Shown here: positions 1-64,000 of the stretch, piece by piece
Layout: every line of letters begins with the position of its first letter
How positions within the stretch are numbered: the stretch's first letter is position 1
Assembly (NCBI RefSeq): GCF_000172155.1
Contig: NZ_ABIZ01000001.1
Span: 1,240,001-1,304,000 of the forward strand
Direction of reading: 5' to 3'
From: Verrucomicrobium spinosum DSM 4136 = JCM 18804
GTDB lineage: Bacteria; Verrucomicrobiota; Verrucomicrobiia; Verrucomicrobiales; Verrucomicrobiaceae
Length of the DNA stretch: 64,000 nt
Made by a program: the position numbers and the translations under genes
The notes under the pieces: model-generated
The model's input: the letters and a program-made list of their open reading frames with translations, nothing else
The model's database searches: none
Told to the model about the DNA's origin: nothing

Positions 1-449
1 GAGGCCGGACCTTCGGTCCTTTTGAACCTGTGATCTCACCAACTGGAACCTCAATGCGCCACCCTGACGCCGATCCCATTCTGAAACCCATTGGCAGTCA
101 AAACAGCGGTGCCATCACTTTTCCCTGATGGCATTGGGCTACAGTCCGATGTCCCTCCGGGACTTGAGGCGGGACTTGCGCGCAGGGTGGGCCCGGAGTT
201 CTCAAGGAGCGGCGAGGTGTTGGCGATGTTGGGAAGAAGTTGACTCCTCGGCCTGCCGTTTGCGGTGCAAGTGTGCGAGGGATGAAGCGGAGGAAGAGCT
301 TCATCGTCCCGCATGCGGGAAGGATCTACGAACAACTTCCATCATCCCCAACCAAGCACGAAAATCCAACGCAGGCTGACGCATGTACTCCGTACAGCTA
401 CACTCCCAACACCTTGACGCACTGGCCACTGACGCACTGCCTTACTGGC
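1..449. repeat. Intergenic repeat cluster, no gene seen
   Basis: No convincing coding sequence is visible. The stretch opens with a GGCCGGACCTTCGGTCC hairpin that belongs to the REP-like family seen elsewhere in the window (about 5790, 25530, 50550). At 117-138 it carries TTTCCCTGATGGCAT, a motif that recurs on either strand at about 5720, 25235, 25585 and 41890. A GTCCCGCATGCGGGA palindrome sits near 307, and the end (386-445) has the ACTCCGTACAGCT plus GACGCACTG repeats also found at 37060-37200. A minus-strand reading frame at 51-335 looks random, rich in Pro, Ser and Arg, and was not called. Confidence 0.6.
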
Positions 450-2696
450 TCAAGGAAGCGGGAAGCTGCGATTGATGTCGGCTACGGTGCGCTTGATGTT
501 GTCCAGAATCACCGGTTTGTCGCGATACTCCAGCGCCTCGTGGATGAGGGCGGCGATCTGCTTCATCTCGGGCTCCTTCATGCCGCGGGTGGTGACGGCG
601 GGCGTGCCCATGCGGATGCCCCCGCCCAGGGTGATCTTTTCCGTGTCGAACGGAATGCCGTTCTTGTTTACGGTGATGCCGGCGAGGTCGAGCGTCTCCT
701 GGGCGAGTTTGCCATTGAGGCCGCGGGGGCGGAGGTCCACGAGCATGACATGGTTGTCCGTGCCGCCGCTGACGATGCGGTAGCCGTGGGAGGTCATGGC
801 ATTGGCCAGGGCCTGGGCGTTGCGCACCACCTGCTGTTGATACGCCCTGAAGGAGGGCTGGAGGGCTTCATGGAAACAAACCGCCTTGGCCGCGATCACG
901 TGCATGAGTGGTCCGCCTTGCACACCGGGGAAGACCTGGGAGTTGATCTTCCTGGCCAGATCCTCGTTGTTCGTCAGCACAATGCCGCCGCGGGGGCCGC
1001 GCAGGCTCTTGTGCGTGGTGGAGGTGACGAAGTCTGCATGGGGCATGGGGCTGGGATGCACGCCGCCTGCCACGAGGCCGGCGATGTGGGCCATGTCCAC
1101 AAAGAGGTAGGCCCCCACGCTCTTGGCGATCTCCGCCATGCGGGCGAAGTCGATGATGCGGGGATAGGCGCTGGCCCCGGCAGTGATCATCTTGGGCTTG
1201 CACTCCTCGGCTTTCTTGGCCAGCGCGTCGTAGTCGATCCGCTCGTCCTTTGGGCTCACGCCGTAGTGCACCACTTCGTAGAAGCGGCCGGAGAAGTTGG
1301 CCTTGTTGCCGTGGGTAAGGTGCCCGCCGTGGCTCAAGTCCATGGTCAGGATCCGGTCACCGGGATCCAGCACGGAGAAATAGACGGCCGCGTTTGCCTG
1401 GGATCCGCTGTGGGGCTGCACGTTGGCGTACTTGGCGCCAAAGAGCTGGCAGAGACGGTCAATCGCGAGCTGCTCCACCTTGTCCACCTCTTCGCAGCCG
1501 CCGTACCAGCGCCTGCCTGGGTAGCCTTCGGCGTACTTGTTGGTGAGGCAGGTCCCCTGGGCGGCCTGCACGGCGCGGCTGGCGAAGTTCTCGCTCGCAA
1601 TGAGCTCGATGTTGTTCTGCTGGCGGTGTTCCTCTGCGACGATGAGCTCGGCGATGGCCGGGTCCACCTGCTTGATCACATCTGCCGCGCGCTTGCGCAG
1701 GGAGTTCATCTTGTCCACCCGGCGGGCATGGCGGCCGCCTTCGAAGGGGGTGGAGACGAAGGTTTCCACGATCTCGACCGCGTCATCCAGAGAGGTGGTG
1801 GCACCAGCCAGGCAGACCACGTTGGAGTTGTTGTGCTCCCGGGTCACCTTGGCGGTGGCCACATTGTGGACCAGAGCGGCCTGGATGCCGGGGTGGCGGT
1901 TGGCCGTGATGCTCATGCCGATGCCGGTGGTGCAGACCAGTACGCCCGCGCTCACCTCGCCGCTGAGGACGCGGTGGCAGACGGCTTCGGCAAAGTCAGG
2001 GTAGTCCACGCTGCCCTTCCCGTGGGTGCCGAGATCGCTCACGGGGTAACCTTTGGAGCGGAGGCGGGCCACAATGGCGTCTTTCATCTCCAGACCCCCG
2101 TGATCCGTCCCGATGGCGACGGCGGGGAGCTTCACCGCGGGGGGGGGGGCCACCGTCGGGTCGGCCGGGGTGGCGCTTTCTGCGGTGGGGACGGCAGCGG
2201 CTTCTCCAGCCTCTTGGGTGGAGCCGTTCTGCTTGTCAAACGTCTGGTCGATGTAGGCGACCACGCTGGGCAGGACCTTGAGCAGGATGTCGCGAGTCTC
2301 TTCGTAGGCGTCGAGCCCAGCGCCGAAGGGGTCGTGCACATCCCGGCCCCGCAGTTCGTCATCGGCGGCAAATTCGCTCACCAGATAGGCCTTGTCGGAG
2401 GCCTCGGGGAACATCATCTCGATGGCACGCAGGTGCCCCTCAGACAGGGCAAAGATGTGCGTCACGTCATCCAGGAGCTCCTTGGAGACCTGCTGGCTCT
2501 TGAATCCAGGCAGATCCAGGCCCATGCGGCGCAGCAGTTCCACCGTGTTGCGGCTGGCGCTGTCTCCCGGGTAGGCACCTACTCCGGCGGAGAGGACCTG
2601 GTAGTCGCGGCGTTCCTTGACGAGATCGCGGAAGAGGGCCTCCGCCATCGGGCTGCGGCAGGTGTTGCCGGTGCACACAAAGAGGACGCGTTTCAA
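450..2696 (-). CDS. glyA: Low-MW phosphatase / ribose-5-phosphate isomerase B / serine hydroxymethyltransferase fusion
   Basis: One uninterrupted frame of about 748 aa carries three enzymes. Residues 1-150 are a low-molecular-weight tyrosine phosphatase/arsenate reductase-like domain with the CTGNTCRS P-loop and a VHDPFG acid loop. An Ala/Pro/Thr linker (about 150-183) follows. Residues about 185-330 are RpiB ([26 protein letters not shown]). From Met330 to the end is full-length SHMT (GlyA), with ELIASEN and PLP lysine TTHKS; it interconverts serine and glycine with folate one-carbon transfer. The start is uncertain: TTG at 2696 places MKRVLFVC at the domain edge, because an upstream extension would run through the divergent gene at 2820. 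GlyA alone could start at 1709. The linker contains an 11-C tract (2139-2149). Cytoplasmic. All three active-site motifs look intact. Confidence 0.88.
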
Positions 2697-2819
2697 GGGC
2701 AGGATAGGTAAGGGTTGGTCGGAAGCGGGGGCAGTGAAAATGCCCCCTCCCACCGGGTTTGTCAAAGCCGCGGCGAAGTTTGGCTTTTCAACGGCACGCT
2801 CCCCGCTACTGTCCCCCGC

Positions 2820-3191
2820 ATGCTTCAGATTGTTTTCAATGAGATCAGCGCCTCCGAATTGTCCCGGCTGCCGACCCCGGTGCAGTTCACCCTGCTGGAG
2901 GCATTGAACATTCAGCCTGAAGACGTGGACCAGAACCGGATCGAGCAGCGCTTTGGCGTCATCCTGCGCGGTGCGGGCAAGCTCTACCGCTGTCGTGCGG
3001 GCGACTACCGCATCTACTTCGCGGTGGAGGACTCGCACGTGAATGTGCACCGCGTGCTGCATGGCAACACGCTCAAGGACTTCCTTTTCCGCAGCAACCT
3101 CGGCAGCGCCGGGGAGGATGAAGTCCTTGGGGAATCAAAAAGTTTCTGGAAACTCATTGAAGAGGGCGAGCGCACCCTGAAGATGGTCTGA
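2820..3191 (+). CDS. RelE/ParE-like orphan protein
   Basis: This 123-aa protein has the core of the RelE/ParE fold: a run of small helices, then [15 protein letters not shown] followed by [10 protein letters not shown]. In toxins of this family that arrangement forms the beta-sheet that binds the ribosome or gyrase. No antitoxin-sized gene lies beside it; the neighbours are the divergent phosphatase/RpiB/GlyA fusion, 123 bp away, and corA downstream. The C-terminal tail (about 35 aa, acidic then ending [10 protein letters not shown]) extends past the usual fold. It may be a domesticated housekeeping member rather than an active toxin. ATG 2820 was chosen because homology-like sequence begins [10 protein letters not shown]; an upstream in-frame start at 2715 would add unlikely sequence. 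Confidence 0.65.
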
Positions 3192-3229
3192 GCCGCACCG
3201 CGGGCCGGGACGGCGAGACCAGATTCCTT

Positions 3230-4444
3230 ATGAATCCAACGACTCCGCCTGATCCCGATCGCAAAAAGAACCCCTCCAGTCTCGATGAAGATCTGGAGGT
3301 GGGGGCCTCTGGAGAAGACAGGGCCTGCGATCGACCCCGCTTCCTCCTGCCGCGCCTCTTCGGCCGTGCGCCGGGGAGCGCCCCTGGCATCGAGGTGGCG
3401 GATCTGGGCAAGATGACCAGCAGTCCGGACCGCGTCATTGTGACCTGTATCGACTACGCCCCGTCTGAGGTGTGTGCCGTCGATATCCTGGACATCGATG
3501 ACTTTCTGGCCCAGCACCGCCCCGCCTGGTCCTCTGTGAGGTGGATCAATGTGGACGGGCTCACCGACATGAAGGTGATCCAGGCCCTGGTGGCGAAGTA
3601 TGATCTGCACCCGCTGGCGGTGGAGGATACGCTGAACCCCTGCACCCGCCCCAAGGTGGAGATCTACCCTGGGGATGACGGGCATCAGGCCCGGCTCTTC
3701 CTGGTGGCCAAGATGATCTCCATGGAAAAGAAGGGGCTGCACTGTGAGCAGATCTCGTTTTTCGTAGGCAAGCACACGTTGCTGACCTTCCAGCCCACGC
3801 GCGGAGACATCTGGGATCCGGTACGCCAGCGCATATGCAAGTCTGGATCCCGCATCCGGCAGAATGATGTGAGCTTCCTGCTCTACACGTTGTTGGACGC
3901 GATCGTGGACCAGTGTTTCCCCGTGTTGGGGGACTACAGCGACCGTCTGGAGGACCTGGAGGAAGAAGTGCTCCTCCGGCCCACGCCGGCAGTGATCAAC
4001 CGCATCCATCACCTCAAGCACGAGCTGCTCCTGCTCCGCCGGGAGTTCTGGCCCATGCGGGAGCTGATTCATGGTCTGCAGCGGCTGGATCATGACTTGT
4101 TCTCCGAGACCGCCTCCCTCTTCATGAGGGATGTCTATGATCATGCCGTGCAGGTCATTGAGCTCATGGAGACCTACCGGGAAGTCAGCATCTCCATCAT
4201 GGAGACCTACATGAATGCGATGAGCCACCGCATGAACCAGACCATGAAGGTGCTCACCGTGCTCTCCACCATCTTCATGCCCCTGTCCTTCCTGGCGGGT
4301 GTGTATGGCATGAACTTCCAGCACATGCCGGAGTTGGAGACCGGGTGGGCCTATCCCTGGTTTTACCCCATCGGCTTCTGGGCCATCTGTGTGACTATTG
4401 TTTCCGGCATGTTCTTCTTGTTCAAGAAGAAGAAATGGCTCTAG
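3230..4444 (+). CDS. corA: CorA-type magnesium/cobalt transporter
   Basis: The 404-aa protein matches CorA: a large soluble N-terminal domain, a long coiled helix rich in Glu/Leu (about 230-330), then two C-terminal membrane helices. The first helix ends in the selectivity motif YGMNF, and the second is followed by a Lys-rich cytoplasmic tail (FKKKKWL). CorA forms a pentameric Mg2+ channel in the inner membrane gated by cytoplasmic Mg2+. The extra N-terminal segment (first 60 residues, Pro/Asp/Lys rich) is probably disordered. It starts 38 bp after the RelE-like gene, so the two may be cotranscribed. Confidence 0.92.
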   Translation: MNPTTPPDPDRKKNPSSLDEDLEVGASGEDRACDRPRFLLPRLFGRAPGSAPGIEVADLGKMTSSPDRVIVTCIDYAPSEVCAVDILDIDDFLAQHRPAWSSVRWINVDGLTDMKVIQALVAKYDLHPLAVEDTLNPCTRPKVEIYPGDDGHQARLFLVAKMISMEKKGLHCEQISFFVGKHTLLTFQPTRGDIWDPVRQRICKSGSRIRQNDVSFLLYTLLDAIVDQCFPVLGDYSDRLEDLEEEVLLRPTPAVINRIHHLKHELLLLRREFWPMRELIHGLQRLDHDLFSETASLFMRDVYDHAVQVIELMETYREVSISIMETYMNAMSHRMNQTMKVLTVLSTIFMPLSFLAGVYGMNFQHMPELETGWAYPWFYPIGFWAICVTIVSGMFFLFKKKKWL

Positions 4445-4520
4445 GGAGACGGGTGCCTGTGGAATGTGTGCTCCGCTGCCTGAGGCGGGGACGTATTCCT
4501 GTTTTCCCCCGTTCCTCTCT

Positions 4521-5684
4521 ATGACGCTCGACGAACTTCTCGCCTCTGAAGCCACCCGCACTGCTGAGTTCCCCGTGGCGGAGAAAAGCATCTTCATGGC
4601 GCACGCGGGCGTGTGCATCCTGCCGCGGCGTGTCACCCGGGCCATGCAGGAGTATCTGGAGATGTGCTGCCTCCAGCACCAGGAGAGCGGGGACGTGTGG
4701 CGTCATCTCAATGAGACGCGAGTCATCGCGGGCAAGCTTATCGGGGCCCGGGCCAGCGAGATCTCCCTGCTCGGGCCCACCTCCCTGGGACTCAGCCTGG
4801 TGGCCAACGGACTGCCCTGGCAGGCGGGGGATGAGATCGTGTGTTATCACGATGACTACCCTGCCAATGTGTACCCCTGGATGGATCTGCAACGCCATGG
4901 CGTGGTGCTGAAGTTCATCAAGACCGGGGCCCCCGGGGCGATCACCGTGGAGTCCGTGGAGCAGGCGCTCACGCCCAGGACGAAGCTCGTGGCCCTGGCC
5001 TCGTGTCACTTCTTCACCGGCTGCCGGATCGATGTGAATGCCATCGGCCGCATGCTGCGCCAGCGGGGTGTGCTCTTCTGCCTGGATGCCATCCAGACGC
5101 TCGGCGCCTTTGACACCTCCGTGGAGCATGTGGACTTTCTCAGCGCGGATGCCCACAAGTGGATGCTGGGACCGATGGCGGCCGGCATTTTCTACGTGCG
5201 AGATGAGGTTCAGGAAATGCTGCGCCCCAGCCTGGTGGGGGCGTGGAACGTGAGCTCGCCCAACTTCATCGCCCAGGACGAAGTGGTCTTTGAAAAAGGT
5301 GGCCGCCGGTATGAGCCGGGTGTGCTCAATGCCGCGGGACTCTATGGCATGAGGGCGGGGTTGGAGATGCTGCTGGAGTTTGGCATGGAAAACGTCAGCA
5401 ACCGCCTGCTCACGCTGAAGCGGCATCTTGTGCCCCGGCTGGAGGCCCTCGGGTTCGAGGTATTGCCACCCACGGATGGGGCGGCGGCCTCCGGCATCAC
5501 CACCGCCACGCGCAGTGGCGGCGTGCCGCTGGAGCGGGTGTTCGAGCACCTGGCCGCCCATCAGGTGGTCGTCTCCCTGCGCCACAACCGGGCGGGGGTG
5601 GCGCATCTGCGCTTCAGTCCGCACGTGTACAACACGGAAGCGGAGATCGACCGGGTGGTGGAAGTGATGGCCAGCGCAAACTGA
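4521..5684 (+). CDS. Class V aminotransferase (cysteine desulfurase/selenocysteine lyase-like)
   Basis: A 387-aa fold-type I PLP enzyme. The internal aldimine lysine is in SADAHKWMLGP, preceded by the Asp-containing CLDAIQTLG segment that contacts the PLP ring. The N-terminal FMAHAGVCILP and the C-terminal SLRHNRAGVAHLRFSPH are typical of class V enzymes related to isopenicillin-N epimerase and selenocysteine lyase. There is no clear SufS/IscS catalytic-Cys loop, so desulfurase activity is not established. ATG 4521 is preferred; an in-frame start at 4398 would overlap corA and add low-complexity sequence. Substrate unknown. Confidence 0.8.
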   Translation: MTLDELLASEATRTAEFPVAEKSIFMAHAGVCILPRRVTRAMQEYLEMCCLQHQESGDVWRHLNETRVIAGKLIGARASEISLLGPTSLGLSLVANGLPWQAGDEIVCYHDDYPANVYPWMDLQRHGVVLKFIKTGAPGAITVESVEQALTPRTKLVALASCHFFTGCRIDVNAIGRMLRQRGVLFCLDAIQTLGAFDTSVEHVDFLSADAHKWMLGPMAAGIFYVRDEVQEMLRPSLVGAWNVSSPNFIAQDEVVFEKGGRRYEPGVLNAAGLYGMRAGLEMLLEFGMENVSNRLLTLKRHLVPRLEALGFEVLPPTDGAAASGITTATRSGGVPLERVFEHLAAHQVVVSLRHNRAGVAHLRFSPHVYNTEAEIDRVVEVMASAN

Positions 5685-6100
5685 CGGGAGGGTCTCCGGT
5701 GATACAACGCTTAAAAGCGAATGCCATCAGGGAAAAAGGGCGAGGCCGATTGTCTCTCTTTTGCCAATGAACTGAGGGTTGGAGGCCCGGGCTGGTATGA
5801 CGCCGGACCGTTGGTCCTCAGTTTCATCATGAAACGATGTTGATCGCTCTGCCCAGTCTTATCCCTGCTGGCATTGGCATTTATGCGGGCAGGAAGCAGC
5901 CATCCAGTGCGGGGCTTCGGATCGCCCGCGGCTCATGACATGCGATCTGGCCTCCCTTCGTTCACCCGCTGGGGGCGGCGGTTCCCAGCCCGGACCAACC
6001 AAGCACCAAGCACTCGAAACATGGCAGGGCAAGTGAGGTGCTTCCTGCAAAAGACCGCCCAACACCCCACCCCCGACCCCTTGCCCACTGCCTCGTGAAC
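5685..6100. repeat. Intergenic REP-like repeats
   Basis: This 416-bp convergent spacer has no supported gene. It holds the shared CTTAAAAGCGAATGCCATCAGG element (about 5710-5737) and a GCCGGACCGTTGGTCCTCAG hairpin of the REP-like family (about 5800). The last 50 bases have CCTTGCCCACTGCC, related to the short GTGGGCA-type repeats at 24811. The position between two convergent genes fits where REP-type elements usually sit. Confidence 0.6.
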
Positions 6101-8392
6101 TCAAAGCTCCTTTGGCATCCAGGGCTCCAGCTTGCTCACTTCTGCTTTCGCACTCGAAGTAACAGGAATGCCCCAGAACTCAAAGAAGGGCCCAAGGTTC
6201 TTTTTTGTGATCTTGGAGAACCGGATCAGGAACTGATCGCGTTTTTCCTCATCGTTCTTGGGCGTGGGGCCAAAGGAGGGATCGGCAAAGGACCAGATGT
6301 ACTTCTTGTAGTTCTCCCAACCAAAGCCCTGCACGAGCTGAACATAGGTGGTGAGGGCATGGAAGGGGTCGCCTTTCCAGATGGCCCATTTCTCGCCTTG
6401 ATCCTTGGCTTTCTTCGCAGCGTCGATGTGTTTCTTGATGGACTCCGGGCTCACGCCGCCGTGGCCGATCAAGAGTTCCTTCTTGAGCACCTCGGTGTAA
6501 CAATAGAGGCCAAAGACGTTGTTGGTGACTTCGCCGGTGCCTTCGAAGGTGAAGTTGCCGCGCTGATGGTTGTGGCCGATCTCGTGGTAGAAGCCCCAGC
6601 CGGGATACTTGATGCGGCCGTAGGTCACCATCTCCGCAGACTCCGGGGTGTGAATCATGATGGGGTAACCAGAGTGCATGAAGCCGGCGCTGATCTGGAC
6701 ATCGGCCACCATGCGTTCCGGGCGGGTGCGTTCGGCGGTCTGGTTCGAGATGTCATCCTGCGCCGTGACCACCCGGTCCCAGAACTCCATGAGCTCGGTG
6801 GGATTGGTGATCTTGCGGGCGACTTCGCTGGGCAGGCTCACCACCATCTTCTCACCGGCGAGTTCCGCCCAGGGGCCCTGGGCCTTTTTGATGTTGTTCC
6901 ACTGCTCATCAGTGTCACGCCCCAGCTTGAAGTAAGGCGACTCGACCGCGCCGGCGATTTTCACCTTGAACGGCTCCGAGGCATTTCGACGCGCCCTTCC
7001 CGGAACGGTGATGTACACCAGGCCACCAAACGCAGTGCCCATCTTGGTTTCGACATTCTCGATGCCCACGGTGCGGGTGATGTCTGGCGCACGACGCCAG
7101 CTCTCCAGGTGGTAGAGTGTGTCGCTGTGGCAGCCCACGCGAATGGAGAAACCATTCCCCACCATGGCTTCCGGCACGGTCACAGTGATGGGTTCACCCG
7201 CCACTGCGTAGAGGCCGGTGCTGGTCCACCCGTCGATGTTGGCATCCACGGTTATTTCCTTGGTGACACGAGGCGCGTCCTTGGCCGGCTGGCCGGGAAA
7301 CACGGCGGAGGCCGGGTGGGCGGCCACGGTGGGGCTGCTGGCCAGACGCAGTACGCGGGTCTCCATGCCCAGGCGGATGCGTTGCGAGGCGTGCTGGGCC
7401 ATCGTCAGGGGCTGCTCCCTGGTGGGCACGCCGGAGTCCCCTTCACCCAGCGCGCCCATGACGGCACCCTGGAGGGAGTTGCGCCCCGGAGGCTGGGCGG
7501 CCAGGGCCACCTGGATGGCGTTCGTGCCCTGGCCGATGTCGTCGGGGTTCAGGGAGGGGCCGCCTTCCCGCTGTTTTTTGATCGCGGTGATGGCGTCGAA
7601 GGCGTTCATCATGCGGGGCAGTTCTGTGCGGGCGGAGAACTGGCGGATGGTGGCGGCATCAAATCCACTGGAGTCAGTGAAGGCGAGTCCGGTGGGCATG
7701 ATGGCGTTGTTGAAGCCGTGGGCGATGCTCAGGGCCTTGCCGCCGCTCGTTTGTTCAAAGGCCCATCCCGTCATGGCCGCGATGATGCCGCCGCCTCCCT
7801 TGATGTACTCGATCGCTGCCTGGCCTTCGGCGGGATCGGTGATGCCCTGGGCATTGAGAATGACGACGTCATAGTCATTGAGCGTCTTCTTTTCCAGCGG
7901 GCCGTCCATCTTTTCGGCGCGGAGCCCTTTCTTGTCGAGGAAGGCGATGAGGTTGCTTCCCTTAACCCCGATGCGGGGCTTCTCCTTGTTGCCCACCCAG
8001 CGCACGGCATTGAGCAGCAGTGTGCCCATCCCGCCATCGCCGGCGTCCTCGGCGCTCAGATAGCTGTTGTGGCCGAAGAGCATGAGTCGGCCCTTGCCAT
8101 AGCCGGCGGCGGCGGCGAGGGCGAGCTCCGGTTTGCCGGTCTCGGCGGCGGAGATCACGGGGAAGGCCAGATTTCCCCAGATGGCCACCGGCCCGGGGGC
8201 TCCGAGCCTTGGGATCGAGGAAACGCCTGAAAGAATCTTGGCGCGTTCCGCGTTTTGCCATTCACCGGGTGTTGCGGCAGGTGTCGGAGCGGTGCCGGGC
8301 GCAGCGGGCCTGATGGGGAGGGCGGTCTGGGCGGTGCCCACGCCCTGGGACAGGGCCAGCAGGAGGGCGAGGGTGAGGGGCAGTGGTTTCAT
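6101..8392 (-). CDS. Secreted M60-family (enhancin/mucinase-like) zinc metallopeptidase
   Basis: A 763-aa protein with a Sec signal peptide (LTLALLLALSQGVGTAQ). Residues about 100-310 resemble a glutamine-amidotransferase/ThuA-like Rossmann module (LMLFGHNSYL, NDYDVVILNAQG, GGGGIIAAMTGWAF). The M60 catalytic part has HEIGHNHQ at residues 603-610 and the downstream GTGEVTNNVF glutamate. M60 peptidases characterised in gut bacteria cut O-glycosylated mucin-type proteins. It is the last gene of a leftward set with the phosphoesterase (126 bp upstream) and the XRE-cupin regulator. It probably acts in the periplasm or outside the cell. Substrate specificity is inferred from family only. Confidence 0.88.
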   Translation of the reverse strand: MKPLPLTLALLLALSQGVGTAQTALPIRPAAPGTAPTPAATPGEWQNAERAKILSGVSSIPRLGAPGPVAIWGNLAFPVISAAETGKPELALAAAAGYGKGRLMLFGHNSYLSAEDAGDGGMGTLLLNAVRWVGNKEKPRIGVKGSNLIAFLDKKGLRAEKMDGPLEKKTLNDYDVVILNAQGITDPAEGQAAIEYIKGGGGIIAAMTGWAFEQTSGGKALSIAHGFNNAIMPTGLAFTDSSGFDAATIRQFSARTELPRMMNAFDAITAIKKQREGGPSLNPDDIGQGTNAIQVALAAQPPGRNSLQGAVMGALGEGDSGVPTREQPLTMAQHASQRIRLGMETRVLRLASSPTVAAHPASAVFPGQPAKDAPRVTKEITVDANIDGWTSTGLYAVAGEPITVTVPEAMVGNGFSIRVGCHSDTLYHLESWRRAPDITRTVGIENVETKMGTAFGGLVYITVPGRARRNASEPFKVKIAGAVESPYFKLGRDTDEQWNNIKKAQGPWAELAGEKMVVSLPSEVARKITNPTELMEFWDRVVTAQDDISNQTAERTRPERMVADVQISAGFMHSGYPIMIHTPESAEMVTYGRIKYPGWGFYHEIGHNHQRGNFTFEGTGEVTNNVFGLYCYTEVLKKELLIGHGGVSPESIKKHIDAAKKAKDQGEKWAIWKGDPFHALTTYVQLVQGFGWENYKKYIWSFADPSFGPTPKNDEEKRDQFLIRFSKITKKNLGPFFEFWGIPVTSSAKAEVSKLEPWMPKEL

Positions 8393-8518
8393 GGCGGTGG
8401 GTGGATGGATGGGCGGGAGCGGAGACGATGAGCAGAGGGGGAACCGGGGCGTGGACAGGGAGCGCCGATCTTCCCTGGTTCCGGGAAAAACAGCGTGCGC
8501 AGGGGTCTGGGGCTGGCC

Positions 8519-9745
8519 TCAGGCGGGGCGGGCGGGCAGGATGACCTCCTGCAGCACGCTGCCATCAAGGCGGGACATGGTGACGGTGAGTTGTTGTTTG
8601 CTGGCGTGACCGCGTATGATCGTGGCGCGCTCCGGCTTGGGGCCGCCGCCCACCAGCTGGGCATAGGGCACGCTGGCATCAGCAGGCAGCCAGTGGGGCT
8701 CATGGGTGTGGCCGGAGATGACGAGTTGCACCCCGGCCTTCACCAGCAGGTCGTGCCACTTCGCCCGGCCATCGGCGCAGTATTCGCCGCCTTTTTTCTC
8801 ATCTTTCCAACGCAGAGGGATGTGGCAGAAGAGGATCTTGTACGGGGCGGACTTGAAGTGCGGCTTCTCGATCTCCTGCGCCAGCCACCGGGCCTGGAGC
8901 GTGCGGAAGGCGGCAAAGTCATTGAGCCCTGCATAGACTGGATGATCGTCCGGCTTGTCCTCGCCAGTGTCCAGCACGAGAGCTCCCACCGGACCCTGAC
9001 GGAAGGAGTAGTACCACTGCGTGCCCTCCACCTGGGTGAAGCGGGGCAGATGGCGGGCGGCCGGGCCGCGGACATCGTGATTGCCGCGGACAAAGAAGTA
9101 AGGGACGCCCGTGGCAAAGGCCACGCCCTTCGGGCTCAGGTACTGCTCCACCATCTTCTCCTCCTTGTAGATGTCATTGGTGACATCTCCGTTCCAGAGC
9201 AGGAAATCGCCGGGCTTTTCCTGATGGAGGGCGTGCAGCTTCTGCAGCGTCTCCGCCTGCTCGTGGGTGTCGTTCCAGACGGTGAAGGTCGTTTCCTCGG
9301 CCGAAGCGTTCAGGGTGCGGAAGGTGTGGACCGCGCTGTACACGGCCGGGCCGCGCTCGATCTTGTAAGCATTGCGGAAGTTCACCGGACTGGCTCCGAC
9401 ACGGTAGTGGTAGGTGGTGCCTGGTTTCAGGCCTTGCAGCCGGATCTTGAAGGTGCGCTCATCATACGGCATGAGGCCGCCGTCTGCACCGCCGGCCTTC
9501 TGGCCCAGGGCGGCCGTCTCGCCATATTCGATCCATCCCGAGCCGAAGCCGTTGGTCGCCCAGAGGATGCTGACGGCGTCTTCTGCAGGATGGGTCAGCA
9601 CCGGGGCGCTGGCGAAGCCAAACGGCGCAGCCTCAGGAGCAGGGGCCGCCGCCGGAGGGGTGTTGACGGCGGGTGCCTCTGCAGCGGCGACCGCGCCACC
9701 CACCGGGAACAACGTGCTGCAAGTGAGAAAGCGGCGTCTCTTCAT
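8519..9745 (-). CDS. Secreted calcineurin-like metallophosphoesterase
   Basis: The 408-aa protein starts MKRRRFLTCS, a Tat-like signal. A fibronectin-like purple-acid-phosphatase N domain follows (about 40-130, with GLKPGTTYHYRV), then the metallophosphoesterase core: NDTHEQ in place of the usual DxH, LLWNGDVTND, RGNHD and SGHTHEPHW. The metal ligands therefore look present. It should hydrolyse phosphomonoesters or diesters in the periplasm, substrate unknown. It lies 39 bp downstream of the XRE-cupin gene on the same strand and is likely cotranscribed with it. Confidence 0.85.
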   Translation of the reverse strand: MKRRRFLTCSTLFPVGGAVAAAEAPAVNTPPAAAPAPEAAPFGFASAPVLTHPAEDAVSILWATNGFGSGWIEYGETAALGQKAGGADGGLMPYDERTFKIRLQGLKPGTTYHYRVGASPVNFRNAYKIERGPAVYSAVHTFRTLNASAEETTFTVWNDTHEQAETLQKLHALHQEKPGDFLLWNGDVTNDIYKEEKMVEQYLSPKGVAFATGVPYFFVRGNHDVRGPAARHLPRFTQVEGTQWYYSFRQGPVGALVLDTGEDKPDDHPVYAGLNDFAAFRTLQARWLAQEIEKPHFKSAPYKILFCHIPLRWKDEKKGGEYCADGRAKWHDLLVKAGVQLVISGHTHEPHWLPADASVPYAQLVGGGPKPERATIIRGHASKQQLTVTMSRLDGSVLQEVILPARPA

Positions 9746-9784
9746 CTCCCGCTGATGGCCATGCTTTTGGGGGTGTGACGCAGT

Positions 9785-10381
9785 TTAGCGATAAATCACT
9801 ACCAAAAACACGAGGGCCTCACCCTTGCCCGCGTTCAGAATGGCATGAGGCACGTCTGCCCGGTAGGTGGTGGAGTCGCCATGGTGCAGGGTGTCTGTGT
9901 CTTCGTTGGACTCCACCTTCACCAGCCCTTTCACCACCGTGAGGAACTCGCGCGTACCTTCGAAGTGCGGGGCGCTGCGCAAGGCTCCGCCGGGCTGCAG
10001 CTCGACTTCGTAGAACTCCACATCCTTTTCCAGATTTAGCGGGCTGAGGGTGCGGATGCGGCAGTGGTCATCAGACCGATAGTGGAAGGCGCGGTCATGA
10101 TGCCGGATGACGGTGATGGAGGAGCTGACGCCCGGTGTCTCGATGAGCTCGCTCAAGCTCATGCCAAAGGCCTGGGCGATGCGCAGCGTCACGGCGAGCG
10201 TGGGGTTGGCCTGTTCCCGCTCGATTTCGCTCAACATGGAGCGGCTCACGCCACTGGCTCCTGCCAGGGCCTCCAGGGACCAGTTGCGGTCTGAGCGGAG
10301 CTGCTTCACCCGCGCGCCCAGGTGGCGGCTGATGGCTTCTGCGGGGACGTCTTTGACTCGGGCGGCAGCTTTTCTGGGCAT
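9785..10381 (-). CDS. XRE-family transcriptional regulator with cupin domain
   Basis: A 198-aa protein. Residues about 17-75 form an XRE helix-turn-helix (LEALAGASGVSRSMLSEIE), and residues about 115-198 a small cupin (PGGALRSAPHFEGTREFL, then a second barrel strand set). In this architecture the cupin senses a small ligand; relatives often control amino-acid or amine catabolism. It faces tdh across a 131-bp gap that holds four phased ATACCGG-type boxes, the first only 14 bp from its own start, suggesting autoregulation and control of tdh. Downstream on its strand come the phosphoesterase and the M60 peptidase. Confidence 0.88.
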   Translation of the reverse strand: MPRKAAARVKDVPAEAISRHLGARVKQLRSDRNWSLEALAGASGVSRSMLSEIEREQANPTLAVTLRIAQAFGMSLSELIETPGVSSSITVIRHHDRAFHYRSDDHCRIRTLSPLNLEKDVEFYEVELQPGGALRSAPHFEGTREFLTVVKGLVKVESNEDTDTLHHGDSTTYRADVPHAILNAGKGEALVFLVVIYR

Positions 10382-10393
10382 AATCTTCTACAA

Positions 10394-10465
10394 TAAACCG
10401 GAATTTAGTCTTGCATACCGGAAAAATAGAATCCAAAATACCGGCGGAAGCATCCGTTATACCGG
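10394..10465. promoter_or_regulatory. Four phased ATACCGG-type boxes, candidate operator array
   Basis: The divergent promoter gap holds TAAACCGG (ending 10401) and three ATACCGG copies ending at 10421, 10444 and 10465, all in the same orientation. Spacings are 20, 23 and 21 bp, about two helical turns each, so all boxes face one side of the DNA. The sequence is AT-rich relative to the flanks. The natural candidate ligand is the adjacent XRE-cupin protein. Binding is inference. Confidence 0.65.
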
Positions 10466-10512
10466 ACAGTGAGTCCCAGATGCTCTGCCATCCTCATTCA
10501 GTATTGACTGCC

Positions 10513-11547
10513 ATGCCCTCGATGAAAGCCCTTGTGAAAGCGAAGTCGGAACCCGGACTCTGGTTGGAGGACGTGCCGGTGCCCACCGTGGGGATCAATG
10601 ACGTGCTCATCCGCGTGCACAAGACGGGGATCTGCGGTACAGACTTGCACATCTACAAGTGGGATGACTGGGCGCGCCGCACCATCCCGGTGCCGATGGT
10701 GGTGGGGCATGAGTTCGTCGGCGAGGTCGTGAGGGTGGGGGACAACGTGAGTGACTTCCACCCGGGGGAGATTGTCAGCGCGGAAGGGCATGTGGTCTGT
10801 GGTCGCTGTCGCAACTGTCTGGCCGGGCGTCGCCACCTGTGTGCGGATACCAAGGGTATCGGCGTGAACCGTCCGGGAGCTTTCGCGGAATACATCAGTG
10901 TGCCGATGACGAACGTGTGGCACCATCGTGAAGGGGTGGACGAGGAGGTTGCCTCCATCTTCGACCCCTTTGGCAATGCGGTGCACACCGCCCTCTCGTT
11001 TGAAGTGCTGGGAGAAGATGTGCTTATCACGGGTGCCGGACCCATCGGCATCATGGCGGTGGCCATTGTAAAACACGCGGGTGCCCGGCACGTGGTCATC
11101 ACGGATGTGAATGACTACCGTCTTGACCTCGCCCGGCAGATGGGGGCGACGGTGGCGCTGAATGTCACGCGGGGGAACCTCAAGGACGTGCAGAAGCAAC
11201 TCGGGATGAAGGAGGGCTTTGATGTGGGCCTGGAGATGTCGGGCAACCCGGCTGCCTTCCGCAGCATGATCGACAACATGTGCCATGGCGGCAAGATCGC
11301 CATGCTGGGGATCCCGTCGGAGGAGATTGCCATCGACTGGAACAAGGTGGTGTTCAACATGCTCACCATCAAAGGCATCTACGGTCGTGAAATGTACGAG
11401 ACCTGGTACCAGATGAGCGTCATGCTGGAGAGCGGTCTGAACATCAAGCCCGTCATCACGCACCGGTTCCACTATACGGATTTTCAGAAGGGCTTCGAAG
11501 CCATGATCTCGGGATTGAGCGGCAAGGTGGTGCTTGACTGGAATTAA
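10513..11547 (+). CDS. tdh: L-threonine 3-dehydrogenase
   Basis: A 344-aa zinc medium-chain dehydrogenase that oxidises L-threonine to 2-amino-3-ketobutyrate with NAD+. It aligns along its length with E. coli Tdh: catalytic zinc site [11 protein letters not shown] and [10 protein letters not shown], structural-zinc cysteines in [25 protein letters not shown], Rossmann GAGPIGIMA, and C-terminal [14 protein letters not shown]. Start is ATG 10513 or 10522 (MKALVK matches the family start); neither has a good ribosome site. Kbl, the next pathway enzyme, is encoded two genes downstream, with a sulfatase between. Confidence 0.95.
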
Positions 11548-11570
11548 CCTCTAGAACCCAAACAACCTGC

Positions 11571-13043
11571 ATGCCCTGGAAATCTTCATGGATCCCCGTG
11601 CTGGCCGCCGTAGTGACGGTGGCGGCCTCACTTCAAGCGTCGGCGCGGCCCAACGTCATTGTGTTTCTGGCCGATGATCTGGGCTATGGCGAACTGGGGT
11701 GCTACGGGCAGAAAAAGATCAAGACGCCGAATCTGGATCAACTGGCGGCGGACGGCATGCGGTTCACGGACTTCTACTCCGGCCACGCCGTCTGCGCGCC
11801 CTCCCGCTGTGTGATGCTCACCGGCAAACATACGGGACATTCTTTTGTGCGGGAAAACTCCGAAGGGCGTGCCGCCCAGGCGAAGGAGCGCAACCGGATC
11901 AAGGCGGCGGATGGCTATCTGCCGCAGATTGCCCTGCCTGCCTCAGAGGCCACCTACGCGAGTGCCTTGCAGAAGTCTGGCTATCGCACGGCGTGTGTGG
12001 GGAAGTGGGGGCTGGGGCACCCCAGCAATGAGGGCTCGCCCAACAAGCATGGGTTTGACCTCTTCTACGGCTACATCTCCCAGTGGCAGGCCCACTACTA
12101 CTACCCCACTTACCTCTGGCGGAATGACGTCAAAGAACCGCTGGAGGGCAACGATGGCAAGGTGGGGCGGCAGTACGCCGCCGATCTGATGGAGCAGGAG
12201 GCCCTGAAGTTCATGGAAACCACGGGGGGCGGGCCGTTCTTCCTCTACTACGCCACCCCGGTGCCGCATGTGTCACTGCAGGTGCCGCCGGATGAACCCT
12301 CGCTGGCGGAGTACAAGCAGGCCTTTGCCGGCCAGGATCCGCCGTATGATGGCAGAAAGAGCTACCTGCCCACGGAGGACCCGCGCGCCATCTATGCCGC
12401 CATGGTGACCCGCATGGACCGGACCCTGGGCAAGTTTCGCGATCTGCTCAAGCGCACGGGTCAGGACCAGAATACGCTGATCATCTTCACCTCAGACAAC
12501 GGGGCCACGTTCAATGGCGGCTATGATCGCGAGTTTTTCGGCGGCAACCAGCCTTTGCGCGGCATGAAGACGCAGCTCTGGGATGGTGGCATTCGCACTC
12601 CGTTCATCGCGGCCTGGCCCGGATCCATCCAGCCGGGGCAGGTCTCCAGGTTTGTGGGGGCGTCCTGGGATCTGTTTCCCACCTTTGCAGAGATCGTCGG
12701 CTTTCCCGTGCCCGCGGGTCTGGATGGAGTGTCGATCCTGCCCACCCTGAAGGGCGAGGTCGCGACGCAGAAGCAGCATGATCACCTCTATTGGGAAACG
12801 GTCGCGGGCGGTCATCAAGCGGTGCGCATGGGTCCATGGAAGGGCATCCGCCTGGGCGTGATCAAGAACCCTTCCGCTCCCGTGCAACTCTTCAACCTTG
12901 AGACCGATGTCTCAGAGACCACCGACGTCGCGGCCCAACATCCCGACATTGTGGCGAAGATCGCTACGATTATGTCGGCCGGTCGCGTGCCCAGCGCGGA
13001 GTTCCCGATGGGGGAACTCGACCGGCCCGTCTCCAAGCAGTGA
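11571..13043 (+). CDS. Secreted sulfatase (arylsulfatase family)
   Basis: A 490-aa sulfatase with a signal peptide (WIPVLAAVVTVAASLQASA). The N-terminal metal motif LADDLGYGELGCYG and the formylglycine signature CAPSR (Cys75) are present, as are GKWGLGH and FTSDNGA. The Cys must be oxidised to formylglycine by a maturation enzyme not in this window. The family removes sulfate esters from glycans or aryl compounds. It is encoded 23 bp after tdh and 39 bp before kbl, inside what should be a two-gene threonine pathway. Substrate unknown; a sulfated glycan or glycoprotein is a reasonable guess. Confidence 0.92.
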   Translation: MPWKSSWIPVLAAVVTVAASLQASARPNVIVFLADDLGYGELGCYGQKKIKTPNLDQLAADGMRFTDFYSGHAVCAPSRCVMLTGKHTGHSFVRENSEGRAAQAKERNRIKAADGYLPQIALPASEATYASALQKSGYRTACVGKWGLGHPSNEGSPNKHGFDLFYGYISQWQAHYYYPTYLWRNDVKEPLEGNDGKVGRQYAADLMEQEALKFMETTGGGPFFLYYATPVPHVSLQVPPDEPSLAEYKQAFAGQDPPYDGRKSYLPTEDPRAIYAAMVTRMDRTLGKFRDLLKRTGQDQNTLIIFTSDNGATFNGGYDREFFGGNQPLRGMKTQLWDGGIRTPFIAAWPGSIQPGQVSRFVGASWDLFPTFAEIVGFPVPAGLDGVSILPTLKGEVATQKQHDHLYWETVAGGHQAVRMGPWKGIRLGVIKNPSAPVQLFNLETDVSETTDVAAQHPDIVAKIATIMSAGRVPSAEFPMGELDRPVSKQ

Positions 13044-13082
13044 ATTGAGTCTTATCCCTCTTCCCTTTTCCCTCTTTCAGTC

Positions 13083-14279
13083 ATGAGTGCTTACGATACC
13101 TTTCAATCCCACCTCAACACGCAACTGGACGCCATACGCGCCGCCGGCACCTACAAGAAAGAACGCGTGCTGACCACGCCGCAGGGCACGCTGGTGCGCG
13201 CCAATGGCGGCGAGGCGGTGCTCAACCTGTGCGCCAACAACTATCTGGGTCTGGCCCAGCATCCGGCGGTGCGCCGTGCTGCCCACGAGTCGTTGGAGCA
13301 GTGGGGCTTCGGCCTCGCCAGCGTGCGGTTCATCTGCGGCACCCAGCATCCGCACAAGCAGCTGGAGGAGAGCCTGAGTGATTTCCTCGGCACAGACGAC
13401 ACGATCCTCTATTCCTCCTGCTTTGATGCCAACGGCGGGCTGTTTGAGACATTGCTGGGGCCGGAAGATGCCATCATCAGCGATGAGTTGAACCACGCTT
13501 CCATCATTGATGGCGTCCGTCTGTGCAAGGCCAGGCGGTTCCGCTACAAGAACTGCGACATGGCCGATCTGGAAGCGCAACTCCAGGCGGCAGATGCTGC
13601 TGGAGCCCGCTACAAGCTCATCGCCACCGACGGTGTGTTTTCCATGGACGGCTTCATCGCGCCGCTCAAGGAGATCTGTGATCTGGCGGACAAGTATCAG
13701 GCGCTGGTCATGGTGGATGACTCCCATGCGGTCGGCTTCATGGGCGCGCATGGCCGCGGCACGCATGAGCATGGTGGTGTGATGGGCCGCGTGGACATCA
13801 TCACCGGTACCCTGGGCAAGGCTCTGGGCGGCGCCAGCGGTGGCTACACGAGCGGTCGCAAGGAGATCATCGAGCTGCTGCGGCAGCGATCGCGGCCGTA
13901 CTTGTTCTCCAACACGCTGGCTCCTACCATCACCGGAGCCACGCTGGAGGTGCTGCATCTGCTGAAGCAATCCACCAAGCTCCGGGATCAACTGGAGGCC
14001 AATACGCGCTTCTTCCGTGAGGAGATGACCGAGGCGGGCTTCAACATCCTGCCTGGGGTCCACCCCATCGTGCCCATCATGCTGGGGGATGCCGCTCTGG
14101 CGTCCCGGTTCGCGGATGTGATGCTGCAGAAGGGCGTCTATGTGATCGGCTTCAGCTTCCCGGTGGTGCCCCAGGGGAAGGCCCGCATCCGCACCCAGAT
14201 CAGTGCTGCCCACTCCCGGGCAGATCTGGAATTTGCCGTGCGGGCGTTTGTGGCGGCAAAAAAAGAACTGGGGCTCTGA
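13083..14279 (+). CDS. kbl: 2-amino-3-ketobutyrate CoA ligase (glycine C-acetyltransferase)
   Basis: A 398-aa PLP enzyme that splits the Tdh product with CoA into glycine and acetyl-CoA. It matches Kbl closely: [48 protein letters not shown] and the PLP lysine in [13 protein letters not shown]. The length equals E. coli Kbl (398 aa). It sits in the tdh-sulfatase-kbl run, with the DUF3472 gene 35 bp downstream. Cytoplasmic. Confidence 0.95.
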
Positions 14280-14314
14280 TCCCCGCTTGTGAATTCCTTT
14301 AACCTGACCTCTCC

Positions 14315-15190
14315 ATGACCCGTCTTCTTGCCATTGTCTCCGCGTTCACCGTGCTCGGTCTCTGTGCTGCACCTGCAGCGGAGTCTGAAAAATCTGCCGC
14401 CCCCAGGATCAATGCTGCCTGTTCCATTCATCTGGGCTGGCAGGCGCCGGCTTCAGAGTGGTTCTATCTGGAAGCAAGGGTGGAGAAGTCCACCCCGGGG
14501 AGTTACTTCATGGTCTGCGGCTGGAACACGGGCTACTTCGGCGTGCAGGAGCTGGGTGGGGGCAGGAAGGTCGCCATCTTCTCGGTCTGGGATCCCACCA
14601 AGGGGGACAATCCTGAGCACGTGAAGCTGGAGGACCGCGTGGAGGTGCTTCACGAGGGCAAGGATGTGAAGGTGTCCCGCTTTGGCGGTGAAGGCACGGG
14701 TGGCAAGAGCATGACCGAGTTCCCCTGGAAGCTGGGCGAGAAGATCCGCTGCATCGTGCAGGCCAAGGTGGAAGATGGGAAGACCGCGTACTCCGGCTGG
14801 CTCTGGCAACCCAGGTCGAATGAGTGGAAGCACCTGGTCACCTTCCGCGTGCAGACGGGTGGCAAGCCCCTCTCGGGCCTGTATTCCTTCGTGGAAGACT
14901 TCCGCCGGGATGGCAAGAGCGTGGGCGAAGAGCGTCGTGCCGTCTTTGGCAACGGCTGGGTGAAGACGGTGGACAAAGGGATGGTGCCGCTGGCGCAAGC
15001 CCGCTTCACGGCGTCCAAAGCTCCCACCGAAGCCAGAGACATCGTCGATGCCGGTCAGGCGGAAGGTGGTTTGTATCTCGCTAATGGTGGAAAGGTCTCT
15101 CCGAGTGTGCCGGTGGGTACCGTGCTCAACGTGAATCCACCGCCGTTGACGGTGCCGAATGATTTGCCGGCTGAGTTGTTCAAGCCGTAA
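14315..15190 (+). CDS. Secreted DUF3472-family protein
   Basis: A 291-aa protein with a signal peptide (LLAIVSAFTVLGLCAAPA). Its body resembles DUF3472: MVCGWNTGYFGVQE, IFSVWDPTKGDNP, GGEGTGGKSM, then YSGWLWQP and LYSFVEDF. Such proteins are common beside carbohydrate-active enzymes in Bacteroidota and Verrucomicrobiota and may bind or cleave glycans; no activity is assigned. It is 35 bp after kbl and 8 bp before the TRIC-type channel gene, so probably part of the same transcript. Confidence 0.7.
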   Translation: MTRLLAIVSAFTVLGLCAAPAAESEKSAAPRINAACSIHLGWQAPASEWFYLEARVEKSTPGSYFMVCGWNTGYFGVQELGGGRKVAIFSVWDPTKGDNPEHVKLEDRVEVLHEGKDVKVSRFGGEGTGGKSMTEFPWKLGEKIRCIVQAKVEDGKTAYSGWLWQPRSNEWKHLVTFRVQTGGKPLSGLYSFVEDFRRDGKSVGEERRAVFGNGWVKTVDKGMVPLAQARFTASKAPTEARDIVDAGQAEGGLYLANGGKVSPSVPVGTVLNVNPPPLTVPNDLPAELFKP

Positions 15191-15198
15191 TACGGGAG

Positions 15199-15810
15199 AT
15201 GTCACCCTGGTTTGAGCACTTCGCCGTGGCCGTTTGCGCCATCTCCGGGGTGCTCGCGGCCACGGGGCAGCGGTTGGACTTGTTTGGCGTGCTGGTGCTG
15301 GCGCTGGTGACCTCCGTGGGTGGCGGAACCATCCGCGATCTCTGCCTGGGCGTGCGTCCGGTCTTCTGGGTGCAGGACCCGTCGCACATCGTCACCGCCA
15401 CGCTGGCGGCACTGGGCACGTTCGTCGTGGCCCGCTACTGGAAGATGCCGCACAAGGCCTTGTTGATCGCGGATGCCTTCGGGCTGGCCTTGTTTACCAT
15501 CGTCGGCGTGGAAAAGTCGCTCGTGTACCAGTCATCCGGGCTGATCGCGATCATGCTCGGCGTGGTCACCGGGGTGGCCGGCGGCATGCTGCGGGATGTG
15601 TTGCGTCGCGAGGTGCCGATGGTGTTCAAGCCGGACATCTATTTCTATGCCACTGCCGCCTTTGCCGGGGCGGTGGTGTATGTGCTGCTGGTTCGTTTTG
15701 CGCCGGCCTTCACCGGGGGGCGGGAGATCTCCATGGCGGTCATCCTGGTGCTGCGGCTTGCCGCGATGGGTTGGAAATGGCGGCTGCCGGAATTTAGGGT
15801 GAGGGGGTAG
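15199..15810 (+). CDS. TRIC/UPF0126-type cation channel (YicG-like)
   Basis: A 203-aa integral membrane protein with about seven hydrophobic helices and the two repeated UPF0126 signatures: VTSVGGGTIRDLCLG and VTGVAGGMLRDVLRRE. Prokaryotic members are trimeric monovalent cation channels of the inner membrane. It begins 8 bp after the DUF3472 gene and ends the rightward operon that starts at tdh. The link to threonine or sulfated-glycan use is not obvious; it may be a passenger. Confidence 0.88.
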   Translation: MSPWFEHFAVAVCAISGVLAATGQRLDLFGVLVLALVTSVGGGTIRDLCLGVRPVFWVQDPSHIVTATLAALGTFVVARYWKMPHKALLIADAFGLALFTIVGVEKSLVYQSSGLIAIMLGVVTGVAGGMLRDVLRREVPMVFKPDIYFYATAAFAGAVVYVLLVRFAPAFTGGREISMAVILVLRLAAMGWKWRLPEFRVRG

Positions 15811-15843
15811 GTTCTTGGTTCTCTTCCGATAGTTATTGCATTA

Positions 15844-16106
15844 AACCCGGAGGGTTCGCCGTACATAGCCATGGGGCGGCCGAGTGGAGCGAGGACTACC
15901 CATGGTATGTCGTGTTGGGAATTCTACCGCGGAGCGGTAGGCCCATAGTGACCAAGGTTCCTGCTGGATGCATCGCGGTATTGTCGTCAGAGGTGCGCCA
16001 CACCATGGGCCTACCGCTCCGCGGTAGCAGTTGCGACATCATTTCCACGGGTTGCACTCGCTTCGCTCGTTTCACCCGTGGCTACTCATGGCGAACCCTC
16101 CGGGTT
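15844..16106. repeat. Nested palindromic element, two head-to-head half-units
   Basis: The 263-bp element has perfect outer arms AACCCGGAGGGTTCGCC (15844-15860) and its reverse complement (16090-16106). Inner perfect 23-bp arms lie at 15924-15946 and 16005-16027, containing CTACCGCGGAGCGGTAG, itself a palindrome. Between them, each side has a further imperfect hairpin (CCATGGG..CCCATGG on the left, CCACGGGT..ACCCGTGG on the right). A single half-unit recurs at 51962-52064. It fills most of the 441-bp gap upstream of putA, where no gene is seen. Confidence 0.8.
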
Positions 16107-16251
16107 CAATACGGGGCAAAACCACGAGTGATACCTGCTCAGAGCTGGAATCCGGTCCGCGGCGTCGGGTCTTTCGTCTTTTGTTTTCCCGTCGTCTGTC
16201 TTCCCGCAAAATCGGGTCACGAAGTCCCCTTGTCGTGCGTGGGGGGAATGT

Positions 16252-19200
16252 GTGAAAATAGAGCTGCCCGACTCTCCGGGCGCACCCTCCTCACTCGTGA
16301 ACACCATCCCCCCCGAGAAAGTACAGCAGGCCCTCTCCATTGCCAGTGGTCTGCAATATCGTGCGGCTCAAGTGCAGACCGCCGCAGAAAGAAGGCAGCA
16401 GGCGGAGCTGGACCGGATGCTGCAGCGGCCCAAGGACAAGGCGACGCTGGTGCAGCTCACTGACCAGGCCTTCCGGCCCCGCTCGGCGGACCGGGTGGCG
16501 GAGCAGTTCACCCACATCCTGGAGGTGCAGGGGGTGCCGCGGTTTTTCAATCCTCTGGACCGCGCGCTTTTGAGGGGGTTCAAGGCCTTTGGCAACTGGC
16601 TGCCCGGGGTGTCGGTGCCCATGGTGAAGGAGCATCTGCAGCATGAAACAGCCAATGTGATCCTCCCGGCGGAGCTGGAGCTGCTGGGGGATCATCTGCA
16701 ACGTCGTCGCGAGCAGGGGATCCGGATGAACGTGAACTTCCTGGGGGAAGCCATCCTCAGCGAGGCAGAGGCAGCGCGGCGGATGGAGCAGTATGTGGAG
16801 GCCATGCGCTCACCGGAGACGGAGGTGTTCTCCGTCAAGATCTCCACGCTCTACTCCCAGATGTCGCCACTGGCGCGGGAGCACACGCTGGGCGTGCTTT
16901 GTGACCGGTTGGAGAAGCTCTACCGGACGGCGCAGGAGCATGTCTTTCTCCGCCCGGACGGCATTCGCGTGCCCAAGTTCCTGTATCTCGACATGGAGGA
17001 GTACCGTGACCTCAGCCTGACCTGCGAGGCCTTCATGCGCACGCTGGACCGGCCCGGTCTGGAGAAGGTGGCGGCGGGCCTGGCTCTGCAGGCCTACATT
17101 CCGGACTCTGCCCAGTGGCAACGGCGGATCAACGAATGGGCCCGACGCCGGGTGGCGGCGGGCGGTGCGCCTGTGACGCTGCGGATTGTTAAAGGCGCGA
17201 ACCTGGAGATGGAGCGGGTGGAGGCCTCCATCCGCGGCTGGCCCCAGGCTCCCTACAAGAGCAAGCTGGAGACGGACGCGAACTACAAGCGCCTGTTGCA
17301 CGAGGGTTTCCGGCCGGAGAACCTCGCGGCGGTGCGTCTCGGCATCGCTTCACACAATCTCTTTGATGTCGCCTACGCCCTGGTGCTGGTGGGGGAGGGG
17401 CGGGCGCTGGACCGCGTGCAGTTTGAGATGCTGGAAGGCATGGCCAACCCCCAGCGCCGCGCGCTCCTGGAGAAGATCTCCAACCTGCTGCTCTATGCCC
17501 CGGCGTGCGGGAAGGAGCAGTTCGTCAGCGCCATCGGCTACCTGATCCGGCGGCTGGATGAGAACACGGGCGGGGAGAACTTCCTGCGCCATGCGTTTCA
17601 CCTCGAACCCGGCAGCCCTGCGTGGAAGCTGCTCTCCGGCGGGTTCGTGGAGTCATTCTCCCTCCTGCCGGTGCTTTCGGACGCGCCGCGCCGCATCCAG
17701 GACCGGGCCCTGCCGGTTATCCCGCGGGAGATGCGCGAGTTTGTGAACGAACCGGACACGGACTGGAGCCTGCCGCAGAATGGCGGGTGGGCGGCTCGAC
17801 TGCTGGATGCAGCCCGGGAGGGCTGGTATGGGGTGCCGTTTGCGGTGGCTGGACGTGAGATCAGCAGCGGCAGAAAGACGCGCCCCCTGGTGGATCCGTC
17901 GCGCCCGGGCCACCCATTGGGGGAGGTAAGTCTTCCGGCTGCGGATGAGATTGATGATGCGGTGGAAGCTGCGGTCAAGGATGAGGACGGCTGGCGCGCC
18001 CTGACCCCGGCGGCGCGCACGGACTTCCTGAAACGCGTGGCGCATGAGATCCGCAAGGCGCGGGGGCATCTGATGACGGCGGCGCTGGCAAATACGGGGA
18101 AGGTCTTCGCTGAGTCGGATCCCGAGGTGAGTGAGGCGGTGGACTTCGTGGAGTACTATGCGAGGTCGGCACAGTATTTCTCTGAGCAGCTCGGACCTCA
18201 CGTGGAGGCCAGGGGAAAGGGCGTGGTGGTGGTGGTCTCCCCCTGGAACTTCCCGATCGCCATCCCCTGCGGGGGTGTGGCGGCCGCTCTCGCAGCGGGG
18301 AATACGGTGATTCTCAAGCCGGCTTCGGATGCGGTGGTGCCAGCGTGGGAGCTCTGCCAGTGTTTCTGGAGGGCTGGGGTGTCGCGGAAGACGTTGCAAT
18401 TCCTGCCCTGTAGCGGGGCGGATGCTGCGCGGCTGGTGCAGCATCCCGGTGTGGACTCCGTCATTCTCACAGGCGGCACGGCCACTGCGCTGGCCATGCT
18501 GGAGGCAAAACCCGGGATGCATCTGGTGGCGGAGACGGGCGGTAAAAATGCCACCATCGTCACCGCCATGGCGGATCGCGATCAGGCCATCAAGAACGTG
18601 CTGCATTCCGCCTTCAGCCATAGCGGGCAAAAGTGCTCTGCCACGTCCCTGCTGCTGCTGGAGGCGGAGGTGTATGACGACCCGGAATTCAAGCGGGGGC
18701 TGGGGGAGGCGGTCATGAGCTTGCGGGTGGGGTCCGCCTGGGAGCTCTCTACCAAGATGGGGCCGCTGATCCGCCCTCCTACGGGTGAGCTCCAAACCGC
18801 CCTGACGACGCTGGAGCCGGGGGAATCCTGGGCTCCCGCGCCGCGCTGCCTCGATGGCAATCCGCACCTGTGGACTCCCGGCGTGAAGTGGGGCGTGCAG
18901 CCTGGGAGCGTGACGCATCTCACTGAGTTCTTCGGGCCGGTGCTGGGGGTGATGCGGTTTGAGAAACTGTCTGAAGCCATCGAGCTGGTCAATGCCACAG
19001 GGTACGGCCTGACCAGTGGTCTGGAGAGCCTGGATGACCGGGAGCAAGACGAATGGCGGCAAGGGGTGCAGGCGGGCAATCTCTACATCAACCGCACAAC
19101 GGTGGGGGCTGTGGTGCTGCGCCAACCGTTTGGCGGCATGGGCAAGAGTGCCTTTGGTGCCGGGATCAAGGCGGGCGGCCCCAACTATGTTGCTCAGTTC

Positions 19201-19872
19201 ATGGATTTTCGTGAGACGGTGCCGGCCCTCCCAGCCGCCCCGCGTCCCGGGTCGGAGCTCGGGCGTTTCCTGGAGGCGCTCCAGGGCTGGGACACGCTGA
19301 ACCTCATGGAGAACAGCCGCCTGGTGGCGGCCTTCTCCAGCTACGAGCGGGCCTGGACGACTGAGTTCTCCCAGGAGCACGACACCTTTCGTCTGCTGGG
19401 GCAGGACAATCTGCGTCGCTATCTCCCGGTGAAAAATCTGCGCATCCGCGTGACGGCCGCGGATACACCTTTCGATTTATTTGCCCGCGTTGCCGCAGGG
19501 CGCGTGGCAGGTTGTGATCTCACCCTAAGCGTGCCTCCTGGGACGGAGTGGCGGCCCTTGAGCCGCCTGCGGGAGGCCACGGCCGGGTGGGAGTCCGGCA
19601 TAAAGTTTGTGGAGGAGAGTGATGCGGATTTGGTGCAGGTAATCAGGGAGCGAAAGACGGAGCGCCTCCGGTACGCGAGGCCTCAGGATGTGCCGGTGGC
19701 CGTGCGTCGGGCGGCTGCGGCGCAGCAGATCTTTGTGGCGGATGTGCCCGTGCTCATGGAGGGGCGCCTGGAACTGCTCTGGTATGTCCGCGAGCAGAGC
19801 CTGAGCTGCGATTACCATCGTTATGGAAATTTGGGCGGAAGGGTGGGAGAGGTGCGCGCGCTGCCGGATTGA
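16252..19872 (+). CDS. putA: Bifunctional proline dehydrogenase / glutamate semialdehyde dehydrogenase
   Basis: A 1206-aa PutA-type enzyme oxidising proline to glutamate. Residues about 60-470 are the FAD proline dehydrogenase barrel (NVNFLGEAILSE, FLYLDMEEYRDL, LRIVKGANLEME). Residues about 540-1010 are the aldehyde dehydrogenase: VVSPWNFPIAIP, LVAETGGKN and catalytic Cys795 in SGQKCSATS. The last about 190 aa form a C-terminal extension of unknown role. There is no N-terminal ribbon-helix-helix, so it should not bind DNA as E. coli PutA does. Start is GTG 16252, with a GGGGGGA ribosome site a few bases upstream. Confidence 0.93.
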   Translation: MKIELPDSPGAPSSLVNTIPPEKVQQALSIASGLQYRAAQVQTAAERRQQAELDRMLQRPKDKATLVQLTDQAFRPRSADRVAEQFTHILEVQGVPRFFNPLDRALLRGFKAFGNWLPGVSVPMVKEHLQHETANVILPAELELLGDHLQRRREQGIRMNVNFLGEAILSEAEAARRMEQYVEAMRSPETEVFSVKISTLYSQMSPLAREHTLGVLCDRLEKLYRTAQEHVFLRPDGIRVPKFLYLDMEEYRDLSLTCEAFMRTLDRPGLEKVAAGLALQAYIPDSAQWQRRINEWARRRVAAGGAPVTLRIVKGANLEMERVEASIRGWPQAPYKSKLETDANYKRLLHEGFRPENLAAVRLGIASHNLFDVAYALVLVGEGRALDRVQFEMLEGMANPQRRALLEKISNLLLYAPACGKEQFVSAIGYLIRRLDENTGGENFLRHAFHLEPGSPAWKLLSGGFVESFSLLPVLSDAPRRIQDRALPVIPREMREFVNEPDTDWSLPQNGGWAARLLDAAREGWYGVPFAVAGREISSGRKTRPLVDPSRPGHPLGEVSLPAADEIDDAVEAAVKDEDGWRALTPAARTDFLKRVAHEIRKARGHLMTAALANTGKVFAESDPEVSEAVDFVEYYARSAQYFSEQLGPHVEARGKGVVVVVSPWNFPIAIPCGGVAAALAAGNTVILKPASDAVVPAWELCQCFWRAGVSRKTLQFLPCSGADAARLVQHPGVDSVILTGGTATALAMLEAKPGMHLVAETGGKNATIVTAMADRDQAIKNVLHSAFSHSGQKCSATSLLLLEAEVYDDPEFKRGLGEAVMSLRVGSAWELSTKMGPLIRPPTGELQTALTTLEPGESWAPAPRCLDGNPHLWTPGVKWGVQPGSVTHLTEFFGPVLGVMRFEKLSEAIELVNATGYGLTSGLESLDDREQDEWRQGVQAGNLYINRTTVGAVVLRQPFGGMGKSAFGAGIKAGGPNYVAQFMDFRETVPALPAAPRPGSELGRFLEALQGWDTLNLMENSRLVAAFSSYERAWTTEFSQEHDTFRLLGQDNLRRYLPVKNLRIRVTAADTPFDLFARVAAGRVAGCDLTLSVPPGTEWRPLSRLREATAGWESGIKFVEESDADLVQVIRERKTERLRYARPQDVPVAVRRAAAAQQIFVADVPVLMEGRLELLWYVREQSLSCDYHRYGNLGGRVGEVRALPD

Positions 19873-19992
19873 CCCGGAGTTCCTCAGCCTCAGGCGGGGC
19901 GGCAGAACAGGGGGGGAGGGACCCCGGGTCCCTTTTTCCTTGCCAATCCCCATATCCTCGCTTCCTATCACAGCTTCCGAACATTGCCCTAC

Positions 19993-20538
19993 ATGGAAGA
20001 CAACTCCAACCAAACGAAAGACGCTCCGGGTCTGGATCTCAAAGAAATCCGGCAAATCGTGGATTTGATGAGCAAGAACGACCTGTCCGTTTTCCATCTG
20101 GAACATGGCTCGTTCAAGATCAAGCTGCGTCGCGGCTCTGACATTGAGGCCGCCAAAGATCTCCTTTCCAAGATGCCCATTTCCGCCGGGGTAACGACCG
20201 TGGCGGCCCCCTATGCGACGGCACCTGCCGCCGCTCCTGTTTCCGCTGCCCCTGCGGCAGCCCCGGCACCCGCTGCGGCGGCACCTGCTGCCTCCGAGCC
20301 TGCCGGCCCGACGATCAACTCCCCGATGGTGGGCACCTTCTATCGCGCTCCTGGCCCGAATGAGAAGCTGTTCGTCAACGTGGGCGACACCGTGGATGAG
20401 AACACGGTGGTCTGCATCATCGAGGCGATGAAGGTCATGAACGAAATCAAGGCAGAAGCCCGTGGCACCATCGCCCGCGTCCTGGTGGATGACACGAGGC
20501 CGGTGCAGTACGGTCAGCCCCTCTTCGAGCTCAAGTAA
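19993..20538 (+). CDS. accB: Acetyl-CoA carboxylase biotin carboxyl carrier protein
   Basis: A 181-aa BCCP of the acetyl-CoA carboxylase that makes malonyl-CoA for fatty acids. The N-terminal segment (LDLKEIRQIVDLM..SVFHLEHGSFKIKLRR) is typical. A long Ala/Pro linker (about 65-105) leads to the biotinyl domain with EAMKVMNE; Lys147 carries biotin. ATG 19993 is preferred to a TTG at 19984. accC follows 120 bp downstream, the classic accBC order. Confidence 0.96.
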   Translation: MEDNSNQTKDAPGLDLKEIRQIVDLMSKNDLSVFHLEHGSFKIKLRRGSDIEAAKDLLSKMPISAGVTTVAAPYATAPAAAPVSAAPAAAPAPAAAAPAASEPAGPTINSPMVGTFYRAPGPNEKLFVNVGDTVDENTVVCIIEAMKVMNEIKAEARGTIARVLVDDTRPVQYGQPLFELK

Positions 20539-20658
20539 GCTCGCCTCAACCTTCGCCAGAACCTCCGTATTGCTCACGCTCTGGTGAGTCCGGGGGCAGG
20601 GACAGAATCAACGCAGCCAGACTGACGCCCCGCCCCTTCCTTTCTCTCCCACACCGAA

Positions 20659-22020
20659 ATGTTTCGAAAAGTTCTTGTCGCCAACCGTGGTGAAATCGCC
20701 CTGCGCGTCATCCGCGCCTGCAAAGAGCTGGATGTAAAAACGGTGGCGGTCTACTCCGAGGCGGACGTGGACTCCATGCACGTGCATCTCGCGGATGAGG
20801 CCATCTGTATCGGGCCTGGTCCCAGCTCTGAGAGTTACCTCAAGATCCCCCGCATCATCAGCGCGGCGGAGATTGCCAACGTGGACGCCATCCACCCCGG
20901 CTATGGCTTCCTCAGTGAGAAGGCCGAGTTCGCGGAAATCTGCCAGCGCTGCAAGATCAAGTTCATCGGGCCCTCGCCCGAGGTGATCAGCATGATGGGC
21001 GATAAAAACACCGCCCGTGCCACAGCCCGCCGCCTGGGTGTGCCGATCACGCCTGGGTCTGATGGCATCATCGAGACCGAGGAGCAGGCTTTTGAGATTG
21101 CCCGCCGCATTGGTTATCCCGTCATGATCAAGGCCTCCGCCGGTGGTGGTGGTCGCGGCATGCGCCCGGTGCTCAATGAGGCCACGCTCCGCTCCAGCTT
21201 CCAGCAGGCCAGCATGGAGGCGCTCAAGTGCTTCGGTGACGGCTCCGTGTACATGGAGAAGCTCGTGGAGCGCCCGCACCACATCGAGTTCCAGGTCGTG
21301 GCGGACAGCCACGGCAACGTCGTTCACCTGGGTGAGCGCGACTGCTCCATGCAGCGCCGCAACCAGAAGATCATCGAGGAGTGCCCCTCTCCGAAGATCT
21401 CTGACGAGATCCGCCAGGCCATGGGTGAAGCCACGGTCAAGCTCTGCAAAGAGATCGGCTACGAGAACTGCGGCACCATCGAGTACCTCGTGGACAATGA
21501 AGGGAAGAATTTCTACTTCATGGAGATGAACACCCGCATTCAGGTGGAGCACCCCATCACCGAAGAGGTGTACGGCTGCGACCTGATCAAGGAGCAGATC
21601 CGCATCGCGGCGGGCCTGCCCATCTCTGAGCACGTGCTGAAGAACACGCCCCGTGCCCACTCCATCGAGTGCCGCATCAACGCAGAGGATCCAGACCGCA
21701 ACTTCGCCCCCAGCCCAGGCAAGATCAATCACTGGTATGCCCCTGGTGGACGTGGTGTGCGCGTGGATACCCACGTGTACTCTGGCTACACGGTGCCTCC
21801 GTACTATGACTCGATGATCGCCAAGCTCATCGTCACCGGTGCCACGCGTGACATCGCCATCCGCCGCATGCGGCGTGCCCTGGGCGAGTTCATGATTCAC
21901 GGCATCAAAACGACGATCCCGCTGCAGAGCAAGATCATCATGACGAGCGATTTCCAGAATGCCAAGTACGACATCACCTGGGTGGAGAACTTCCTCCGCC
22001 AGGAAGGTCTGAAGGGCTAG
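20659..22020 (+). CDS. accC: Acetyl-CoA carboxylase biotin carboxylase subunit
   Basis: A 453-aa ATP-grasp enzyme that carboxylates biotin on AccB using bicarbonate and ATP. Hallmarks include [24 protein letters not shown], the glycine-rich ATP loop [23 protein letters not shown] and [10 protein letters not shown]. Length equals the family norm (about 450 aa). It is followed by a strong intrinsic terminator at 22046-22079, closing the accBC transcript. Confidence 0.97.
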
Positions 22021-22045
22021 GCGAGAACATCGCGATACGCCTTCG

Positions 22046-22079
22046 AGGCACCTTGGGTCTTCCCGAGGTGCCTTTTTTT
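22046..22079 (+). terminator. Rho-independent terminator after accC
   Basis: AGGCACCTTGGG and CCCGAGGTGCCT pair around a TCTT loop (one mismatch), followed by a run of seven T. It lies 26 bp past the accC stop. Confidence 0.9.
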
Positions 22080-22135
22080 GTCGTCACCCCGGGTGCTGTT
22101 GTTTGCCTTTGCCACTGATTGGTCTTTTATGCGGC

Positions 22136-23011
22136 GTGTCTTCTTCTGTCACCATCTCTGTGCCTGCCACATCGGCCAACATCGGTCCGGGCTATGATTG
22201 TCTGGGCCTGGCGCTCTCGCTTTACAATCAGGTCACCGTGACCCGGTTGGAAGGGGCGCCGCGCATTGAGCCGCATCACGCGATGGTGGAGACCATTGCC
22301 GCCTTGTTCTTCCAGCAGCGGGACGTCGCGGCCGCGCCTTTTGCGTTCTCCTGGTCCATCGGTGGCGATGTGCCGCAGTCCCGTGGTCTGGGCAGCAGCG
22401 TCACGGTACGGCTTGGCGTCCTGATGGGGTTGAATGAACTCTGCGGGAGGCCGCTGAACAAGCAGCAGCTCTTTGCCCTCTGCTCGGAGGCAGAAGGCCA
22501 TCCCGACAACGTGGCTCCGGCGGTGTTTGGTGGCTTTGCCCTGGCCAACAGCCGGCAGTGGTTCCGGTTTGAGGTTCAGCCCCGCCTGAAGGCCGTGCTG
22601 CTCATTCCTGACTTCGAGGTCGAGACTGTGCACGCCCGCAGCGCCTTGCCAGAAAGCGTGCCGCACCATGACGCCGCCCGGAATACCGCCAACGCCTGCA
22701 CCCTCGTGGCCGCCTTCGCCACGGGCGAGTATGAGCGCATTGGCGATTCCTTGGAGGACTTCCTGCACCAGCCCTACCGTCGGCACCTGGTGCCCGGCCT
22801 CTTTGAGGCCATCGGTGCCGGGGTGAAGGCCGGGGCCATCGGCGGCTACCTGAGCGGTTCCGGCTCCACCATCGCCTGCCTCGCCACCGCGGAGGATACG
22901 GAGTCCATCGCCCAGGCCATGAAAAATGCCCTGGTGCAGACCGGGGCCACCGGCCGTACGGTGGTGGTGCCTGCCGACAACGTGGGGGCGAGTGTGGTCT
23001 CCCAAGGTTGA
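22136..23011 (+). CDS. thrB: Homoserine kinase
   Basis: A 291-aa GHMP kinase phosphorylating homoserine in threonine synthesis. It has VPATSANIGPGYDCLGLAL (substrate/ATP motif 1), the phosphate loop PQSRGLGSSVTVR, EGHPDNVAPAVFGG, and the C-terminal GGYLSGSGSTIACLA. GTG 22136 begins VSSSVTISVPAT, matching where the family starts; a TTG at 22103 would add 11 residues and an ATG at 22129 is out of frame. No clear ribosome site is seen. A VapBC-like remnant follows after 49 bp. Confidence 0.9.
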   Translation: MSSSVTISVPATSANIGPGYDCLGLALSLYNQVTVTRLEGAPRIEPHHAMVETIAALFFQQRDVAAAPFAFSWSIGGDVPQSRGLGSSVTVRLGVLMGLNELCGRPLNKQQLFALCSEAEGHPDNVAPAVFGGFALANSRQWFRFEVQPRLKAVLLIPDFEVETVHARSALPESVPHHDAARNTANACTLVAAFATGEYERIGDSLEDFLHQPYRRHLVPGLFEAIGAGVKAGAIGGYLSGSGSTIACLATAEDTESIAQAMKNALVQTGATGRTVVVPADNVGASVVSQG

Positions 23012-23060
23012 CTTGAGCCCAGCCGCCGCGATACTCGATTTAAGCAGACGCGTTCACGTT

Positions 23061-23306
23061 ATGGTCAATGCCACCTTTCCCGCGGATATCCTGGTTGGCC
23101 TGGACTTGCACGAAGGTGACAAGGTCGAAGGCATCGTCCACGACGGGGTTGTGACGCTGCACATCGCGGAGCGGGCTGCGGGTGATTTCAGCAGCAGCGT
23201 TGAGCCGGTGAAGCAATTCCTGGCGCAATGGTCGGGAAGGTTCACGCTGGATGACTGCGATAGCGATTCGCGCTTGGATTATCTCACTCAAAAACACTTG
23301 AGGTAA
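23061..23306 (+). CDS. Antitoxin-like small protein (VapB-type position)
   Basis: An 81-aa protein. Its first half (FPADILVGLDLHEGDKVEGIVHDGVVTL) resembles the swapped-hairpin SpoVT/AbrB-like DNA-binding fold of many antitoxins, and the acidic C-terminal half would bind a toxin. It stops 4 bp before a PIN-domain gene, the usual antitoxin-toxin order. The partner toxin is shortened (next entry), so this may be a leftover antitoxin. The family call is tentative. Confidence 0.5.
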   Translation: MVNATFPADILVGLDLHEGDKVEGIVHDGVVTLHIAERAAGDFSSSVEPVKQFLAQWSGRFTLDDCDSDSRLDYLTQKHLR

Positions 23307-23310
23307 GCCC

Positions 23311-23559
23311 GTGCGAGTTTTTTTGGATGCCAACATTCTGCTGGACGTCGCGCTAAAGCGCCCTGGCTTGCACGACGCCAGCGGCACTGTGCATCTTGAG
23401 CGGGCGTTTGCGTTGGGCATGGGGGATTTTGAAGACGCCATGCAAGTTGCCACTGCTGAGGCGGCAGAAGCGCAGGTCATTGTGACGCGAAACCTTGCAG
23501 ACTTTGCTGCCTCTCCAGTGAGGGTGGTGTCGCCCGAAGCATTTGTTACTCTCACCTGA
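23311..23559 (+). pseudogene. PIN-domain (VapC-like) toxin, internally deleted
   Basis: Reads from GTG 23311 as 82 aa. The start MRVFLDANILLDV and the end MGDFEDAMQVATAEAA, IVTRNLADF, VVSPEAF are the two ends of a PIN-domain ribonuclease with acidic residues. The middle of the fold, about 50 aa in usual 130-140 aa members, is missing, and KRPGLHDASG is joined directly to late sequence. The frame is open across the junction, consistent with an in-frame deletion. The toxin is probably inactive. lpxK begins 2 bp after the stop. Confidence 0.6.
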
Positions 23560-23561
23560 TC

Positions 23562-24797
23562 ATGGATCTCAAAGACCAACTTGAAGACCTGGAGCAGTGG
23601 GCCATTGAGGTCATCCTGCACAACAAGCAGGGGTTCAAGGAAAGTCTGGCCCGGTTCATGTTGCACGGGCTGTCATGGATCTATGCCGGCGCGGTGCAGT
23701 TGCGCATCAAGCTCTATCGGGAGCGCTACATCCGTGACCATCATGTGGGCGTGCCGGTCATCAGCATCGGCAACCTGACGGTGGGCGGCACGGGCAAGAC
23801 GCCGGTGGCTGAGCTGCTGGCGAGGGCCTTGCAGAAGGAAGGGCGCAACGTGGCCATTCTCAGCCGCGGCTACAAGAGCAAGCGGCAGAGGCGGGTGCGT
23901 TTCTGGACCAAGTGGCTGGCCCGCATCCGGGGCGAGGAGCTGCCGCAAAATCCGCCCCGGGTGGTCAGCAATGGAGAGCGCGTGCTGCTGGACAGTCACA
24001 CGGCCGGGGATGAGCCCTTCATGCTGGCGAGCAACCTGCCCGGCGTGCCGGTGGTGGTGGACAAGGACCGCGTGAAGGCCGGTCTGTATGCCATCAGGCA
24101 GTTCAACTCGGATGTGCTCCTGCTGGATGACGGGCTGCAGTACGTGCGGCTCAAGCACCGGCTGGACATGGTGTTGATTGACCGAACCGCCCCCTGGGGC
24201 AACGGTTTCCTGCTGCCCCGTGGCACCCTGCGGGAACCCCCGCGCCATCTGAAGCGCGCCAGCTACATCTTCCTCACCAAGTGCGACAGCTCGGACAACA
24301 CCGAGATCATCCGTGAGCTGCGCAAGTACAACCGGGTGGCGGAGATCATCGAGTGCCGCCACCGGCCCAAGTACCTGGAGAACATCCACACCCGCGAGCG
24401 GGTTTCGTTGGAAAAGATCTACGGCGCCCACGTGGGGGCCGTCAGCGGCATTGCGGTGCCGGAGAGCTTCGAGAGCGGCCTCCGCAAGCTGGGTGCCAAG
24501 GTGGATGTGACCCTCCGCTTTGCGGACCATCACCGGTTTACGTTGAAAGACATCCGCAACTTCATTGATCGCTGCGAGCGCCGCGATGTGGAGATGATCG
24601 TCACCACCGAGAAGGACTTCGTTCGGTTCCCGGAAATAAGAAACCCCGAGGTGCCCATCTACTTCTTGCGTGTGGAGATTGAGATCGTGAACGGCAGGGA
24701 AATCTTCGACCGCATGGTGCGCATCCTCTGCGAGCCCCGGGAGGTGCCGCGGCCGGTGTACGGGTCAGAGCTGGCGGGTTTGCCGTTGGAGCAGTGA
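23562..24797 (+). CDS. lpxK: Tetraacyldisaccharide 4'-kinase
   Basis: A 411-aa LpxK, which phosphorylates the lipid A precursor at the 4' position on the inner membrane. Motifs: P-loop [33 protein letters not shown] and [16 protein letters not shown], and the C-terminal [11 protein letters not shown]. The N-terminal hydrophobic segment ([14 protein letters not shown]) anchors it. Its presence shows an LPS-making, Gram-negative envelope. It starts 2 bp after the PIN remnant. Confidence 0.95.
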
Positions 24798-24810
24798 GGG
24801 CCGGTGCGTC

Positions 24811-24888
24811 AGTGGGCAGTGGGCAGTGGGCAGTGGGCAGTGGGCAGTGGGAAGTGGGCAGTGGGCAGTGGGCAGTGGGCAGTGGGCG
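24811..24888. repeat. Heptanucleotide microsatellite (GTGGGCA)n
   Basis: About eleven tandem copies of GTGGGCA, with one GTGGGAA and one GTGGGCG variant, start 14 bp after lpxK. The flanks carry GCGTCAGTGGGCA, the same short motif scattered at 420, 31750-31800 and 37090-37200. Confidence 0.9.
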
Positions 24889-25818
24889 GCGCGTCAGTGG
24901 GCAAGGTGTTGGGGGCGGGCTTGGTGGGGTGGAGGTTGTGTCGGCTTGCGGAGGCCTTGGTTGTGGGCAGCAGGAGGTGATTGGTGATTCTGCCCTGCAA
25001 TAGGAGCGGAGAGGAGTTGGAGTTCCGCTTTTAAGCGGTCAGGTTCCGCAGTGTCGAGTGCATCGTCACAGGGAGAGGGCGAGAAATTGGGAGGAAATTG
25101 CTGGGACTTCATGCCTTCGGCATCTGGTGCTTGTGGGACCAAGAGCGTCGTGGGTGCCGCTTCTTCCCCATTTTCCCGTTCTCTGACTTTGGCGATGCGT
25201 TGGGTAACGTGGGGCCTGGCCGCTTAAAAGCCAATGCCATCAGGGAAAACGCATCGTCTTGCTGTTTTGCCTTGGCGCGCCTCGGAGCCGCGATGGTGCA
25301 GCCGCCACGACTGTAACTGGTGAGCCCCATTCAGAAGGGCCGAAGTTCCGGGTTCATACCAGCCTGGGGCAACGCCCCAGGGATAGATGGCCAAACTACC
25401 CTTGAGGGCTGTAGGCCCGGTGTCATCAAGTCTGCCTATGACGAGCATCCCTGAATGACGTCGGGCCTACAGCCCTCAACCTCTAAAACGAGCGCCTACC
25501 TTGGGCGTTGCCCAAGGCTGCAATGATGCCGGACCTTCGGCCCTCAATACTTTCACAAAAGGGAGATGCTCGCCCTCTCCACTTTTCCCTGATGGCATTG
25601 GTCCCGCATGCGGGACGGAACTCCAACTCCTCTCCGCTCCCCTGATCATTGACGCATTGGGATGCCTCCGGCCGAGGTCCGTGTCTTGGCAGCCCATCGA
25701 TGAGCATTTTATCCCCGTGGCTGCGCCCGGCCTCCTGCAACCTGCGAACCAAGAACTCCCCCCCAACATCCCGCAAAGAATCTCTTGCACAGAGGCCAAT
25801 CCTTTGCGGCTATTCCCC
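24889..25818. repeat. Repeat-filled intergenic region
   Basis: No gene is supported over about 930 bp. It contains AATGCCATCAGGGAAA at about 25232 and its reverse complement at about 25581, CCTGGGGCAACGCCCCAGG (about 25363), CTTGGGCGTTGCCCAAGG (about 25499), two GGGCTGTAGGCCCG-type hairpins (about 25410 and 25455), a CCGGACCTTCGGCCCTC hairpin (about 25530) and the 16-bp palindrome GTCCCGCATGCGGGAC near 25602. The stretch reads as a pile-up of one REP-like family. Several frames run through it but have no family features. Confidence 0.65.
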
Positions 25819-26400
25819 ATGCGCCGACAGGAGAATCAAGCCAGAGCCAACAAACATTCCAACCCGACTGCTTCGATCCGTATTTATGAGGAGGACGATC
25901 TGGCGAGCGTCCTGGCGGACAAGCCCAATCCTCTGGTTCTGGTTCTCGACTGCATTCAGGATCCGCACAATCTGGGTGCCTGTCTGAGAACGGCGGATGC
26001 GGCGGGGTGTGATCTGGTGGTGATGCCAAAGGACAAGACGGCTCCCATCTCGGATACGGTCATTCGCGTGGCCTGTGGCGGGGCGGAGAACGTTCCGATT
26101 GCCCGCGTCACGAATCTGGCCCGGGCCATGGACAAGCTGAAGGACCTGGGGGTCTGGTTTGTAGGCACGGAGGATGAGGGCAAGCAGTCCATCTATGACG
26201 TGGATCTCAAGGGGCCGATTGGCATCGTCATGGGAGCGGAAGGGGAGGGTATGCGCCGTCTCACTGGCGAGCGTTGCGACTTTCTGGTCAAGATCCCCAT
26301 GACGGGGCAGGTGCCGTGCCTGAATGTGAGCGTGGCCACCGGGGTTTGCCTCTTTGAGGTGGTCCGCCAGCGCCTTTCTGGGGGTGGTCGCCGCCGGTAG
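25819..26400 (+). CDS. rlmB: SpoU/TrmH-family RNA 2'-O-methyltransferase (RlmB-like)
   Basis: A 193-aa SPOUT methyltransferase. The three family motifs are present: [36 protein letters not shown] and [19 protein letters not shown], forming the SAM-binding knot. RlmB methylates G2251 of 23S rRNA. The usual N-terminal L30e-like substrate domain (about 60-70 aa) is absent; upstream sequence is repeat DNA, so it seems genuinely short. Another SpoU target (tRNA) is possible. secG follows after 65 bp. Confidence 0.8.
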
Positions 26401-26465
26401 GACTTGACCGGGGGTGCCCTTTTCCCTTGTGCCCTCACAGAACTGTGCCATACTCGCCGCCCTTT

Positions 26466-27047
26466 ATGGACTATCTCATAGGCTTCCTCCTTGTGCTGCA
26501 GGTGCTGATCTGCCTGCTGCTCATTCTCATTGTGCTCATGCAACGTCCTCGTCAGGAAGGGCTTGGCGCGGCATTCGGCAGCGGCACCATGGATCAGGCT
26601 TTCGGCGCGCACACCACCACGGTCCTGCAGAAAGGCACCACCTGGCTGGGCATTGGATTCTACGTGATCACGTTTGTCCTGGCGGTGCTCGTGGCTCACA
26701 AAGATGGCTCCAAGGCCAACGTTCCTGCTCTGATTGATGAAGCGGACAAGAAACCCGCTGCCACCGCCCCGGCTGAGCCTGCGCTTCCGACGACTCCTGA
26801 CGCGGCTGCTCCGGCCCCTGCACCTGCCCCGGCTGCTGAGGCTCCGGCCGCTCCTGCCCCTGCACCCGCCCCTGCTCCTGAGGCTGCTGCTCCGGCTCCG
26901 GCCGCAGAGACCGCTCCGGCCCCGGCTCCTGCGGCTGAACAGCCGAAGCTGGCTCCCGTGGATGCTGTTCCTGGCTCGGCCCCTACGCCGCCTCCGGTTC
27001 CTGTCACTCCCGAGCCTGCTCCTGCTCCGGCCCCTGCGGGCAACTGA
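26466..27047 (+). CDS. secG: Preprotein translocase subunit SecG with long Ala/Pro tail
   Basis: A 193-aa protein whose first about 80 residues are SecG: helix 1 (FLLVLQVLICLLLILIVLMQ), the conserved QEGLGAAFGSGT cytoplasmic loop, helix 2 (GIGFYVITFVLAVLVA). SecG assists SecYE export in the inner membrane. A further about 110 residues are almost only Ala, Pro, Glu and Thr (PAPAPA runs), well beyond the usual 75-110 aa total. ATG 26466 directly precedes helix 1. A terminator-like hairpin begins 44 bp after the stop. Confidence 0.88.
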   Translation: MDYLIGFLLVLQVLICLLLILIVLMQRPRQEGLGAAFGSGTMDQAFGAHTTTVLQKGTTWLGIGFYVITFVLAVLVAHKDGSKANVPALIDEADKKPAATAPAEPALPTTPDAAAPAPAPAPAAEAPAAPAPAPAPAPEAAAPAPAAETAPAPAPAAEQPKLAPVDAVPGSAPTPPPVPVTPEPAPAPAPAGN

Positions 27048-27090
27048 TTCTGATTTGATTCGCGCTTTGCAGCGCTCTGCGCTTTATCTT

Positions 27091-27125
27091 GGGGGATGCG
27101 AGACTTGTGCCGCATCCCCCTTTTT
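27091..27125 (+). terminator. Intrinsic terminator of secG overlapping the next gene's start
   Basis: A perfect 10-bp stem, GGGGGATGCG / CGCATCCCCC, closes a 10-base loop and is followed by TTTTT. The ATG used for the next gene (27096) lies inside the left arm, so the terminator and that start share the same bases. Confidence 0.8.
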
Positions 27126-28703
27126 GTGCTCGTGACCGGTGTGCTTTTGACCTCGTGTGGTCGGGATGCGCAACGGGCAGATCTGGTGTTCATCAACAGC
27201 GCGGAGATCGAAACGCCGGATCCAGCGATGGCCACCGACCAGGTGAGCATGCGGATCAGCGAATCCCTCTTTGAAGGTCTGTGCCGCAACAATGCCGAGG
27301 GCAAGGCGGAACCGGCGGTGGCGGAGCGCTGGGAGATCTCTGCCGACCACAAGAAGTACACGTTCTACCTGCGAGCAGACGCGGTGTGGAGCACGGGTGA
27401 GCCGGTGACCGCCCAGGACTTTGTGTTCTCCTGGGAGCGGGCGCTCCGGCCTTCCACGGCGTCGGACTATGCTCCGCAGCTCTACCCGCTGGTAAATGCC
27501 AAAGCCTACAACGAAGGGACCCTGAAGGACTTCAGCCAGGTGGGGGTGAAGGCGCTGGATGCCAGAACGCTGGAGTGTGTGCTGGAAAATCCCGTCCCGT
27601 ACTGGATCGATCTGTGTGCGTTCCTCACCCTGTCCCCCGTGCACCGGCCTACAGTGGAAAAGTACGGGAGCAGCTGGATCAAGGCGGACCGGCTCGTCGG
27701 GAACGGGCCCTATCTCTTTGAGCGATGGCTCATCGATGACCACATCCGACTGCGGCGCAGCCCGACCTACTGGGACCGCAAGAATGTGGCCATGGAGACG
27801 GTGGACGTGATCCCGATCACCGAGGCGAATACCGCGCTGAACTACTTCCTCACCGGGCAGGCGGACCTGATGATGGACAAGGGCATGGTGCCGCCCTCGC
27901 TGGTGCCCAAGCTCAAGGAGCAGGAATACTTCAAGACGGGGGATTTCCTCGGGACCTGGTTCATCCGCGCCAATACGACGAAGGCCCCTTTCACCGACGC
28001 CCGGGTGCGGCTGGCCTTCTCCTATGCGGTGGATCGCAAGCGCATCGTCGAAAAGATCACCCAGCTTGGGGAGCGGCCCGCTTATTCCCTGACGCCTCCG
28101 GGGGCGGGGCAGAATTTTCAGCCGCCGCCCGGGGTGACCTTTGATCCTGTGCGGGCCCGGGAACTGCTGGCTGAAGCGGGGTTCCCCGGGGGGCGGGGTT
28201 TCCCCCGTGTGGAGTACTTGCACCTGCCGCTGCCCATTGAGCGGAATATCGCGGTGGAATTGCAGGCGATGTGGCGGGAGGTGCTGGGCGTGGAGGTGGG
28301 GCTGGAGAAAAAGGAGCAGAAGGTCTGGCTCGCCACCATGCGGGAGCTTAGCTATGACCTCTGCCGGTCTAGCTGGGTGGGGGACTACAATGATCCCAAC
28401 ACCTTCCTGGAGATGTTCACCACGGGGAACGGGAACAACCGCACCGGCTGGGCCAGTGCGGAGTATGACCACTATGTGGCGCTGGCCGCTGCCGAGGGGG
28501 ATGTCGCGAAGAGGCAGGAGATCCTGCAGAAGCTGGAGCGGATTCTCATCGCAGAGGCCGCCCCCATTTTCCCTGTCTATCACTACGTGGGGGTCCAGTT
28601 CCGCCGGCCAGAGCTGGGAGGGGTTCAGGCCAACTTGATCGACAATCACCCCTTCCGGGCCATGTACTGGAAGAAGCAAGCGGGGGCAAATCACTCACGC
28701 TGA
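27096..28703 (+). CDS. Oligopeptide ABC transporter substrate-binding lipoprotein (SBP family 5)
   Basis: A 535-aa OppA-type binding protein. The signal peptide ends in the lipobox LLTSCG, so it is a lipoprotein. Family features include SAEIETPDPAMATDQVS, LFEGLCRNNAEGKAEPAVAERWE, YTFYLRADAVWSTGEPVTAQDF and IRANTTKAPFTDARVRLAFSYAVD. It binds peptides in the periplasm and hands them to an ABC permease not found here. The ATG lies inside the secG terminator stem; a GTG at 27126 would leave too short a signal. It would suit uptake of peptides released by the M60 peptidase, but that link is speculative. Confidence 0.9.
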   Translation: MRDLCRIPLFVLVTGVLLTSCGRDAQRADLVFINSAEIETPDPAMATDQVSMRISESLFEGLCRNNAEGKAEPAVAERWEISADHKKYTFYLRADAVWSTGEPVTAQDFVFSWERALRPSTASDYAPQLYPLVNAKAYNEGTLKDFSQVGVKALDARTLECVLENPVPYWIDLCAFLTLSPVHRPTVEKYGSSWIKADRLVGNGPYLFERWLIDDHIRLRRSPTYWDRKNVAMETVDVIPITEANTALNYFLTGQADLMMDKGMVPPSLVPKLKEQEYFKTGDFLGTWFIRANTTKAPFTDARVRLAFSYAVDRKRIVEKITQLGERPAYSLTPPGAGQNFQPPPGVTFDPVRARELLAEAGFPGGRGFPRVEYLHLPLPIERNIAVELQAMWREVLGVEVGLEKKEQKVWLATMRELSYDLCRSSWVGDYNDPNTFLEMFTTGNGNNRTGWASAEYDHYVALAAAEGDVAKRQEILQKLERILIAEAAPIFPVYHYVGVQFRRPELGGVQANLIDNHPFRAMYWKKQAGANHSR

Positions 28704-28829
28704 GCGAAAAAGCGCGGTGCCATGCAACCGGGCCCGGCGTGGCTTGCGAAGGTGTGTGGTGCGGCGCATTCGAGGTGGCTGCCGCTCTCTCTGATCGTCA
28801 CCCCTTACCCCCTGAGGACATGTGTAGGC

Positions 28830-29744
28830 CTACGAGGCGTCCGGCTGCGCTGGCTGGCGCTTGGCCCGCTCGGACTCGATCCATGCCTGGTCCTCCGCGC
28901 TGAGGCGGTTCGTAAAGGTGGTGAAAGTCGTTCCCCACTCGGTCGTGAGGTGCAGCATGTTGGCGTCGGCTTTGTCGAGCTTGGCATACACCACCACGCC
29001 TTTTTTGTCCGTCCAGGCGCGATAGCCGCCGGGGAGCAGACGCTTGCGGCGGGCTTCGATGGCCCTTTGGCTGGAAGCCACGCTTTCTCGCAGCTTGAGC
29101 ATGTAGGCCACCTCGTTTTCGTTTTTGTAGCCGCTGAGGCGCATCACTTCCACACCATCTGGCAGTGTGACCAGCACGGTGGGGTAGCCGCGGACGTTCA
29201 GCCGGTCTTTGAAGGCCTGGTAGAAGTCACTGTCCGCCGTGGCTTTGTCGGAGAAGTCCATGTAGAGCGGCACATAGTTCTCCTCCGTGAGTTTTTTGAA
29301 CTCAGGTTGGAGCACCAGCGTGCTCTCGATGGACTGGCCGGGCGGGCTGTTGCGGTTGTTGACGAGGATCAAGAGGGGCTTGCCAGTGCGACGGGCCTGC
29401 TCGGTGGCATCCATGGCGCTGCGGATCCACTGGATGCGGCTGGTGGACTGGGTGCTGTTCGCAGTGACGCTGGAGAAGTCGAACAGGCCACCGCCCTCCG
29501 CTGAGGCGGGTGCCATGCCCGAGGCTGCGGCACCCGGGGCCATCGGGCTGATGGAGGCGGAACCGGTCACCTTGGGATCGGTCAAGAGGCCCCAGCCTCG
29601 TGAGGCGGGCAGGTCGGGCTTGCCCTTGTCACCATCCGCGTGCCGATGGGAAGGCAGGAGCGTGCAGGACGACAGCAGGAGCACCGCTCCACGGAGGGAG
29701 GCTGTCTGGAGAGTCTTGAGAACTGCGTGGCAAGGCGTTCGCAT
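28830..29744 (-). CDS. Thioredoxin-fold lipoprotein with SHD1-like C-terminus
   Basis: A 304-aa protein with an N-terminal lipobox (VLLLSSC). Residues about 105-220 fit a thioredoxin fold (QARRTGKPLLILVNN, VRGYPTVLVTLPDG with the cis-Pro), but the CxxC active site is replaced by NNRNSPPG, so disulfide chemistry is unlikely. The last about 60 aa (YRAWTDKKGVVVYAKL..LSAEDQAWIE) match the SHD1 pattern common in Verrucomicrobiota and Planctomycetota. ATG 29744 is chosen over GTG 29762. Function unknown. It is convergent with the upstream binding protein, and the small lipoprotein follows the same strand upstream. Confidence 0.7.
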   Translation of the reverse strand: MRTPCHAVLKTLQTASLRGAVLLLSSCTLLPSHRHADGDKGKPDLPASRGWGLLTDPKVTGSASISPMAPGAAASGMAPASAEGGGLFDFSSVTANSTQSTSRIQWIRSAMDATEQARRTGKPLLILVNNRNSPPGQSIESTLVLQPEFKKLTEENYVPLYMDFSDKATADSDFYQAFKDRLNVRGYPTVLVTLPDGVEVMRLSGYKNENEVAYMLKLRESVASSQRAIEARRKRLLPGGYRAWTDKKGVVVYAKLDKADANMLHLTTEWGTTFTTFTNRLSAEDQAWIESERAKRQPAQPDAS

Positions 29745-29802
29745 GGGGGGAGGGCAAATCACAGCGGAAGTACGGGTGCATCTCCCAGCGCCGGCATCCG
29801 GT

Positions 29803-30297
29803 TTACCGGGAGGCTGCCTGCCCTGCCATCATGCCGGGGGTGAAGCCGTGCCACATGCCGCCCATCGGAGTGCCCAGCGGGTTGTTGTAGTTCATCCCGA
29901 AGCCGCTGCCCACCTGGCCGTAGGGCTTGTAGAAGCTTTCTGAGCCCGCAGAACTGGGGACGGATACTTCCTGAGGCCGGTCGCCCGTGGGAATGCCCAG
30001 GGCTCGCTTCTGGCTGTCCGCCAGTTCATGGCGGGCCCAGGCCATTTCATTGGCGCGCTGTCCCACGCTGTTCTGCACGTAGGTGACGCGCTGGTCGTAC
30101 TGCTCCTGGGTGAGCCTGCCTGCGGCCTTTTCCCTGTCCAGCACTGCGATCTGCTCCTGGGCCATTTCTTCCGCCCGCTTGTAGAAGCGGTCCATGTCCG
30201 ACGCATTGGGCTTCGTGTTGGACGGCAGTCCCCCACAGGAGGCCAGCAGGCACATCAACGCAGGGGCCAGGAGAAGGGGCAGGATCTGAAATTTCAT
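29803..30297 (-). CDS. Small hypothetical lipoprotein
   Basis: A 164-aa protein with a lipoprotein signal (LLLAPALMCLLASCGG). The body is a charged helical stretch (about 30-110, EEMAQEQIAVLDREKAAG..QRVTYVQNSVGQRANEMAWARHELADSQ), probably coiled coil, ending in a Gly/Pro/Met-rich tail. No domain recognised. It lies 58 bp upstream of the thioredoxin-fold lipoprotein on the same strand, so both may be transcribed together. ATG 30297 is the first codon before the signal. Confidence 0.65.
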   Translation of the reverse strand: MKFQILPLLLAPALMCLLASCGGLPSNTKPNASDMDRFYKRAEEMAQEQIAVLDREKAAGRLTQEQYDQRVTYVQNSVGQRANEMAWARHELADSQKRALGIPTGDRPQEVSVPSSAGSESFYKPYGQVGSGFGMNYNNPLGTPMGGMWHGFTPGMMAGQAASR

Positions 30298-30491
30298 CAA
30301 GCAACGAATGTTACGGAGTCTCGGCGGGGATTTCAATGAAAAGCACGATGCCGCACGGCTGGTGGGGACGTGAGACAGCGCCGTGGCGATCCGGCTCAAT
30401 CTGCGGCTGGTGTGAGGTTTTCGTCCGGTTTTGGTGATGTGAGCAATAATCCTCTTTCCCGGGAGGGCAATCTCCCTTCATTGTGGGAATC

Positions 30492-31745
30492 ATGACGCCT
30501 CCATTTTCAGACGTGGGTTTGCGGCTCTCCGGCTCCAGCGGCATCCAGGAGCTGATGGATGACCTGGGCATCTCGCTGACCACGCACCCCGATATGCGCA
30601 TGCTCGGCGGCGGGCAGCCTGCAGCCATTCCTGCGGTGCAGGCTCTGTGGCGGGAGCGCATGGAGGAAATGGTGGCAGACGGCACCGCCCTGGACCGCAT
30701 GCTGCTGAACTATGATCCTCCCACGGGCAGTCCGCAGTTTCGGGAAGCCTTTGCGGGATTCCTGAAGCGGGAGTGTGGCTGGCAGGTGACGCATGAAAAC
30801 ATCGCCGTGCTGCCCAGCAGCCAGACGGCGTTTTTCCTGCTCTTCAATCTGCTGGCCGGGGATTCCGGCGGCACGAAGCGGCGCATTCTCTATCCTCTGG
30901 TGCCGGAGTACATCGGCTATGCCAACCAGGGGCTTTCAGACGGGATGCTGACGGCCTGCCGTTCCCGGCTGGAGGAGCATGGGGCCCATGAGTTCAAGTA
31001 CCGGGTGGACTTTGACCGGCTCAAGATCACGCCCGACATCGCTGCCATCTGCATCTCGTGTCCGACGAACCCCACGGGCAACGTCCTGACGGCGGATGAG
31101 TTTGCCCGGCTCAAAGGGCTGGCGCGGCAGCATGGCATCCCGCTGATCGTGGACAATGCCTATGGGCACCCCTTCCCCGACGTGCTTTACACGGGCTTCG
31201 CACCGCAGTGGGAGGAGGGCATGATCTTCTCCATCAGCATGTCCAAGGTGGGGCTCCCCGGGGTGCGCACCGCCATGGTGGTGGCCTCGAAGGAGATCGT
31301 GCGTGCCTTGGGCAACATGAACGCCATCGTCTCCCTGGCGAACGGCAACACCGGGCAGGCGCTCATGACGCCGCTGCTGAAGGATGACACCCTGCCCCGC
31401 ATCAGCCGGGAGCACATCCGCCCCTTTTACCGTCAGCGCTCGGACTTTGCGGTGGAGGTCTTGCAGGCCTCACTGGCTGACAAGGTGCCCTGGGCTCTGC
31501 ATGCCCGGGAGGGTGCCTTCTTCCTCTGGCTCTGGTTCAAGGAGCTGCCCATTCCCGCTGCGGAGCTGTATCAGCGGTTGAAGGCCCGCAGGGTGCTCGT
31601 GATCCCCGGTCACTACTTTTTCTTTGGCCTGGATGAACCCTGGGAGCATGCGCACCAGTGTATGCGTCTGACCTTTTCCCAGCCGCAGTCAGTCGTGCAG
31701 GAGGGGTTGGAGATCCTGGCGGATGAGGTGAATGGACTGCATTGA
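30492..31745 (+). CDS. avtA: Valine--pyruvate aminotransferase (AvtA-like)
   Basis: A 417-aa fold-type I aminotransferase, the same length as E. coli AvtA. It opens with the AvtA-type SGSSGIQELMDDLG and MLGGGQPAAIP, then LNYDPPTGSPQFREAF, CPTNPTGNVLT, DNAYGHPFPD and the PLP lysine in SISMSKVGLPG. It transfers amino groups between valine (or alanine) and keto acids. ATG 30492 is used; a GTG at 30483 is 9 bp upstream. Short GCGTCAGTGGGC repeats follow the stop (31746-31810). Confidence 0.88.
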   Translation: MTPPFSDVGLRLSGSSGIQELMDDLGISLTTHPDMRMLGGGQPAAIPAVQALWRERMEEMVADGTALDRMLLNYDPPTGSPQFREAFAGFLKRECGWQVTHENIAVLPSSQTAFFLLFNLLAGDSGGTKRRILYPLVPEYIGYANQGLSDGMLTACRSRLEEHGAHEFKYRVDFDRLKITPDIAAICISCPTNPTGNVLTADEFARLKGLARQHGIPLIVDNAYGHPFPDVLYTGFAPQWEEGMIFSISMSKVGLPGVRTAMVVASKEIVRALGNMNAIVSLANGNTGQALMTPLLKDDTLPRISREHIRPFYRQRSDFAVEVLQASLADKVPWALHAREGAFFLWLWFKELPIPAAELYQRLKARRVLVIPGHYFFFGLDEPWEHAHQCMRLTFSQPQSVVQEGLEILADEVNGLH

Positions 31746-31810
31746 GTCAGTGCGTCAGTGGGCGGGGGCCAGTGCGTCAGTGGGCAGTGCGTCAGTGGTC
31801 AAGGTGTTGG
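31746..31810. repeat. Short GCGTCAGTGGGC repeats
   Basis: Three or four irregular copies of GTGCGTCAGTGGGC follow avtA directly. They match the flank of the heptamer array at 24800 and the stretch at 37090-37200. Confidence 0.7.
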
Positions 31811-31880
31811 GGATGGCGGGGTTGAGGTGGACGGCGTTGGCTTGCGGGAGGGGATTGGCGTTTTGTGCGTTGAGGCTATG

Positions 31881-32230
31881 CTAGCGCAAATCCTTGTTCA
31901 GTTGCCTGACCGCAGCATGCTCTTGTCTGGACTCCAGCGCCTGTTCCAGACTAACGAGCCTTCGGATCCAGGCGTTGTACTGCGAATAGGCGTTTTCTGG
32001 CTGGGTGCGTCCGAGCAGTCGGTAGAGCCGGGTTTCGGCGTCAATCGAGCTTTTCGGAGCCGCAGGCGTGGGAAGCCGGACGCCAGCGCGGCTGAGCCTC
32101 GTGCGGCCATCTCAATCAGTAGCGAAGCCACTGATTCGCGGCCCGATTCAAGGTCTGCCAACCCTTCCCAGATAAATTCCGATCCAGGCAGGTCTGCGAA
32201 TTGAACTGTCTGCTCGCGCTGGTGGCTCAT
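31881..32230 (-). pseudogene. Small conserved-looking gene with a one-base frameshift
   Basis: From ATG 32230 the frame reads FADLPGSEFIWEGLADLES then SVASLLIEMAAR. It then runs into Arg/Ser/Pro noise. Skipping one base near 32097-32102 gives a coherent continuation: LSRAGVRLPTP, AETRLYRLLGRTQPENAYSQYNAWIRR and LVSLEQALESRQE, ending at TAG 31881. The rejoined product would be about 115 aa, helical and Leu/Arg-rich. I recall similar small proteins in Planctomycetota and Verrucomicrobiota but know no function. Either a true pseudogene or a sequencing error. Confidence 0.6.
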
Positions 32231-32452
32231 TGATCTTCGGCGTTGCTGAATTTGACAGTGAATTGCAAGGCTCTGTCTGCAAAATTTATGGGTTAGAGGA
32301 CAGAGATTAGAGCCTTGCCTTCAGCCCTTTGTGCCCTTCCCAGGAGCCCATTCTTTCCGCCCCATCAGGCACCGTTCGTAAATAACGATTAACGAACCAC
32401 GACCAACTCTTGCACCAAGCGAGAGACGAGCCAACAGTGACGCTCCTCCCGC

Positions 32453-33121
32453 ATGAACCCTCCGCCGACTGAAGAGCTTCACGAACGTTTGTACGGGGCT
32501 GGCGTGATCGCCGTCCTGATCCTGGATGATGTGGAGGCGGCGGTGCCAGTGGCGAAGGCGCTGGTGGCAGGTGGGGTGGACGCGATGGAGTTGACCCTGC
32601 GTACCCCGGTGGCGCTGGAGTGTCTGCGGCGCATCCGCAGAGAGGTGCCTGAAATGACGGCGGGAGTGGGCACGATCCTGACGACCGGCCAGGTGAATGA
32701 AGTGGTGGAGGCGGGAGCCGCCTTCGGCGTGGCGCCGGGCATGAACCCCCGCACGGTGGCAGAGGCGGCCCGGCTCCGGCTGCCCTTTGCCCCTGGCATC
32801 TGCACCCCCACGGATATCGAGCTCGCGGTGGAGGCGGGGTGCACGCTGCTGAAGTTCTTCCCTGCGGAGCCCTGCGGTGGCTTGAACTATCTGAAGAGCA
32901 TCAGTGCGCCGTTTGCCCACCTGGGGTTGCGTTACATTCCTCTAGGCGGGGTGGCGCAGGACAATCTGGAGATGTGGCTGAATGAGCCGATGATCCATGC
33001 GGTGGGGGGCTCCTGGCTGGCCCCCAAGGAATTGATTCAGGCAGGTGACTGGGCGGGCATCACGGCCAGGGCCGCCGCCGCCCGTGCCACCGTCAACAAG
33101 GTTCGAGGAGAATGGAAATGA
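32453..33121 (+). CDS. eda: 2-dehydro-3-deoxy-phosphogluconate aldolase (KDPG/KHG aldolase)
   Basis: A 222-aa class I aldolase that splits KDPG into pyruvate and glyceraldehyde-3-phosphate. It has GVDAMELTLRTP (catalytic Glu), GVGTILTTGQV, FAPGICTPTDIELA and the Schiff-base lysine in LLKFFPAEPCGG. It overlaps kdgK by four bases (ATGA), forming the two last steps of the Entner-Doudoroff/uronate route. The 222 bp upstream show no repeat or gene. Confidence 0.94.
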   Translation: MNPPPTEELHERLYGAGVIAVLILDDVEAAVPVAKALVAGGVDAMELTLRTPVALECLRRIRREVPEMTAGVGTILTTGQVNEVVEAGAAFGVAPGMNPRTVAEAARLRLPFAPGICTPTDIELAVEAGCTLLKFFPAEPCGGLNYLKSISAPFAHLGLRYIPLGGVAQDNLEMWLNEPMIHAVGGSWLAPKELIQAGDWAGITARAAAARATVNKVRGEWK

Positions 33122-34197
33122 GCAGCGGATCACGAGTCGTCGCGTTTGGGGAGATCATGGGACGTCTGGCTGCCCCGGGGTACCAGCGCTTTCAGCAGGC
33201 CATGCCGGGCACGGTGGAGGTCACCTTTGCCGGGGCAGAGGCGAATGTCGCCATGTCCATCGCCCATCTGGGTGGGCAGGCCTCGTTTGTCACCGCCCTG
33301 CCGGAGCACGCAGTGGCAGATGCCTGTGTGGCAAACCTCCGCGCCGTGGGGGTGGACACCCGCCACATCCTGCGGACGCCGCAGGGGAGGCTGGGGCTTT
33401 ATTTCCTTGAGACCGGCGTCAATCAACGCCCGGGAAATGTGATCTACGACCGGGAGAATTCCTCGATCTCGGTCACTCCGCCCAAGGACTATCCCTGGGA
33501 GGAGATCTTCCAGGGGGCGGGCTGGTTTCATATCTCCGGCATCACGCCGGCCATCTCAAAGAACGCCGCCGCGGTGGCCCTGCATGCGCTGCGGGAGGCT
33601 TCCTCCCGCGGTCTGCGCATCTCCTGTGACCTGAATTTCCGGTCCAAGCTGTGGACCTGGAAGGCGGGGCTGCGGCCGCATGAACTGGCCACCCTCGCCA
33701 TGCGCGAACTGCTGCCCTATGTGCATGTGTTGATCGGAGGGCGGGAAGATGCCGCCGCGATGATGGGCATTCATGCTTCTCCTGGCAGCACGGATCCCGT
33801 GCTGGATGTCTCCCGCCAGATCAAGGCGCTGTATCCCCAGGTCACGCACGTGGCCATGACGCTGCGCAAGAGTCTCTCCGCCAATCATCACAACTGGGGC
33901 GGCATGTTGTACGATTCCACCCTGGACGAGGTGTTTCTTGCCCCGCTGAACGGCGACCGTTATCAGCCCTATGCGATCACGGACATTGTCGATCGCTTGG
34001 GCGGAGGCGATGCGTTTGCTGCGGGTCTTGTTTTTGCGCTGAACTCCCCGGATCTAGCGGAACCGCAAACCGCCTTGAGCTTTGCCGTGGCGGCCTCCTG
34101 CCTGGCCCACTCGATTCCCGGTGACTTCAACTTCTCCACGCGTGGTGAGGTGGAGGCCCTCATGGCCGGGAATTCGTCTGGCCGGGTGAACCGGTGA
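33118..34197 (+). CDS. kdgK: 2-keto-3-deoxygluconate kinase (PfkB family)
   Basis: A 359-aa ribokinase-family sugar kinase. N-terminal VVAFGEIMGRLAAPG, central GRLGLYFLETG, and the catalytic DIVDRLGGGDAFAAGLVFAL support KDG kinase, which makes KDPG for the neighbouring aldolase. Start at 33118: GAGGAG lies 7 bp upstream and the ATGA overlaps the eda stop, indicating translational coupling. An ATG at 33112 is too close to the ribosome site. Together with eda it suggests growth on hexuronates (pectin, alginate or glycosaminoglycan sugars). Confidence 0.9.
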   Translation: MSSGSRVVAFGEIMGRLAAPGYQRFQQAMPGTVEVTFAGAEANVAMSIAHLGGQASFVTALPEHAVADACVANLRAVGVDTRHILRTPQGRLGLYFLETGVNQRPGNVIYDRENSSISVTPPKDYPWEEIFQGAGWFHISGITPAISKNAAAVALHALREASSRGLRISCDLNFRSKLWTWKAGLRPHELATLAMRELLPYVHVLIGGREDAAAMMGIHASPGSTDPVLDVSRQIKALYPQVTHVAMTLRKSLSANHHNWGGMLYDSTLDEVFLAPLNGDRYQPYAITDIVDRLGGGDAFAAGLVFALNSPDLAEPQTALSFAVAASCLAHSIPGDFNFSTRGEVEALMAGNSSGRVNR

Positions 34198-34210
34198 GGT
34201 CACAATGATA

Positions 34211-34242
34211 AATTAGGAATTAGGAATTAGGAATTAGGAATT
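34211..34242. repeat. Heptanucleotide microsatellite (AATTAGG)n
   Basis: About four and a half tandem AATTAGG units, 13 bp after kdgK. Same unit length as the GTGGGCA array but unrelated sequence. Confidence 0.85.
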
Positions 34243-34322
34243 GAGGTGGAGGCGGGGAGGTTGATCAGATGGAATAAGTGAGATCCGGGTGCGTTTAGCA
34301 GGAGTTGATTCTTCCTGCTGCC

Positions 34323-36275
34323 ATGCGTCTGCCTCAATTCGTTTTCCGCTGGAGCCTGCCCTTGGTGGTGGGCATTTCCTCGATCCTGCCTGCTGTCGAG
34401 CCGCCGCAGGCCAATGTCATCAGCTCCCCGGGGGCTGCGTATTCTGAGACGGCCCGCGTCTGGCAGGGCATCCCCGGGATCGACCGCACGCCCAAGGGCC
34501 GGCTCTGGGCAGCCTGGTACAGCGGAGATGTCGGGGAGGGGAATCTGGGCAATTACGCGCTGGTGGCCACCAGCGGGAACGAGGGTATGTCCTGGTCGAA
34601 ACCCGTGGCGGTGATCCAGGGCCCCGAGGGTACGGCCATTGCGGACCCCCTCCCGTGGGTGGATCCGCAGGGGAGGTTGTGGATCTTTTACAAGCAGGTG
34701 ACGCCGAAGACGGCGGGCCAGGCGGAGTCCGGATTTGCGGGCACCTTTGCCATCCGTGCAGATGATCCGGAAAAGGCCGAGCCCCAGTGGACGGTTCCCC
34801 AGTTGATCGGTGAGGGCGGGACCCTGTTTGGGAAGCCGCTGGTGCTGCCGGACGGTCGCTGGCTGGCCCCGTTCTTCCTGAGCGCACGCTCCGCCTGGAG
34901 GGAGCAGATGGCGGGCAAGGAGACGGGTGTGATCGTCACCTCAGATGCCGGGGCCACCTGGGCCTGGCAGGGGGGCACGTCCATCGCCCCGGAGTTGCGC
35001 AACTTCAGTGAGGCCACGCTGGCCCCGCGCAGGGATGGATCGATCCTCATGGCGATCCGCACCCAGAAGGGGCTCTATGAAAGTACATCGCCGGATGCAG
35101 GCAAGACCTGGAGTGAGGCGGTGCCCATGGCGGGATTTTCGCCCGGTTCGGCCACGCGGGCCTGCCTGCTGCGGCTCAAGTCCGGTGCCTTCCTGCTGGT
35201 GTACCATGAACCTGAGACCACGGCCTCCGGGAAGTATCCGCGGGCGAAGCTGACCGCCTGGTTGTCGGATGATGAGGGCCGCACCTGGTCTCACAAACTG
35301 TTGTTGGATGAGCGGGCCCGGGTGTCGTACCCCGATGCGACCCAGGCACCTGACGGCCGCATCTTTATTACCTATGACCTGGGCCGCTATGAGCCTGCGG
35401 ACAAGGCCATTTTGCTTTCGGTGATCAAGGAGGAGGACGTTCGGGCGGGCAAGCTCGTGAGCGCAGGATCGATGACCAAAAAGGTGATCAACCAGGCCTT
35501 CGGCTACGGGAACCACGGCGAGCTGCGTGATGAGGCCAGGGTGGCGGAGTCGATGCCGGAGAAGGAGACTTTTGACCTCTACCTGTTGATCGGCCAGTCC
35601 AACATGGCCGGGCGGGGACTGCTGCCGCTGGAGGACCGTCTTTCCCGGGAGCGGGTGCTGAAGTTCTCCGCCCGCAATGCGTGGGCTCCAGGCGTGGAAC
35701 CGCTGCATACAGACAAGCCGGCGGTCGCCGGGGCTGGCCTGGGCATGAGCTTCGCCAGACAGATGGCGGAGGCGAAGCCCAAGGTGACGATTGGTCTCAT
35801 CCCCTGCGCGGTGGGCGGCACGCCGCTGGATCGCTGGGTCAAAGGCGGCGATCTCTACGCGGCGGCGCTGGTGCGGGCGCGGGAGGCCATGAAGAGCGGC
35901 AACCTGAAGGGCATCCTGTGGCATCAGGGCGAGGCGGATTCCGGCTCGGAGGAAAAGGCCGGGAGCTATGCCCAGCGTCTCGCCGGGATGGTGAAGGATC
36001 TGCGAGCGGATCTGGGGGCGGGGGACGTGCCGTTTGTGGCCGGAGAACTGGGCGAGTTCCTGGAAAGAACCAACAAAGAGGGCAGGCCAAGTTTCTGGCC
36101 GGTGGTGAATGAGCAGCTGGCCACGTTGCCCGGGCTGGTGCCGAATGCCGACGTCGTGGATTCGGCAGGACTGAAGCACAAGGGCGATGGGGTGCACTTC
36201 GACACGCCTTCATTGCGGGAGTTCGGCGTGCGCTATGCGACGGCGATGAAGGGGTTGCAGGAAAAACAACACTGA
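34323..36275 (+). CDS. Secreted sialidase-like / sialate O-acetylesterase-like fusion
   Basis: A 650-aa protein with a signal peptide (WSLPLVVGISSILPA). Residues about 30-390 form a BNR/sialidase-type propeller (RLWAAWYSGD, VATSGNEGMSWSKPV, TSDAGATWAW, LSDDEGRTWSHKLLLD). Residues about 415-645 are an SGNH/CE6-type esterase: LIGQSNMAGRG (catalytic Ser), ILWHQGEADSGS, and GDGVHFDT (Asp-His). Sialate O-acetylesterases of this fold remove acetyl groups that block sialidases, so the fusion would couple deacetylation and hydrolysis. Exact sugar specificity is not shown; either half could act on other acetylated glycans. ATG 34323 begins the signal; TTG 34305 is less likely. Confidence 0.8.
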   Translation: MRLPQFVFRWSLPLVVGISSILPAVEPPQANVISSPGAAYSETARVWQGIPGIDRTPKGRLWAAWYSGDVGEGNLGNYALVATSGNEGMSWSKPVAVIQGPEGTAIADPLPWVDPQGRLWIFYKQVTPKTAGQAESGFAGTFAIRADDPEKAEPQWTVPQLIGEGGTLFGKPLVLPDGRWLAPFFLSARSAWREQMAGKETGVIVTSDAGATWAWQGGTSIAPELRNFSEATLAPRRDGSILMAIRTQKGLYESTSPDAGKTWSEAVPMAGFSPGSATRACLLRLKSGAFLLVYHEPETTASGKYPRAKLTAWLSDDEGRTWSHKLLLDERARVSYPDATQAPDGRIFITYDLGRYEPADKAILLSVIKEEDVRAGKLVSAGSMTKKVINQAFGYGNHGELRDEARVAESMPEKETFDLYLLIGQSNMAGRGLLPLEDRLSRERVLKFSARNAWAPGVEPLHTDKPAVAGAGLGMSFARQMAEAKPKVTIGLIPCAVGGTPLDRWVKGGDLYAAALVRAREAMKSGNLKGILWHQGEADSGSEEKAGSYAQRLAGMVKDLRADLGAGDVPFVAGELGEFLERTNKEGRPSFWPVVNEQLATLPGLVPNADVVDSAGLKHKGDGVHFDTPSLREFGVRYATAMKGLQEKQH

Positions 36276-36328
36276 TCGAGTGGGCTGGCAGCATGAAGTT
36301 TACCGGGGCGCAGTTGCAGACGTATCGA

Positions 36329-36430
36329 GTGGGAGTGGGAGTGGGAGTTGGAATGGGAGTTGGAATGGGAGTTGGAATGGGAGTTGGAATGGGAGTTGGA
36401 ATGGGAGTTGGAATGGGAGTTGGAATGGGA
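36329..36430. repeat. Tandem 12-bp repeat GGGAGTTGGAAT x7
   Basis: Three GGGAGT units grade into seven perfect GGGAGTTGGAAT units, 60 bp after the esterase fusion. The translated reading frame (GSWN repeats) has no supporting context, so it is treated as non-coding. Confidence 0.9.
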
Positions 36431-36998
36431 GGGAAGCTTGTGGATGCATTCGTGAGAATGCGTGGGTGCAAGCGGCCGGATGGGGTGGCTTGGTCCTGTG
36501 CTGTGCGAGCGACGTCCCTGACCGCGTTTTTACAAACGCAGCCACGAGCTGCCTCTGTGGAGGTGTGGGACGGGGAGGGAAGCTTGTGGATGCATTCGTG
36601 AGAATGCGTGGGTGCAAGCGGCCGGATGGGGTGGCTTGGTCTTTTGTCGTGCGGGCGACGCCCTGACCGCGTTTTTACAAACGCAGCCACGAGCTGCTTC
36701 TGTGGAGGTGTGGGACGGGGAGGGAAGCTTGTGGATGCATTCGTGAGAATGCGTGGGAGCAAGTGGCCGTGAGGGGTGGCTTGGTCTGTTGTCGTGCGGG
36801 CGACGCCCCTGACCGCGTTTTTACAAACGCAGCCACGAGCTGCTTCTGTGGAGGTGTGGGACGGGGAGGGAAGCTTGTGGATGCATTCGTGAGAATGCGT
36901 GGGTGCAAGCGGCCGGATGGGGCGGCTTGGTCTTTTTGTCGTGCGAGCGACGTCCCTGACCGCGTTTTGACAAACGCAGCCACGAGAACGCAGCCACG
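36431..36998. repeat. Four tandem copies of a ~146-bp unit
   Basis: AGCTTGTGGATGCATTCGTG recurs at 36434, 36581, 36726 and 36872, periods 147, 145 and 146 bp. Each unit holds GCATTCGTGAGAATGC, a CGTGCGNGCGACG block, and GCGTTTTTACAAACGC followed by AGCCACGAGCTGC; these are hairpin-forming. Copies differ by a few substitutions and indels, and the non-multiple-of-three period argues against coding. The last copy breaks off at GCGTTTTGACAAACGC, followed by a second AACGCAGCCACGAG. Confidence 0.9.
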
Positions 36999-37200
36999 AG
37001 GGCCCAATCAGAACCGCGTGGGCTGCGCTTCAGGCACCCGCCTCTCAGCCTCCGCAGGCTGAAGCCTGAACTCCGTACAGCTCCGGACCCAACTCCTTGA
37101 CGCACTGCCCACTGACGTACTGACGCACTGGAGCGCCGCAGGCTGAAGCTTGGACTCCGTACAGTTCCGTATCCAACTCCTTGACCACTGACGCACTGAC
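36999..37200. repeat. Degenerate GACGCACTG / CTCCGTACAG repeats
   Basis: Two approximate copies of a block with GCAGGCTGAAGC, ACTCCGTACAG and CTTGACGCACTGCCCACTGACG lie before the holA stop. The same block appears once at 386-445. No gene. Confidence 0.7.
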
Positions 37201-38349
37201 CTACTGACGCACCGATTTCCCTGACTTCGTCAGTATCCCCACGAGCAGCCGTTCCAAGACAAGCTGGGGTTCGATGCTGGAGGTGACGAGTTTCAGGTTG
37301 GCATCCAGGCAGGCTTGCAGAGCCTGGCGCAGTTCTGCGGCGGTGAAGCGCTGGGTTTCGCCGAGGGCGAGGAAGATGGGATAGACATTGAGGCCGCTGC
37401 CGTCTTTTTTGCGAGGGAGGTGTGCGGTTTCCTGCTCGGGTAGCTTTTCCAGAAAGCTGCTAAAGGCGGGATAGCCGTTGCGGGGCAGGCGCGGGTGGCG
37501 TTGCATGAGATCCGCGGCCAGCAGCATGCCGCGGACGCGGGGCACAATGGCGGCGAGCAGGATGCCGATGGCGTTTTGGCCCTGATAGATGAGCGTGCGC
37601 ACCAGTTCCAGGGCGCGGCGGAGGTCGCGTTTGCCAAGGGCGTTGCCCAGCTCAAACACCACGCCGGCGCGGTTCAAGGGAACCAACAGACGCACATCGT
37701 CCACGGAGACGCGGCGTCCATCGGTGTAGAGGCTCAGCTTTTCCACTTCGCTGTCGAGCTGGCGGGTGTCTTCACCGGCCAGTTGCACGAGCATTTCCAG
37801 TGCTTCGTTTTCAAAGCTCACGCCCAGTTCGCGGGCGCGGCGCTCGACCAGCGGGATGACCTCATCCTCCCAGCCGGTCTTGGAGGTGTCGGGCTTGTCG
37901 AAGACCCGCACGTCCGCCAGCTTGGTCAGGCGCTTGTAGGCAGAACGGCGCTTGTCCACCTGGGAGGCGCTGAGCAGGAACTTCACGTCGGGCGGGAGAT
38001 GCTTCTCCACGTAGTCGATGATGGCCTCGATGCCCTCCACGGCGGCATTGGAGCGCCCCACCACACTGTCCGCCAGGAAGTTGGCGTTCTTCAACCAGAC
38101 GAGCTTCTCCCCGCCAAAGAAGGGGAGGGTCTGCAGGGCATCCAGCACGCGGCGCACGATCTGGCCGCAGTGCTCGGCGCTCTCGGCGATGCCTTCGATC
38201 ATGTCCACGCCGAAGTCGCCGGCGTCGGCAGGGGTTTGCTCGCGGGAGAGCTTCAGCGCGGCCTCTTTCATCCGGGCATCGTCCGTGCCCATCACGACGG
38301 TGAAGTTCGTGGCGGCTGCGGCGGAGGCGGCTTTCTTGGAGGGCGGCAT
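37201..38349 (-). CDS. holA: DNA polymerase III subunit delta
   Basis: A 382-aa HolA, the clamp-loader subunit that opens the beta clamp. It shows VVMGTDDARMKEA at the start, LPFFGGEKLVWLKN, LLSASQVDKRRSAYKRL, LAGEDTRQLDSEVEKLSLY and a C-terminal helical LLAAIVPRVRGMLLAAD domain. Length is within the family range. The end lies next to the repeat block at 36999-37200; an IS copy starts 58 bp upstream of its start codon, so that IS may have disrupted the promoter region. Confidence 0.9.
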   Translation of the reverse strand: MPPSKKAASAAAATNFTVVMGTDDARMKEAALKLSREQTPADAGDFGVDMIEGIAESAEHCGQIVRRVLDALQTLPFFGGEKLVWLKNANFLADSVVGRSNAAVEGIEAIIDYVEKHLPPDVKFLLSASQVDKRRSAYKRLTKLADVRVFDKPDTSKTGWEDEVIPLVERRARELGVSFENEALEMLVQLAGEDTRQLDSEVEKLSLYTDGRRVSVDDVRLLVPLNRAGVVFELGNALGKRDLRRALELVRTLIYQGQNAIGILLAAIVPRVRGMLLAADLMQRHPRLPRNGYPAFSSFLEKLPEQETAHLPRKKDGSGLNVYPIFLALGETQRFTAAELRQALQACLDANLKLVTSSIEPQLVLERLLVGILTKSGKSVRQ

Positions 38350-38407
38350 GAGCGGCCCATTTTGGAGGGGAATTCCGGCTCTGGCAACTGCTCGCCTCCC
38401 CGGAACA

Positions 38408-39642
38408 GGGCTTACGCATGAATGGGGTGAGGAAGTTTAAGGTTTGTTAATTATGTGATTTTTACGAGACTCTCCCTGCTGTAAGAGGGGAGGATGAGTT
38501 CCCAGCTCCCTATTCCGGGCGCTTTGCAAGCTTTGCGGGCCAAGTTTTCCACGCTTGCGGACCATCGCCACGCTGGCAAGGTTCGCCATCGGCTTGATGA
38601 AGTGCTGCTCATTGCTTTTTGCAGCACGTTGTGTGATGGCGAAAGCTATCTGGACATGGAGGACTTCGCCCGGACCCAGTTGGACTGGCTTCGCACCTTC
38701 CTGCCCCTGGCGCATGGAGCTCCTTCTCATGATGTGTTTCGCAATGTGCTCATGGGCCTTGCCCCACAAGCCTTGCTGTAGGTGCTCACCAGTTGGTGTG
38801 GAGAGCTCAGAGGCAAGCACATAGCCATTGATGGCAAGGCGCTGCGGGGAACCCACAGTGCCGAAGCCGGCAAAAATCTGGTGCACCTGCTCCGGGCTTG
38901 GGTGGATGATTACCACCTCAATGCCGGTCAGCTGGTTTGTGAGCAGAAGAGCAACGAGATCGAAGCCATTCCGCGACTGCTGGAAAGCCTGCAGCTCCAG
39001 GGAGCCGCCGTGACCATTGATGCCATGGGGACACAAGGTCACATTGCCGAGCAGATCATTGAGGCAGGGGCCGATTATGTCTTGGCCCTCAAAGCCAACC
39101 ACCCCAACGCCCTTCAAGCCGTGAGCGCCCACTTCAAGGAAGCTGAGTCAAGAGAGCTCAAGAGCCCACGGCATCCCAAGAGTGTGACCTTGGAACTCTC
39201 CCATGGTCGTTGCGAGAAGCGCGAATATACCCTGGTGGAGGATCTCAGCTGGTATCACAAGAGCTGGAAATGGGCAGGCTTGCAGAGCGTGGCCCAGGTG
39301 CGCCGTGAGGTGCAGCGTGACTATGAGGGCCCCCCTGTAGAGGAAGTGCATTACTTCCTGTGCAGCTTCAAAGCCGATGTGGAACGACTCGCCAGCCTGG
39401 TGCGGGAGCACTGGAGCGTTGAAAACCGCTGCCACTGGGTGCTGGATGTGACCTTCAATGAGGACCACTGCCAGGTGAGGGACCGCAACGCGGCCCACAA
39501 CCTCACCATCCTGCGCGAAATGGTCATCACCACCCTGCACCGGCACCCAGCAAAAGTCAGCCTGCGCAGGAAGCGCAAACTCGCCACCATGGACCCGGCC
39601 TTCAGGCTCCAAATGCTAGGCCTCCTTCATGCGTAAGCCCTG
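38408..39642 (+). mobile_element. ISAs1-family insertion sequence, copy 1 (nonsense-mutated)
   Basis: A 1235-bp element with terminal inverted repeats GGGCTTACGCATGAA and TTCATGCGTAAGCCC. It carries one transposase gene, interrupted by TAG at 38779-38781. The flanks (GGAACA left, CTGGAGAAG right) show no target-site duplication, so the ends may have been reshuffled after insertion. Its left 781 bp appear identical to the truncated copy at 47671; its last about 220 bp are almost identical to the intact, otherwise divergent copy at 45897. Confidence 0.92.
38494..39636 (+). pseudogene. ISAs1-family transposase with internal TAG
   Basis: The frame would encode 380 aa but has TAG at 38779-38781, where the related intact transposase has a Glu codon (PQALLEVL). 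The DDE residues can still be read: AIDGKALRGT, TIDAMGTQ and SVENRCHWVLDV. Without readthrough only a 95-aa N-terminal fragment is made. Identical stop in copy 2 shows the mutation predates their duplication. Confidence 0.9.
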
Positions 39643-39709
39643 CTGGAGAAGTCCTGCGCAGCAGGGTTTAGCTTGCCTTTCCCCGCATTTGTGAGATCCT
39701 TCGAACCCC

Positions 39710-39730
39710 CAAATACCAAGGGGGTATTTG
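39710..39730 (+). promoter_or_regulatory. Hairpin enclosing the ribosome site of the DEAD-box gene
   Basis: CAAATACC (39710-39717) pairs with GGTATTTG (39723-39730); the loop and stem base contain the AAGGGGG ribosome-binding sequence. The ATG is at 39734. The fold would hide the ribosome site, so translation could depend on temperature or a helicase. Inference from sequence only. Confidence 0.5.
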
Positions 39731-39733
39731 AAT

Positions 39734-41755
39734 ATGGATCAGAACCCGTTCCCCGATTCCAGCCCTGTGGCTGAGACGTTGCCGCCGATGGATGCCCCCC
39801 TCATGTCGGAGGCTCCCGTTGCGCCCGTGGCAGACGTCCCCCCCACCCGTCCGGCCGGGGACCGGAAACTCTTTACCGAGCTGGGCCTCGCCCCAGACAT
39901 TCTCAAGGCCATGACGGCCCTGGGCTTTGAGCAGCCTTCTCCCATTCAAGAAAAAGGCATCCCCCCCGCACTCGAAGGCCGCGACGTCGTCGGCCAGTCC
40001 CAGACCGGCTCCGGCAAGACCATGGCCTTCGCCATCCCGGTCGTGCAGAAGATCGATCCCCGTGACCGCGGCGTGCGCGCCCTCATCATGTGCCCCACAC
40101 GTGAGCTCGCCATGCAGGTCTGTGAAGAGGTGGCCAAGCTCACCGTCCACAAGCCCGGCCTCAAGGCCCTCCCCATCTACGGCGGTGCCACCTATGACCG
40201 CCAGATCCGCGGCCTCCGCGACGGCGCGCAGATCGTCGTCGGCACCCCCGGCCGTATCCTGGACTTCCTTGAGCGCGGCATGCTCCGCCTCGACGCCCTC
40301 CAGACCCTCGTCTTCGATGAAGCAGACGAAATGCTCGACATGGGCTTCCGTGAGGACATCGACTCCCTCATGGCCCTCGTGCCGGAGAACCGCCAGACCC
40401 TCTTCTTCTCCGCCACCCTCGCCGGACCCATCCGCCATCTGGTGGAGAGCTACACGAAGAACGCCGCGCTCATCACCATCGAGCACAAGGCACTCACCGT
40501 GCCGACCATCGAACAGCGCTACTACGAAGTAAACAGCCGCTCCAAGATCGAGGTGCTCTGCCGCCTGCTCGACATCGAGAACCCGCGCCTCGCCATCGTA
40601 TTCGCGAACACGAAGAAGGCCGTGGACGACATCACTGATGCCCTCATGGCCCGCAGCTATGGGGTGGACCGCCTGCACGGCGACCTCAACCAGACGATGC
40701 GCGACCGCGTCATGAAGAACTTCCGCGCCGGCAATGTGGAAGTGCTCGCCGCCACCGACGTGGCCGCCCGTGGCCTGGACGTGGATGACGTGGATCTGGT
40801 CGTCAACTTCGACCTCCCCTATGACGAAGAAGACTACGTGCACCGCATCGGCCGTACTGGTCGTGCAGGCCGCAGCGGCAAGGCGATGAGCCTCGTCAGC
40901 GGACGCGACATCTTCCTCCTCCAGCGCATCCAGCGCTACGCCAAGGTCAACATCGCGCGCCACAAGGTGCCGACCCGTGAAGAAGTGGACGGCAAGCGGG
41001 TGGACACCCACTTCGCCAAGCTGCAAGCCACGCTGGAAGAAGGCAAGTTCACCTCCCACGAGAGCACCGTCCAGCGTCTCCTGGACGCCGGCCACAGCAG
41101 CACGGACATCGCCAGCGCCCTGCTCCACCTGCTCCTCTCCGACTCCGCCCGCGAGTCCGAGGAAATTCTCGAGGACCGTCCCAAGCCCGAGCGCAAGCCG
41201 CGCCGCGAAGACCGCCAGGACTACGAACGCTCCGGCCCGCCGCAGCAGCGCTTTGAACAGCGCGAAGGCGGCCGTGAATTCCGCCCGCCCGGCCCGCGCC
41301 CCCAGGCCACCCAGGAAGGCTACACCCGCCTCTTCATCAATGTAGGTGCCATGGACGAGGTGACCCCGCGCGAGATCTCCGGCGCCATCTACCGCACCGC
41401 CAACCTCCCTCAAGGCTCCCTCGGCCGCATCGAGATCTTCTCCAAGTGCAGCTACGTGGGCGTGCCCACAGAATTCGTCCAGCAGGTGCTCAGCGGCATC
41501 GAGGGCTCCTCCCTGCGCGGGCGCAGCCTCCGCATGGACATGGCCGACCAGCAGGAAGCCCAAGGCGGCGGTGCTGGCGCAGGTGCTGGTGGCGGTTACC
41601 AGGGCGGTGGCCAGCAGGATCGCCCCCGCTTCCCCCGGCGTGAAGGCGGCCCCGAACGCCGCTCCTACGGCGGCGGCGGCACCAGCAGCGGGTACAGCGG
41701 CGGCCAGGGCGGTGGCTTCAAAAAACGCCGCCCCTTCGGCAACCGCGAAGAGTAG
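39734..41755 (+). CDS. DEAD-box RNA helicase with DbpA-like RNA-binding domain
   Basis: A 673-aa helicase of the DeaD/CsdA type. Q-motif LGFEQPSPIQEKGIP, Walker A QTGSGKT (90-96), PTRELA, DEAD box D195-D198 in VFDEADEML, SAT, and HRIGRTGRAG are all present. Residues about 530-605 match the DbpA/CsdA RNA-binding domain (RLFINVGAMDEVTPREI..IEIFSKCSYVGVP). The tail is Gly/Arg-rich. Cytoplasmic, remodelling rRNA or mRNA, often cold-induced. A hairpin covers its ribosome site and a strong terminator follows. The IS copy 1 ends about 90 bp upstream. Confidence 0.92.
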   Translation: MDQNPFPDSSPVAETLPPMDAPLMSEAPVAPVADVPPTRPAGDRKLFTELGLAPDILKAMTALGFEQPSPIQEKGIPPALEGRDVVGQSQTGSGKTMAFAIPVVQKIDPRDRGVRALIMCPTRELAMQVCEEVAKLTVHKPGLKALPIYGGATYDRQIRGLRDGAQIVVGTPGRILDFLERGMLRLDALQTLVFDEADEMLDMGFREDIDSLMALVPENRQTLFFSATLAGPIRHLVESYTKNAALITIEHKALTVPTIEQRYYEVNSRSKIEVLCRLLDIENPRLAIVFANTKKAVDDITDALMARSYGVDRLHGDLNQTMRDRVMKNFRAGNVEVLAATDVAARGLDVDDVDLVVNFDLPYDEEDYVHRIGRTGRAGRSGKAMSLVSGRDIFLLQRIQRYAKVNIARHKVPTREEVDGKRVDTHFAKLQATLEEGKFTSHESTVQRLLDAGHSSTDIASALLHLLLSDSARESEEILEDRPKPERKPRREDRQDYERSGPPQQRFEQREGGREFRPPGPRPQATQEGYTRLFINVGAMDEVTPREISGAIYRTANLPQGSLGRIEIFSKCSYVGVPTEFVQQVLSGIEGSSLRGRSLRMDMADQQEAQGGGAGAGAGGGYQGGGQQDRPRFPRREGGPERRSYGGGGTSSGYSGGQGGGFKKRRPFGNREE

Positions 41756-41781
41756 TCTGCAGCACATGAAGTGATTCCTGA

Positions 41782-41816
41782 AACCCCGTCAGCCCAGGCT
41801 GGCGGGGTTTTTTGTT
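41782..41816 (+). terminator. Rho-independent terminator after the helicase gene
   Basis: AACCCCGTCAGCC pairs with GGCTGGCGGGGTT around a two-base loop (one mismatch), followed by TTTTTTG. It is 27 bp past the stop codon. Confidence 0.9.
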
Positions 41817-41912
41817 TGTTCTCACAACATCGCAAGCTCCCGGGCCCGCATACAGTCCATCCCACAGGTTTCCTGAGCCGGATGAAGTCCAATGCCATCA
41901 GGGAAAGCCGGC

Positions 41913-42048
41913 GAGGCCGATGATCGCCCTTTGGGGCTCGTGCTGAGGGCTGAAAGCCCGGCGTGATGGCAGCCTTGGGCAACGCCCAAGGCTGGCGTTG
42001 GTTTTAGAGGCTGAGGGCTGAAAGCCCGGCGTCATTCAGGAAGGCTCG
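41913..42048. repeat. 136-bp direct repeat, copy A
   Basis: Identical to 42339-42474 except for one base. It is built from two AGGGCTGAAAGCCCGGC hairpins flanking one CTTGGGCAACGCCCAAG hairpin. It is preceded by the AATGCCATCAGGGAAA motif. No gene lies in 41817-42598. Confidence 0.9.
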
Positions 42049-42338
42049 CCATGGACAGATTGATGAGGCATACCGCGCTACACTGAGAGCCAACGGCATG
42101 CCGCAAAAACCCCTTGGGCCAGCAACCGAAGCGGTCGCCCTACAACCCAGGGACGTTGTGCGCTGGCCGTGTTGAACCGCACCCTGACGCCGCACACGGC
42201 CTGGCACCTTTCCGCAATCCAGCGCACCCCTCTCCGCTCCCACTACCGACGGGGACCGTCGGACTACTCCCCACGCCCCGCCACAGGGTTGGAATACCGT
42301 CCCGCATGCGGGACCAACGCCAACAGGGACAAATGGGT

Positions 42339-42474
42339 GAGGCCGATGATCGCCCTTTGGGGCTCGTGCTGAGGGCTGAAAGCCCGGCGTGATGGCAGCC
42401 TTGGGCAACGCCCAAGGTTGGCGTTGGTTTTAGAGGCTGAGGGCTGAAAGCCCGGCGTCATTCAGGAAGGCTCG
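42339..42474. repeat. 136-bp direct repeat, copy B
   Basis: Second copy, 426 bp from the first, with a single mismatch (AAGGTTGG for AAGGCTGG). The palindrome GTCCCGCATGCGGGAC sits just before it at about 42299. The interval between the copies has no supported gene. Confidence 0.9.
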
Positions 42475-42548
42475 TTGTGAGCTCTCCCACCAATGAAAAA
42501 GCCCCAACCGGCTGATCACAGCCAGTTGGAGCCAATGCGTTAGTTTCC

Positions 42549-42597
42549 TAAAACTTATCCCTTATCCCTAACCCCTCTTCCCTTATCCCTCTCCGGC
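42549..42597. repeat. Degenerate heptamer stretch (CTTATCC-like)
   Basis: CTTATCC occurs in tandem with CTAACCC and CTTCCCTTATCCCTCTCC variants, ending at the typA stop. A shorter similar run (CTTATCCCTCTTCCCTTTTCCC) lies before kbl at 13050-13075. Confidence 0.55.
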
Positions 42598-42598
42598 C

Positions 42599-44437
42599 TT
42601 ACACCGCTTCCATCTCGGCCTCGAGCTTCTTCTTCTCGCGGGCCCGGACGGTGGAGTCCAGCGTGCGCTTGCGCAGGCGGATGCTCTTGGGGGTGGCTTC
42701 CACCAGTTCATCCGGGGCGACATACTCGATGGCGCGCTCCAGGGAGAAGCGGATGGGAGGAGGCAGCGCCGCGCTCTTGTCGTTGCCAGCGGCACGGAAG
42801 TTCGTGAGCTGCTTGGAGCGGGTGGGGTTCACCGGCAGGTCGTCCATGCGGGGGTTCTCCCCGATGATCATGCCGTCATAAATCTGGTCGCCAGGAGCCA
42901 CGAAGAGCTTTCCGCGAACCTGGATGGTGTCCAGCGCATAAGTGGTGGCTTCGCCGGACTCCGTGCTGATGAGGGTGCCGGTGCTGCGGGTCTGCATGGG
43001 GCCGGCGTGCGGTGCGTACTCCTTGAAGAGGTGGCTGTGAATGCCGTGACCGCTGGAAAGGTTCATCAGTTCGAACTCGAAGCCGATCAGGCCGCGGGTG
43101 GGCACGGTGGCCACCAGGGTGCTGCCATGAGCGTGGGTCTTCATGTCCTCAATGCGCCCCTTGCGCTCGGCCAGGGACTTCATGACGCCGCCGACGTAGT
43201 CTTCCGGCACTTCCACATAGAGCGTTTCAAACGGCTCGCAGAGCACGCCGTCCACACGCTTCGTGATGACCATCGGACGGGAAATAACCACCTCGAATCC
43301 TTCACGACGCATCTGCTCCACGAGCACCGCGATCTGCATGGCACCACGGGCGCTGACGTTGAACACACCGGCGAGGTCCGTGTCTTCGATGGAGATGGAG
43401 ACGTTCATCTTCGCCTCCTTGAAGAGACGCTCGCGGATCTTGCGGGAGGTCACGTGTTCACCTTCACGACCAGCCAGGGGGCCGTCGTTCACGGCGAACT
43501 GCATGACGATCGTCGGAGGATCAATGGCCACGAAGGGCAGACCTTCCGCATCAGCGGAGCCAGCCACGGTCTGGCCGATATCCACGTCTTCAAAGCCGCT
43601 GATGCCCACAATGTCACCGGCGGTGCCTTCGGCGTTTTCACTCACACCCAGGCCCGTGTACTGGAACACCTTGGTCACCTTGATCGCCTTGGCGGACTCT
43701 TCCGGCGTCTTGCCCAGGAGGTACACGCGGTCGCCCATCTTCACGCTGCCACGGGTCACCTTGCCGATGGCCACACGACCCACGAAGTTGTCCCAGTCGA
43801 TGTTGGACACCAGCATTTCGAAGGAGCCTTCGGGTTCAGCCTTGGGAGGGGAGATGTGCTTGACGATCTTCTCCAGGAGGAACTCCATGGCATGATGCTC
43901 ACCTTCGGGTGAGTCGCTCACCCAGCCCGCACGGGCGCTGCCGTACAGGAACACGGCGTTGAACTGCTCTTCGCTGGCTTCCAGCTCAAGGAAGAGCTCC
44001 AAAACGTTGTCATGCACCTTCTCCGGCTGGATGTGCGGCCGGTCCATCTTGTTGATCAGCACGATGGGGGTCAGGCCCTGTTGAAGCGCCTTGCGCAGCA
44101 CGAAGCGGGTCTGGGCCTGAGGGCCTTCATACGCATCCACCACCAGCATCACCCCGTCCACCATCTTCATCACGCGCTCCACTTCCCCGCCGAAGTCGGC
44201 GTGGCCGGGAGTATCCACAATGTTGATGATGTGGTCGTTCCAGTGAACGGAGGTGTTCTTGGCCTTGATGGTGATGCCTTTTTCCCGCTCCAGGTCCATG
44301 GAGTCCATCGCGCGCTCAGCGATCTGCTGGTTCTCGCGGAAGTTGCCGCTGGCGCGGAGCAAGGTGTCCACGAGCGTGGTTTTGCCATGGTCAACGTGGG
44401 CGATGATGGCGAGGTTACGGATGTTTGCGGGTGACAT
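42599..44437 (-). CDS. typA: Ribosome-associated GTPase TypA/BipA
   Basis: A 612-aa translational GTPase. G1 [16 protein letters not shown]2 ITIKAKN, G3 [13 protein letters not shown] and G4 LINKMDR are intact; the C-terminal EF-G-like domains (GRGELHL-type region, [17 protein letters not shown]) and the TypA-specific C-terminal domain follow. It binds 70S ribosomes and supports 50S assembly and stress adaptation. It is downstream of rph on the same strand with a 362-bp gap. Confidence 0.96.
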
Positions 44438-44799
44438 GGGTGGGCTGGAGGGGGCGGAAGAACAGTCCGCTTGGCTGGGCTAACAGGCGGTCGGAAGGCC
44501 CCGCCCGCGCAAAAAGGGTGGGCATAGTACCCGGAAACGTGAGAAACGCAAGTGAGGACGACGTCACGTGGTGATCCAGAGGCCCTGTTCCCAGCGGAAA
44601 AGCCCCCTGCACCGCAAGGGGATTTTTGCACACAACCGCTGACTTTGCGCACTTGCCGGGTGCAGGTGTCGGACCCTTTTCGTGCGTCGCCACCTCCCTA
44701 TCACGCCTCTACAGACGGAGAATGGCGGGAGCAGTTCCCCTGACCTCAAGTCTTGAGTCTGGAGATCGTAAGTCTTCTGTCTCCCGCGCAGCCGAGGGG
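44438..44799. other. Gap between rph and typA, no gene seen
   Basis: This 362-bp spacer has no supported gene. On the minus strand CCCCTTGCGGTGCAGGGGGCTTTT (about 44607-44630) is a weak terminator candidate, and CTCAAGTCTTGAG (about 44746) is a palindrome. The typA promoter should lie here. Confidence 0.5.
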
Positions 44800-45609
44800 C
44801 TACATCTTCTTGAAGGCGTCTTCCAGGCTCGGGGCCTTCAGGCTGACCGAAGCGGGGGCCGGATCAGCCACCTTGGATTTAACCGCGGAGTTGATCACCT
44901 CCGCCTGGAGCTTGCAGAGTTCTACAATGCCCTTTTTGCCCAGGGTGAGCATGGCACTGAGCTGGGCCTCGCTGAAGGTGGACTCCTCCCCGCTGCCCTG
45001 AATTTCCACAAACTGGCCGTCTTCGGTCATCACCAGGTTGCAGTCCACATCGGCATCGCGGTCCTCTTCATAGCAAAGGTCCAGGAGCGCCTGATTGCGG
45101 AAGATGCCCACGCTGATGGCGGCCACCTTCTTCTTCAAGGGCTGTTGACGCAGCACGCCTTTTTCCAGCAGGCGGTTGAAAGCGATGGCTGACGCCACAC
45201 AAGCCCCGGTGATGGAGGCCGTGCGGGTGCCCCCGTCGGCCTGGAGCACATCGCAATCGATCCAGAGCGTGCGCGGCCCGAGCTTCTCAAGATCGACCAC
45301 CGCGCGCAGGCTGCGGCCAATGAGCCGCTGGATCTCCTGGCTGCGGCCGTCCAGTTTGCCCTTGCTGATGTCGCGGTCTTTACGGTCCAGCGTGGAGTAC
45401 GGGAGCATGGAGTACTCCGCCGTGAGCCAGCCGCCAGAGACGCCCTGAGCCTTCATCCAGCGGGGCACCTCCTCCTGAATCGTCGCCGCGCAGATCACCT
45501 TCGTATTGCCGAAGGATACCAGCACCGAACCCGTGGCATGGGGGGCGATGTCGAGCTGGAAAGAGACGTTGCGGAGCTGGTCGGGGGTACGTTGATCAGA
45601 ACGAGGCAT
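44800..45609 (-). CDS. rph: Ribonuclease PH
   Basis: A 269-aa phosphorolytic 3'-exoribonuclease that trims tRNA 3' ends. It contains GSVLVSFGNTKVICAAT, WLTAEYSMLP, RSQEIQRLIGRSLRAV, DCDVLQADGGTRTASITGA and VMTEDGQFVEIQGSGEE. The start ATG 45609 (MPRSDQRTPDQLR) fits the family; an upstream ATG at 45648 adds 13 residues. About 30 C-terminal residues go beyond the usual 240-aa length. Confidence 0.95.
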   Translation of the reverse strand: MPRSDQRTPDQLRNVSFQLDIAPHATGSVLVSFGNTKVICAATIQEEVPRWMKAQGVSGGWLTAEYSMLPYSTLDRKDRDISKGKLDGRSQEIQRLIGRSLRAVVDLEKLGPRTLWIDCDVLQADGGTRTASITGACVASAIAFNRLLEKGVLRQQPLKKKVAAISVGIFRNQALLDLCYEEDRDADVDCNLVMTEDGQFVEIQGSGEESTFSEAQLSAMLTLGKKGIVELCKLQAEVINSAVKSKVADPAPASVSLKAPSLEDAFKKM

Positions 45610-45896
45610 CCGGCGAGATAGCACAGGCGGGCGATCTGCAAACGCCAAAAGACCAATTTCCTCCGCTGGGACGGGGGCAGACTACGGTAGTCCGATGGTC
45701 TCCATCGGCTCAGTCGCCGCAAGGACGCGCGATCAAATCCCCACCTCCCTCTAGCTCGGCTTCGGGACCAGCCTCCCCTTGGCAACGGAGAGGAAGCTTT
45801 TCATGGCCGTGCGAAGCGGGAAGCGATTTTCCCGCAGCATAGCCAAAAAGAACCCAAAATATCAATACACCGTCTGTTAAACGGCGACCAAACATA

Positions 45897-47131
45897 GGGC
45901 TTACGCATGAAGGAGGCCTAGCATTTGGAGCCTGAAGGCCGGGTCCATGGTGGCGAGTTTGCGCTTTCTGCGCAGGCTGACTTTTGCTGGGTGCCGGTGC
46001 AGGGTGGTGATGACCATTTCGCGCAGGATGGTGAGGTTGTGGGCCGCGTTGCGGTCCCTCACCTGGCAGTGGTCCTCATTGAAGGTCACATCCAGCACCC
46101 AGTGGCAGCGGTTTTCAACACTCCAGTGTCCGCGCACCAGTTTGGCAAGGCGTTCCACATCGGCTTTGAAGCTGCACAGGAAGTAGTGCACCTCTTCCAA
46201 CGGCGGCCCATCGTGGCTGCGCTGCACCTGGCGGCGCACCTGTGCCACGCTTTGCAGTCCGGCCCATTTCCAGCTCTTGTGGTACCAGTCAAGTTCCTCA
46301 GTGATGGTGTACTCACGTCTTTCACAGCGCCCGTGGGAGAGTTCCAGCGTCACGCTTTTGCGATGGTGGGAGGGGCTGAGGTCCAGGCGCTCGGCTTCCG
46401 TGAAGTGCTTTCTTACAGTCTCATGAGCCCTTGGGTGGTTGGCCTTGAGTGCCAGGACATAATCGGCCCCTGCCCCGGTGATTTGCTCGGCAATGTGAGC
46501 TTGGGTGCCCATGGCATCAATGGTGACGGTGGCCCCTTTGAGTTGCAGGCTTTCCAGCAGACGGGGAATGGCCTCAATTTCGTTGCTCTTCTCATGGCAG
46601 GTGATCTGCCCGGCGCTGAGGTGGTAGTCGTCCACCCAGGCCCGTAGTAAATGGACCAAGTGCCTGCCGGTTTCAGCGTTGTGAGTGCCGCGCAGAGCTT
46701 TGCCATCTATGGCAATATGTCTGCCCTCAAGGTCGCCACACCAGCCCGTGAGCACCTCAAGCAGGGCCTGCGGTTGTATGGCCATGAGCACATTGCGAAA
46801 CACGTCGTGGGACGGAGCCCCATGCTTCAGAGGAAGAAAGCTTTGCAGCCACGACAGCTGGCTCTGGGCAAAATCCCCCATATCCAAATAGCTTTCGCCA
46901 TCGCAGAGAGTCGAACAGAAAGCGATGATGAGCACCTCATCAATGCGATGACGTACTTTGCCAGCCTGGCGGGGATCATGAATCTGGGCAAATTTGGCCC
47001 GGAGGGCTTCCAAAGTGCCTTGAGGAGGAAGGGAGTGGGTCACTCTCCCAGCTTAAACAGCGGTGCCCTGTAGAAAAATCATATCGTTAAGAGATGTTAA
47101 GTTTTCTCACTCTGTTCATACGTAAGCCCTG
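45897..47131 (-). mobile_element. ISAs1-family insertion sequence, copy 3 (intact)
   Basis: A 1235-bp element with ends GGGCTTACGCATGAA and TACGTAAGCCC. The flanking sequence GACCAAACATA is present at both sides (45886-45896 and 47132-47142), a target-site duplication of 9-11 bp, so it transposed here intact. Insertion is about 21 bp beyond the GAF gene stop. Confidence 0.95.
45901..47043 (-). CDS. ISAs1-family transposase
   Basis: A 380-aa DDE transposase, full length. An N-terminal helical region (LEALRAKFAQIHDPRQAGKV) precedes the catalytic domain with HIAIDGKALRGTHN, TIDAMGTQAH and SVENRCHWVLDVTFNEDH. The stop TAA overlaps the inverted repeat. Its N-terminal part is about three-quarters identical to copies 1 and 2, but the last about 70 residues are identical to copy 1. 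It may be able to mobilise the defective copies in trans. Confidence 0.95.
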   Translation of the reverse strand: MTHSLPPQGTLEALRAKFAQIHDPRQAGKVRHRIDEVLIIAFCSTLCDGESYLDMGDFAQSQLSWLQSFLPLKHGAPSHDVFRNVLMAIQPQALLEVLTGWCGDLEGRHIAIDGKALRGTHNAETGRHLVHLLRAWVDDYHLSAGQITCHEKSNEIEAIPRLLESLQLKGATVTIDAMGTQAHIAEQITGAGADYVLALKANHPRAHETVRKHFTEAERLDLSPSHHRKSVTLELSHGRCERREYTITEELDWYHKSWKWAGLQSVAQVRRQVQRSHDGPPLEEVHYFLCSFKADVERLAKLVRGHWSVENRCHWVLDVTFNEDHCQVRDRNAAHNLTILREMVITTLHRHPAKVSLRRKRKLATMDPAFRLQMLGLLHA

Positions 47132-47152
47132 GACCAAACATAGGCAATTCAC

Positions 47153-47608
47153 TTACACAATCCGCTCCGCGATCTCGCTGGCAATGGCCAGCAGGTTCTC
47201 CTTTTCCTCGTGGGTAAAATCATACGGCACCATCTTGCCAATGCCCAGCGTGCCGCGCAGTTCCCCGCCCGACAGTGTGGGAACAGCGATGGAGCCCTGC
47301 ACGTTGGTCTGCCGCGCGCCCTCCTTGGCCACACCGCCCAGATCCGCCTGCAGGTTGCAGAGTTCCACCGGTTCACGCCGCTCCGCTGCCGCGCCCGCGA
47401 TTCCCTTGCCCACAGGAATCGTCTCTACCACCGGCAGAAGCTGGGGAGGGATGCCTTTCTGCGCCACCAGCTTCAACAACCCATCTGCCGGGTCTAGGCG
47501 GTGCAGCGTCCCGGTGGTGCAGCCGAATTCCGCAATCACGGCCTCCAGCACGGCCTGCCAGTCTGGGGAGTCGGTCTCAAGCAGAGGAAGAAGAAAGGGG
47601 GTGGACAT
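47153..47608 (-). CDS. GAF-domain protein
   Basis: A 151-aa protein made of one GAF domain: FGCTTGTLHRLDPADGLLKLVAQKG, VGKGIAGAAAERREPVELCNL, QGSIAVPTLSGGELRGTLGIGKM. GAF domains bind small molecules such as cyclic nucleotides or sense redox (fRMsr type); no partner output domain is present. It is flanked by IS copy 3 downstream and IS copy 2 upstream, only 62 bp from its start, so its expression may be IS-affected. ATG 47608 chosen. Confidence 0.8.
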   Translation of the reverse strand: MSTPFLLPLLETDSPDWQAVLEAVIAEFGCTTGTLHRLDPADGLLKLVAQKGIPPQLLPVVETIPVGKGIAGAAAERREPVELCNLQADLGGVAKEGARQTNVQGSIAVPTLSGGELRGTLGIGKMVPYDFTHEEKENLLAIASEIAERIV

Positions 47609-47670
47609 GCGGCACCTTAGCCCCACTCCCGCCAGAACGGCAAGGAACAAGCTGAGGCTGCTGCCGGGCA

Positions 47671-48451
47671 GGGCTTACGCATGAATGGGGTGAGGAAGTT
47701 TAAGGTTTGTTAATTATGTGATTTTTACGAGACTCTCCCTGCTGTAAGAGGGGAGGATGAGTTCCCAGCTCCCTATTCCGGGCGCTTTGCAAGCTTTGCG
47801 GGCCAAGTTTTCCACGCTTGCGGACCATCGCCACGCTGGCAAGGTTCGCCATCGGCTTGATGAAGTGCTGCTCATTGCTTTTTGCAGCACGTTGTGTGAT
47901 GGCGAAAGCTATCTGGACATGGAGGACTTCGCCCGGACCCAGTTGGACTGGCTTCGCACCTTCCTGCCCCTGGCGCATGGAGCTCCTTCTCATGATGTGT
48001 TTCGCAATGTGCTCATGGGCCTTGCCCCACAAGCCTTGCTGTAGGTGCTCACCAGTTGGTGTGGAGAGCTCAGAGGCAAGCACATAGCCATTGATGGCAA
48101 GGCGCTGCGGGGAACCCACAGTGCCGAAGCCGGCAAAAATCTGGTGCACCTGCTCCGGGCTTGGGTGGATGATTACCACCTCAATGCCGGTCAGCTGGTT
48201 TGTGAGCAGAAGAGCAACGAGATCGAAGCCATTCCGCGACTGCTGGAAAGCCTGCAGCTCCAGGGAGCCGCCGTGACCATTGATGCCATGGGGACACAAG
48301 GTCACATTGCCGAGCAGATCATTGAGGCAGGGGCCGATTATGTCTTGGCCCTCAAAGCCAACCACCCCAACGCCCTTCAAGCCGTGAGCGCCCACTTCAA
48401 GGAAGCTGAGTCAAGAGAGCTCAAGAGCCCACGGCATCCCAAGAGTGTGAC
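47671..48451 (+). mobile_element. ISAs1-family insertion sequence, copy 2 (3' truncated)
   Basis: The first 781 bp of the copy 1 element, starting GGGCTTACGCATGAA and apparently identical to 38408-39188 including the TAG. It stops abruptly after GTGTGAC at 48451, where unrelated sequence (GTTTTCAGCG) begins, so the 3' about 450 bp and the right inverted repeat are lost. Confidence 0.92.
47757..48451 (+). pseudogene. Truncated ISAs1-family transposase
   Basis: Remnant of the copy 1 transposase with the same TAG (48042-48044) and no C-terminus; the third catalytic residue (ENRCHW) is missing. Nonfunctional. Confidence 0.92.
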
Positions 48452-48473
48452 GTTTTCAGCGAGGGCGAATGAT

Positions 48474-48513
48474 GCCGATTGCCAATCGGCGGCACAGCAG
48501 ATTGCCAATCTGC
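48474..48513. repeat. Paired 17-bp palindromes with GATTGCCAATC core
   Basis: GCCGATTGCCAATCGGC (48474-48490) and GCAGATTGCCAATCTGC (48497-48513) are near-perfect palindromes sharing the core, 6 bp apart, between the truncated IS and the hydrolase gene. Possibly a bidirectional terminator or a short REP-like pair. Confidence 0.65.
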
Positions 48514-48551
48514 GCTACGCTTCTGAGGCCGTGGCAGCGCGTGGACTTGCT

Positions 48552-49799
48552 TCACTTCGCGCGCACGGGCATCGCTGTGCCATCGCCGGGCAGCTCGCCA
48601 CGCAGCATCTTCCCGGCCTGGCCAGTGAGCCAGAGGTAGTGATCCTCCGCCACACCGGGCTCGGTGGCGAAGGGGCTTTCCCCCACGGGCGGGTCCTGAC
48701 GGGTCTTGAAGATGGCGGTGCCTTCGTCGAGCTCATCAAACATGGCCACGTACTGCATCCGCAGGCCAAGTTTCTTCGTCTGGGCAAACTGGGACCAGAT
48801 GAACTCACCTCCCAGCCGTGGGATGGCGTTGACCGGAGCTTCTTTGCCGCGGCCTTTCTGCAGATTGTGCCAGCTGAATCCCGGGAAGGCCACGGGCAGG
48901 TAGTCGAGGTTTCTTTCCTTGCACCAGGCCACATCCCCGCTGGCGGTCTTTTCAAAGTGCGAGGCCGCGTTTTTGGGGTTGTTGTAGCGGCCGATGGTCC
49001 AGGGGCTGACAACGTCCGCTTTGGCAATGAGGTTGTGCAGTTCGGGATCCGCAATGCTGTCGCGGGTCAGCGTGCGCCAGTAGGCGGGCACGCCGAGCAT
49101 GAGGGAGACGTTGCCGTAGCGCGGATCGTTCTTGAAGAACTCGATGAGTTGTTTCCATTCATCCAGCATGGGGGCGCGGTCGGAGAAGCCGAGGCCCCAG
49201 AGGGCGACGAGGGGTTTGCCGCGGTGCCGGAGGTAGGCTGGGTTTTCTTTGGCATCGGCAAAGTGACAGATGTCCACGAGACGTTTCCAGTCGTTGATCA
49301 GGAGCTGGGTCTCGCCAGGCTTGATACCGGAGAGGTCATACATGAGCACCCACTCCCGCCCGTGGTCGCGGGCGGCGGTGCGAGTAGTTTCCAGAACCAA
49401 GTCCTGGGCCTTGGCATGGCGCGGGTCCTTGGTGGAGACGACGAAGCGCTGGAGGAAGACGCCATCGATGCCGTACTCCTTCATCCACTGGTGATGGAGA
49501 TTGATGACGGAGGGCTTCACCGAGCTATACACGTCCGCTGGGGTGCCGTCGGCGAATTTGAAGGGCGTGGGGGTCCGGTCGGCTGCGGGGATCTCGCGGA
49601 CGTCTGGCCAGAGGTCGATGCTGCAAGCTCCGGGGCCGAAGTTCCGGCCGCCATAGTGATGCCAGCCGGTGTTGGTGCCGTCATCGGGCGTGCGAAACCA
49701 GCCCTGGTAGCCGCACATGATTTTGCCGTCCAGGCCTTCTGCCCAGGTGGAGGTGGCGAAGACTAGAGTGCAGAGGAGGAGGAGCAGGGCAGAATTCAT
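48552..49799 (-). CDS. Secreted GH71/GH99-like glycoside hydrolase
   Basis: A 415-aa protein with a signal peptide (LLLLLCTLVFATSTWA). The opening KIMCGYQGWFRTPDDG, WPDVREIP, then INLHHQWMKEYGIDGVFLQRFV and YDLSGIKPGETQLL resemble proteins annotated as xylosidase/arabinosidase or GH71/99-like. The central WGLGFSDRAP, ADVVSPWTIGRYNNP and LPVAFPGFSWHN are conserved in that group. Acts outside the cytoplasm on alpha-glycans; substrate unknown. The truncated IS lies 100 bp downstream of its stop. Confidence 0.75.
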   Translation of the reverse strand: MNSALLLLLCTLVFATSTWAEGLDGKIMCGYQGWFRTPDDGTNTGWHHYGGRNFGPGACSIDLWPDVREIPAADRTPTPFKFADGTPADVYSSVKPSVINLHHQWMKEYGIDGVFLQRFVVSTKDPRHAKAQDLVLETTRTAARDHGREWVLMYDLSGIKPGETQLLINDWKRLVDICHFADAKENPAYLRHRGKPLVALWGLGFSDRAPMLDEWKQLIEFFKNDPRYGNVSLMLGVPAYWRTLTRDSIADPELHNLIAKADVVSPWTIGRYNNPKNAASHFEKTASGDVAWCKERNLDYLPVAFPGFSWHNLQKGRGKEAPVNAIPRLGGEFIWSQFAQTKKLGLRMQYVAMFDELDEGTAIFKTRQDPPVGESPFATEPGVAEDHYLWLTGQAGKMLRGELPGDGTAMPVRAK

Positions 49800-49873
49800 G
49801 AGATGGCGCGTTGGTCCATTCACCAACCCACCTGCCTTCGTCAATCTTGCGGGAGTAGTCCGAATGGTCTGCT

Positions 49874-50431
49874 TCAGACCGGTGCCCGGGTGGCTGTCGC
49901 ACCAGTGGACACATCGATGAAATGTTCCTGGCCGGCGTCGTCGGTGACGATGACGGATTCGCCTTGGGCTTCGAGCGGACCGGTAAAAGGGGATTCGCCG
50001 ACGGCCTGCCACACGAGGGACCCGTCGAAATTGATGCGTGCAATGGCCAGCTCCCCGTGGGTGATGAGGCAGTGATGGATGGGATTGTGATGCACGCCGA
50101 AGCAGGTCAGTTCGTCCACCAAGGTCGTCCACATCAACTGCAAATCCGGGAGATGGAGCGCGGTGACTGAGGCACCGCAGGCGATGAAGAGAGTGTCGTC
50201 TGCCACGACGGCGGACTGGTCGTGAACTCCGGTTTCCCCTTTGGAGGTTTGCAGTTGGGCCTGGGCCACGGGCTGGGATTCCTGAAGGACCTCAATCCGG
50301 TGGCAGGAGGTGGGCTGAGTCGGGATGTCATCCAGAAGAATGAGCCCTGCATTTGGCTGGGAGGGGTCAATTGCCTGGGGGAAGCCTTCGCGCAACTGGA
50401 TGGTGTACGGGGGGCTGGAGAGGGTGACCAT
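49874..50431 (-). CDS. Hypothetical protein, beta-rich
   Basis: A 185-aa protein with no signal peptide and no family I recognise. It alternates short hydrophobic strands (DDTLFIACGASVTALHLPDL, HHCLITHGELAIARINFDGSLVWQ), which resemble blades of a PQQ-type propeller, but it is far too short for a complete one. It lies just upstream of the hydrolase on the same strand. ATG 50431 chosen over 50455. Probably real, because amino-acid use is protein-like. Confidence 0.6.
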   Translation of the reverse strand: MVTLSSPPYTIQLREGFPQAIDPSQPNAGLILLDDIPTQPTSCHRIEVLQESQPVAQAQLQTSKGETGVHDQSAVVADDTLFIACGASVTALHLPDLQLMWTTLVDELTCFGVHHNPIHHCLITHGELAIARINFDGSLVWQAVGESPFTGPLEAQGESVIVTDDAGQEHFIDVSTGATATRAPV

Positions 50432-50544
50432 GGGGAGGGGGAAGGGTGGCGGCACGAATGCGCGTGGAGCAACCGCCGCGCAAGTGATCGTGTGGGATAT
50501 TGGCGGAGATGACGGGGCAGACTTTCAAGATGCTCCGTGCCCGC

Positions 50545-50640
50545 TGAATGAGGCCGGGCTTTCAGCCCTCAAATATCTCTCTGTTTCCGAAACCTGGGGC
50601 GCTGCCCCAGGCTGGGATGAAGCCGGGCCTTTGGCCCTCA
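50545..50640. repeat. REP-like cluster after the VOC gene
   Basis: GGCCGGGCTTTCAGCCCTC (about 50550), CCTGGGGCGCTGCCCCAGG (50593-50611) and GCCGGGCCTTTGGCCCTC (about 50625) occur in an A-B-A order, matching the 136-bp repeat at 41913. Confidence 0.8.
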
Positions 50641-50662
50641 GCTTCTGCTGCATCGATGTGCT

Positions 50663-51040
50663 TTAGCGTCCAATGATCACAGCCTCGATGCGGTAGCCGT
50701 CGGGATCGATGACAAACGCGGCGTAGTAGCCGGGGCCGTACTCTTTGCAGAGTTCCGGAGGCCCGTTGTCTGTGCCGCCGTGTTGCAAGGCGGCCTCATA
50801 GAAGGCGGTGACGGCCTCACTCGAAGGCGCTGAGAACGCCACGTGAAAGCCGTCGCCCGCCACCGTCTGATGATCCGGCCGGAGGCGGATGGCAAACTTG
50901 TCCTGGCCCTTGATGGTGCCGTAGCCTACGGCGGTGTCGTCGCTCCAGACGCGGCTGTACCCCAGAGGGGCCAGCGCGGCATCATAGAATTTCGCGGAAC
51001 GGGCCAGATCCGCCACGGCAAAGGAAAGGTGATGAAGCAT
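50663..51040 (-). CDS. VOC-family (glyoxalase/dioxygenase-like) protein
   Basis: A 125-aa single-domain VOC protein: LHHLSFAVADLARSAKFYDAAL (metal His and strand 1) and YYAAFVIDPDGYRIEAV (Glu ligand). The fold covers glyoxalase I, fosfomycin resistance and extradiol enzymes; substrate unknown. ATG 51040 starts the conserved first strand; longer frames upstream overlap trmD. It is 23 bp downstream of the trmD stop. Confidence 0.85.
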   Translation of the reverse strand: MLHHLSFAVADLARSAKFYDAALAPLGYSRVWSDDTAVGYGTIKGQDKFAIRLRPDHQTVAGDGFHVAFSAPSSEAVTAFYEAALQHGGTDNGPPELCKEYGPGYYAAFVIDPDGYRIEAVIIGR

Positions 51041-51063
51041 GGTGGGCGGGAGTTTGCCCGGCG

Positions 51064-51750
51064 CTAGGGTTTCTGCTCCGGTGGCAGGAGGTCCGGGCGG
51101 TTCTTGCGGGTCCGCTCTTTGGCCTGTTCCTTCCGCCATTTGGCGATCTTCCCGTGGTCGCCGGAGAGGAGAATGTCGGGCACTTTTTGCCCCTGCCACT
51201 CGGCGGGGCGGGTGTAGTGAGGGTGGTCCAGGAGGTCGGATTCGGTGAAGCTTTCCTGGATGGCGGATTCGTCATCGCCGAGCACACCGGGCACGAGGCG
51301 CACGATGGCATCGACCACCACCGCCGCGGCAATGGCCCCGTTGGTGAGGACGTAGTCACCGAGGCTGATTTCCTCGTCCACGCAGGTGTCCACGATGCGC
51401 TGGTCCACACCTTCGTAGTGGCCGCAGAGGAAGATGAGATGCGGCTCGGTGCTGAGCCGGCGCGCAGTGGCCTGGTCGAAGGGTTTGCCCTGTGGGGTCA
51501 TGAAGATGACCTTGCTCTGTGGGGTGCGGACTTCGTCGAGCATGGCCGCGATGGGCTCCGGCCTCATCACCATGCCAGGGCCGCCGCCAAAGGGGGCGTC
51601 GTCCACCTGGCGGTACTTGCCCATGCCATGCTTGCGCAGGTCGTGCACCCGGAGGTCCAGCACGCCTTTTTCCCGGGCACGCCCCATGATGCTCGCGCCC
51701 AGCGGCACCGTGACGACTTCGGGGAACAGCGTGATGACATCGACTTGCAT
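51064..51750 (-). CDS. trmD: tRNA (guanine-N1)-methyltransferase
   Basis: A 228-aa TrmD, methylating G37 of tRNAs. It has VDVITLFPEVV, LRVHDLRKHGMGKYRQVDDAPFGGGPGMVM, LCGHYEGVDQRI, ISLGDYVLTNGA and the C-terminal TESDLLDHPHYTRPAEWQG. Length is normal. ATG 51750 is certain by homology. An (AGTGGTGG)n array sits upstream; no rpsP or rimM is adjacent. Confidence 0.96.
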   Translation of the reverse strand: MQVDVITLFPEVVTVPLGASIMGRAREKGVLDLRVHDLRKHGMGKYRQVDDAPFGGGPGMVMRPEPIAAMLDEVRTPQSKVIFMTPQGKPFDQATARRLSTEPHLIFLCGHYEGVDQRIVDTCVDEEISLGDYVLTNGAIAAAVVVDAIVRLVPGVLGDDESAIQESFTESDLLDHPHYTRPAEWQGQKVPDILLSGDHGKIAKWRKEQAKERTRKNRPDLLPPEQKP

Positions 51751-51800
51751 GGCCGCGCAAGGTAGGGAGACAGGGGCGCGGTGCAAGGGGCGCGGGGCGG

Positions 51801-51873
51801 GGAGTGGTGGAGTGGTGGAGTGGTGGAGTGGTGGAGTGGTGGAGTGGTGGAGTGGTGGAGTGGTGGAGTGGTG
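51801..51873. repeat. Octanucleotide microsatellite (GGAGTGGT)n
   Basis: About nine tandem units of an 8-bp repeat, 51 bp upstream of the trmD start. Confidence 0.9.
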
Positions 51874-51961
51874 TGGCGACCGTTCCGGCGTCCCTCCGGG
51901 ACTGGTGGTCGATGGACCGAGGGGCGTGAATGGCGGATTGGCGTCAGGGGTGGGCAACACG

Positions 51962-52064
51962 ATGGGCCTACCGCTCCGCGGTAGCGAGAGGACGTGTTCC
52001 TTCCACGGGTAGCCCTCGTTATACTCGGTCGACCCGTGGCTACTCATGGTGAACCCTCCGGGTT
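51962..52064. repeat. Half-unit of the nested palindromic element
   Basis: Begins with the same 23 bp as the right inner arm (16005-16027), then a CCACGGGT..ACCCGTGG hairpin, and ends with GTGAACCCTCCGGGTT, matching the outer arm at 16090-16106. It lacks the mirror half, so the half-unit is an independent repeat. Confidence 0.8.
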
Positions 52065-52656
52065 CGGCTGCAGGTGGGTGATGGCGTGCTTGGATAGTCG
52101 GGAATCCGCGCTGTAGTGCACGGGTGTCGCACTCGGGATCGGGCGGGGGATGCGAAAGGGAATGCGATGTTCGGGCGGCTTGAGACGCTGATGGGACGTG
52201 CGACTGAAGTTCCCGGCAGGATGCCGGGAACGGCACGCAAGGATGCGTGCGGTCCCCCAGTTTCCCGGTCACAGCGCTTCAGAGTCAGTGGGGAGCGCGC
52301 GCTTCCAGCGTGCTGGCTTTCTGCATCTTGCAGAAGCCTTCAGTCGAACGTCCTCTGGCACTGCAAGCTCCTCGACGTTCCCCAACCCAATACTTCCAAC
52401 ACCTGGCGGCGCAGCCGCTTTGGGACTGCGGTGAGAATCACCGCTTTTGGGATGGCTTGTGAGGTTCTATCGAGGTGAGGACGTCAGCGGAGGCTTGTTC
52501 CTCCGGTCGGGCTGCATCGTTGTCTGCCTGACACAGGACTCCCCAAAGCGGCAATGCTTGCCGCACTCCCAAAATCCCGCAAGCGGGATCAGGTGTAGGA
52601 CGTCCTAGTTCGTTTGGGGCTTCTTTGGGCCTCCGGTATTGGAGGCTGGCTTCAAA
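52065..52656. other. Intergenic stretch with short hairpins, no gene seen
   Basis: No coding sequence is supported over about 590 bp. Short inverted repeats are frequent: TTCCCGGCAGGATGCCGGGAA (about 52210), CGCAGCCGCTTTGGGACTGCGG (about 52410), AAAGCGGCAATGCTTGCCGC (about 52540) and TCCCGCAAGCGGGA (about 52578). Reading frames at 52116-52478 look random. Confidence 0.5.
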
Positions 52657-53286
52657 TCACCTAGGGGCAAAGGGACTGAGTGAGTCAGGCGACTTGGCAT
52701 TCTTCTCCAGCACCGACACCTTCACGGGCGTGAGCTTCACGGTGCCATCTGGATAGTCACTCAAGCTCGCTTCCAGATTGCGGCCATCGTCGGTCAGACC
52801 TCGGGTTTCCCAGTCCACCCGGTAGGTACGGTCCACGGCTTCTCTTCCATCTGCTGCAGGGGCTTCGGCACGGATGGTTTCGATGCGGATGGGCTGGTCG
52901 AGGTGATTGTGCCAGGTCGCGTAGTAGCGGCCCTGAGCGTTGCTGAAGCGGATGCCCAACTTGTCGATCTCCTCTTTGGGGAGTTCTTTCCATGAGGTGG
53001 ATTCGGAGGTTGTCTCTGTCGATGGGGCGATCAGTTGCTGTGCCTGTTGGCCTGCCTGGAACGCCTCGGATGCAGCGCTATCTTTGGCATCCTCTGCTTC
53101 GGACAGGCGATTCGCATCGAACGAGGAGACGAAGACCTCCTTTGCCTCGCCGGTGAATCGGTTGATCTGCACGAGGCGTTCACTTCCCGTACCGATCCCC
53201 TGCTTAACCAACTGCTGGGTGAACCCAAAGTAAACGGCTGCGGCACCGAGAACGGCACCGCCGAGGAGGGCGAAGAGAGTTTTCAT
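52657..53286 (-). CDS. Hypothetical membrane-anchored or secreted protein
   Basis: A 209-aa protein with an N-terminal hydrophobic segment (LFALLGGAVLGAAAVYFGF), either an uncleaved anchor or a signal. The rest is polar: VQINRFTGEAKEVFVSSFD, a Glu/Ala/Gln-rich helix (about 62-92), then IRFSNAQGRYYATWHNHLDQPIRI, suggesting a beta domain. No family recognised. It follows the prfB terminator on the same strand. Confidence 0.65.
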   Translation of the reverse strand: MKTLFALLGGAVLGAAAVYFGFTQQLVKQGIGTGSERLVQINRFTGEAKEVFVSSFDANRLSEAEDAKDSAASEAFQAGQQAQQLIAPSTETTSESTSWKELPKEEIDKLGIRFSNAQGRYYATWHNHLDQPIRIETIRAEAPAADGREAVDRTYRVDWETRGLTDDGRNLEASLSDYPDGTVKLTPVKVSVLEKNAKSPDSLSPFAPR

Positions 53287-53369
53287 GGCCTGATCTGAGG
53301 TGAGATGGTGATTCGAATGACAACACCAAAGACGCAAACGGCCAATCTCTATTCGATGTTCCGAAGCGA

Positions 53370-53400
53370 AAAAGGGGGCCCACCTTTCAGCGGGCCCTCT
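53370..53400 (-). terminator. Rho-independent terminator after prfB
   Basis: On the minus strand AGGGCCCGCTGAAAGGTGGGCCC forms a GC stem followed by CCTTTTTC. It lies about 35 bp past the prfB stop and before the next gene. Confidence 0.8.
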
Positions 53401-53435
53401 CAATCACAAATCAAAATTCCAAATTCCAAAATGGT

Positions 53436-54582
53436 CTATACGTCCTCGTCGTCATCGCCGTCGCCTGCCTTGCGGCCGCGGAGCTTGGCTTCGATAAAGG
53501 CATCCAGATCACCGTCCATGACATTGCCCACGTTGCCGGTTTTTTCCCCGGTGCGGTGGTCTTTGACCATCTGGTAGGGCTGGAAGACGTAGGAACGGAT
53601 CTGGCTGCCCCAGGCGACGTCGCCCTTCTCGCCGTACTGGCGTTCCATCTCTGTCTTCTTCTTGTCCTGCTCGAGCTGGTACAGCTTGGCCTTGAGCATG
53701 TTCATGGCCATCTCCCGGTTTTTGCCCTGGGAGCGCTGCACCTGGCAGTTCACGATGATGCCGGTGGGTTCGTGGATGAGCCGGACGGCGGTCTCCACCT
53801 TGTTCACGTTCTGGCCGCCTTTGCCGCCGGAACGATAGGTCTCGAACTTGATGTCGGCCTCGTTGAGCTCGATGCCGATGTCCTCATCGACTTCCGGAGT
53901 GACATCCACGCTGGCGAAGCTGGTGTGGCGACGCTTGGCGGAGTCGAAGGGGGAGATTCGTACCAGGCGGTGCACGCCGCGTTCGCAGTTAAGCTTGCCG
54001 AAGGCGTAGTCTCCCGTGACGCGGAAGACGGCGCTGCGCACGCCCACTTCTTCACCAGGGGCGAAGTCCACCATCTCGGTCTTGTAGCCGCTGCGCTCGC
54101 ACCAGCGTTGGTACATGCGCAGGAGCATGTCGGCCCAGTCGCAGGACTCCGTGCCGCCGGCACCGCAGTGAATGGTGACGAAGGCGCCCTTCTTGTCCAG
54201 CTCACCGGTCAGGAGCATGGCCAGCTCGAAGTCGCTGAGCGCCTTCTCCATGGCGTGATATTCCTTCTCGACCTCCGTCCAGGAGGCGAGGTCGTTCTCA
54301 TGCTGGGCAATCTCACCCAAGACGAAGAAGTCCTCCAGACGTCGCTCTAGCTCTTCGAGAGGGAGAATCCTGTTCTTAAGATTGTTGACGGTGTCGATCG
54401 TCTTGCGCGCACGTTCCTGGTTGTCCCAGAACTCAGGGCGGGCCAGCTCGTCTTCCAGCGTCTCGAGGTCGGATTTTAGTTTCCCGACGTCAAAGATACC
54501 TCCGGAGCCCGCCAAGGCGGCCCTTGAGGCTCTCCGTGTCGAACGCTTGCAGATCGGTGATGACGGTTTTGGCCTTGTCCAT
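53436..54582 (-). CDS. prfB: Peptide chain release factor 2 (programmed +1 frameshift)
   Basis: RF2 reads UGA and UAA stops. A 30-codon first frame from ATG 54582 ends at TGA 54492-54490; a +1 shift at CTTTGAC continues into the 351-aa second frame starting [12 protein letters not shown], giving about 381 aa. Features: [13 protein letters not shown] (GGQ partner region), [15 protein letters not shown] with the GGQ, and the RF2-type [13 protein letters not shown]. The frameshift makes RF2 autoregulate its own level. Followed by a terminator. Confidence 0.95.
54488..54503 (-). promoter_or_regulatory. prfB programmed +1 frameshift site
   Basis: The coding-strand CGGAGGTATCTTTGAC joins an internal Shine-Dalgarno-like GGAGG, the slippery CTT codon and TGA followed by C, the classic weak stop context. 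The internal SD sits three bases before CTT, the spacing known to promote the shift. Confidence 0.93.
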
Positions 54583-54631
54583 GAGGGTTTAATAAACCCG
54601 CGGGCCGGGGAGGCAAGCGAAACTCAAACGA

Positions 54632-55042
54632 TCATGAAGCAGGGGGAACGGTGAAGCCAGAGGGGGTGTCGCCCACAAAGTACACATCCCGATCTGGCCG
54701 GGAGCCGGGGGCGTGGATGTCCAGCATGAGGAGCGGCTCCTCCCCGGTGATGAAGCCGTGGGTGGTGCCGGGAGGCAGTCGGAGGAAATCACCCATCTCC
54801 AGCGGATAAGGGGTCCCATTGAGGATGGCGGTGCCGCGACCAGACAGGACGTAGTAGTACTCTTCCGCGATCTTGTGATAACTCACGCTGGTGGTCTGAT
54901 GGGGCTCAATACGGACGCGGTAGGCGGTGCCGGCTCCTTCGTCAGCCAGGGGGATGAGGGACTCTATTTCATAAGGCCCGAGCTTGGCGCGAGAGGAGGG
55001 GGTGCCCGCGTGATGGTGGAGGATCTGGAGCGGCTGGGACAT
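54632..55042 (-). CDS. Cupin-fold protein
   Basis: A 136-aa single cupin barrel: ISVSYHKIAEEYYYVLSGRG-type first motif (H..EEYYYVLSG) and PLEMGDFLRLPPGTTHGF second motif. Metal-binding residues (His, Glu, His) are present. Substrate unknown; cupins of this size include isomerases and dioxygenases. It is upstream of prfB on the same strand, 49 bp apart. Confidence 0.8.
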   Translation of the reverse strand: MSQPLQILHHHAGTPSSRAKLGPYEIESLIPLADEGAGTAYRVRIEPHQTTSVSYHKIAEEYYYVLSGRGTAILNGTPYPLEMGDFLRLPPGTTHGFITGEEPLLMLDIHAPGSRPDRDVYFVGDTPSGFTVPPAS

Positions 55043-55201
55043 GGTCGGGATAAGAAACGGCCAACAATGTGCTGAGAAAAAAACATCCTGCCTCCGTTTT
55101 CCGCCGCATCATACATGGCAGGTGGAGGTTCCGGTGGCAGATGGAGAGGGGACGTGTATGGAACCGCCAGCCCAGCCGTAAGACAGAACCCTGCAACCCA
55201 C

Positions 55202-55780
55202 GTGGAAAGCGCGACTGCGATCCTGATCAACCGTCATCGACTGACGGAAAGCAGCCTTATTGTGCACTGGTGTTCTCCCGAGCAGGGGTTGTTCAAGACG
55301 GTGGCCAAGGGGGCGCTGCGTCCACAGTCTGCCTTTGCGGGGCGGCTGGACTTGTTCGTCACGTGTGAGGTGGTCTTCCTGCCCAGCACGAAGAGCGATC
55401 TGCACTCCCTGAAGGAAGTTCATCTGGTGCAGCCGCGGCTCCAGATGAGAAACAGCTATGCCAGGGTGCTGGCGGGCACTTATTTCTCAAAACTCGTGGA
55501 GCTCGTGGTGGAGCGGGAGACGCCGCTGGGGGGGGTGCACGAGCTGTTACAAAAAAGCCTGGACTATCTGGAAGGGCACGAGCCCAGCACCCGGCTGGTG
55601 CACCGGTTCGAGAACAAGCTGTGCGAAGAACTCGGCCTGGGCCAGGTGTTGGCCGGGGCTGCGGGGCTCTTGCACGAGACCTTTCACCGCCCGCTTCCAC
55701 TACAGCGGGCACAACTGCTGGAGGTGCTGGAAGAGGCGGATGGTGCAGATGCTGCTGTTCCCCGCCACGATTTTACTTGA
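55202..55780 (+). CDS. recO: DNA repair protein RecO
   Basis: A 192-aa RecO-like recombination mediator that loads RecA with RecR. It has the OB-fold start TAILINRHRLTESSLIV, LFKTVAKGALRPQS, then the helical domain (YARVLAGTYFSKLVELVVERETPL..VHELLQKSLDYLEGHEPS). GTG 55202 matches the family start; ATG 55115 would add 29 Gly-rich residues. The C-terminus is short relative to E. coli RecO (242 aa), and the zinc cysteines of some RecOs are absent. Confidence 0.75.
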   Translation: MESATAILINRHRLTESSLIVHWCSPEQGLFKTVAKGALRPQSAFAGRLDLFVTCEVVFLPSTKSDLHSLKEVHLVQPRLQMRNSYARVLAGTYFSKLVELVVERETPLGGVHELLQKSLDYLEGHEPSTRLVHRFENKLCEELGLGQVLAGAAGLLHETFHRPLPLQRAQLLEVLEEADGADAAVPRHDFT

Positions 55781-55843
55781 TGCGGGCGGGGTCCTGCCTT
55801 GTTATGTCCAGTGCCCTAGGGCACTGCTGGTTGCTTTTATCAT

Positions 55844-56728
55844 ATGTCTTCAGAGAATCTCAACGCGCTGCTGGAAGGGCATGTGGCCAGCCTGTACGAG
55901 GCTGGCAAGCTGGACGACGCGTTGCGGGTGGCGGGAACGGCGCTGCGCAACGCACGTCAGGCCGTGGAGGATGATGAGGCCAACTACCCCGTGCTGGTCA
56001 ATGCACTGGAGATCCTGGCCAACCTCAACCGTCAGGCTGGAGAATTTGCCAAGTCGGAGTCTCTCTATCAGGAAGGGTTGGAATCGGCGGCCAAGTGCCG
56101 GGTTCCGCAGGATCAGCTGGCGCGGCTGCGCAGTGGTCTGGCCATGCTCTACGATTTCAGCCAGCGGGAAGAGGCTGCCATACCTCTGTATGATCAGGCC
56201 ATTCAGGACTATGAGTCGATCACGCCGCCGCGGGCCAAAGAGGCTGCCGAGCTGCGGAACAATCTGGCTATGATCTACAAGAGCCTGGGCCGCTATGCCC
56301 TGGCGGAGCAGCATTATCTGATGTCGCTGGAGTCCCTGGAGCGTCTTTATGGTCGCGAAAGCGAGCGGGTCGCTGCGGTCTTTAACAACCTGGGCAGCCT
56401 CTACTACACCGCCGGGTTCCCGGAGCAGGCCAAGGAGATGCATGTAGAGGCGCTGGACATCCGCCAGCAGGTGCTGGGAGCCGAGCATGCAGAGGTGGCC
56501 CAGAGCTACACGAACCTGGCCACCGCCTGCTATGATCTGGAGGACGATGCCGGGGTGCAGGAGAACTACGAGAAGAGCCTGCGGATTCTGGAGCAGCATC
56601 TGGACACCCACAGAGACTCCTATGAGCAAACGGGGGAGGATTACATCGCTGTGCTGGAGAATCTGGGTGAGCCCAAGAAGGCAGCATCCCTGCGCAAGCG
56701 CATGGAGAAGGTGCTGGGCCGCAATTGA
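55844..56728 (+). CDS. TPR-repeat protein (kinesin-light-chain-like)
   Basis: A 294-aa protein of tandem tetratricopeptide repeats of about 42 aa (ALEILANLNRQAGEFAKSESLYQEGL, NNLAMIYKSLGRYALAEQHYLMSLESL, NNLGSLYYTAGFPEQAKEMHVEALDI). No signal peptide. Such repeats are protein-binding scaffolds; partner unknown. It begins 63 bp after recO. Confidence 0.85.
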   Translation: MSSENLNALLEGHVASLYEAGKLDDALRVAGTALRNARQAVEDDEANYPVLVNALEILANLNRQAGEFAKSESLYQEGLESAAKCRVPQDQLARLRSGLAMLYDFSQREEAAIPLYDQAIQDYESITPPRAKEAAELRNNLAMIYKSLGRYALAEQHYLMSLESLERLYGRESERVAAVFNNLGSLYYTAGFPEQAKEMHVEALDIRQQVLGAEHAEVAQSYTNLATACYDLEDDAGVQENYEKSLRILEQHLDTHRDSYEQTGEDYIAVLENLGEPKKAASLRKRMEKVLGRN

Positions 56729-56756
56729 CCGGTGATTTTGTCCCTTCATCCAACGT

Positions 56757-57542
56757 ATGAAGGGGATGTGCCGTCTTTCCAGAGGTCGTGTGCTGGGGTG
56801 GTTAGCCTCGGTCTTGGGGGTGTCATTCAGCCATGTGGGGCACACCGCGAACCTGGAACGCATCGAATTTGAGGGGGCGATCTATCACGTGCTGCGGGTG
56901 GACCGGGCAGACTTCTCCCGCCTGGATTTGCGTTGGCTGGGGCAGGATGGCAAGCCGCTCGGCAGTTTTGGCCCGCTCCTGCAGGAAGCGGCCAGGCAAG
57001 GGCGACGGATCGAATTTGCGACCAATGCGGGCATCTACGAACGCGGGCCGAAGCCCTGTGGGCTGACGATTGCTGGTGGCAAGGAACTTGTGCCGCTGAA
57101 TCTGGCCAAAGGGGAGGGGAACTTCTACCTGCACCCCAATGGCGTGTTCTATCTGGATGATCAAACAGGGGCGGGGGTGATGACGGGGGCGGAATATGGC
57201 CAGAGTGGGCTGCAACCGCGTCTGGCCACGCAGAGCGGGCCAATCCTGCTGCGGCAGGGGAAAATTCATCCCGCCTTCAACTTCAATTCACCCAACCGGC
57301 GCTTGCGCAATGCGGTGGGGGTGCGAGCCTCAGATGGGCAGGTCGTGTTTGTCATGTCCGATCGCGAAGACCGGGTCAAGGGGCGGGTGACCTTTCACCA
57401 ACTGTCCCGGTTCTTCCTGCACTTGGGCTGTCAGGATGCTCTGTTTCTGGATGGTGACATCTCGGATTTCCTCTTCCATCCACCCGCAGGAGCCGCGGTG
57501 ACACCCAACACCTTTGCGGGCATGTTTGTGCTTTGGAAATGA
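56757..57542 (+). CDS. Secreted phosphodiester glycosidase-like protein (NAGPA/DUF2233)
   Basis: A 261-aa protein with a signal-like N-terminus (VLGWLASVLGVSFS). The NAGPA fold is indicated by EFATNAGIYERG, HPNGVFYLDD, ATQSGPILLRQGK, NAVGVRASDGQVVFVMSD and ALFLDGDISDFL. Related enzymes remove GlcNAc from phosphodiester-linked sugars. Here it may act on cell-surface or imported glycan phosphodiesters; specificity is inferred. 28 bp after the TPR gene. Confidence 0.8.
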   Translation: MKGMCRLSRGRVLGWLASVLGVSFSHVGHTANLERIEFEGAIYHVLRVDRADFSRLDLRWLGQDGKPLGSFGPLLQEAARQGRRIEFATNAGIYERGPKPCGLTIAGGKELVPLNLAKGEGNFYLHPNGVFYLDDQTGAGVMTGAEYGQSGLQPRLATQSGPILLRQGKIHPAFNFNSPNRRLRNAVGVRASDGQVVFVMSDREDRVKGRVTFHQLSRFFLHLGCQDALFLDGDISDFLFHPPAGAAVTPNTFAGMFVLWK

Positions 57543-57666
57543 TGCAGGGGGAGAAATTTCCCCATCTGCTGGCAGAAAAGTGAGGGATGGTGTGGGTTAC
57601 GGAAAAGTCACCACCTGCGGATTTTGCCGCGGCGAATCGGGAATACTCTGAGGAAGGCCCTGCCGG

Positions 57667-58818
57667 ATGAAATTCATGATCATCTCAGACACGTTCCCAC
57701 CGGACATCAACGGTGTGGCACGGACACTCCAAACCTTGGCCCGCGGTCTTGCCCGACGCGGTCATCAGGTCTCTGTGCTGACGACTACGGAAGGCGCGGG
57801 CGGTGAGAACCTGAGCCACGGTGTGGAGGTGAAGGCCGTCAACTCTCTCCCGGTGCCAGGATATGCGGGCATCCGCATGGGGCTGGCCACGCGGCGGTTC
57901 TTCAGCCGGAGAATCGGCGACTTCAAGCCAGACGGGATCTACGTGGCAGTGGAGACGCTCATGGGTTGCAATGCGATTCGCGCCGCCCACCAGTGTGCCA
58001 AGCGGGTGGTGTCCGGGTTTCACACCAACTTTCACAGCTACTCAGACGACTATCGTCTGCCCTTCTTCAAGCGGGCGGCGATGTGGTACCTCCAGTGGAT
58101 CCACAACCGCACGGCGCGGACATTGACCCCGTCCGAGAGCACTGCGGAGCAGTTGCGTGGCCTGGGCATCAAAAACGTGGGAGTGCTGGGGCGCGGGGTG
58201 GATACGGATCTTTTCAATCCCGAACGGCGGGATGCTGAGTTGCGTCGCTCCTGGGGTGCGGACGAAGCCACTCCCGTGGCCCTGTTTGTCGGGCGCGTCG
58301 CGGCGGAGAAGAATCTGCCGCTCGCGGTAAGAGCGTTTCAGAGGATTCAGGAACTCCAGCCCAAGGCGCGTGCTGTGTTCGTGGGTGATGGGCCCAAGGC
58401 CGCCTGGCTGAAGCAGCGGCATCCGGAGTTCATCCATGCAGGCGCGCGCACGGGTGAGGACCTCGCCCGCCACTACGCCAGTGCGGATCTGTTTGTCTTT
58501 CCCAGTCTGTCCGAGACCTTTGGCAATGTGCTGACGGAGGCCCTGGCCAGCCGTCTGGTCACTGTGAGCTACGACTATGCGGCCGCCCGCCAGGTGGTCC
58601 GGCACGGGGTGAATGGCTTTGTGGCACCAGAGAAGGATGAGGCCGCTTTTCTGGCGGCGACAGAACTGGCCCTGCAACACTGGAATGATGGCGCGCTACG
58701 CACGGCGGCCCATGCCACCGCCTTGAGACTTTCCTGGAACGCCATCATAGAGCAGTTCGAACAAGAGCTGCTCGGCACGGTGCCAGCGCCGCCTAGTGGC
58801 ACTGAGGCTCGTCTTTGA
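57667..58818 (+). CDS. Family 4 glycosyltransferase
   Basis: A 383-aa GT-B transferase. N-terminal FMIISDTFPPDINGVARTLQTLARGL binds acceptor; the C-terminal half has VGRVAAEKNLPLAVRAF, the nucleotide-sugar ARTGEDLARHYASADLFVFPSLSETFGNV (EX7E) and QVVRHGVNGFVAP. Such enzymes in this genomic setting resemble MgtA-type mannosyl- or glucosyltransferases for glycolipids. It is followed by an LpxH-like phosphoesterase, a pairing often seen together. Cytoplasmic, probably peripheral to the membrane. Confidence 0.88.
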   Translation: MKFMIISDTFPPDINGVARTLQTLARGLARRGHQVSVLTTTEGAGGENLSHGVEVKAVNSLPVPGYAGIRMGLATRRFFSRRIGDFKPDGIYVAVETLMGCNAIRAAHQCAKRVVSGFHTNFHSYSDDYRLPFFKRAAMWYLQWIHNRTARTLTPSESTAEQLRGLGIKNVGVLGRGVDTDLFNPERRDAELRRSWGADEATPVALFVGRVAAEKNLPLAVRAFQRIQELQPKARAVFVGDGPKAAWLKQRHPEFIHAGARTGEDLARHYASADLFVFPSLSETFGNVLTEALASRLVTVSYDYAAARQVVRHGVNGFVAPEKDEAAFLAATELALQHWNDGALRTAAHATALRLSWNAIIEQFEQELLGTVPAPPSGTEARL

Positions 58819-58896
58819 TCCCTTTGTTTCCTCTTTCCCCCCAAGCCCACCACACCACACCCGACCCATTACGCAACAGGCTCCGGCCGACCCATC

Positions 58897-59742
58897 ATGA
58901 AACGAAAACTACGCTTCAAGACCATCTTCATCTCAGATGTCCACTTGGGGGTTCAGGAGTGCAAAGCGGCCCAGGTGAGCCATTTTCTGAGAAACTCGAT
59001 CTGCGAGAAGCTGGTGCTCAACGGCGACATCATTGACGCCTGGGCGCTGCAACGGGATGGCAAGTGGACGAAGGCGCACACGCACTTCGTCCGGACCGTG
59101 CTGCGGAAGATGGAGAAGGAGAACGTGGAGGTGATCTACACCCGCGGCAATCATGACGATGTGCTGGAGCGCTTCCTGCCCATCTCGCTGGACAACTTCA
59201 GCATCATGTTTGAGCACGTGCACGAGTCTCCGCACGGGAAGTATCTGGTGGTGCACGGGGATGGCTTTGACCACGTGACCACGAACCACAAGTGGATGGC
59301 CGAGGTGGGAGCGGTGGGGTACAACACCCTGCTCAAGCTGAACCGGGCCTACAACGCCTACCGCCACTGGCGTGGCAAGGAGCCTTTCTCGTTTGCCAAA
59401 TGGGTGAAGGCCAAGGTGAAGGGTGCCGTGAGCTTTGTGGGCAAGTACGAGGAGCAACTTCAGCAGCTGGCCCACAGCAAGGGCTGCAAGGGCATCATCT
59501 GCGGCCACATTCACACCCCGGCAGACAAGCAGGTGGGGGATGTGCACTACCTGAACTCCGGCGACTGGGTGGAATCCATGACGGCCGTGGTGGAGCACCT
59601 GGACCGCACCTTCGAGGTCATCACGTATGAAGACTGGTGCCGCCGGGCGAATCGCGAACCAAAGGGGCTGCTGCTGAACACGCCAACGGCACCGGAACTG
59701 GAGGAAGATGCGGAGCTGTCTTTGTCCGGGGCGGCGGTGTGA
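58897..59742 (+). CDS. LpxH-like UDP-2,3-diacylglucosamine diphosphatase family protein
   Basis: A 281-aa metallophosphoesterase. Ligands: FISDVHLG, LVLNGDIIDAW, TRGNHDD, VHGDGFDHV and GHIHTPAD. It resembles UDP-2,3-diacylglucosamine hydrolases, which make lipid X in lipid A synthesis. It starts 78 bp after the GT4 gene. The C-terminal about 60 aa are acidic and may be accessory. Whether it is the sole LpxH or a different phosphodiesterase cannot be told. Confidence 0.8.
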   Translation: MKRKLRFKTIFISDVHLGVQECKAAQVSHFLRNSICEKLVLNGDIIDAWALQRDGKWTKAHTHFVRTVLRKMEKENVEVIYTRGNHDDVLERFLPISLDNFSIMFEHVHESPHGKYLVVHGDGFDHVTTNHKWMAEVGAVGYNTLLKLNRAYNAYRHWRGKEPFSFAKWVKAKVKGAVSFVGKYEEQLQQLAHSKGCKGIICGHIHTPADKQVGDVHYLNSGDWVESMTAVVEHLDRTFEVITYEDWCRRANREPKGLLLNTPTAPELEEDAELSLSGAAV

Positions 59743-59936
59743 GCCGACGGCCTATTCTCGATCCCGGTCCGGCAACTTCTGTGCATTTTTCGTTTACTGC
59801 CTCAGCGGGAGGCGGTAAAGCGAGTCACAATGCGGATTTGCTTGCAAGGTGTTGTTGAATCATTGCGAGGTGGCGCTGCTTCAGCCCAAAGCACGGTCAG
59901 GGATGGCCGGGTTTCAGTATTCTGCATGGCTACCTT

Positions 59937-60950
59937 ATGAGTCCGGGGCTGAGCATCGTCGTCCCGTGTGCCGTATTTGATGACAGGGCCCTTGCCTGCC
60001 TGGAGGCGCTGTTGCAGCAACTAGGCGTGAAGGACGAAGTGCTTTTGGTTCTGGACGGCACAGTGCTTGACCCCGGTGTGAGACTGGACGTTCGGGTGTT
60101 GCATTTGACCCATCAGCGCGGACCTGCTGCGGCGCGGAATGCTGGGGCGGCGGAAGCAAGGGGCGAAGTGCTGCTCTTTGTGGATGCGGATGTGGTGTTG
60201 TTATCCGGCATGGTGGAACGGGTGCGAAGCTTCTTTAGCCGGAACCTGGGCGAGGCCGTGTTCGGATGCTATGATGATGCCCCTGCGGCTCCTGGTCTGG
60301 TCTCGCAGTATCGGAATCTTCAACATCACTTTGTGCATCTCACGAACGCCGGGCCCGCCTCCACTTTCTGGGCGGGGTGTGGTGCCGTTTTGCAAAAAGT
60401 GTTTAAGGACGTGGGCGGATTTAGTGAAGATTTCCGGCATCCTTCGGTTGAGGATATCGAGCTGGGAATGCGGCTGACTTCGGCGGGACATCGGATTGTC
60501 CTGGATGCGAATTTACGGGGCAAGCACCTGAAGAGCTGGTCACTGCCGGGCATGTGGGTTAACGACTTCCAGTGCCGGGCCGTTCCGTGGTCCCGTCTTA
60601 TCCTCGCCGGGGGGGCGATGCCCGCTGGGCTCAATACGGGCTGGGCTTCGCGTCTGGCCGTGGTCGCCCAGGGGCTTTCCCTGGTAGGCATCACACTCAT
60701 TCCTCTCCATGCGGCCTTTCTGGGGGTTGCGCTGGCCTTGGAGCTGCTGGCACTGCTGGCCCACGGCCCTTTGCTTTGTTTCCTCGCCCGGAAGCGGGGT
60801 CTGGGGTTCGCCCTGCGATGTGTCCCGTTGGTCATGGCCTACATCGTCGTCAGCGGTGCCGGATTTGCCTGGGCATGGGGTGCCTGGGCTGGCCAGAGAC
60901 GGAGGAAGACTTTCCTGGCTGCACGGATGCCCATGGGGGATATCGCATGA
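59937..60950 (+). CDS. Family 2 glycosyltransferase, membrane-bound
   Basis: A 337-aa GT-A enzyme. SIVVPCAVFDDRALACLEALL and LLFVDADVVLL (DxD) bind the nucleotide sugar; SVEDIELGMRL supplies the catalytic ED. Two or three C-terminal membrane helices (VAQGLSLVGITLIPLHAAFLGVALAL..) place it at the inner membrane. It overlaps the next gene by four bases (ATGA), so they form one operon. Donor and acceptor unknown. Confidence 0.88.
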   Translation: MSPGLSIVVPCAVFDDRALACLEALLQQLGVKDEVLLVLDGTVLDPGVRLDVRVLHLTHQRGPAAARNAGAAEARGEVLLFVDADVVLLSGMVERVRSFFSRNLGEAVFGCYDDAPAAPGLVSQYRNLQHHFVHLTNAGPASTFWAGCGAVLQKVFKDVGGFSEDFRHPSVEDIELGMRLTSAGHRIVLDANLRGKHLKSWSLPGMWVNDFQCRAVPWSRLILAGGAMPAGLNTGWASRLAVVAQGLSLVGITLIPLHAAFLGVALALELLALLAHGPLLCFLARKRGLGFALRCVPLVMAYIVVSGAGFAWAWGAWAGQRRRKTFLAARMPMGDIA

Positions 60951-62371
60951 AGATTGACGCTCTGATCATTGGCGGTGGCCCGGCGGGGCTCACCGCTGCA
61001 GACGAGTTCTTGCGCCACGGCGTGAGGCCCTTGGTAATCGAGGCTTCGACGCAGTGGGGCGGCATCGCCCGTACGGTGCGCTGGCAGGGGCATCGCGTGG
61101 ACATTGGCGGGCATCGATTTTTTACCAAGGACGCATCCATCCAGGGGCGCTGGCAGGAGTGGCTTGGCAAAGACCTCCTGGAGGTCCCACGCTTGTCACG
61201 AATCTTCTACCGAGGGAAGTACTACCCTTATCCATTAAAGTTGCCGGAGACTGTGGCCAACTTCGGCCTGGGGCAGAGCGTTGTGGCCCTGACAAGCTAC
61301 TTGTGGGCCAAGGCGAGGCCGGTCCGTCCAGAGAGGTCGTTTGAAGACTGGGTCACGAACCGCTTCGGCAGGCACCTCTACCTCACCTTTTTTAAGGCCT
61401 ATACGGAGAAGGTCTGGGGCATGCCTTGCTCGGAGATCAGTGCCGACTGGGCGGCCCAGCGCATTCACGGGCTCAGCCTCACGTCAGCCGTTCTCGGGAG
61501 TCTTTCGTCGACACAAGGCGTCAAGTCGCTCATCAAGACGTTCCATTACCCCCGCCTTGGCCCGGGAATGATGTGGGAAAAGGTAGCGCAGCTCGTGCAG
61601 GAAACGGGCGGGGAAACGTGGCAGAACTCCACCGTGGCGGAGGTCAGGCATGCGGCGGGCAGGGTCACCCAAGTGTTGGCCCAGCGCGCCGGTCGCGCCA
61701 TCAGCCTCCGGCCTGAGCGGCTGGTCTCCACCATGCCACTCGGCTCGCTCGTCCGGGCGCTGGTACCCAGTGCTCCGCCTCACGTCCTTCAGGCCGCACA
61801 ATCGCTCCGCCACCGGGACTTCCTCATCGTGACCCTGGTAGTGCGGGCCAAGGAAATATTTCCCGACAACTGGCTCTACATCCATGATCCGCAATTTCGC
61901 GTTGGCCGGGTGCAGAACTTCCGTAACTGGTCAGTGGAGATGGTTGCAGATCCAGAGCTCACGACCTTGGGCATGGAGTATTTTTGCTCCCGCGGAGATG
62001 AACTGTGGGAGCTCAAGGACGACGCTCTCATCCGCCTTGCCACGCGGGAGATGGTATCACTTGGCTTTGCGCCGGAGACCCAGGTGGAGGGCGGGTTCGT
62101 CATCCGGCAGCCCAATGCCTACCCTGTGTATGACGACGACTACGCCGGGCATGTGTCGGTGGTGCGGGACTATCTGGCAGGGTTTGAAAATCTCGCCACT
62201 GTGGGCCGCAGCGGCATGCATCGTTATAACAACCAGGACCATTCGATGATTAGCGCCATGAGCGCCGTGCATCAGCTTTTGGGGAAAGGGGCTGCGTGTC
62301 CCTGGACGGTAAACACCGAAAAGTCGGGGCACGAGGAGCGGGCGCAGGAACCTTGCGTGCGGGAGCGATGA
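60947..62371 (+). CDS. FAD/NAD(P)-dependent oxidoreductase of the glycan cluster
   Basis: A 474-aa amine-oxidase/UDP-galactopyranose-mutase-like flavoprotein. DALIIGGGPAGLTAADEFL is the FAD dinucleotide fold; GIARTVRWQGHRVDIGGHRFF and the C-terminal VGRSGMHRYNNQDHSM mark the group often found beside glycosyltransferases in surface-polysaccharide clusters. The reaction is unknown; it may isomerise or oxidise a sugar nucleotide. ATGA overlaps link it to the genes before and after. Confidence 0.85.
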   Translation: MKIDALIIGGGPAGLTAADEFLRHGVRPLVIEASTQWGGIARTVRWQGHRVDIGGHRFFTKDASIQGRWQEWLGKDLLEVPRLSRIFYRGKYYPYPLKLPETVANFGLGQSVVALTSYLWAKARPVRPERSFEDWVTNRFGRHLYLTFFKAYTEKVWGMPCSEISADWAAQRIHGLSLTSAVLGSLSSTQGVKSLIKTFHYPRLGPGMMWEKVAQLVQETGGETWQNSTVAEVRHAAGRVTQVLAQRAGRAISLRPERLVSTMPLGSLVRALVPSAPPHVLQAAQSLRHRDFLIVTLVVRAKEIFPDNWLYIHDPQFRVGRVQNFRNWSVEMVADPELTTLGMEYFCSRGDELWELKDDALIRLATREMVSLGFAPETQVEGGFVIRQPNAYPVYDDDYAGHVSVVRDYLAGFENLATVGRSGMHRYNNQDHSMISAMSAVHQLLGKGAACPWTVNTEKSGHEERAQEPCVRER

Positions 62372-63534
62372 AACTTCTCCAGCGTTACGGATTTGCCCTG
62401 GCAGTCAGCGCGCTAGCGTTGCTCTTGGTCGCGTACATTCTTGTTTATGTCTCGTTCCCCGATGAGCGGAGGCTCTTTGATCTGAGGGAGCGGCACGAGC
62501 AGTTGCGGTGCCTGGATGTGGGGCTCTACCCCAACATCCGCCTGCATGCTCCCGGTGTGATCCCTCGTGCAGCCCACTCGGTGTATCCGCCCACCTCCCT
62601 GGTTCAGCTCTGGCTGGTATCGCCCTTTGCTTCGTTCAAGGCGAACGCAGCCTTCTTCTTCCTGCTCACGGGCGTGGCTTTCGCAATCCTCAGCGTTCAC
62701 GCATGGAGGGTGGGCTGCGTCGCGGGGCGGTGGGGAGGGTTGCTGGCAGTGGCGGGGTTGTGGTGCATGTCTGCTAGCTTTATGTCCGTGAAGGCCGGCC
62801 AGCCAGCCTTGCTCATCAATGCGATCCTGGTGCTCATGAGCGGTGCTGTGATGAGGAACCGGCAGGAGTGGGCTGGCTGCGCCTGGATTGCCGCCATGAT
62901 GAAGCCTCACACCAGTCTTCCGTTTTTCGCTATGCTCGTGGCGAAGCGAAGGTGGTATGCCTGCTTCGTTGGGGCCGTGCTCCTGGGAGCCTTGGGTTGG
63001 GGGGTGTCTTCGTTTACGGGGCATACACTGTTGGAAGTGCTGTATGCGAGCTATGGTCAGTCGCCCATGACATATGCCTCTATAGGGGACACCCTGGTGC
63101 AGCCCCTGATGAGTCTGTTGGGCATTGGCCACCGGCCTGCAGTCTTGATCACGGCCCTGCTCGCGATGGGCCTGCTGCTGCCGTTTGTCTTTCGCCCGCT
63201 CGCATCATTGCCGTCCCTTGTGCATCTGGCCGCGGCAGGGGTGGCAGGCAGGCTCGGCTTTTACCACCGCCATTATGACGATGTGATGCTGGCCTTTCTG
63301 CTCCTGGCGCTCACCGAGGAGGCGCTGCGCAGTCGTGGCACCGCCGCTTGGATGATGTTGGCAATTACCGGGCTCACTCTATGGGTGCCATACCCCCTGC
63401 TGGCGCAGTTTTCTGGAACCTCCTGGCGCATCGTAATCTGGGCATCGGCTCTTGTTTATCTGACACGGACGGCTCTCAAACGAGTCAGCGTTTCCACCAA
63501 TAGCGCTCCAGGGGAGCAAGTATCCGTCGGTTGA
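62368..63534 (+). CDS. GT87/DUF2029-like membrane glycosyltransferase
   Basis: A 388-aa polytopic protein of about ten helices (FALAVSALALLLVAYILVYVS at the start). Short charged loops such as VYPPTSLVQLW and the GT-C-type loop Asp/Glu (FPDERRLFDLRERHEQ) fit polyprenyl-phosphate-mannose-using GT87 enzymes. It would transfer sugars on the periplasmic side. ATG 62368 overlaps the previous stop (ATGA). Its 3' end overlaps the convergent gene by 50 bp. Confidence 0.75.
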   Translation: MKLLQRYGFALAVSALALLLVAYILVYVSFPDERRLFDLRERHEQLRCLDVGLYPNIRLHAPGVIPRAAHSVYPPTSLVQLWLVSPFASFKANAAFFFLLTGVAFAILSVHAWRVGCVAGRWGGLLAVAGLWCMSASFMSVKAGQPALLINAILVLMSGAVMRNRQEWAGCAWIAAMMKPHTSLPFFAMLVAKRRWYACFVGAVLLGALGWGVSSFTGHTLLEVLYASYGQSPMTYASIGDTLVQPLMSLLGIGHRPAVLITALLAMGLLLPFVFRPLASLPSLVHLAAAGVAGRLGFYHRHYDDVMLAFLLLALTEEALRSRGTAAWMMLAITGLTLWVPYPLLAQFSGTSWRIVIWASALVYLTRTALKRVSVSTNSAPGEQVSVG

Positions 63535-64000
63535 GGATGGAGTCGCTCTTGATCCCCAGCCTCCGGTGCAGGGAATCCGGGTATGCCACCATCCTGTGGG
63601 CTACCGCCCATCGCTGCTGGCTTTGCAGGACGGGTTGAGCGCCTTGAAGACGCCACTTCCCGATAAACCGGTTGATCCCGCGCTGTATCCAGTCATCACT
63701 CCAGCGCGTGAGGTAAAAGGCAATGTCCTCCTTATGCACGACCTCAGGCAGAAGCACCGTCACCCGGGCTTTGGGCTCAATCCAGATCGCTTCACCCGCG
63801 GCCAGCAGTGTGAGGCAGAAGTCGGCATTCTCCGGGATGCTGGGAATCTGCGGGTCAAAAAGGGGCAAGCGTTGCAGGAGCGAGTTGCGCACGAGGAGGG
63901 CGTGCATTTCTATGTGTTCCGTGCGCCACCGCCCGCCGGTGGTAGAGGGTGGATCCCCTTTTCTTTGATCGTGAGATACCACGATCTTCCGGTGTCCGCC
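63485..64000 (-). CDS. Glycosyltransferase family 2-like protein, C-terminal part (cut by window end)
   Basis: The frame is open to the window end, so only the last about 171 residues are seen. LQRLPLFDPQIPSIPENADFCLTLLAAGEAIWIEPKARVTVLLP matches the acceptor-binding region of GT2 enzymes (the E-N-x-D-x-C element is like the ED motif). The upstream catalytic part is outside the window. It points toward the GT87-like gene and overlaps its end by 50 bp. Confidence 0.7.
   Translation of the reverse strand, partial: GGHRKIVVSHDQRKGDPPSTTGGRWRTEHIEMHALLVRNSLLQRLPLFDPQIPSIPENADFCLTLLAAGEAIWIEPKARVTVLLPEVVHKEDIAFYLTRWSDDWIQRGINRFIGKWRLQGAQPVLQSQQRWAVAHRMVAYPDSLHRRLGIKSDSILNRRILAPLERYWWKR

Follow-up and report, generated by a model that had tools for sequence, protein, structure and literature searches.

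An XRE-cupin regulator with a four-operator array may join glycopeptide cleavage to threonine catabolism in Verrucomicrobium spinosum

Two gene groups diverge from a short intergenic region of the V. spinosum genome, one headed by a regulator gene and containing a peptidase, the other headed by tdh, and their arrangement raises the question of whether a single regulator governs both protein cleavage and amino-acid catabolism. The window, the whole 64,000-nucleotide stretch analysed here, belongs to an assembly consisting of a single contig of 8,220,857 bp; the nearest named loci are those of Verrucomicrobium sp. BvORR034 and BvORR106. Pfam and NCBIfam profiles place every gene in the family claimed for it by the earlier note, and the divergon that it described is real. 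The features are as follows.

6101–8392, minus strand: M60 peptidase (M60-like_N + M60; PF13402, E 1e-70; PF17291), signal-peptide-like N-terminus
8519–9745, minus strand: exported purple-acid-phosphatase-like phosphoesterase (PAP; Pfam), between REG and M60
9785–10381, minus strand: XRE-cupin transcriptional regulator (REG), predicted autoregulator (HTH_31, HTH_3 and Cupin_2 over cut-off)
10387–10404, no strand: predicted operator 1 (13.8 bits)
10407–10424, no strand: predicted operator 2 (18.3 bits), containing TCTTG
10430–10447, no strand: predicted operator 3, weak (9.8 bits)
10451–10468, no strand: predicted operator 4 (18.7 bits)
10522–11547, plus strand: tdh, L-threonine 3-dehydrogenase (NF003808, 596 bits, cut-off 380; TIGR00692, 507 bits, cut-off 458)
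11571–13043, plus strand: S1-type sulfatase with a CAPSR motif and a signal-peptide-like start (Pfam)
13083–14279, plus strand: kbl, glycine C-acetyltransferase (NF005394, 666 bits, cut-off 460)
14315–15190, plus strand: DUF3472 protein, predicted di-glutamate (HC7-like) O-glycopeptidase (profile and fold matches; E126 and E194 conserved)
15199–15810, plus strand: predicted PF03458 'Glycine transporter' (Pfam), called TRIC in the earlier note
16252–19872, plus strand: PutA-like proline dehydrogenase/P5C dehydrogenase, membership uncertain (below PutA equivalog cut-offs)
34305–36275: sialidase/acetylesterase fusion (BNR_2 + SASA; Pfam)

REG carries both an N-terminal XRE helix-turn-helix and a C-terminal cupin domain (Pfam), and Tdh and Kbl both exceed NCBIfam equivalog cut-offs, the Tdh stretch having been scanned from 10498, which is in frame and not a start codon. 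The tdh frame offers a TTG at 10411 and then ATGs at 10480, 10513 and 10522, the last of which gives the N-terminus MKALVK found in the Tdh of relatives; the gap of 10382–10512 given previously presupposes a start at 10513. We take CAPSR in the sulfatase to be the formylglycine motif and PF03458 to be equivalent to TRIC/UPF0126. Intergenic gaps are short in both the reverse arm (39 and 126 nt) and the forward arm (23, 39, 35 and 8 nt), which makes two tandem arms plausible, and the 126 nt between PAP and M60 could accommodate a further promoter. PutA begins 441 nt past the PF03458 gene. A sigma-70 scan of 4000–17000 returned zero promoter-like sites, and no −10/−35 elements could be assigned to the REG promoter.

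The most prominent feature of the REG–tdh gap, absent from the earlier note, is a series of four tandem palindromic 18-bp sites about 20 bp apart (consensus TGTCCAGTATACTGGAAA). The motif was derived de novo from relatives (14.8 bits), with a reverse-complement correlation of 0.88 obtained without imposing symmetry. From 110 gaps, reduced to 87 by identity of their first 60 nt (58 with tdh and 29 without), four predicted sites spaced 19–26 bp apart were found in 46 of the 58 distinct REG/tdh gaps; none of the 58 had four sites in any of 10 dinucleotide shuffles. The TCTTG of operator 2 is invariant across 45 aligned arrays, counting that of locus L040, which lies one site out of register. Conservation indicates predicted palindromic sites at both REG's own promoter and the neighbouring one. 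Pairs of ACCGG, spotted by eye, were discarded: they match 58 times forward and 52 times in reverse genome-wide (143 and 114 in the reversed control), and so common a short pattern is without value, hence the use of the palindrome derived from relatives.

No pair scoring at least 21 occurs in 9.3 Mb of Markov sequence or in 400 kb of the host genome, and a single one turns up in 400 kb drawn from three family genomes without REG. A strict two-site pattern matches the host genome 4 times versus 2 in the reversed control, the window's match having 2 mismatches and the others 3, and no second convincing array was found there (one search scored 150 of 570 candidates). A second pair, at C1:6619295, scores high (31.8) but falls within the 5′ portion of the coding sequence for an autotransporter-like protein and is probably a chance match. 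Among array-model matches in 32 genomes, 24 of 25 lie away from tdh, with similar E-values. Such off-target pairs are leads rather than claims: of 17 regions fetched (L156–L172), nine contain no pair. In L156 (from G009, a genome with no M60 match) the pair precedes the gene for a BSP peptidase that includes a DUF3472 domain, and in L157 (from G032) it precedes genes for a phosphodiesterase, a sialidase-like BNR protein and PF03458; further pairs occur in L158, L159, L165, L168 and L169, and L172 seems to be the end of a contig that faces its own genome's REG gap. At L099, a pair precedes genes for two peptidases, BSP and M28, and GH92 is divergent from them.

The predicted sites outlast the breakage of gene order. 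In 68 genomes of the family, REG and tdh occur together in 48, REG alone in 3, tdh alone in none and neither in 17. The array is found in 49 of 51 REG-bearing genomes and in 0 of the 17 others, a co-occurrence that is partly circular because the array adjoins REG. Within the 48 genomes with tdh, the gene lies within 3 kb of REG in 12; where the two have parted (36 genomes, 27 fetched), a site pair with a spacing of 19–21 precedes tdh in 27 of 27, against 8 of 676 control windows taken at those loci. REG lacking an adjacent tdh retains a pair in 26 of 29 cases. Of 16 kbl genes at a distance of over 1 kb from tdh, 8 have their own pair, as do 0 of 6 that directly follow it. Outside the family, 20 of 34 tdh places were fetched (L181 with only 138 nt upstream); of the 6 whose fetched stretch includes a REG homologue, 4 have the pair ahead of tdh and 2 (L187, L193) do not, and of the 14 others none has it. 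A sample from the phylum gave REG at E ≤ 1e-35 in 3 and tdh in 33 of its 106 genomes. The 12 f2/g12 genomes all contain tdh, and none contains REG at this cut-off, which overlooked 35–38% homologues found later. The earlier note would have been refuted if related genomes did not keep the genes together; the outcome favours it for REG, tdh and kbl and, within the family, for REG and M60. On comparative evidence, the conserved array and the persistence of its sites after synteny is broken support the central proposal that one regulator ties the glycopeptidases to threonine catabolism.

The M60 protein is a predicted O-glycopeptidase. Its phmmer matches are headed by 4fca, a protein of unknown function, and include an AcfD homologue/SslE type, BcM60C and AM0627 (7sci/7yx8). 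Its zinc site, HExxH plus a distal Glu, is present (H603, E604, H607, E621), and these residues together with W599 and N625 are invariant across 16 M60 sequences, the window's included. With AM0627, BT4244 and IMPa (PMC9325726, PMC9118916) it shares the zinc site and the GalNAc-binding Trp and Asn (W599, N625); the pocket Arg appears not to be kept, Leu640 occupying the position of AM0627 R362 in our alignment, and identity in fold alignments is 16–19%, its activity being a prediction. The best fold matches are to IMPa (TM 0.40), but the predicted model is poor (pLDDT 66), so that the fold search adds little over sequence. The DUF3472 protein is a homologue of HC7 of Bacillus cereus (8pmu/8pn3/8pn5), a di-glutamate mucinase according to PMC13003899, and likewise a predicted O-glycopeptidase. 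It matches 8pmu by profile (E 3.3e-13) and, at 22% identity when the folds are aligned, HC7 chains by structure (Foldseek E 3.6e-18 to 6.7e-17). E194 aligns with the catalytic Glu, which is E in 8pmu and the mutated A in 8pn3, and E126, invariant in 17 sequences and also found in HC7, may be the second catalytic Glu. Unlike HC7, which has a CBM5, the window's domain stands alone after a signal-like stretch, with no other Pfam domain found. Of four open-access papers naming DUF3472, none concerned this system by title or opening of the abstract. Since the DUF3472 protein is HC7-like and TRIC is a predicted glycine transporter, more of the operon fits the proposal than the earlier note knew; UPF0126 is linked to glycine use in PMC12173739.

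Distant tdh operons recurrently contain the same kinds of genes. Behind tdh in 53 loci, 84 of 85 genes were counted (tdh and kbl excluded, as were the two loci of genus Verrucomicrobium and one protein shorter than 100 aa), including 13 DUF3472, 9 PF03458, 2 M60 and 3 each of sulfatase, GH29, BSP, S9 and proline racemase family. In the control set, 296 genes from which 124 were drawn and 123 scanned after one very long protein had been taken out by hand, the families with at least two members, which are those the control table gives completely, include none of them. The counts are of genes: the S9 and sulfatase genes, 3 each, fall in 2 loci apiece (L054 and L093 for the sulfatases), 1 of 3 BSP genes was traced to its locus (L036) and 3 of 4 DHDPS genes to theirs, and the same-strand chains extend too far in places (L063, L078). 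Fucosidases and peptidases recur, M60 appearing in two operons, with the orders tdh-kbl-x-PF03458-putA-M60 (L048) and tdh-DUF3472-kbl-DHDPS-proline racemase family-DAO-M60 (L043). The sulfatase and phosphoesterase of the window belong to the families assigned to them, but the earlier note's reading is not supported as stated for these two: at these positions they were seen only in genus Verrucomicrobium, with other sulfatases in the tdh operons of two distant loci (L054, L093) and a phosphoesterase homologue (39%) in that of one (L051). PutA and the sialidase/acetylesterase fusion are likewise present in the window, neither having a recognisable operator pair of its own; a PutA match shares the fetched stretch with kbl in 11 loci.

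The same operons bear on what is being consumed. Mucin was not established as the substrate, and hydroxyproline-type genes in relatives speak against it as the sole one. Proline-racemase-family and DHDPS-family genes follow tdh-kbl in three distant operons (L040, L043, L049), with DAO in two of them (L040, L043), so that hydroxyproline-rich glycoproteins or collagen are also possible. The NCBIfam scan covered L040, whose proline-racemase-family protein is closest to 4-hydroxyproline epimerase models at 384 bits, below the cut-off of 442. S9 prolyl peptidases (L040, L049) and the glycosidases GH29 (L036, L070, L100), GH95 (L070) and GH43 (L110) in distant loci fit such a diet. That the same regulon has as its food a hydroxyproline-rich plant or algal glycoprotein, or a collagen-like protein, instead of sulfated mucin, is a serious if somewhat doubtful possibility, since the window's own operon has no such genes and the M60 and HC7 enzymes studied cut mucin-type O-glycopeptides.

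A simpler account would make REG a plain local threonine-catabolism regulator of tdh-kbl and itself, with M60, DUF3472, sulfatase and phosphoesterase as functionally unlinked neighbours. REG co-occurs almost perfectly with tdh, as counted above, and weakly with M60 (46 family genomes with both, 5 REG only, 11 M60 only, 6 neither; p 0.02), and in many distant chains tdh-kbl stands alone. In addition, at all 9 loci examined among the 11 family genomes with M60 and no REG, the sequence preceding M60 (up to 500 nt) lacks an operator pair, so M60 can act outside the regulon. However, M60 follows REG in tandem in 40 of the 46 genomes possessing both (gap at most 160 nt in 28, 412–1425 nt in 12), three genomes (G016, G032 and G054, one of them 89% complete) keep REG, M60 and a site pair without tdh and kbl, and unrelated glycopeptidase and glycosidase families recur in distant tdh operons while being absent from the repeated control families. 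Taken with these observations, the simpler account appears unlikely.

The best reading is that glycopeptide cleavage is coupled to threonine and glycine catabolism, sometimes to that of proline or hydroxyproline, and on the genomic evidence REG probably governs both arms through the four-operator array. REG would bind the four palindromic operators, probably in the form of dimers that cooperate across neighbouring turns of the DNA, with sites 1–2 predicted to control the REG promoter, and hence the glycopeptidase genes co-transcribed with REG, and sites 3–4 the tdh promoter. To judge from the XRE-cupin proteins already studied, REG would most likely repress locally until a small molecule from the threonine pathway (threonine, 2-amino-3-ketobutyrate, aminoacetone or glycine) relieves the repression. 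Once derepressed, the genes would yield accessory hydrolases and the secreted glycopeptidases (M60, DUF3472), which would open O-glycosylated proteins rich in Thr and Pro, Tdh and Kbl would convert threonine to glycine and acetyl-CoA, and the PF03458 transporter would move glycine. That REG is instead an activator, or that the sites loop between the two promoters, is quite improbable: the predicted sites do overlap a conserved TTGCAT / TA..AT pair that we read as a possible tdh promoter, but studied Pseudomonas XRE-cupin proteins are inhibitors (PMC7901475), and looping is not needed, as site pairs remain with each gene after rearrangement.

No description of REG was found in the accessible portions of the open-access PMC literature. 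It resembles ErfA, PauR and PsdR of Pseudomonas, members of a group of local inhibitors of which three have palindromic consensus sites, in its XRE helix-turn-helix and cupin, its position beside a catabolic target, its predicted palindromic sites and its local regulon; unlike them, as described in PMC7901475, it has a predicted four-operator divergent array conserved in distant lineages and would target tdh-kbl together with secreted glycopeptidases. MgxR of Burkholderia (Bxe_B3018) is also encoded near kbl-tdh and tied to threonine/glycine degradation, its effector being methylglyoxal; unlike the case of REG, the main text, as available, contains neither the word XRE nor cupin and names no glycopeptidase (PMC4349456). 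The mucin O-glycoprotein locus of Bacteroides thetaiotaomicron is similarly reported to combine O-glycoprotein processing with catabolism of a product (PMC11992087), which is N-acetylgalactosamine there and the amino acid threonine here.

We tentatively propose, as a broader possibility, that Verrucomicrobiota and Planctomycetota share a four-operator regulon that uses O-glycoprotein backbones as amino-acid food, in which sensing of a threonine-pathway metabolite would lead to interchangeable glycopeptidases (M60, DUF3472 of the di-glutamate type, BSP type) and to catabolism of Thr, Gly, Pro or hydroxyproline, with sulfatase, fucosidase or sialidase as lineage-specific additions. The locus would offer a concrete control circuit for O-glycoprotein-degrading bacteria, one in which cutting the peptide backbone and consuming its amino acids are linked. 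It leads to a predicted function for DUF3472 proteins encoded next to tdh-kbl and suggests a role of PF03458 transporters in threonine use, and the operator motif may serve as a means to find further members in poorly studied phyla.

The window corresponds to positions 1240001-1304000 in a genome assembled as one contig (8,220,857 bp), and Pfam and NCBIfam assignments confirm in it all the genes named in the earlier note, in the families and on the strands given there. A reverse arm headed by the XRE-cupin regulator gene faces a forward arm that begins with tdh, across a gap with four predicted operators. Gene order and short intergenic gaps suggest that each arm is co-transcribed.

Gene arms and predicted operators of the locus (window coordinates)
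9785-10381, reverse strand: XRE-cupin regulator
Reverse arm: regulator, phosphoesterase, M60, with intergenic gaps of 39 and 126 nt, in that order
Forward arm: tdh, sulfatase, kbl, DUF3472, PF03458, with intergenic gaps of 23, 39, 35 and 8 nt, in that order
Starts at 10387, 10407, 10430 and 10451: four predicted operators

An expectation-maximisation run over 58 distinct regulator-tdh gaps yielded a palindromic 18-bp motif, although no symmetry was imposed (correlation 0.88). The gaps contain 220 predicted sites in total, exactly four in 42 gaps and five in 5, and four consecutive sites 19-26 bp apart occur in 46 of the 58, versus none in ten shuffles. Across 45 extracted arrays, the first spacing is 20 in 43, the commonest set of spacings is 20-22-21 (20 arrays) and TCTTG in site 2 is invariant.

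The main evidence for co-regulation is the retention of site pairs after rearrangement. Among Verrucomicrobiaceae, tdh lies within 3 kb of the regulator in 12 of 48 genomes, and in most it is no longer adjacent. All 27 unlinked tdh genes fetched from the remaining 36 genomes carry a pair of the same spacing, its sites mostly starting 40-49 and 20-29 nt before the tdh start; control windows from the same loci contain a pair in 8 of 676 cases. These eight are probably true sites, since the second pairs found at nine of the loci fall at the kbl start (eight) or, in locus L112, at the start of a gene seemingly leading into DUF3472. A kbl directly behind tdh has its own pair in 0 of 6 cases, and one more than 1 kb away in 8 of 16. 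Regulators without adjacent tdh keep a pair in 26 of 29 cases, and M60 genes without the regulator lack one at all nine loci. That pairs stay with separated tdh, kbl and regulator genes suggests that the array acts as 2+2, and one pair for each promoter argues for a regulator acting in trans on both arms.

Searches with the regulator gave 51 matches in 68 family genomes and, among named genome contigs, 225 loci, of which 80 were kept; their titles are mostly Verrucomicrobiota or Planctomycetota, and some titles of metagenome-assembled genomes (MAGs) point to other taxa, possibly through mislabelling. Where at least 1 kb of upstream sequence is available (76 of the 80 loci), tdh is adjacent and divergent in 52. 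Within about 9 kb, the 38 loci with tdh and 5 kb of upstream sequence contain kbl in 33, DUF3472 in 14, PF03458 in 12 and PutA in 4. The sulfatase that the earlier note placed in the forward arm is indeed there, but at this position it looks, over the loci covered, like an addition made in the genus, a close relative occurring in 2 of the 38 loci, both Verrucomicrobium. Of the 63 loci with 2.5 kb of downstream sequence, 21 have M60 in tandem after the regulator, as do 40 of the 46 family genomes that carry both genes. In none of the 63 was a phosphoesterase found after the regulator; one is present there in the Verrucomicrobium loci, whose shorter downstream sequence places them outside this set. 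In many Prosthecobacter-type loci (for example L007 and L074) another gene takes the place of tdh, its start, as read by eye, resembling methionine synthase.

In a wider sample of 106 genomes of the phylum, the regulator was matched at E 1e-35 in 3 and tdh at E 1e-100 in 33. Six of 20 tdh loci fetched from it include a regulator homologue (35-64% identity), and a pair lies upstream of tdh in four of these versus none of the 14 others. Of 32 such genomes, the array model placed an array at tdh in one (G071); it missed genome G165, which has a regulator of 43% identity. The model's 24 other matches lie away from tdh and indicate how high the noise is.

Chains behind tdh (same strand, gaps below 300 nt, at least 100 aa, tdh and kbl not counted) comprise 84 genes in 53 loci outside Verrucomicrobium, among them, by Pfam and counted in genes, DUF3472 (13), DUF5077 (11), PF03458 (9), PALP (4, two resembling cysteine synthase below cut-off in an NCBIfam scan of two), DHDPS (4), proline racemase family, sulfatase, GH29, BSP and S9 (3 each) and M60 (2). 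Among 123 control genes taken from these loci, the families represented at least twice include none of the above. Many other chains are tdh-kbl alone, and some extend into housekeeping genes, namely methionyl-tRNA synthetase (L078) and complex I (L063).

Gene chains at selected loci
L048: tdh-kbl-x-PF03458-putA-M60
L043: tdh-DUF3472-kbl-DHDPS-proline racemase family-DAO-M60
L036: includes a GH29-BSP fusion, PF03458 and DUF3472
L070: includes GH95, GH29 and PutA

The tdh-kbl operons of L040, L043 and L049 contain proline-racemase-family and DHDPS genes, with DAO also in L040 and L043, a set resembling a hydroxyproline pathway.

Tdh and Kbl form the established route from threonine to glycine and acetyl-CoA, and PF03458 corresponds to UPF0126. 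UPF0126 genes are reported as important in glycine use in 11 bacteria (review PMC12173739). The GalNAc pocket described for the M60 enzyme AM0627 includes Trp, Asn and Arg (PMC9325726); the window protein shares the zinc ligands, Trp and Asn, while by alignment the Arg position is Leu640. The DUF3472 structure model (pLDDT 82) matches the fold of 4qhw and HC7-glycopeptide complexes, then a protease and neprosin, a lower match that is a glutamic-class endopeptidase. A profile of 17 homologues retrieves 4qhw as well as the entries for HC7, which bear the name 'DUF3472 domain-containing protein'. Invariant E194 aligns with the residue that differs between wild-type and mutant HC7 chains, and E126 is likewise invariant. 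HC7 is described as a di-glutamate mucinase whose targets are mucins bearing Tn and T O-glycans (PMC13003899).

Operator-like pairs also occur elsewhere. One lies upstream of a BSP-type peptidase that also carries a DUF3472 domain (L156:2034-3608) in genome G009, which has the regulator and tdh and gave no M60 match. Another precedes a phosphodiesterase, a BNR sialidase-like protein and a PF03458 transporter (L157:3402-6703) in genome G032, where tdh and kbl gave no match. A third (L099:1168), in a MAG titled Pedosphaera, separates a GH92 gene from a BSP and M28 peptidase pair and is about 4.4 kb away from the regulator. A fourth, at G000:C1:6619295 (L153, L155), falls inside an autotransporter-like gene, in the 5' part of its coding sequence. 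A gene of the window at 34305-36275 joins a sialidase-like BNR domain to a sialic-acid acetylesterase (SASA) domain, and no operator pair was found near it.

As comparative evidence, synteny and conserved or relocated site pairs uphold the divergon and the proposed coupling of glycopeptidase and threonine arms. For the substrate, an O-glycosylated, Thr/Pro-rich protein would be a better description than mucin alone, since some relatives carry hydroxyproline-type genes. Through predicted binding and control, the regulator would couple both arms.
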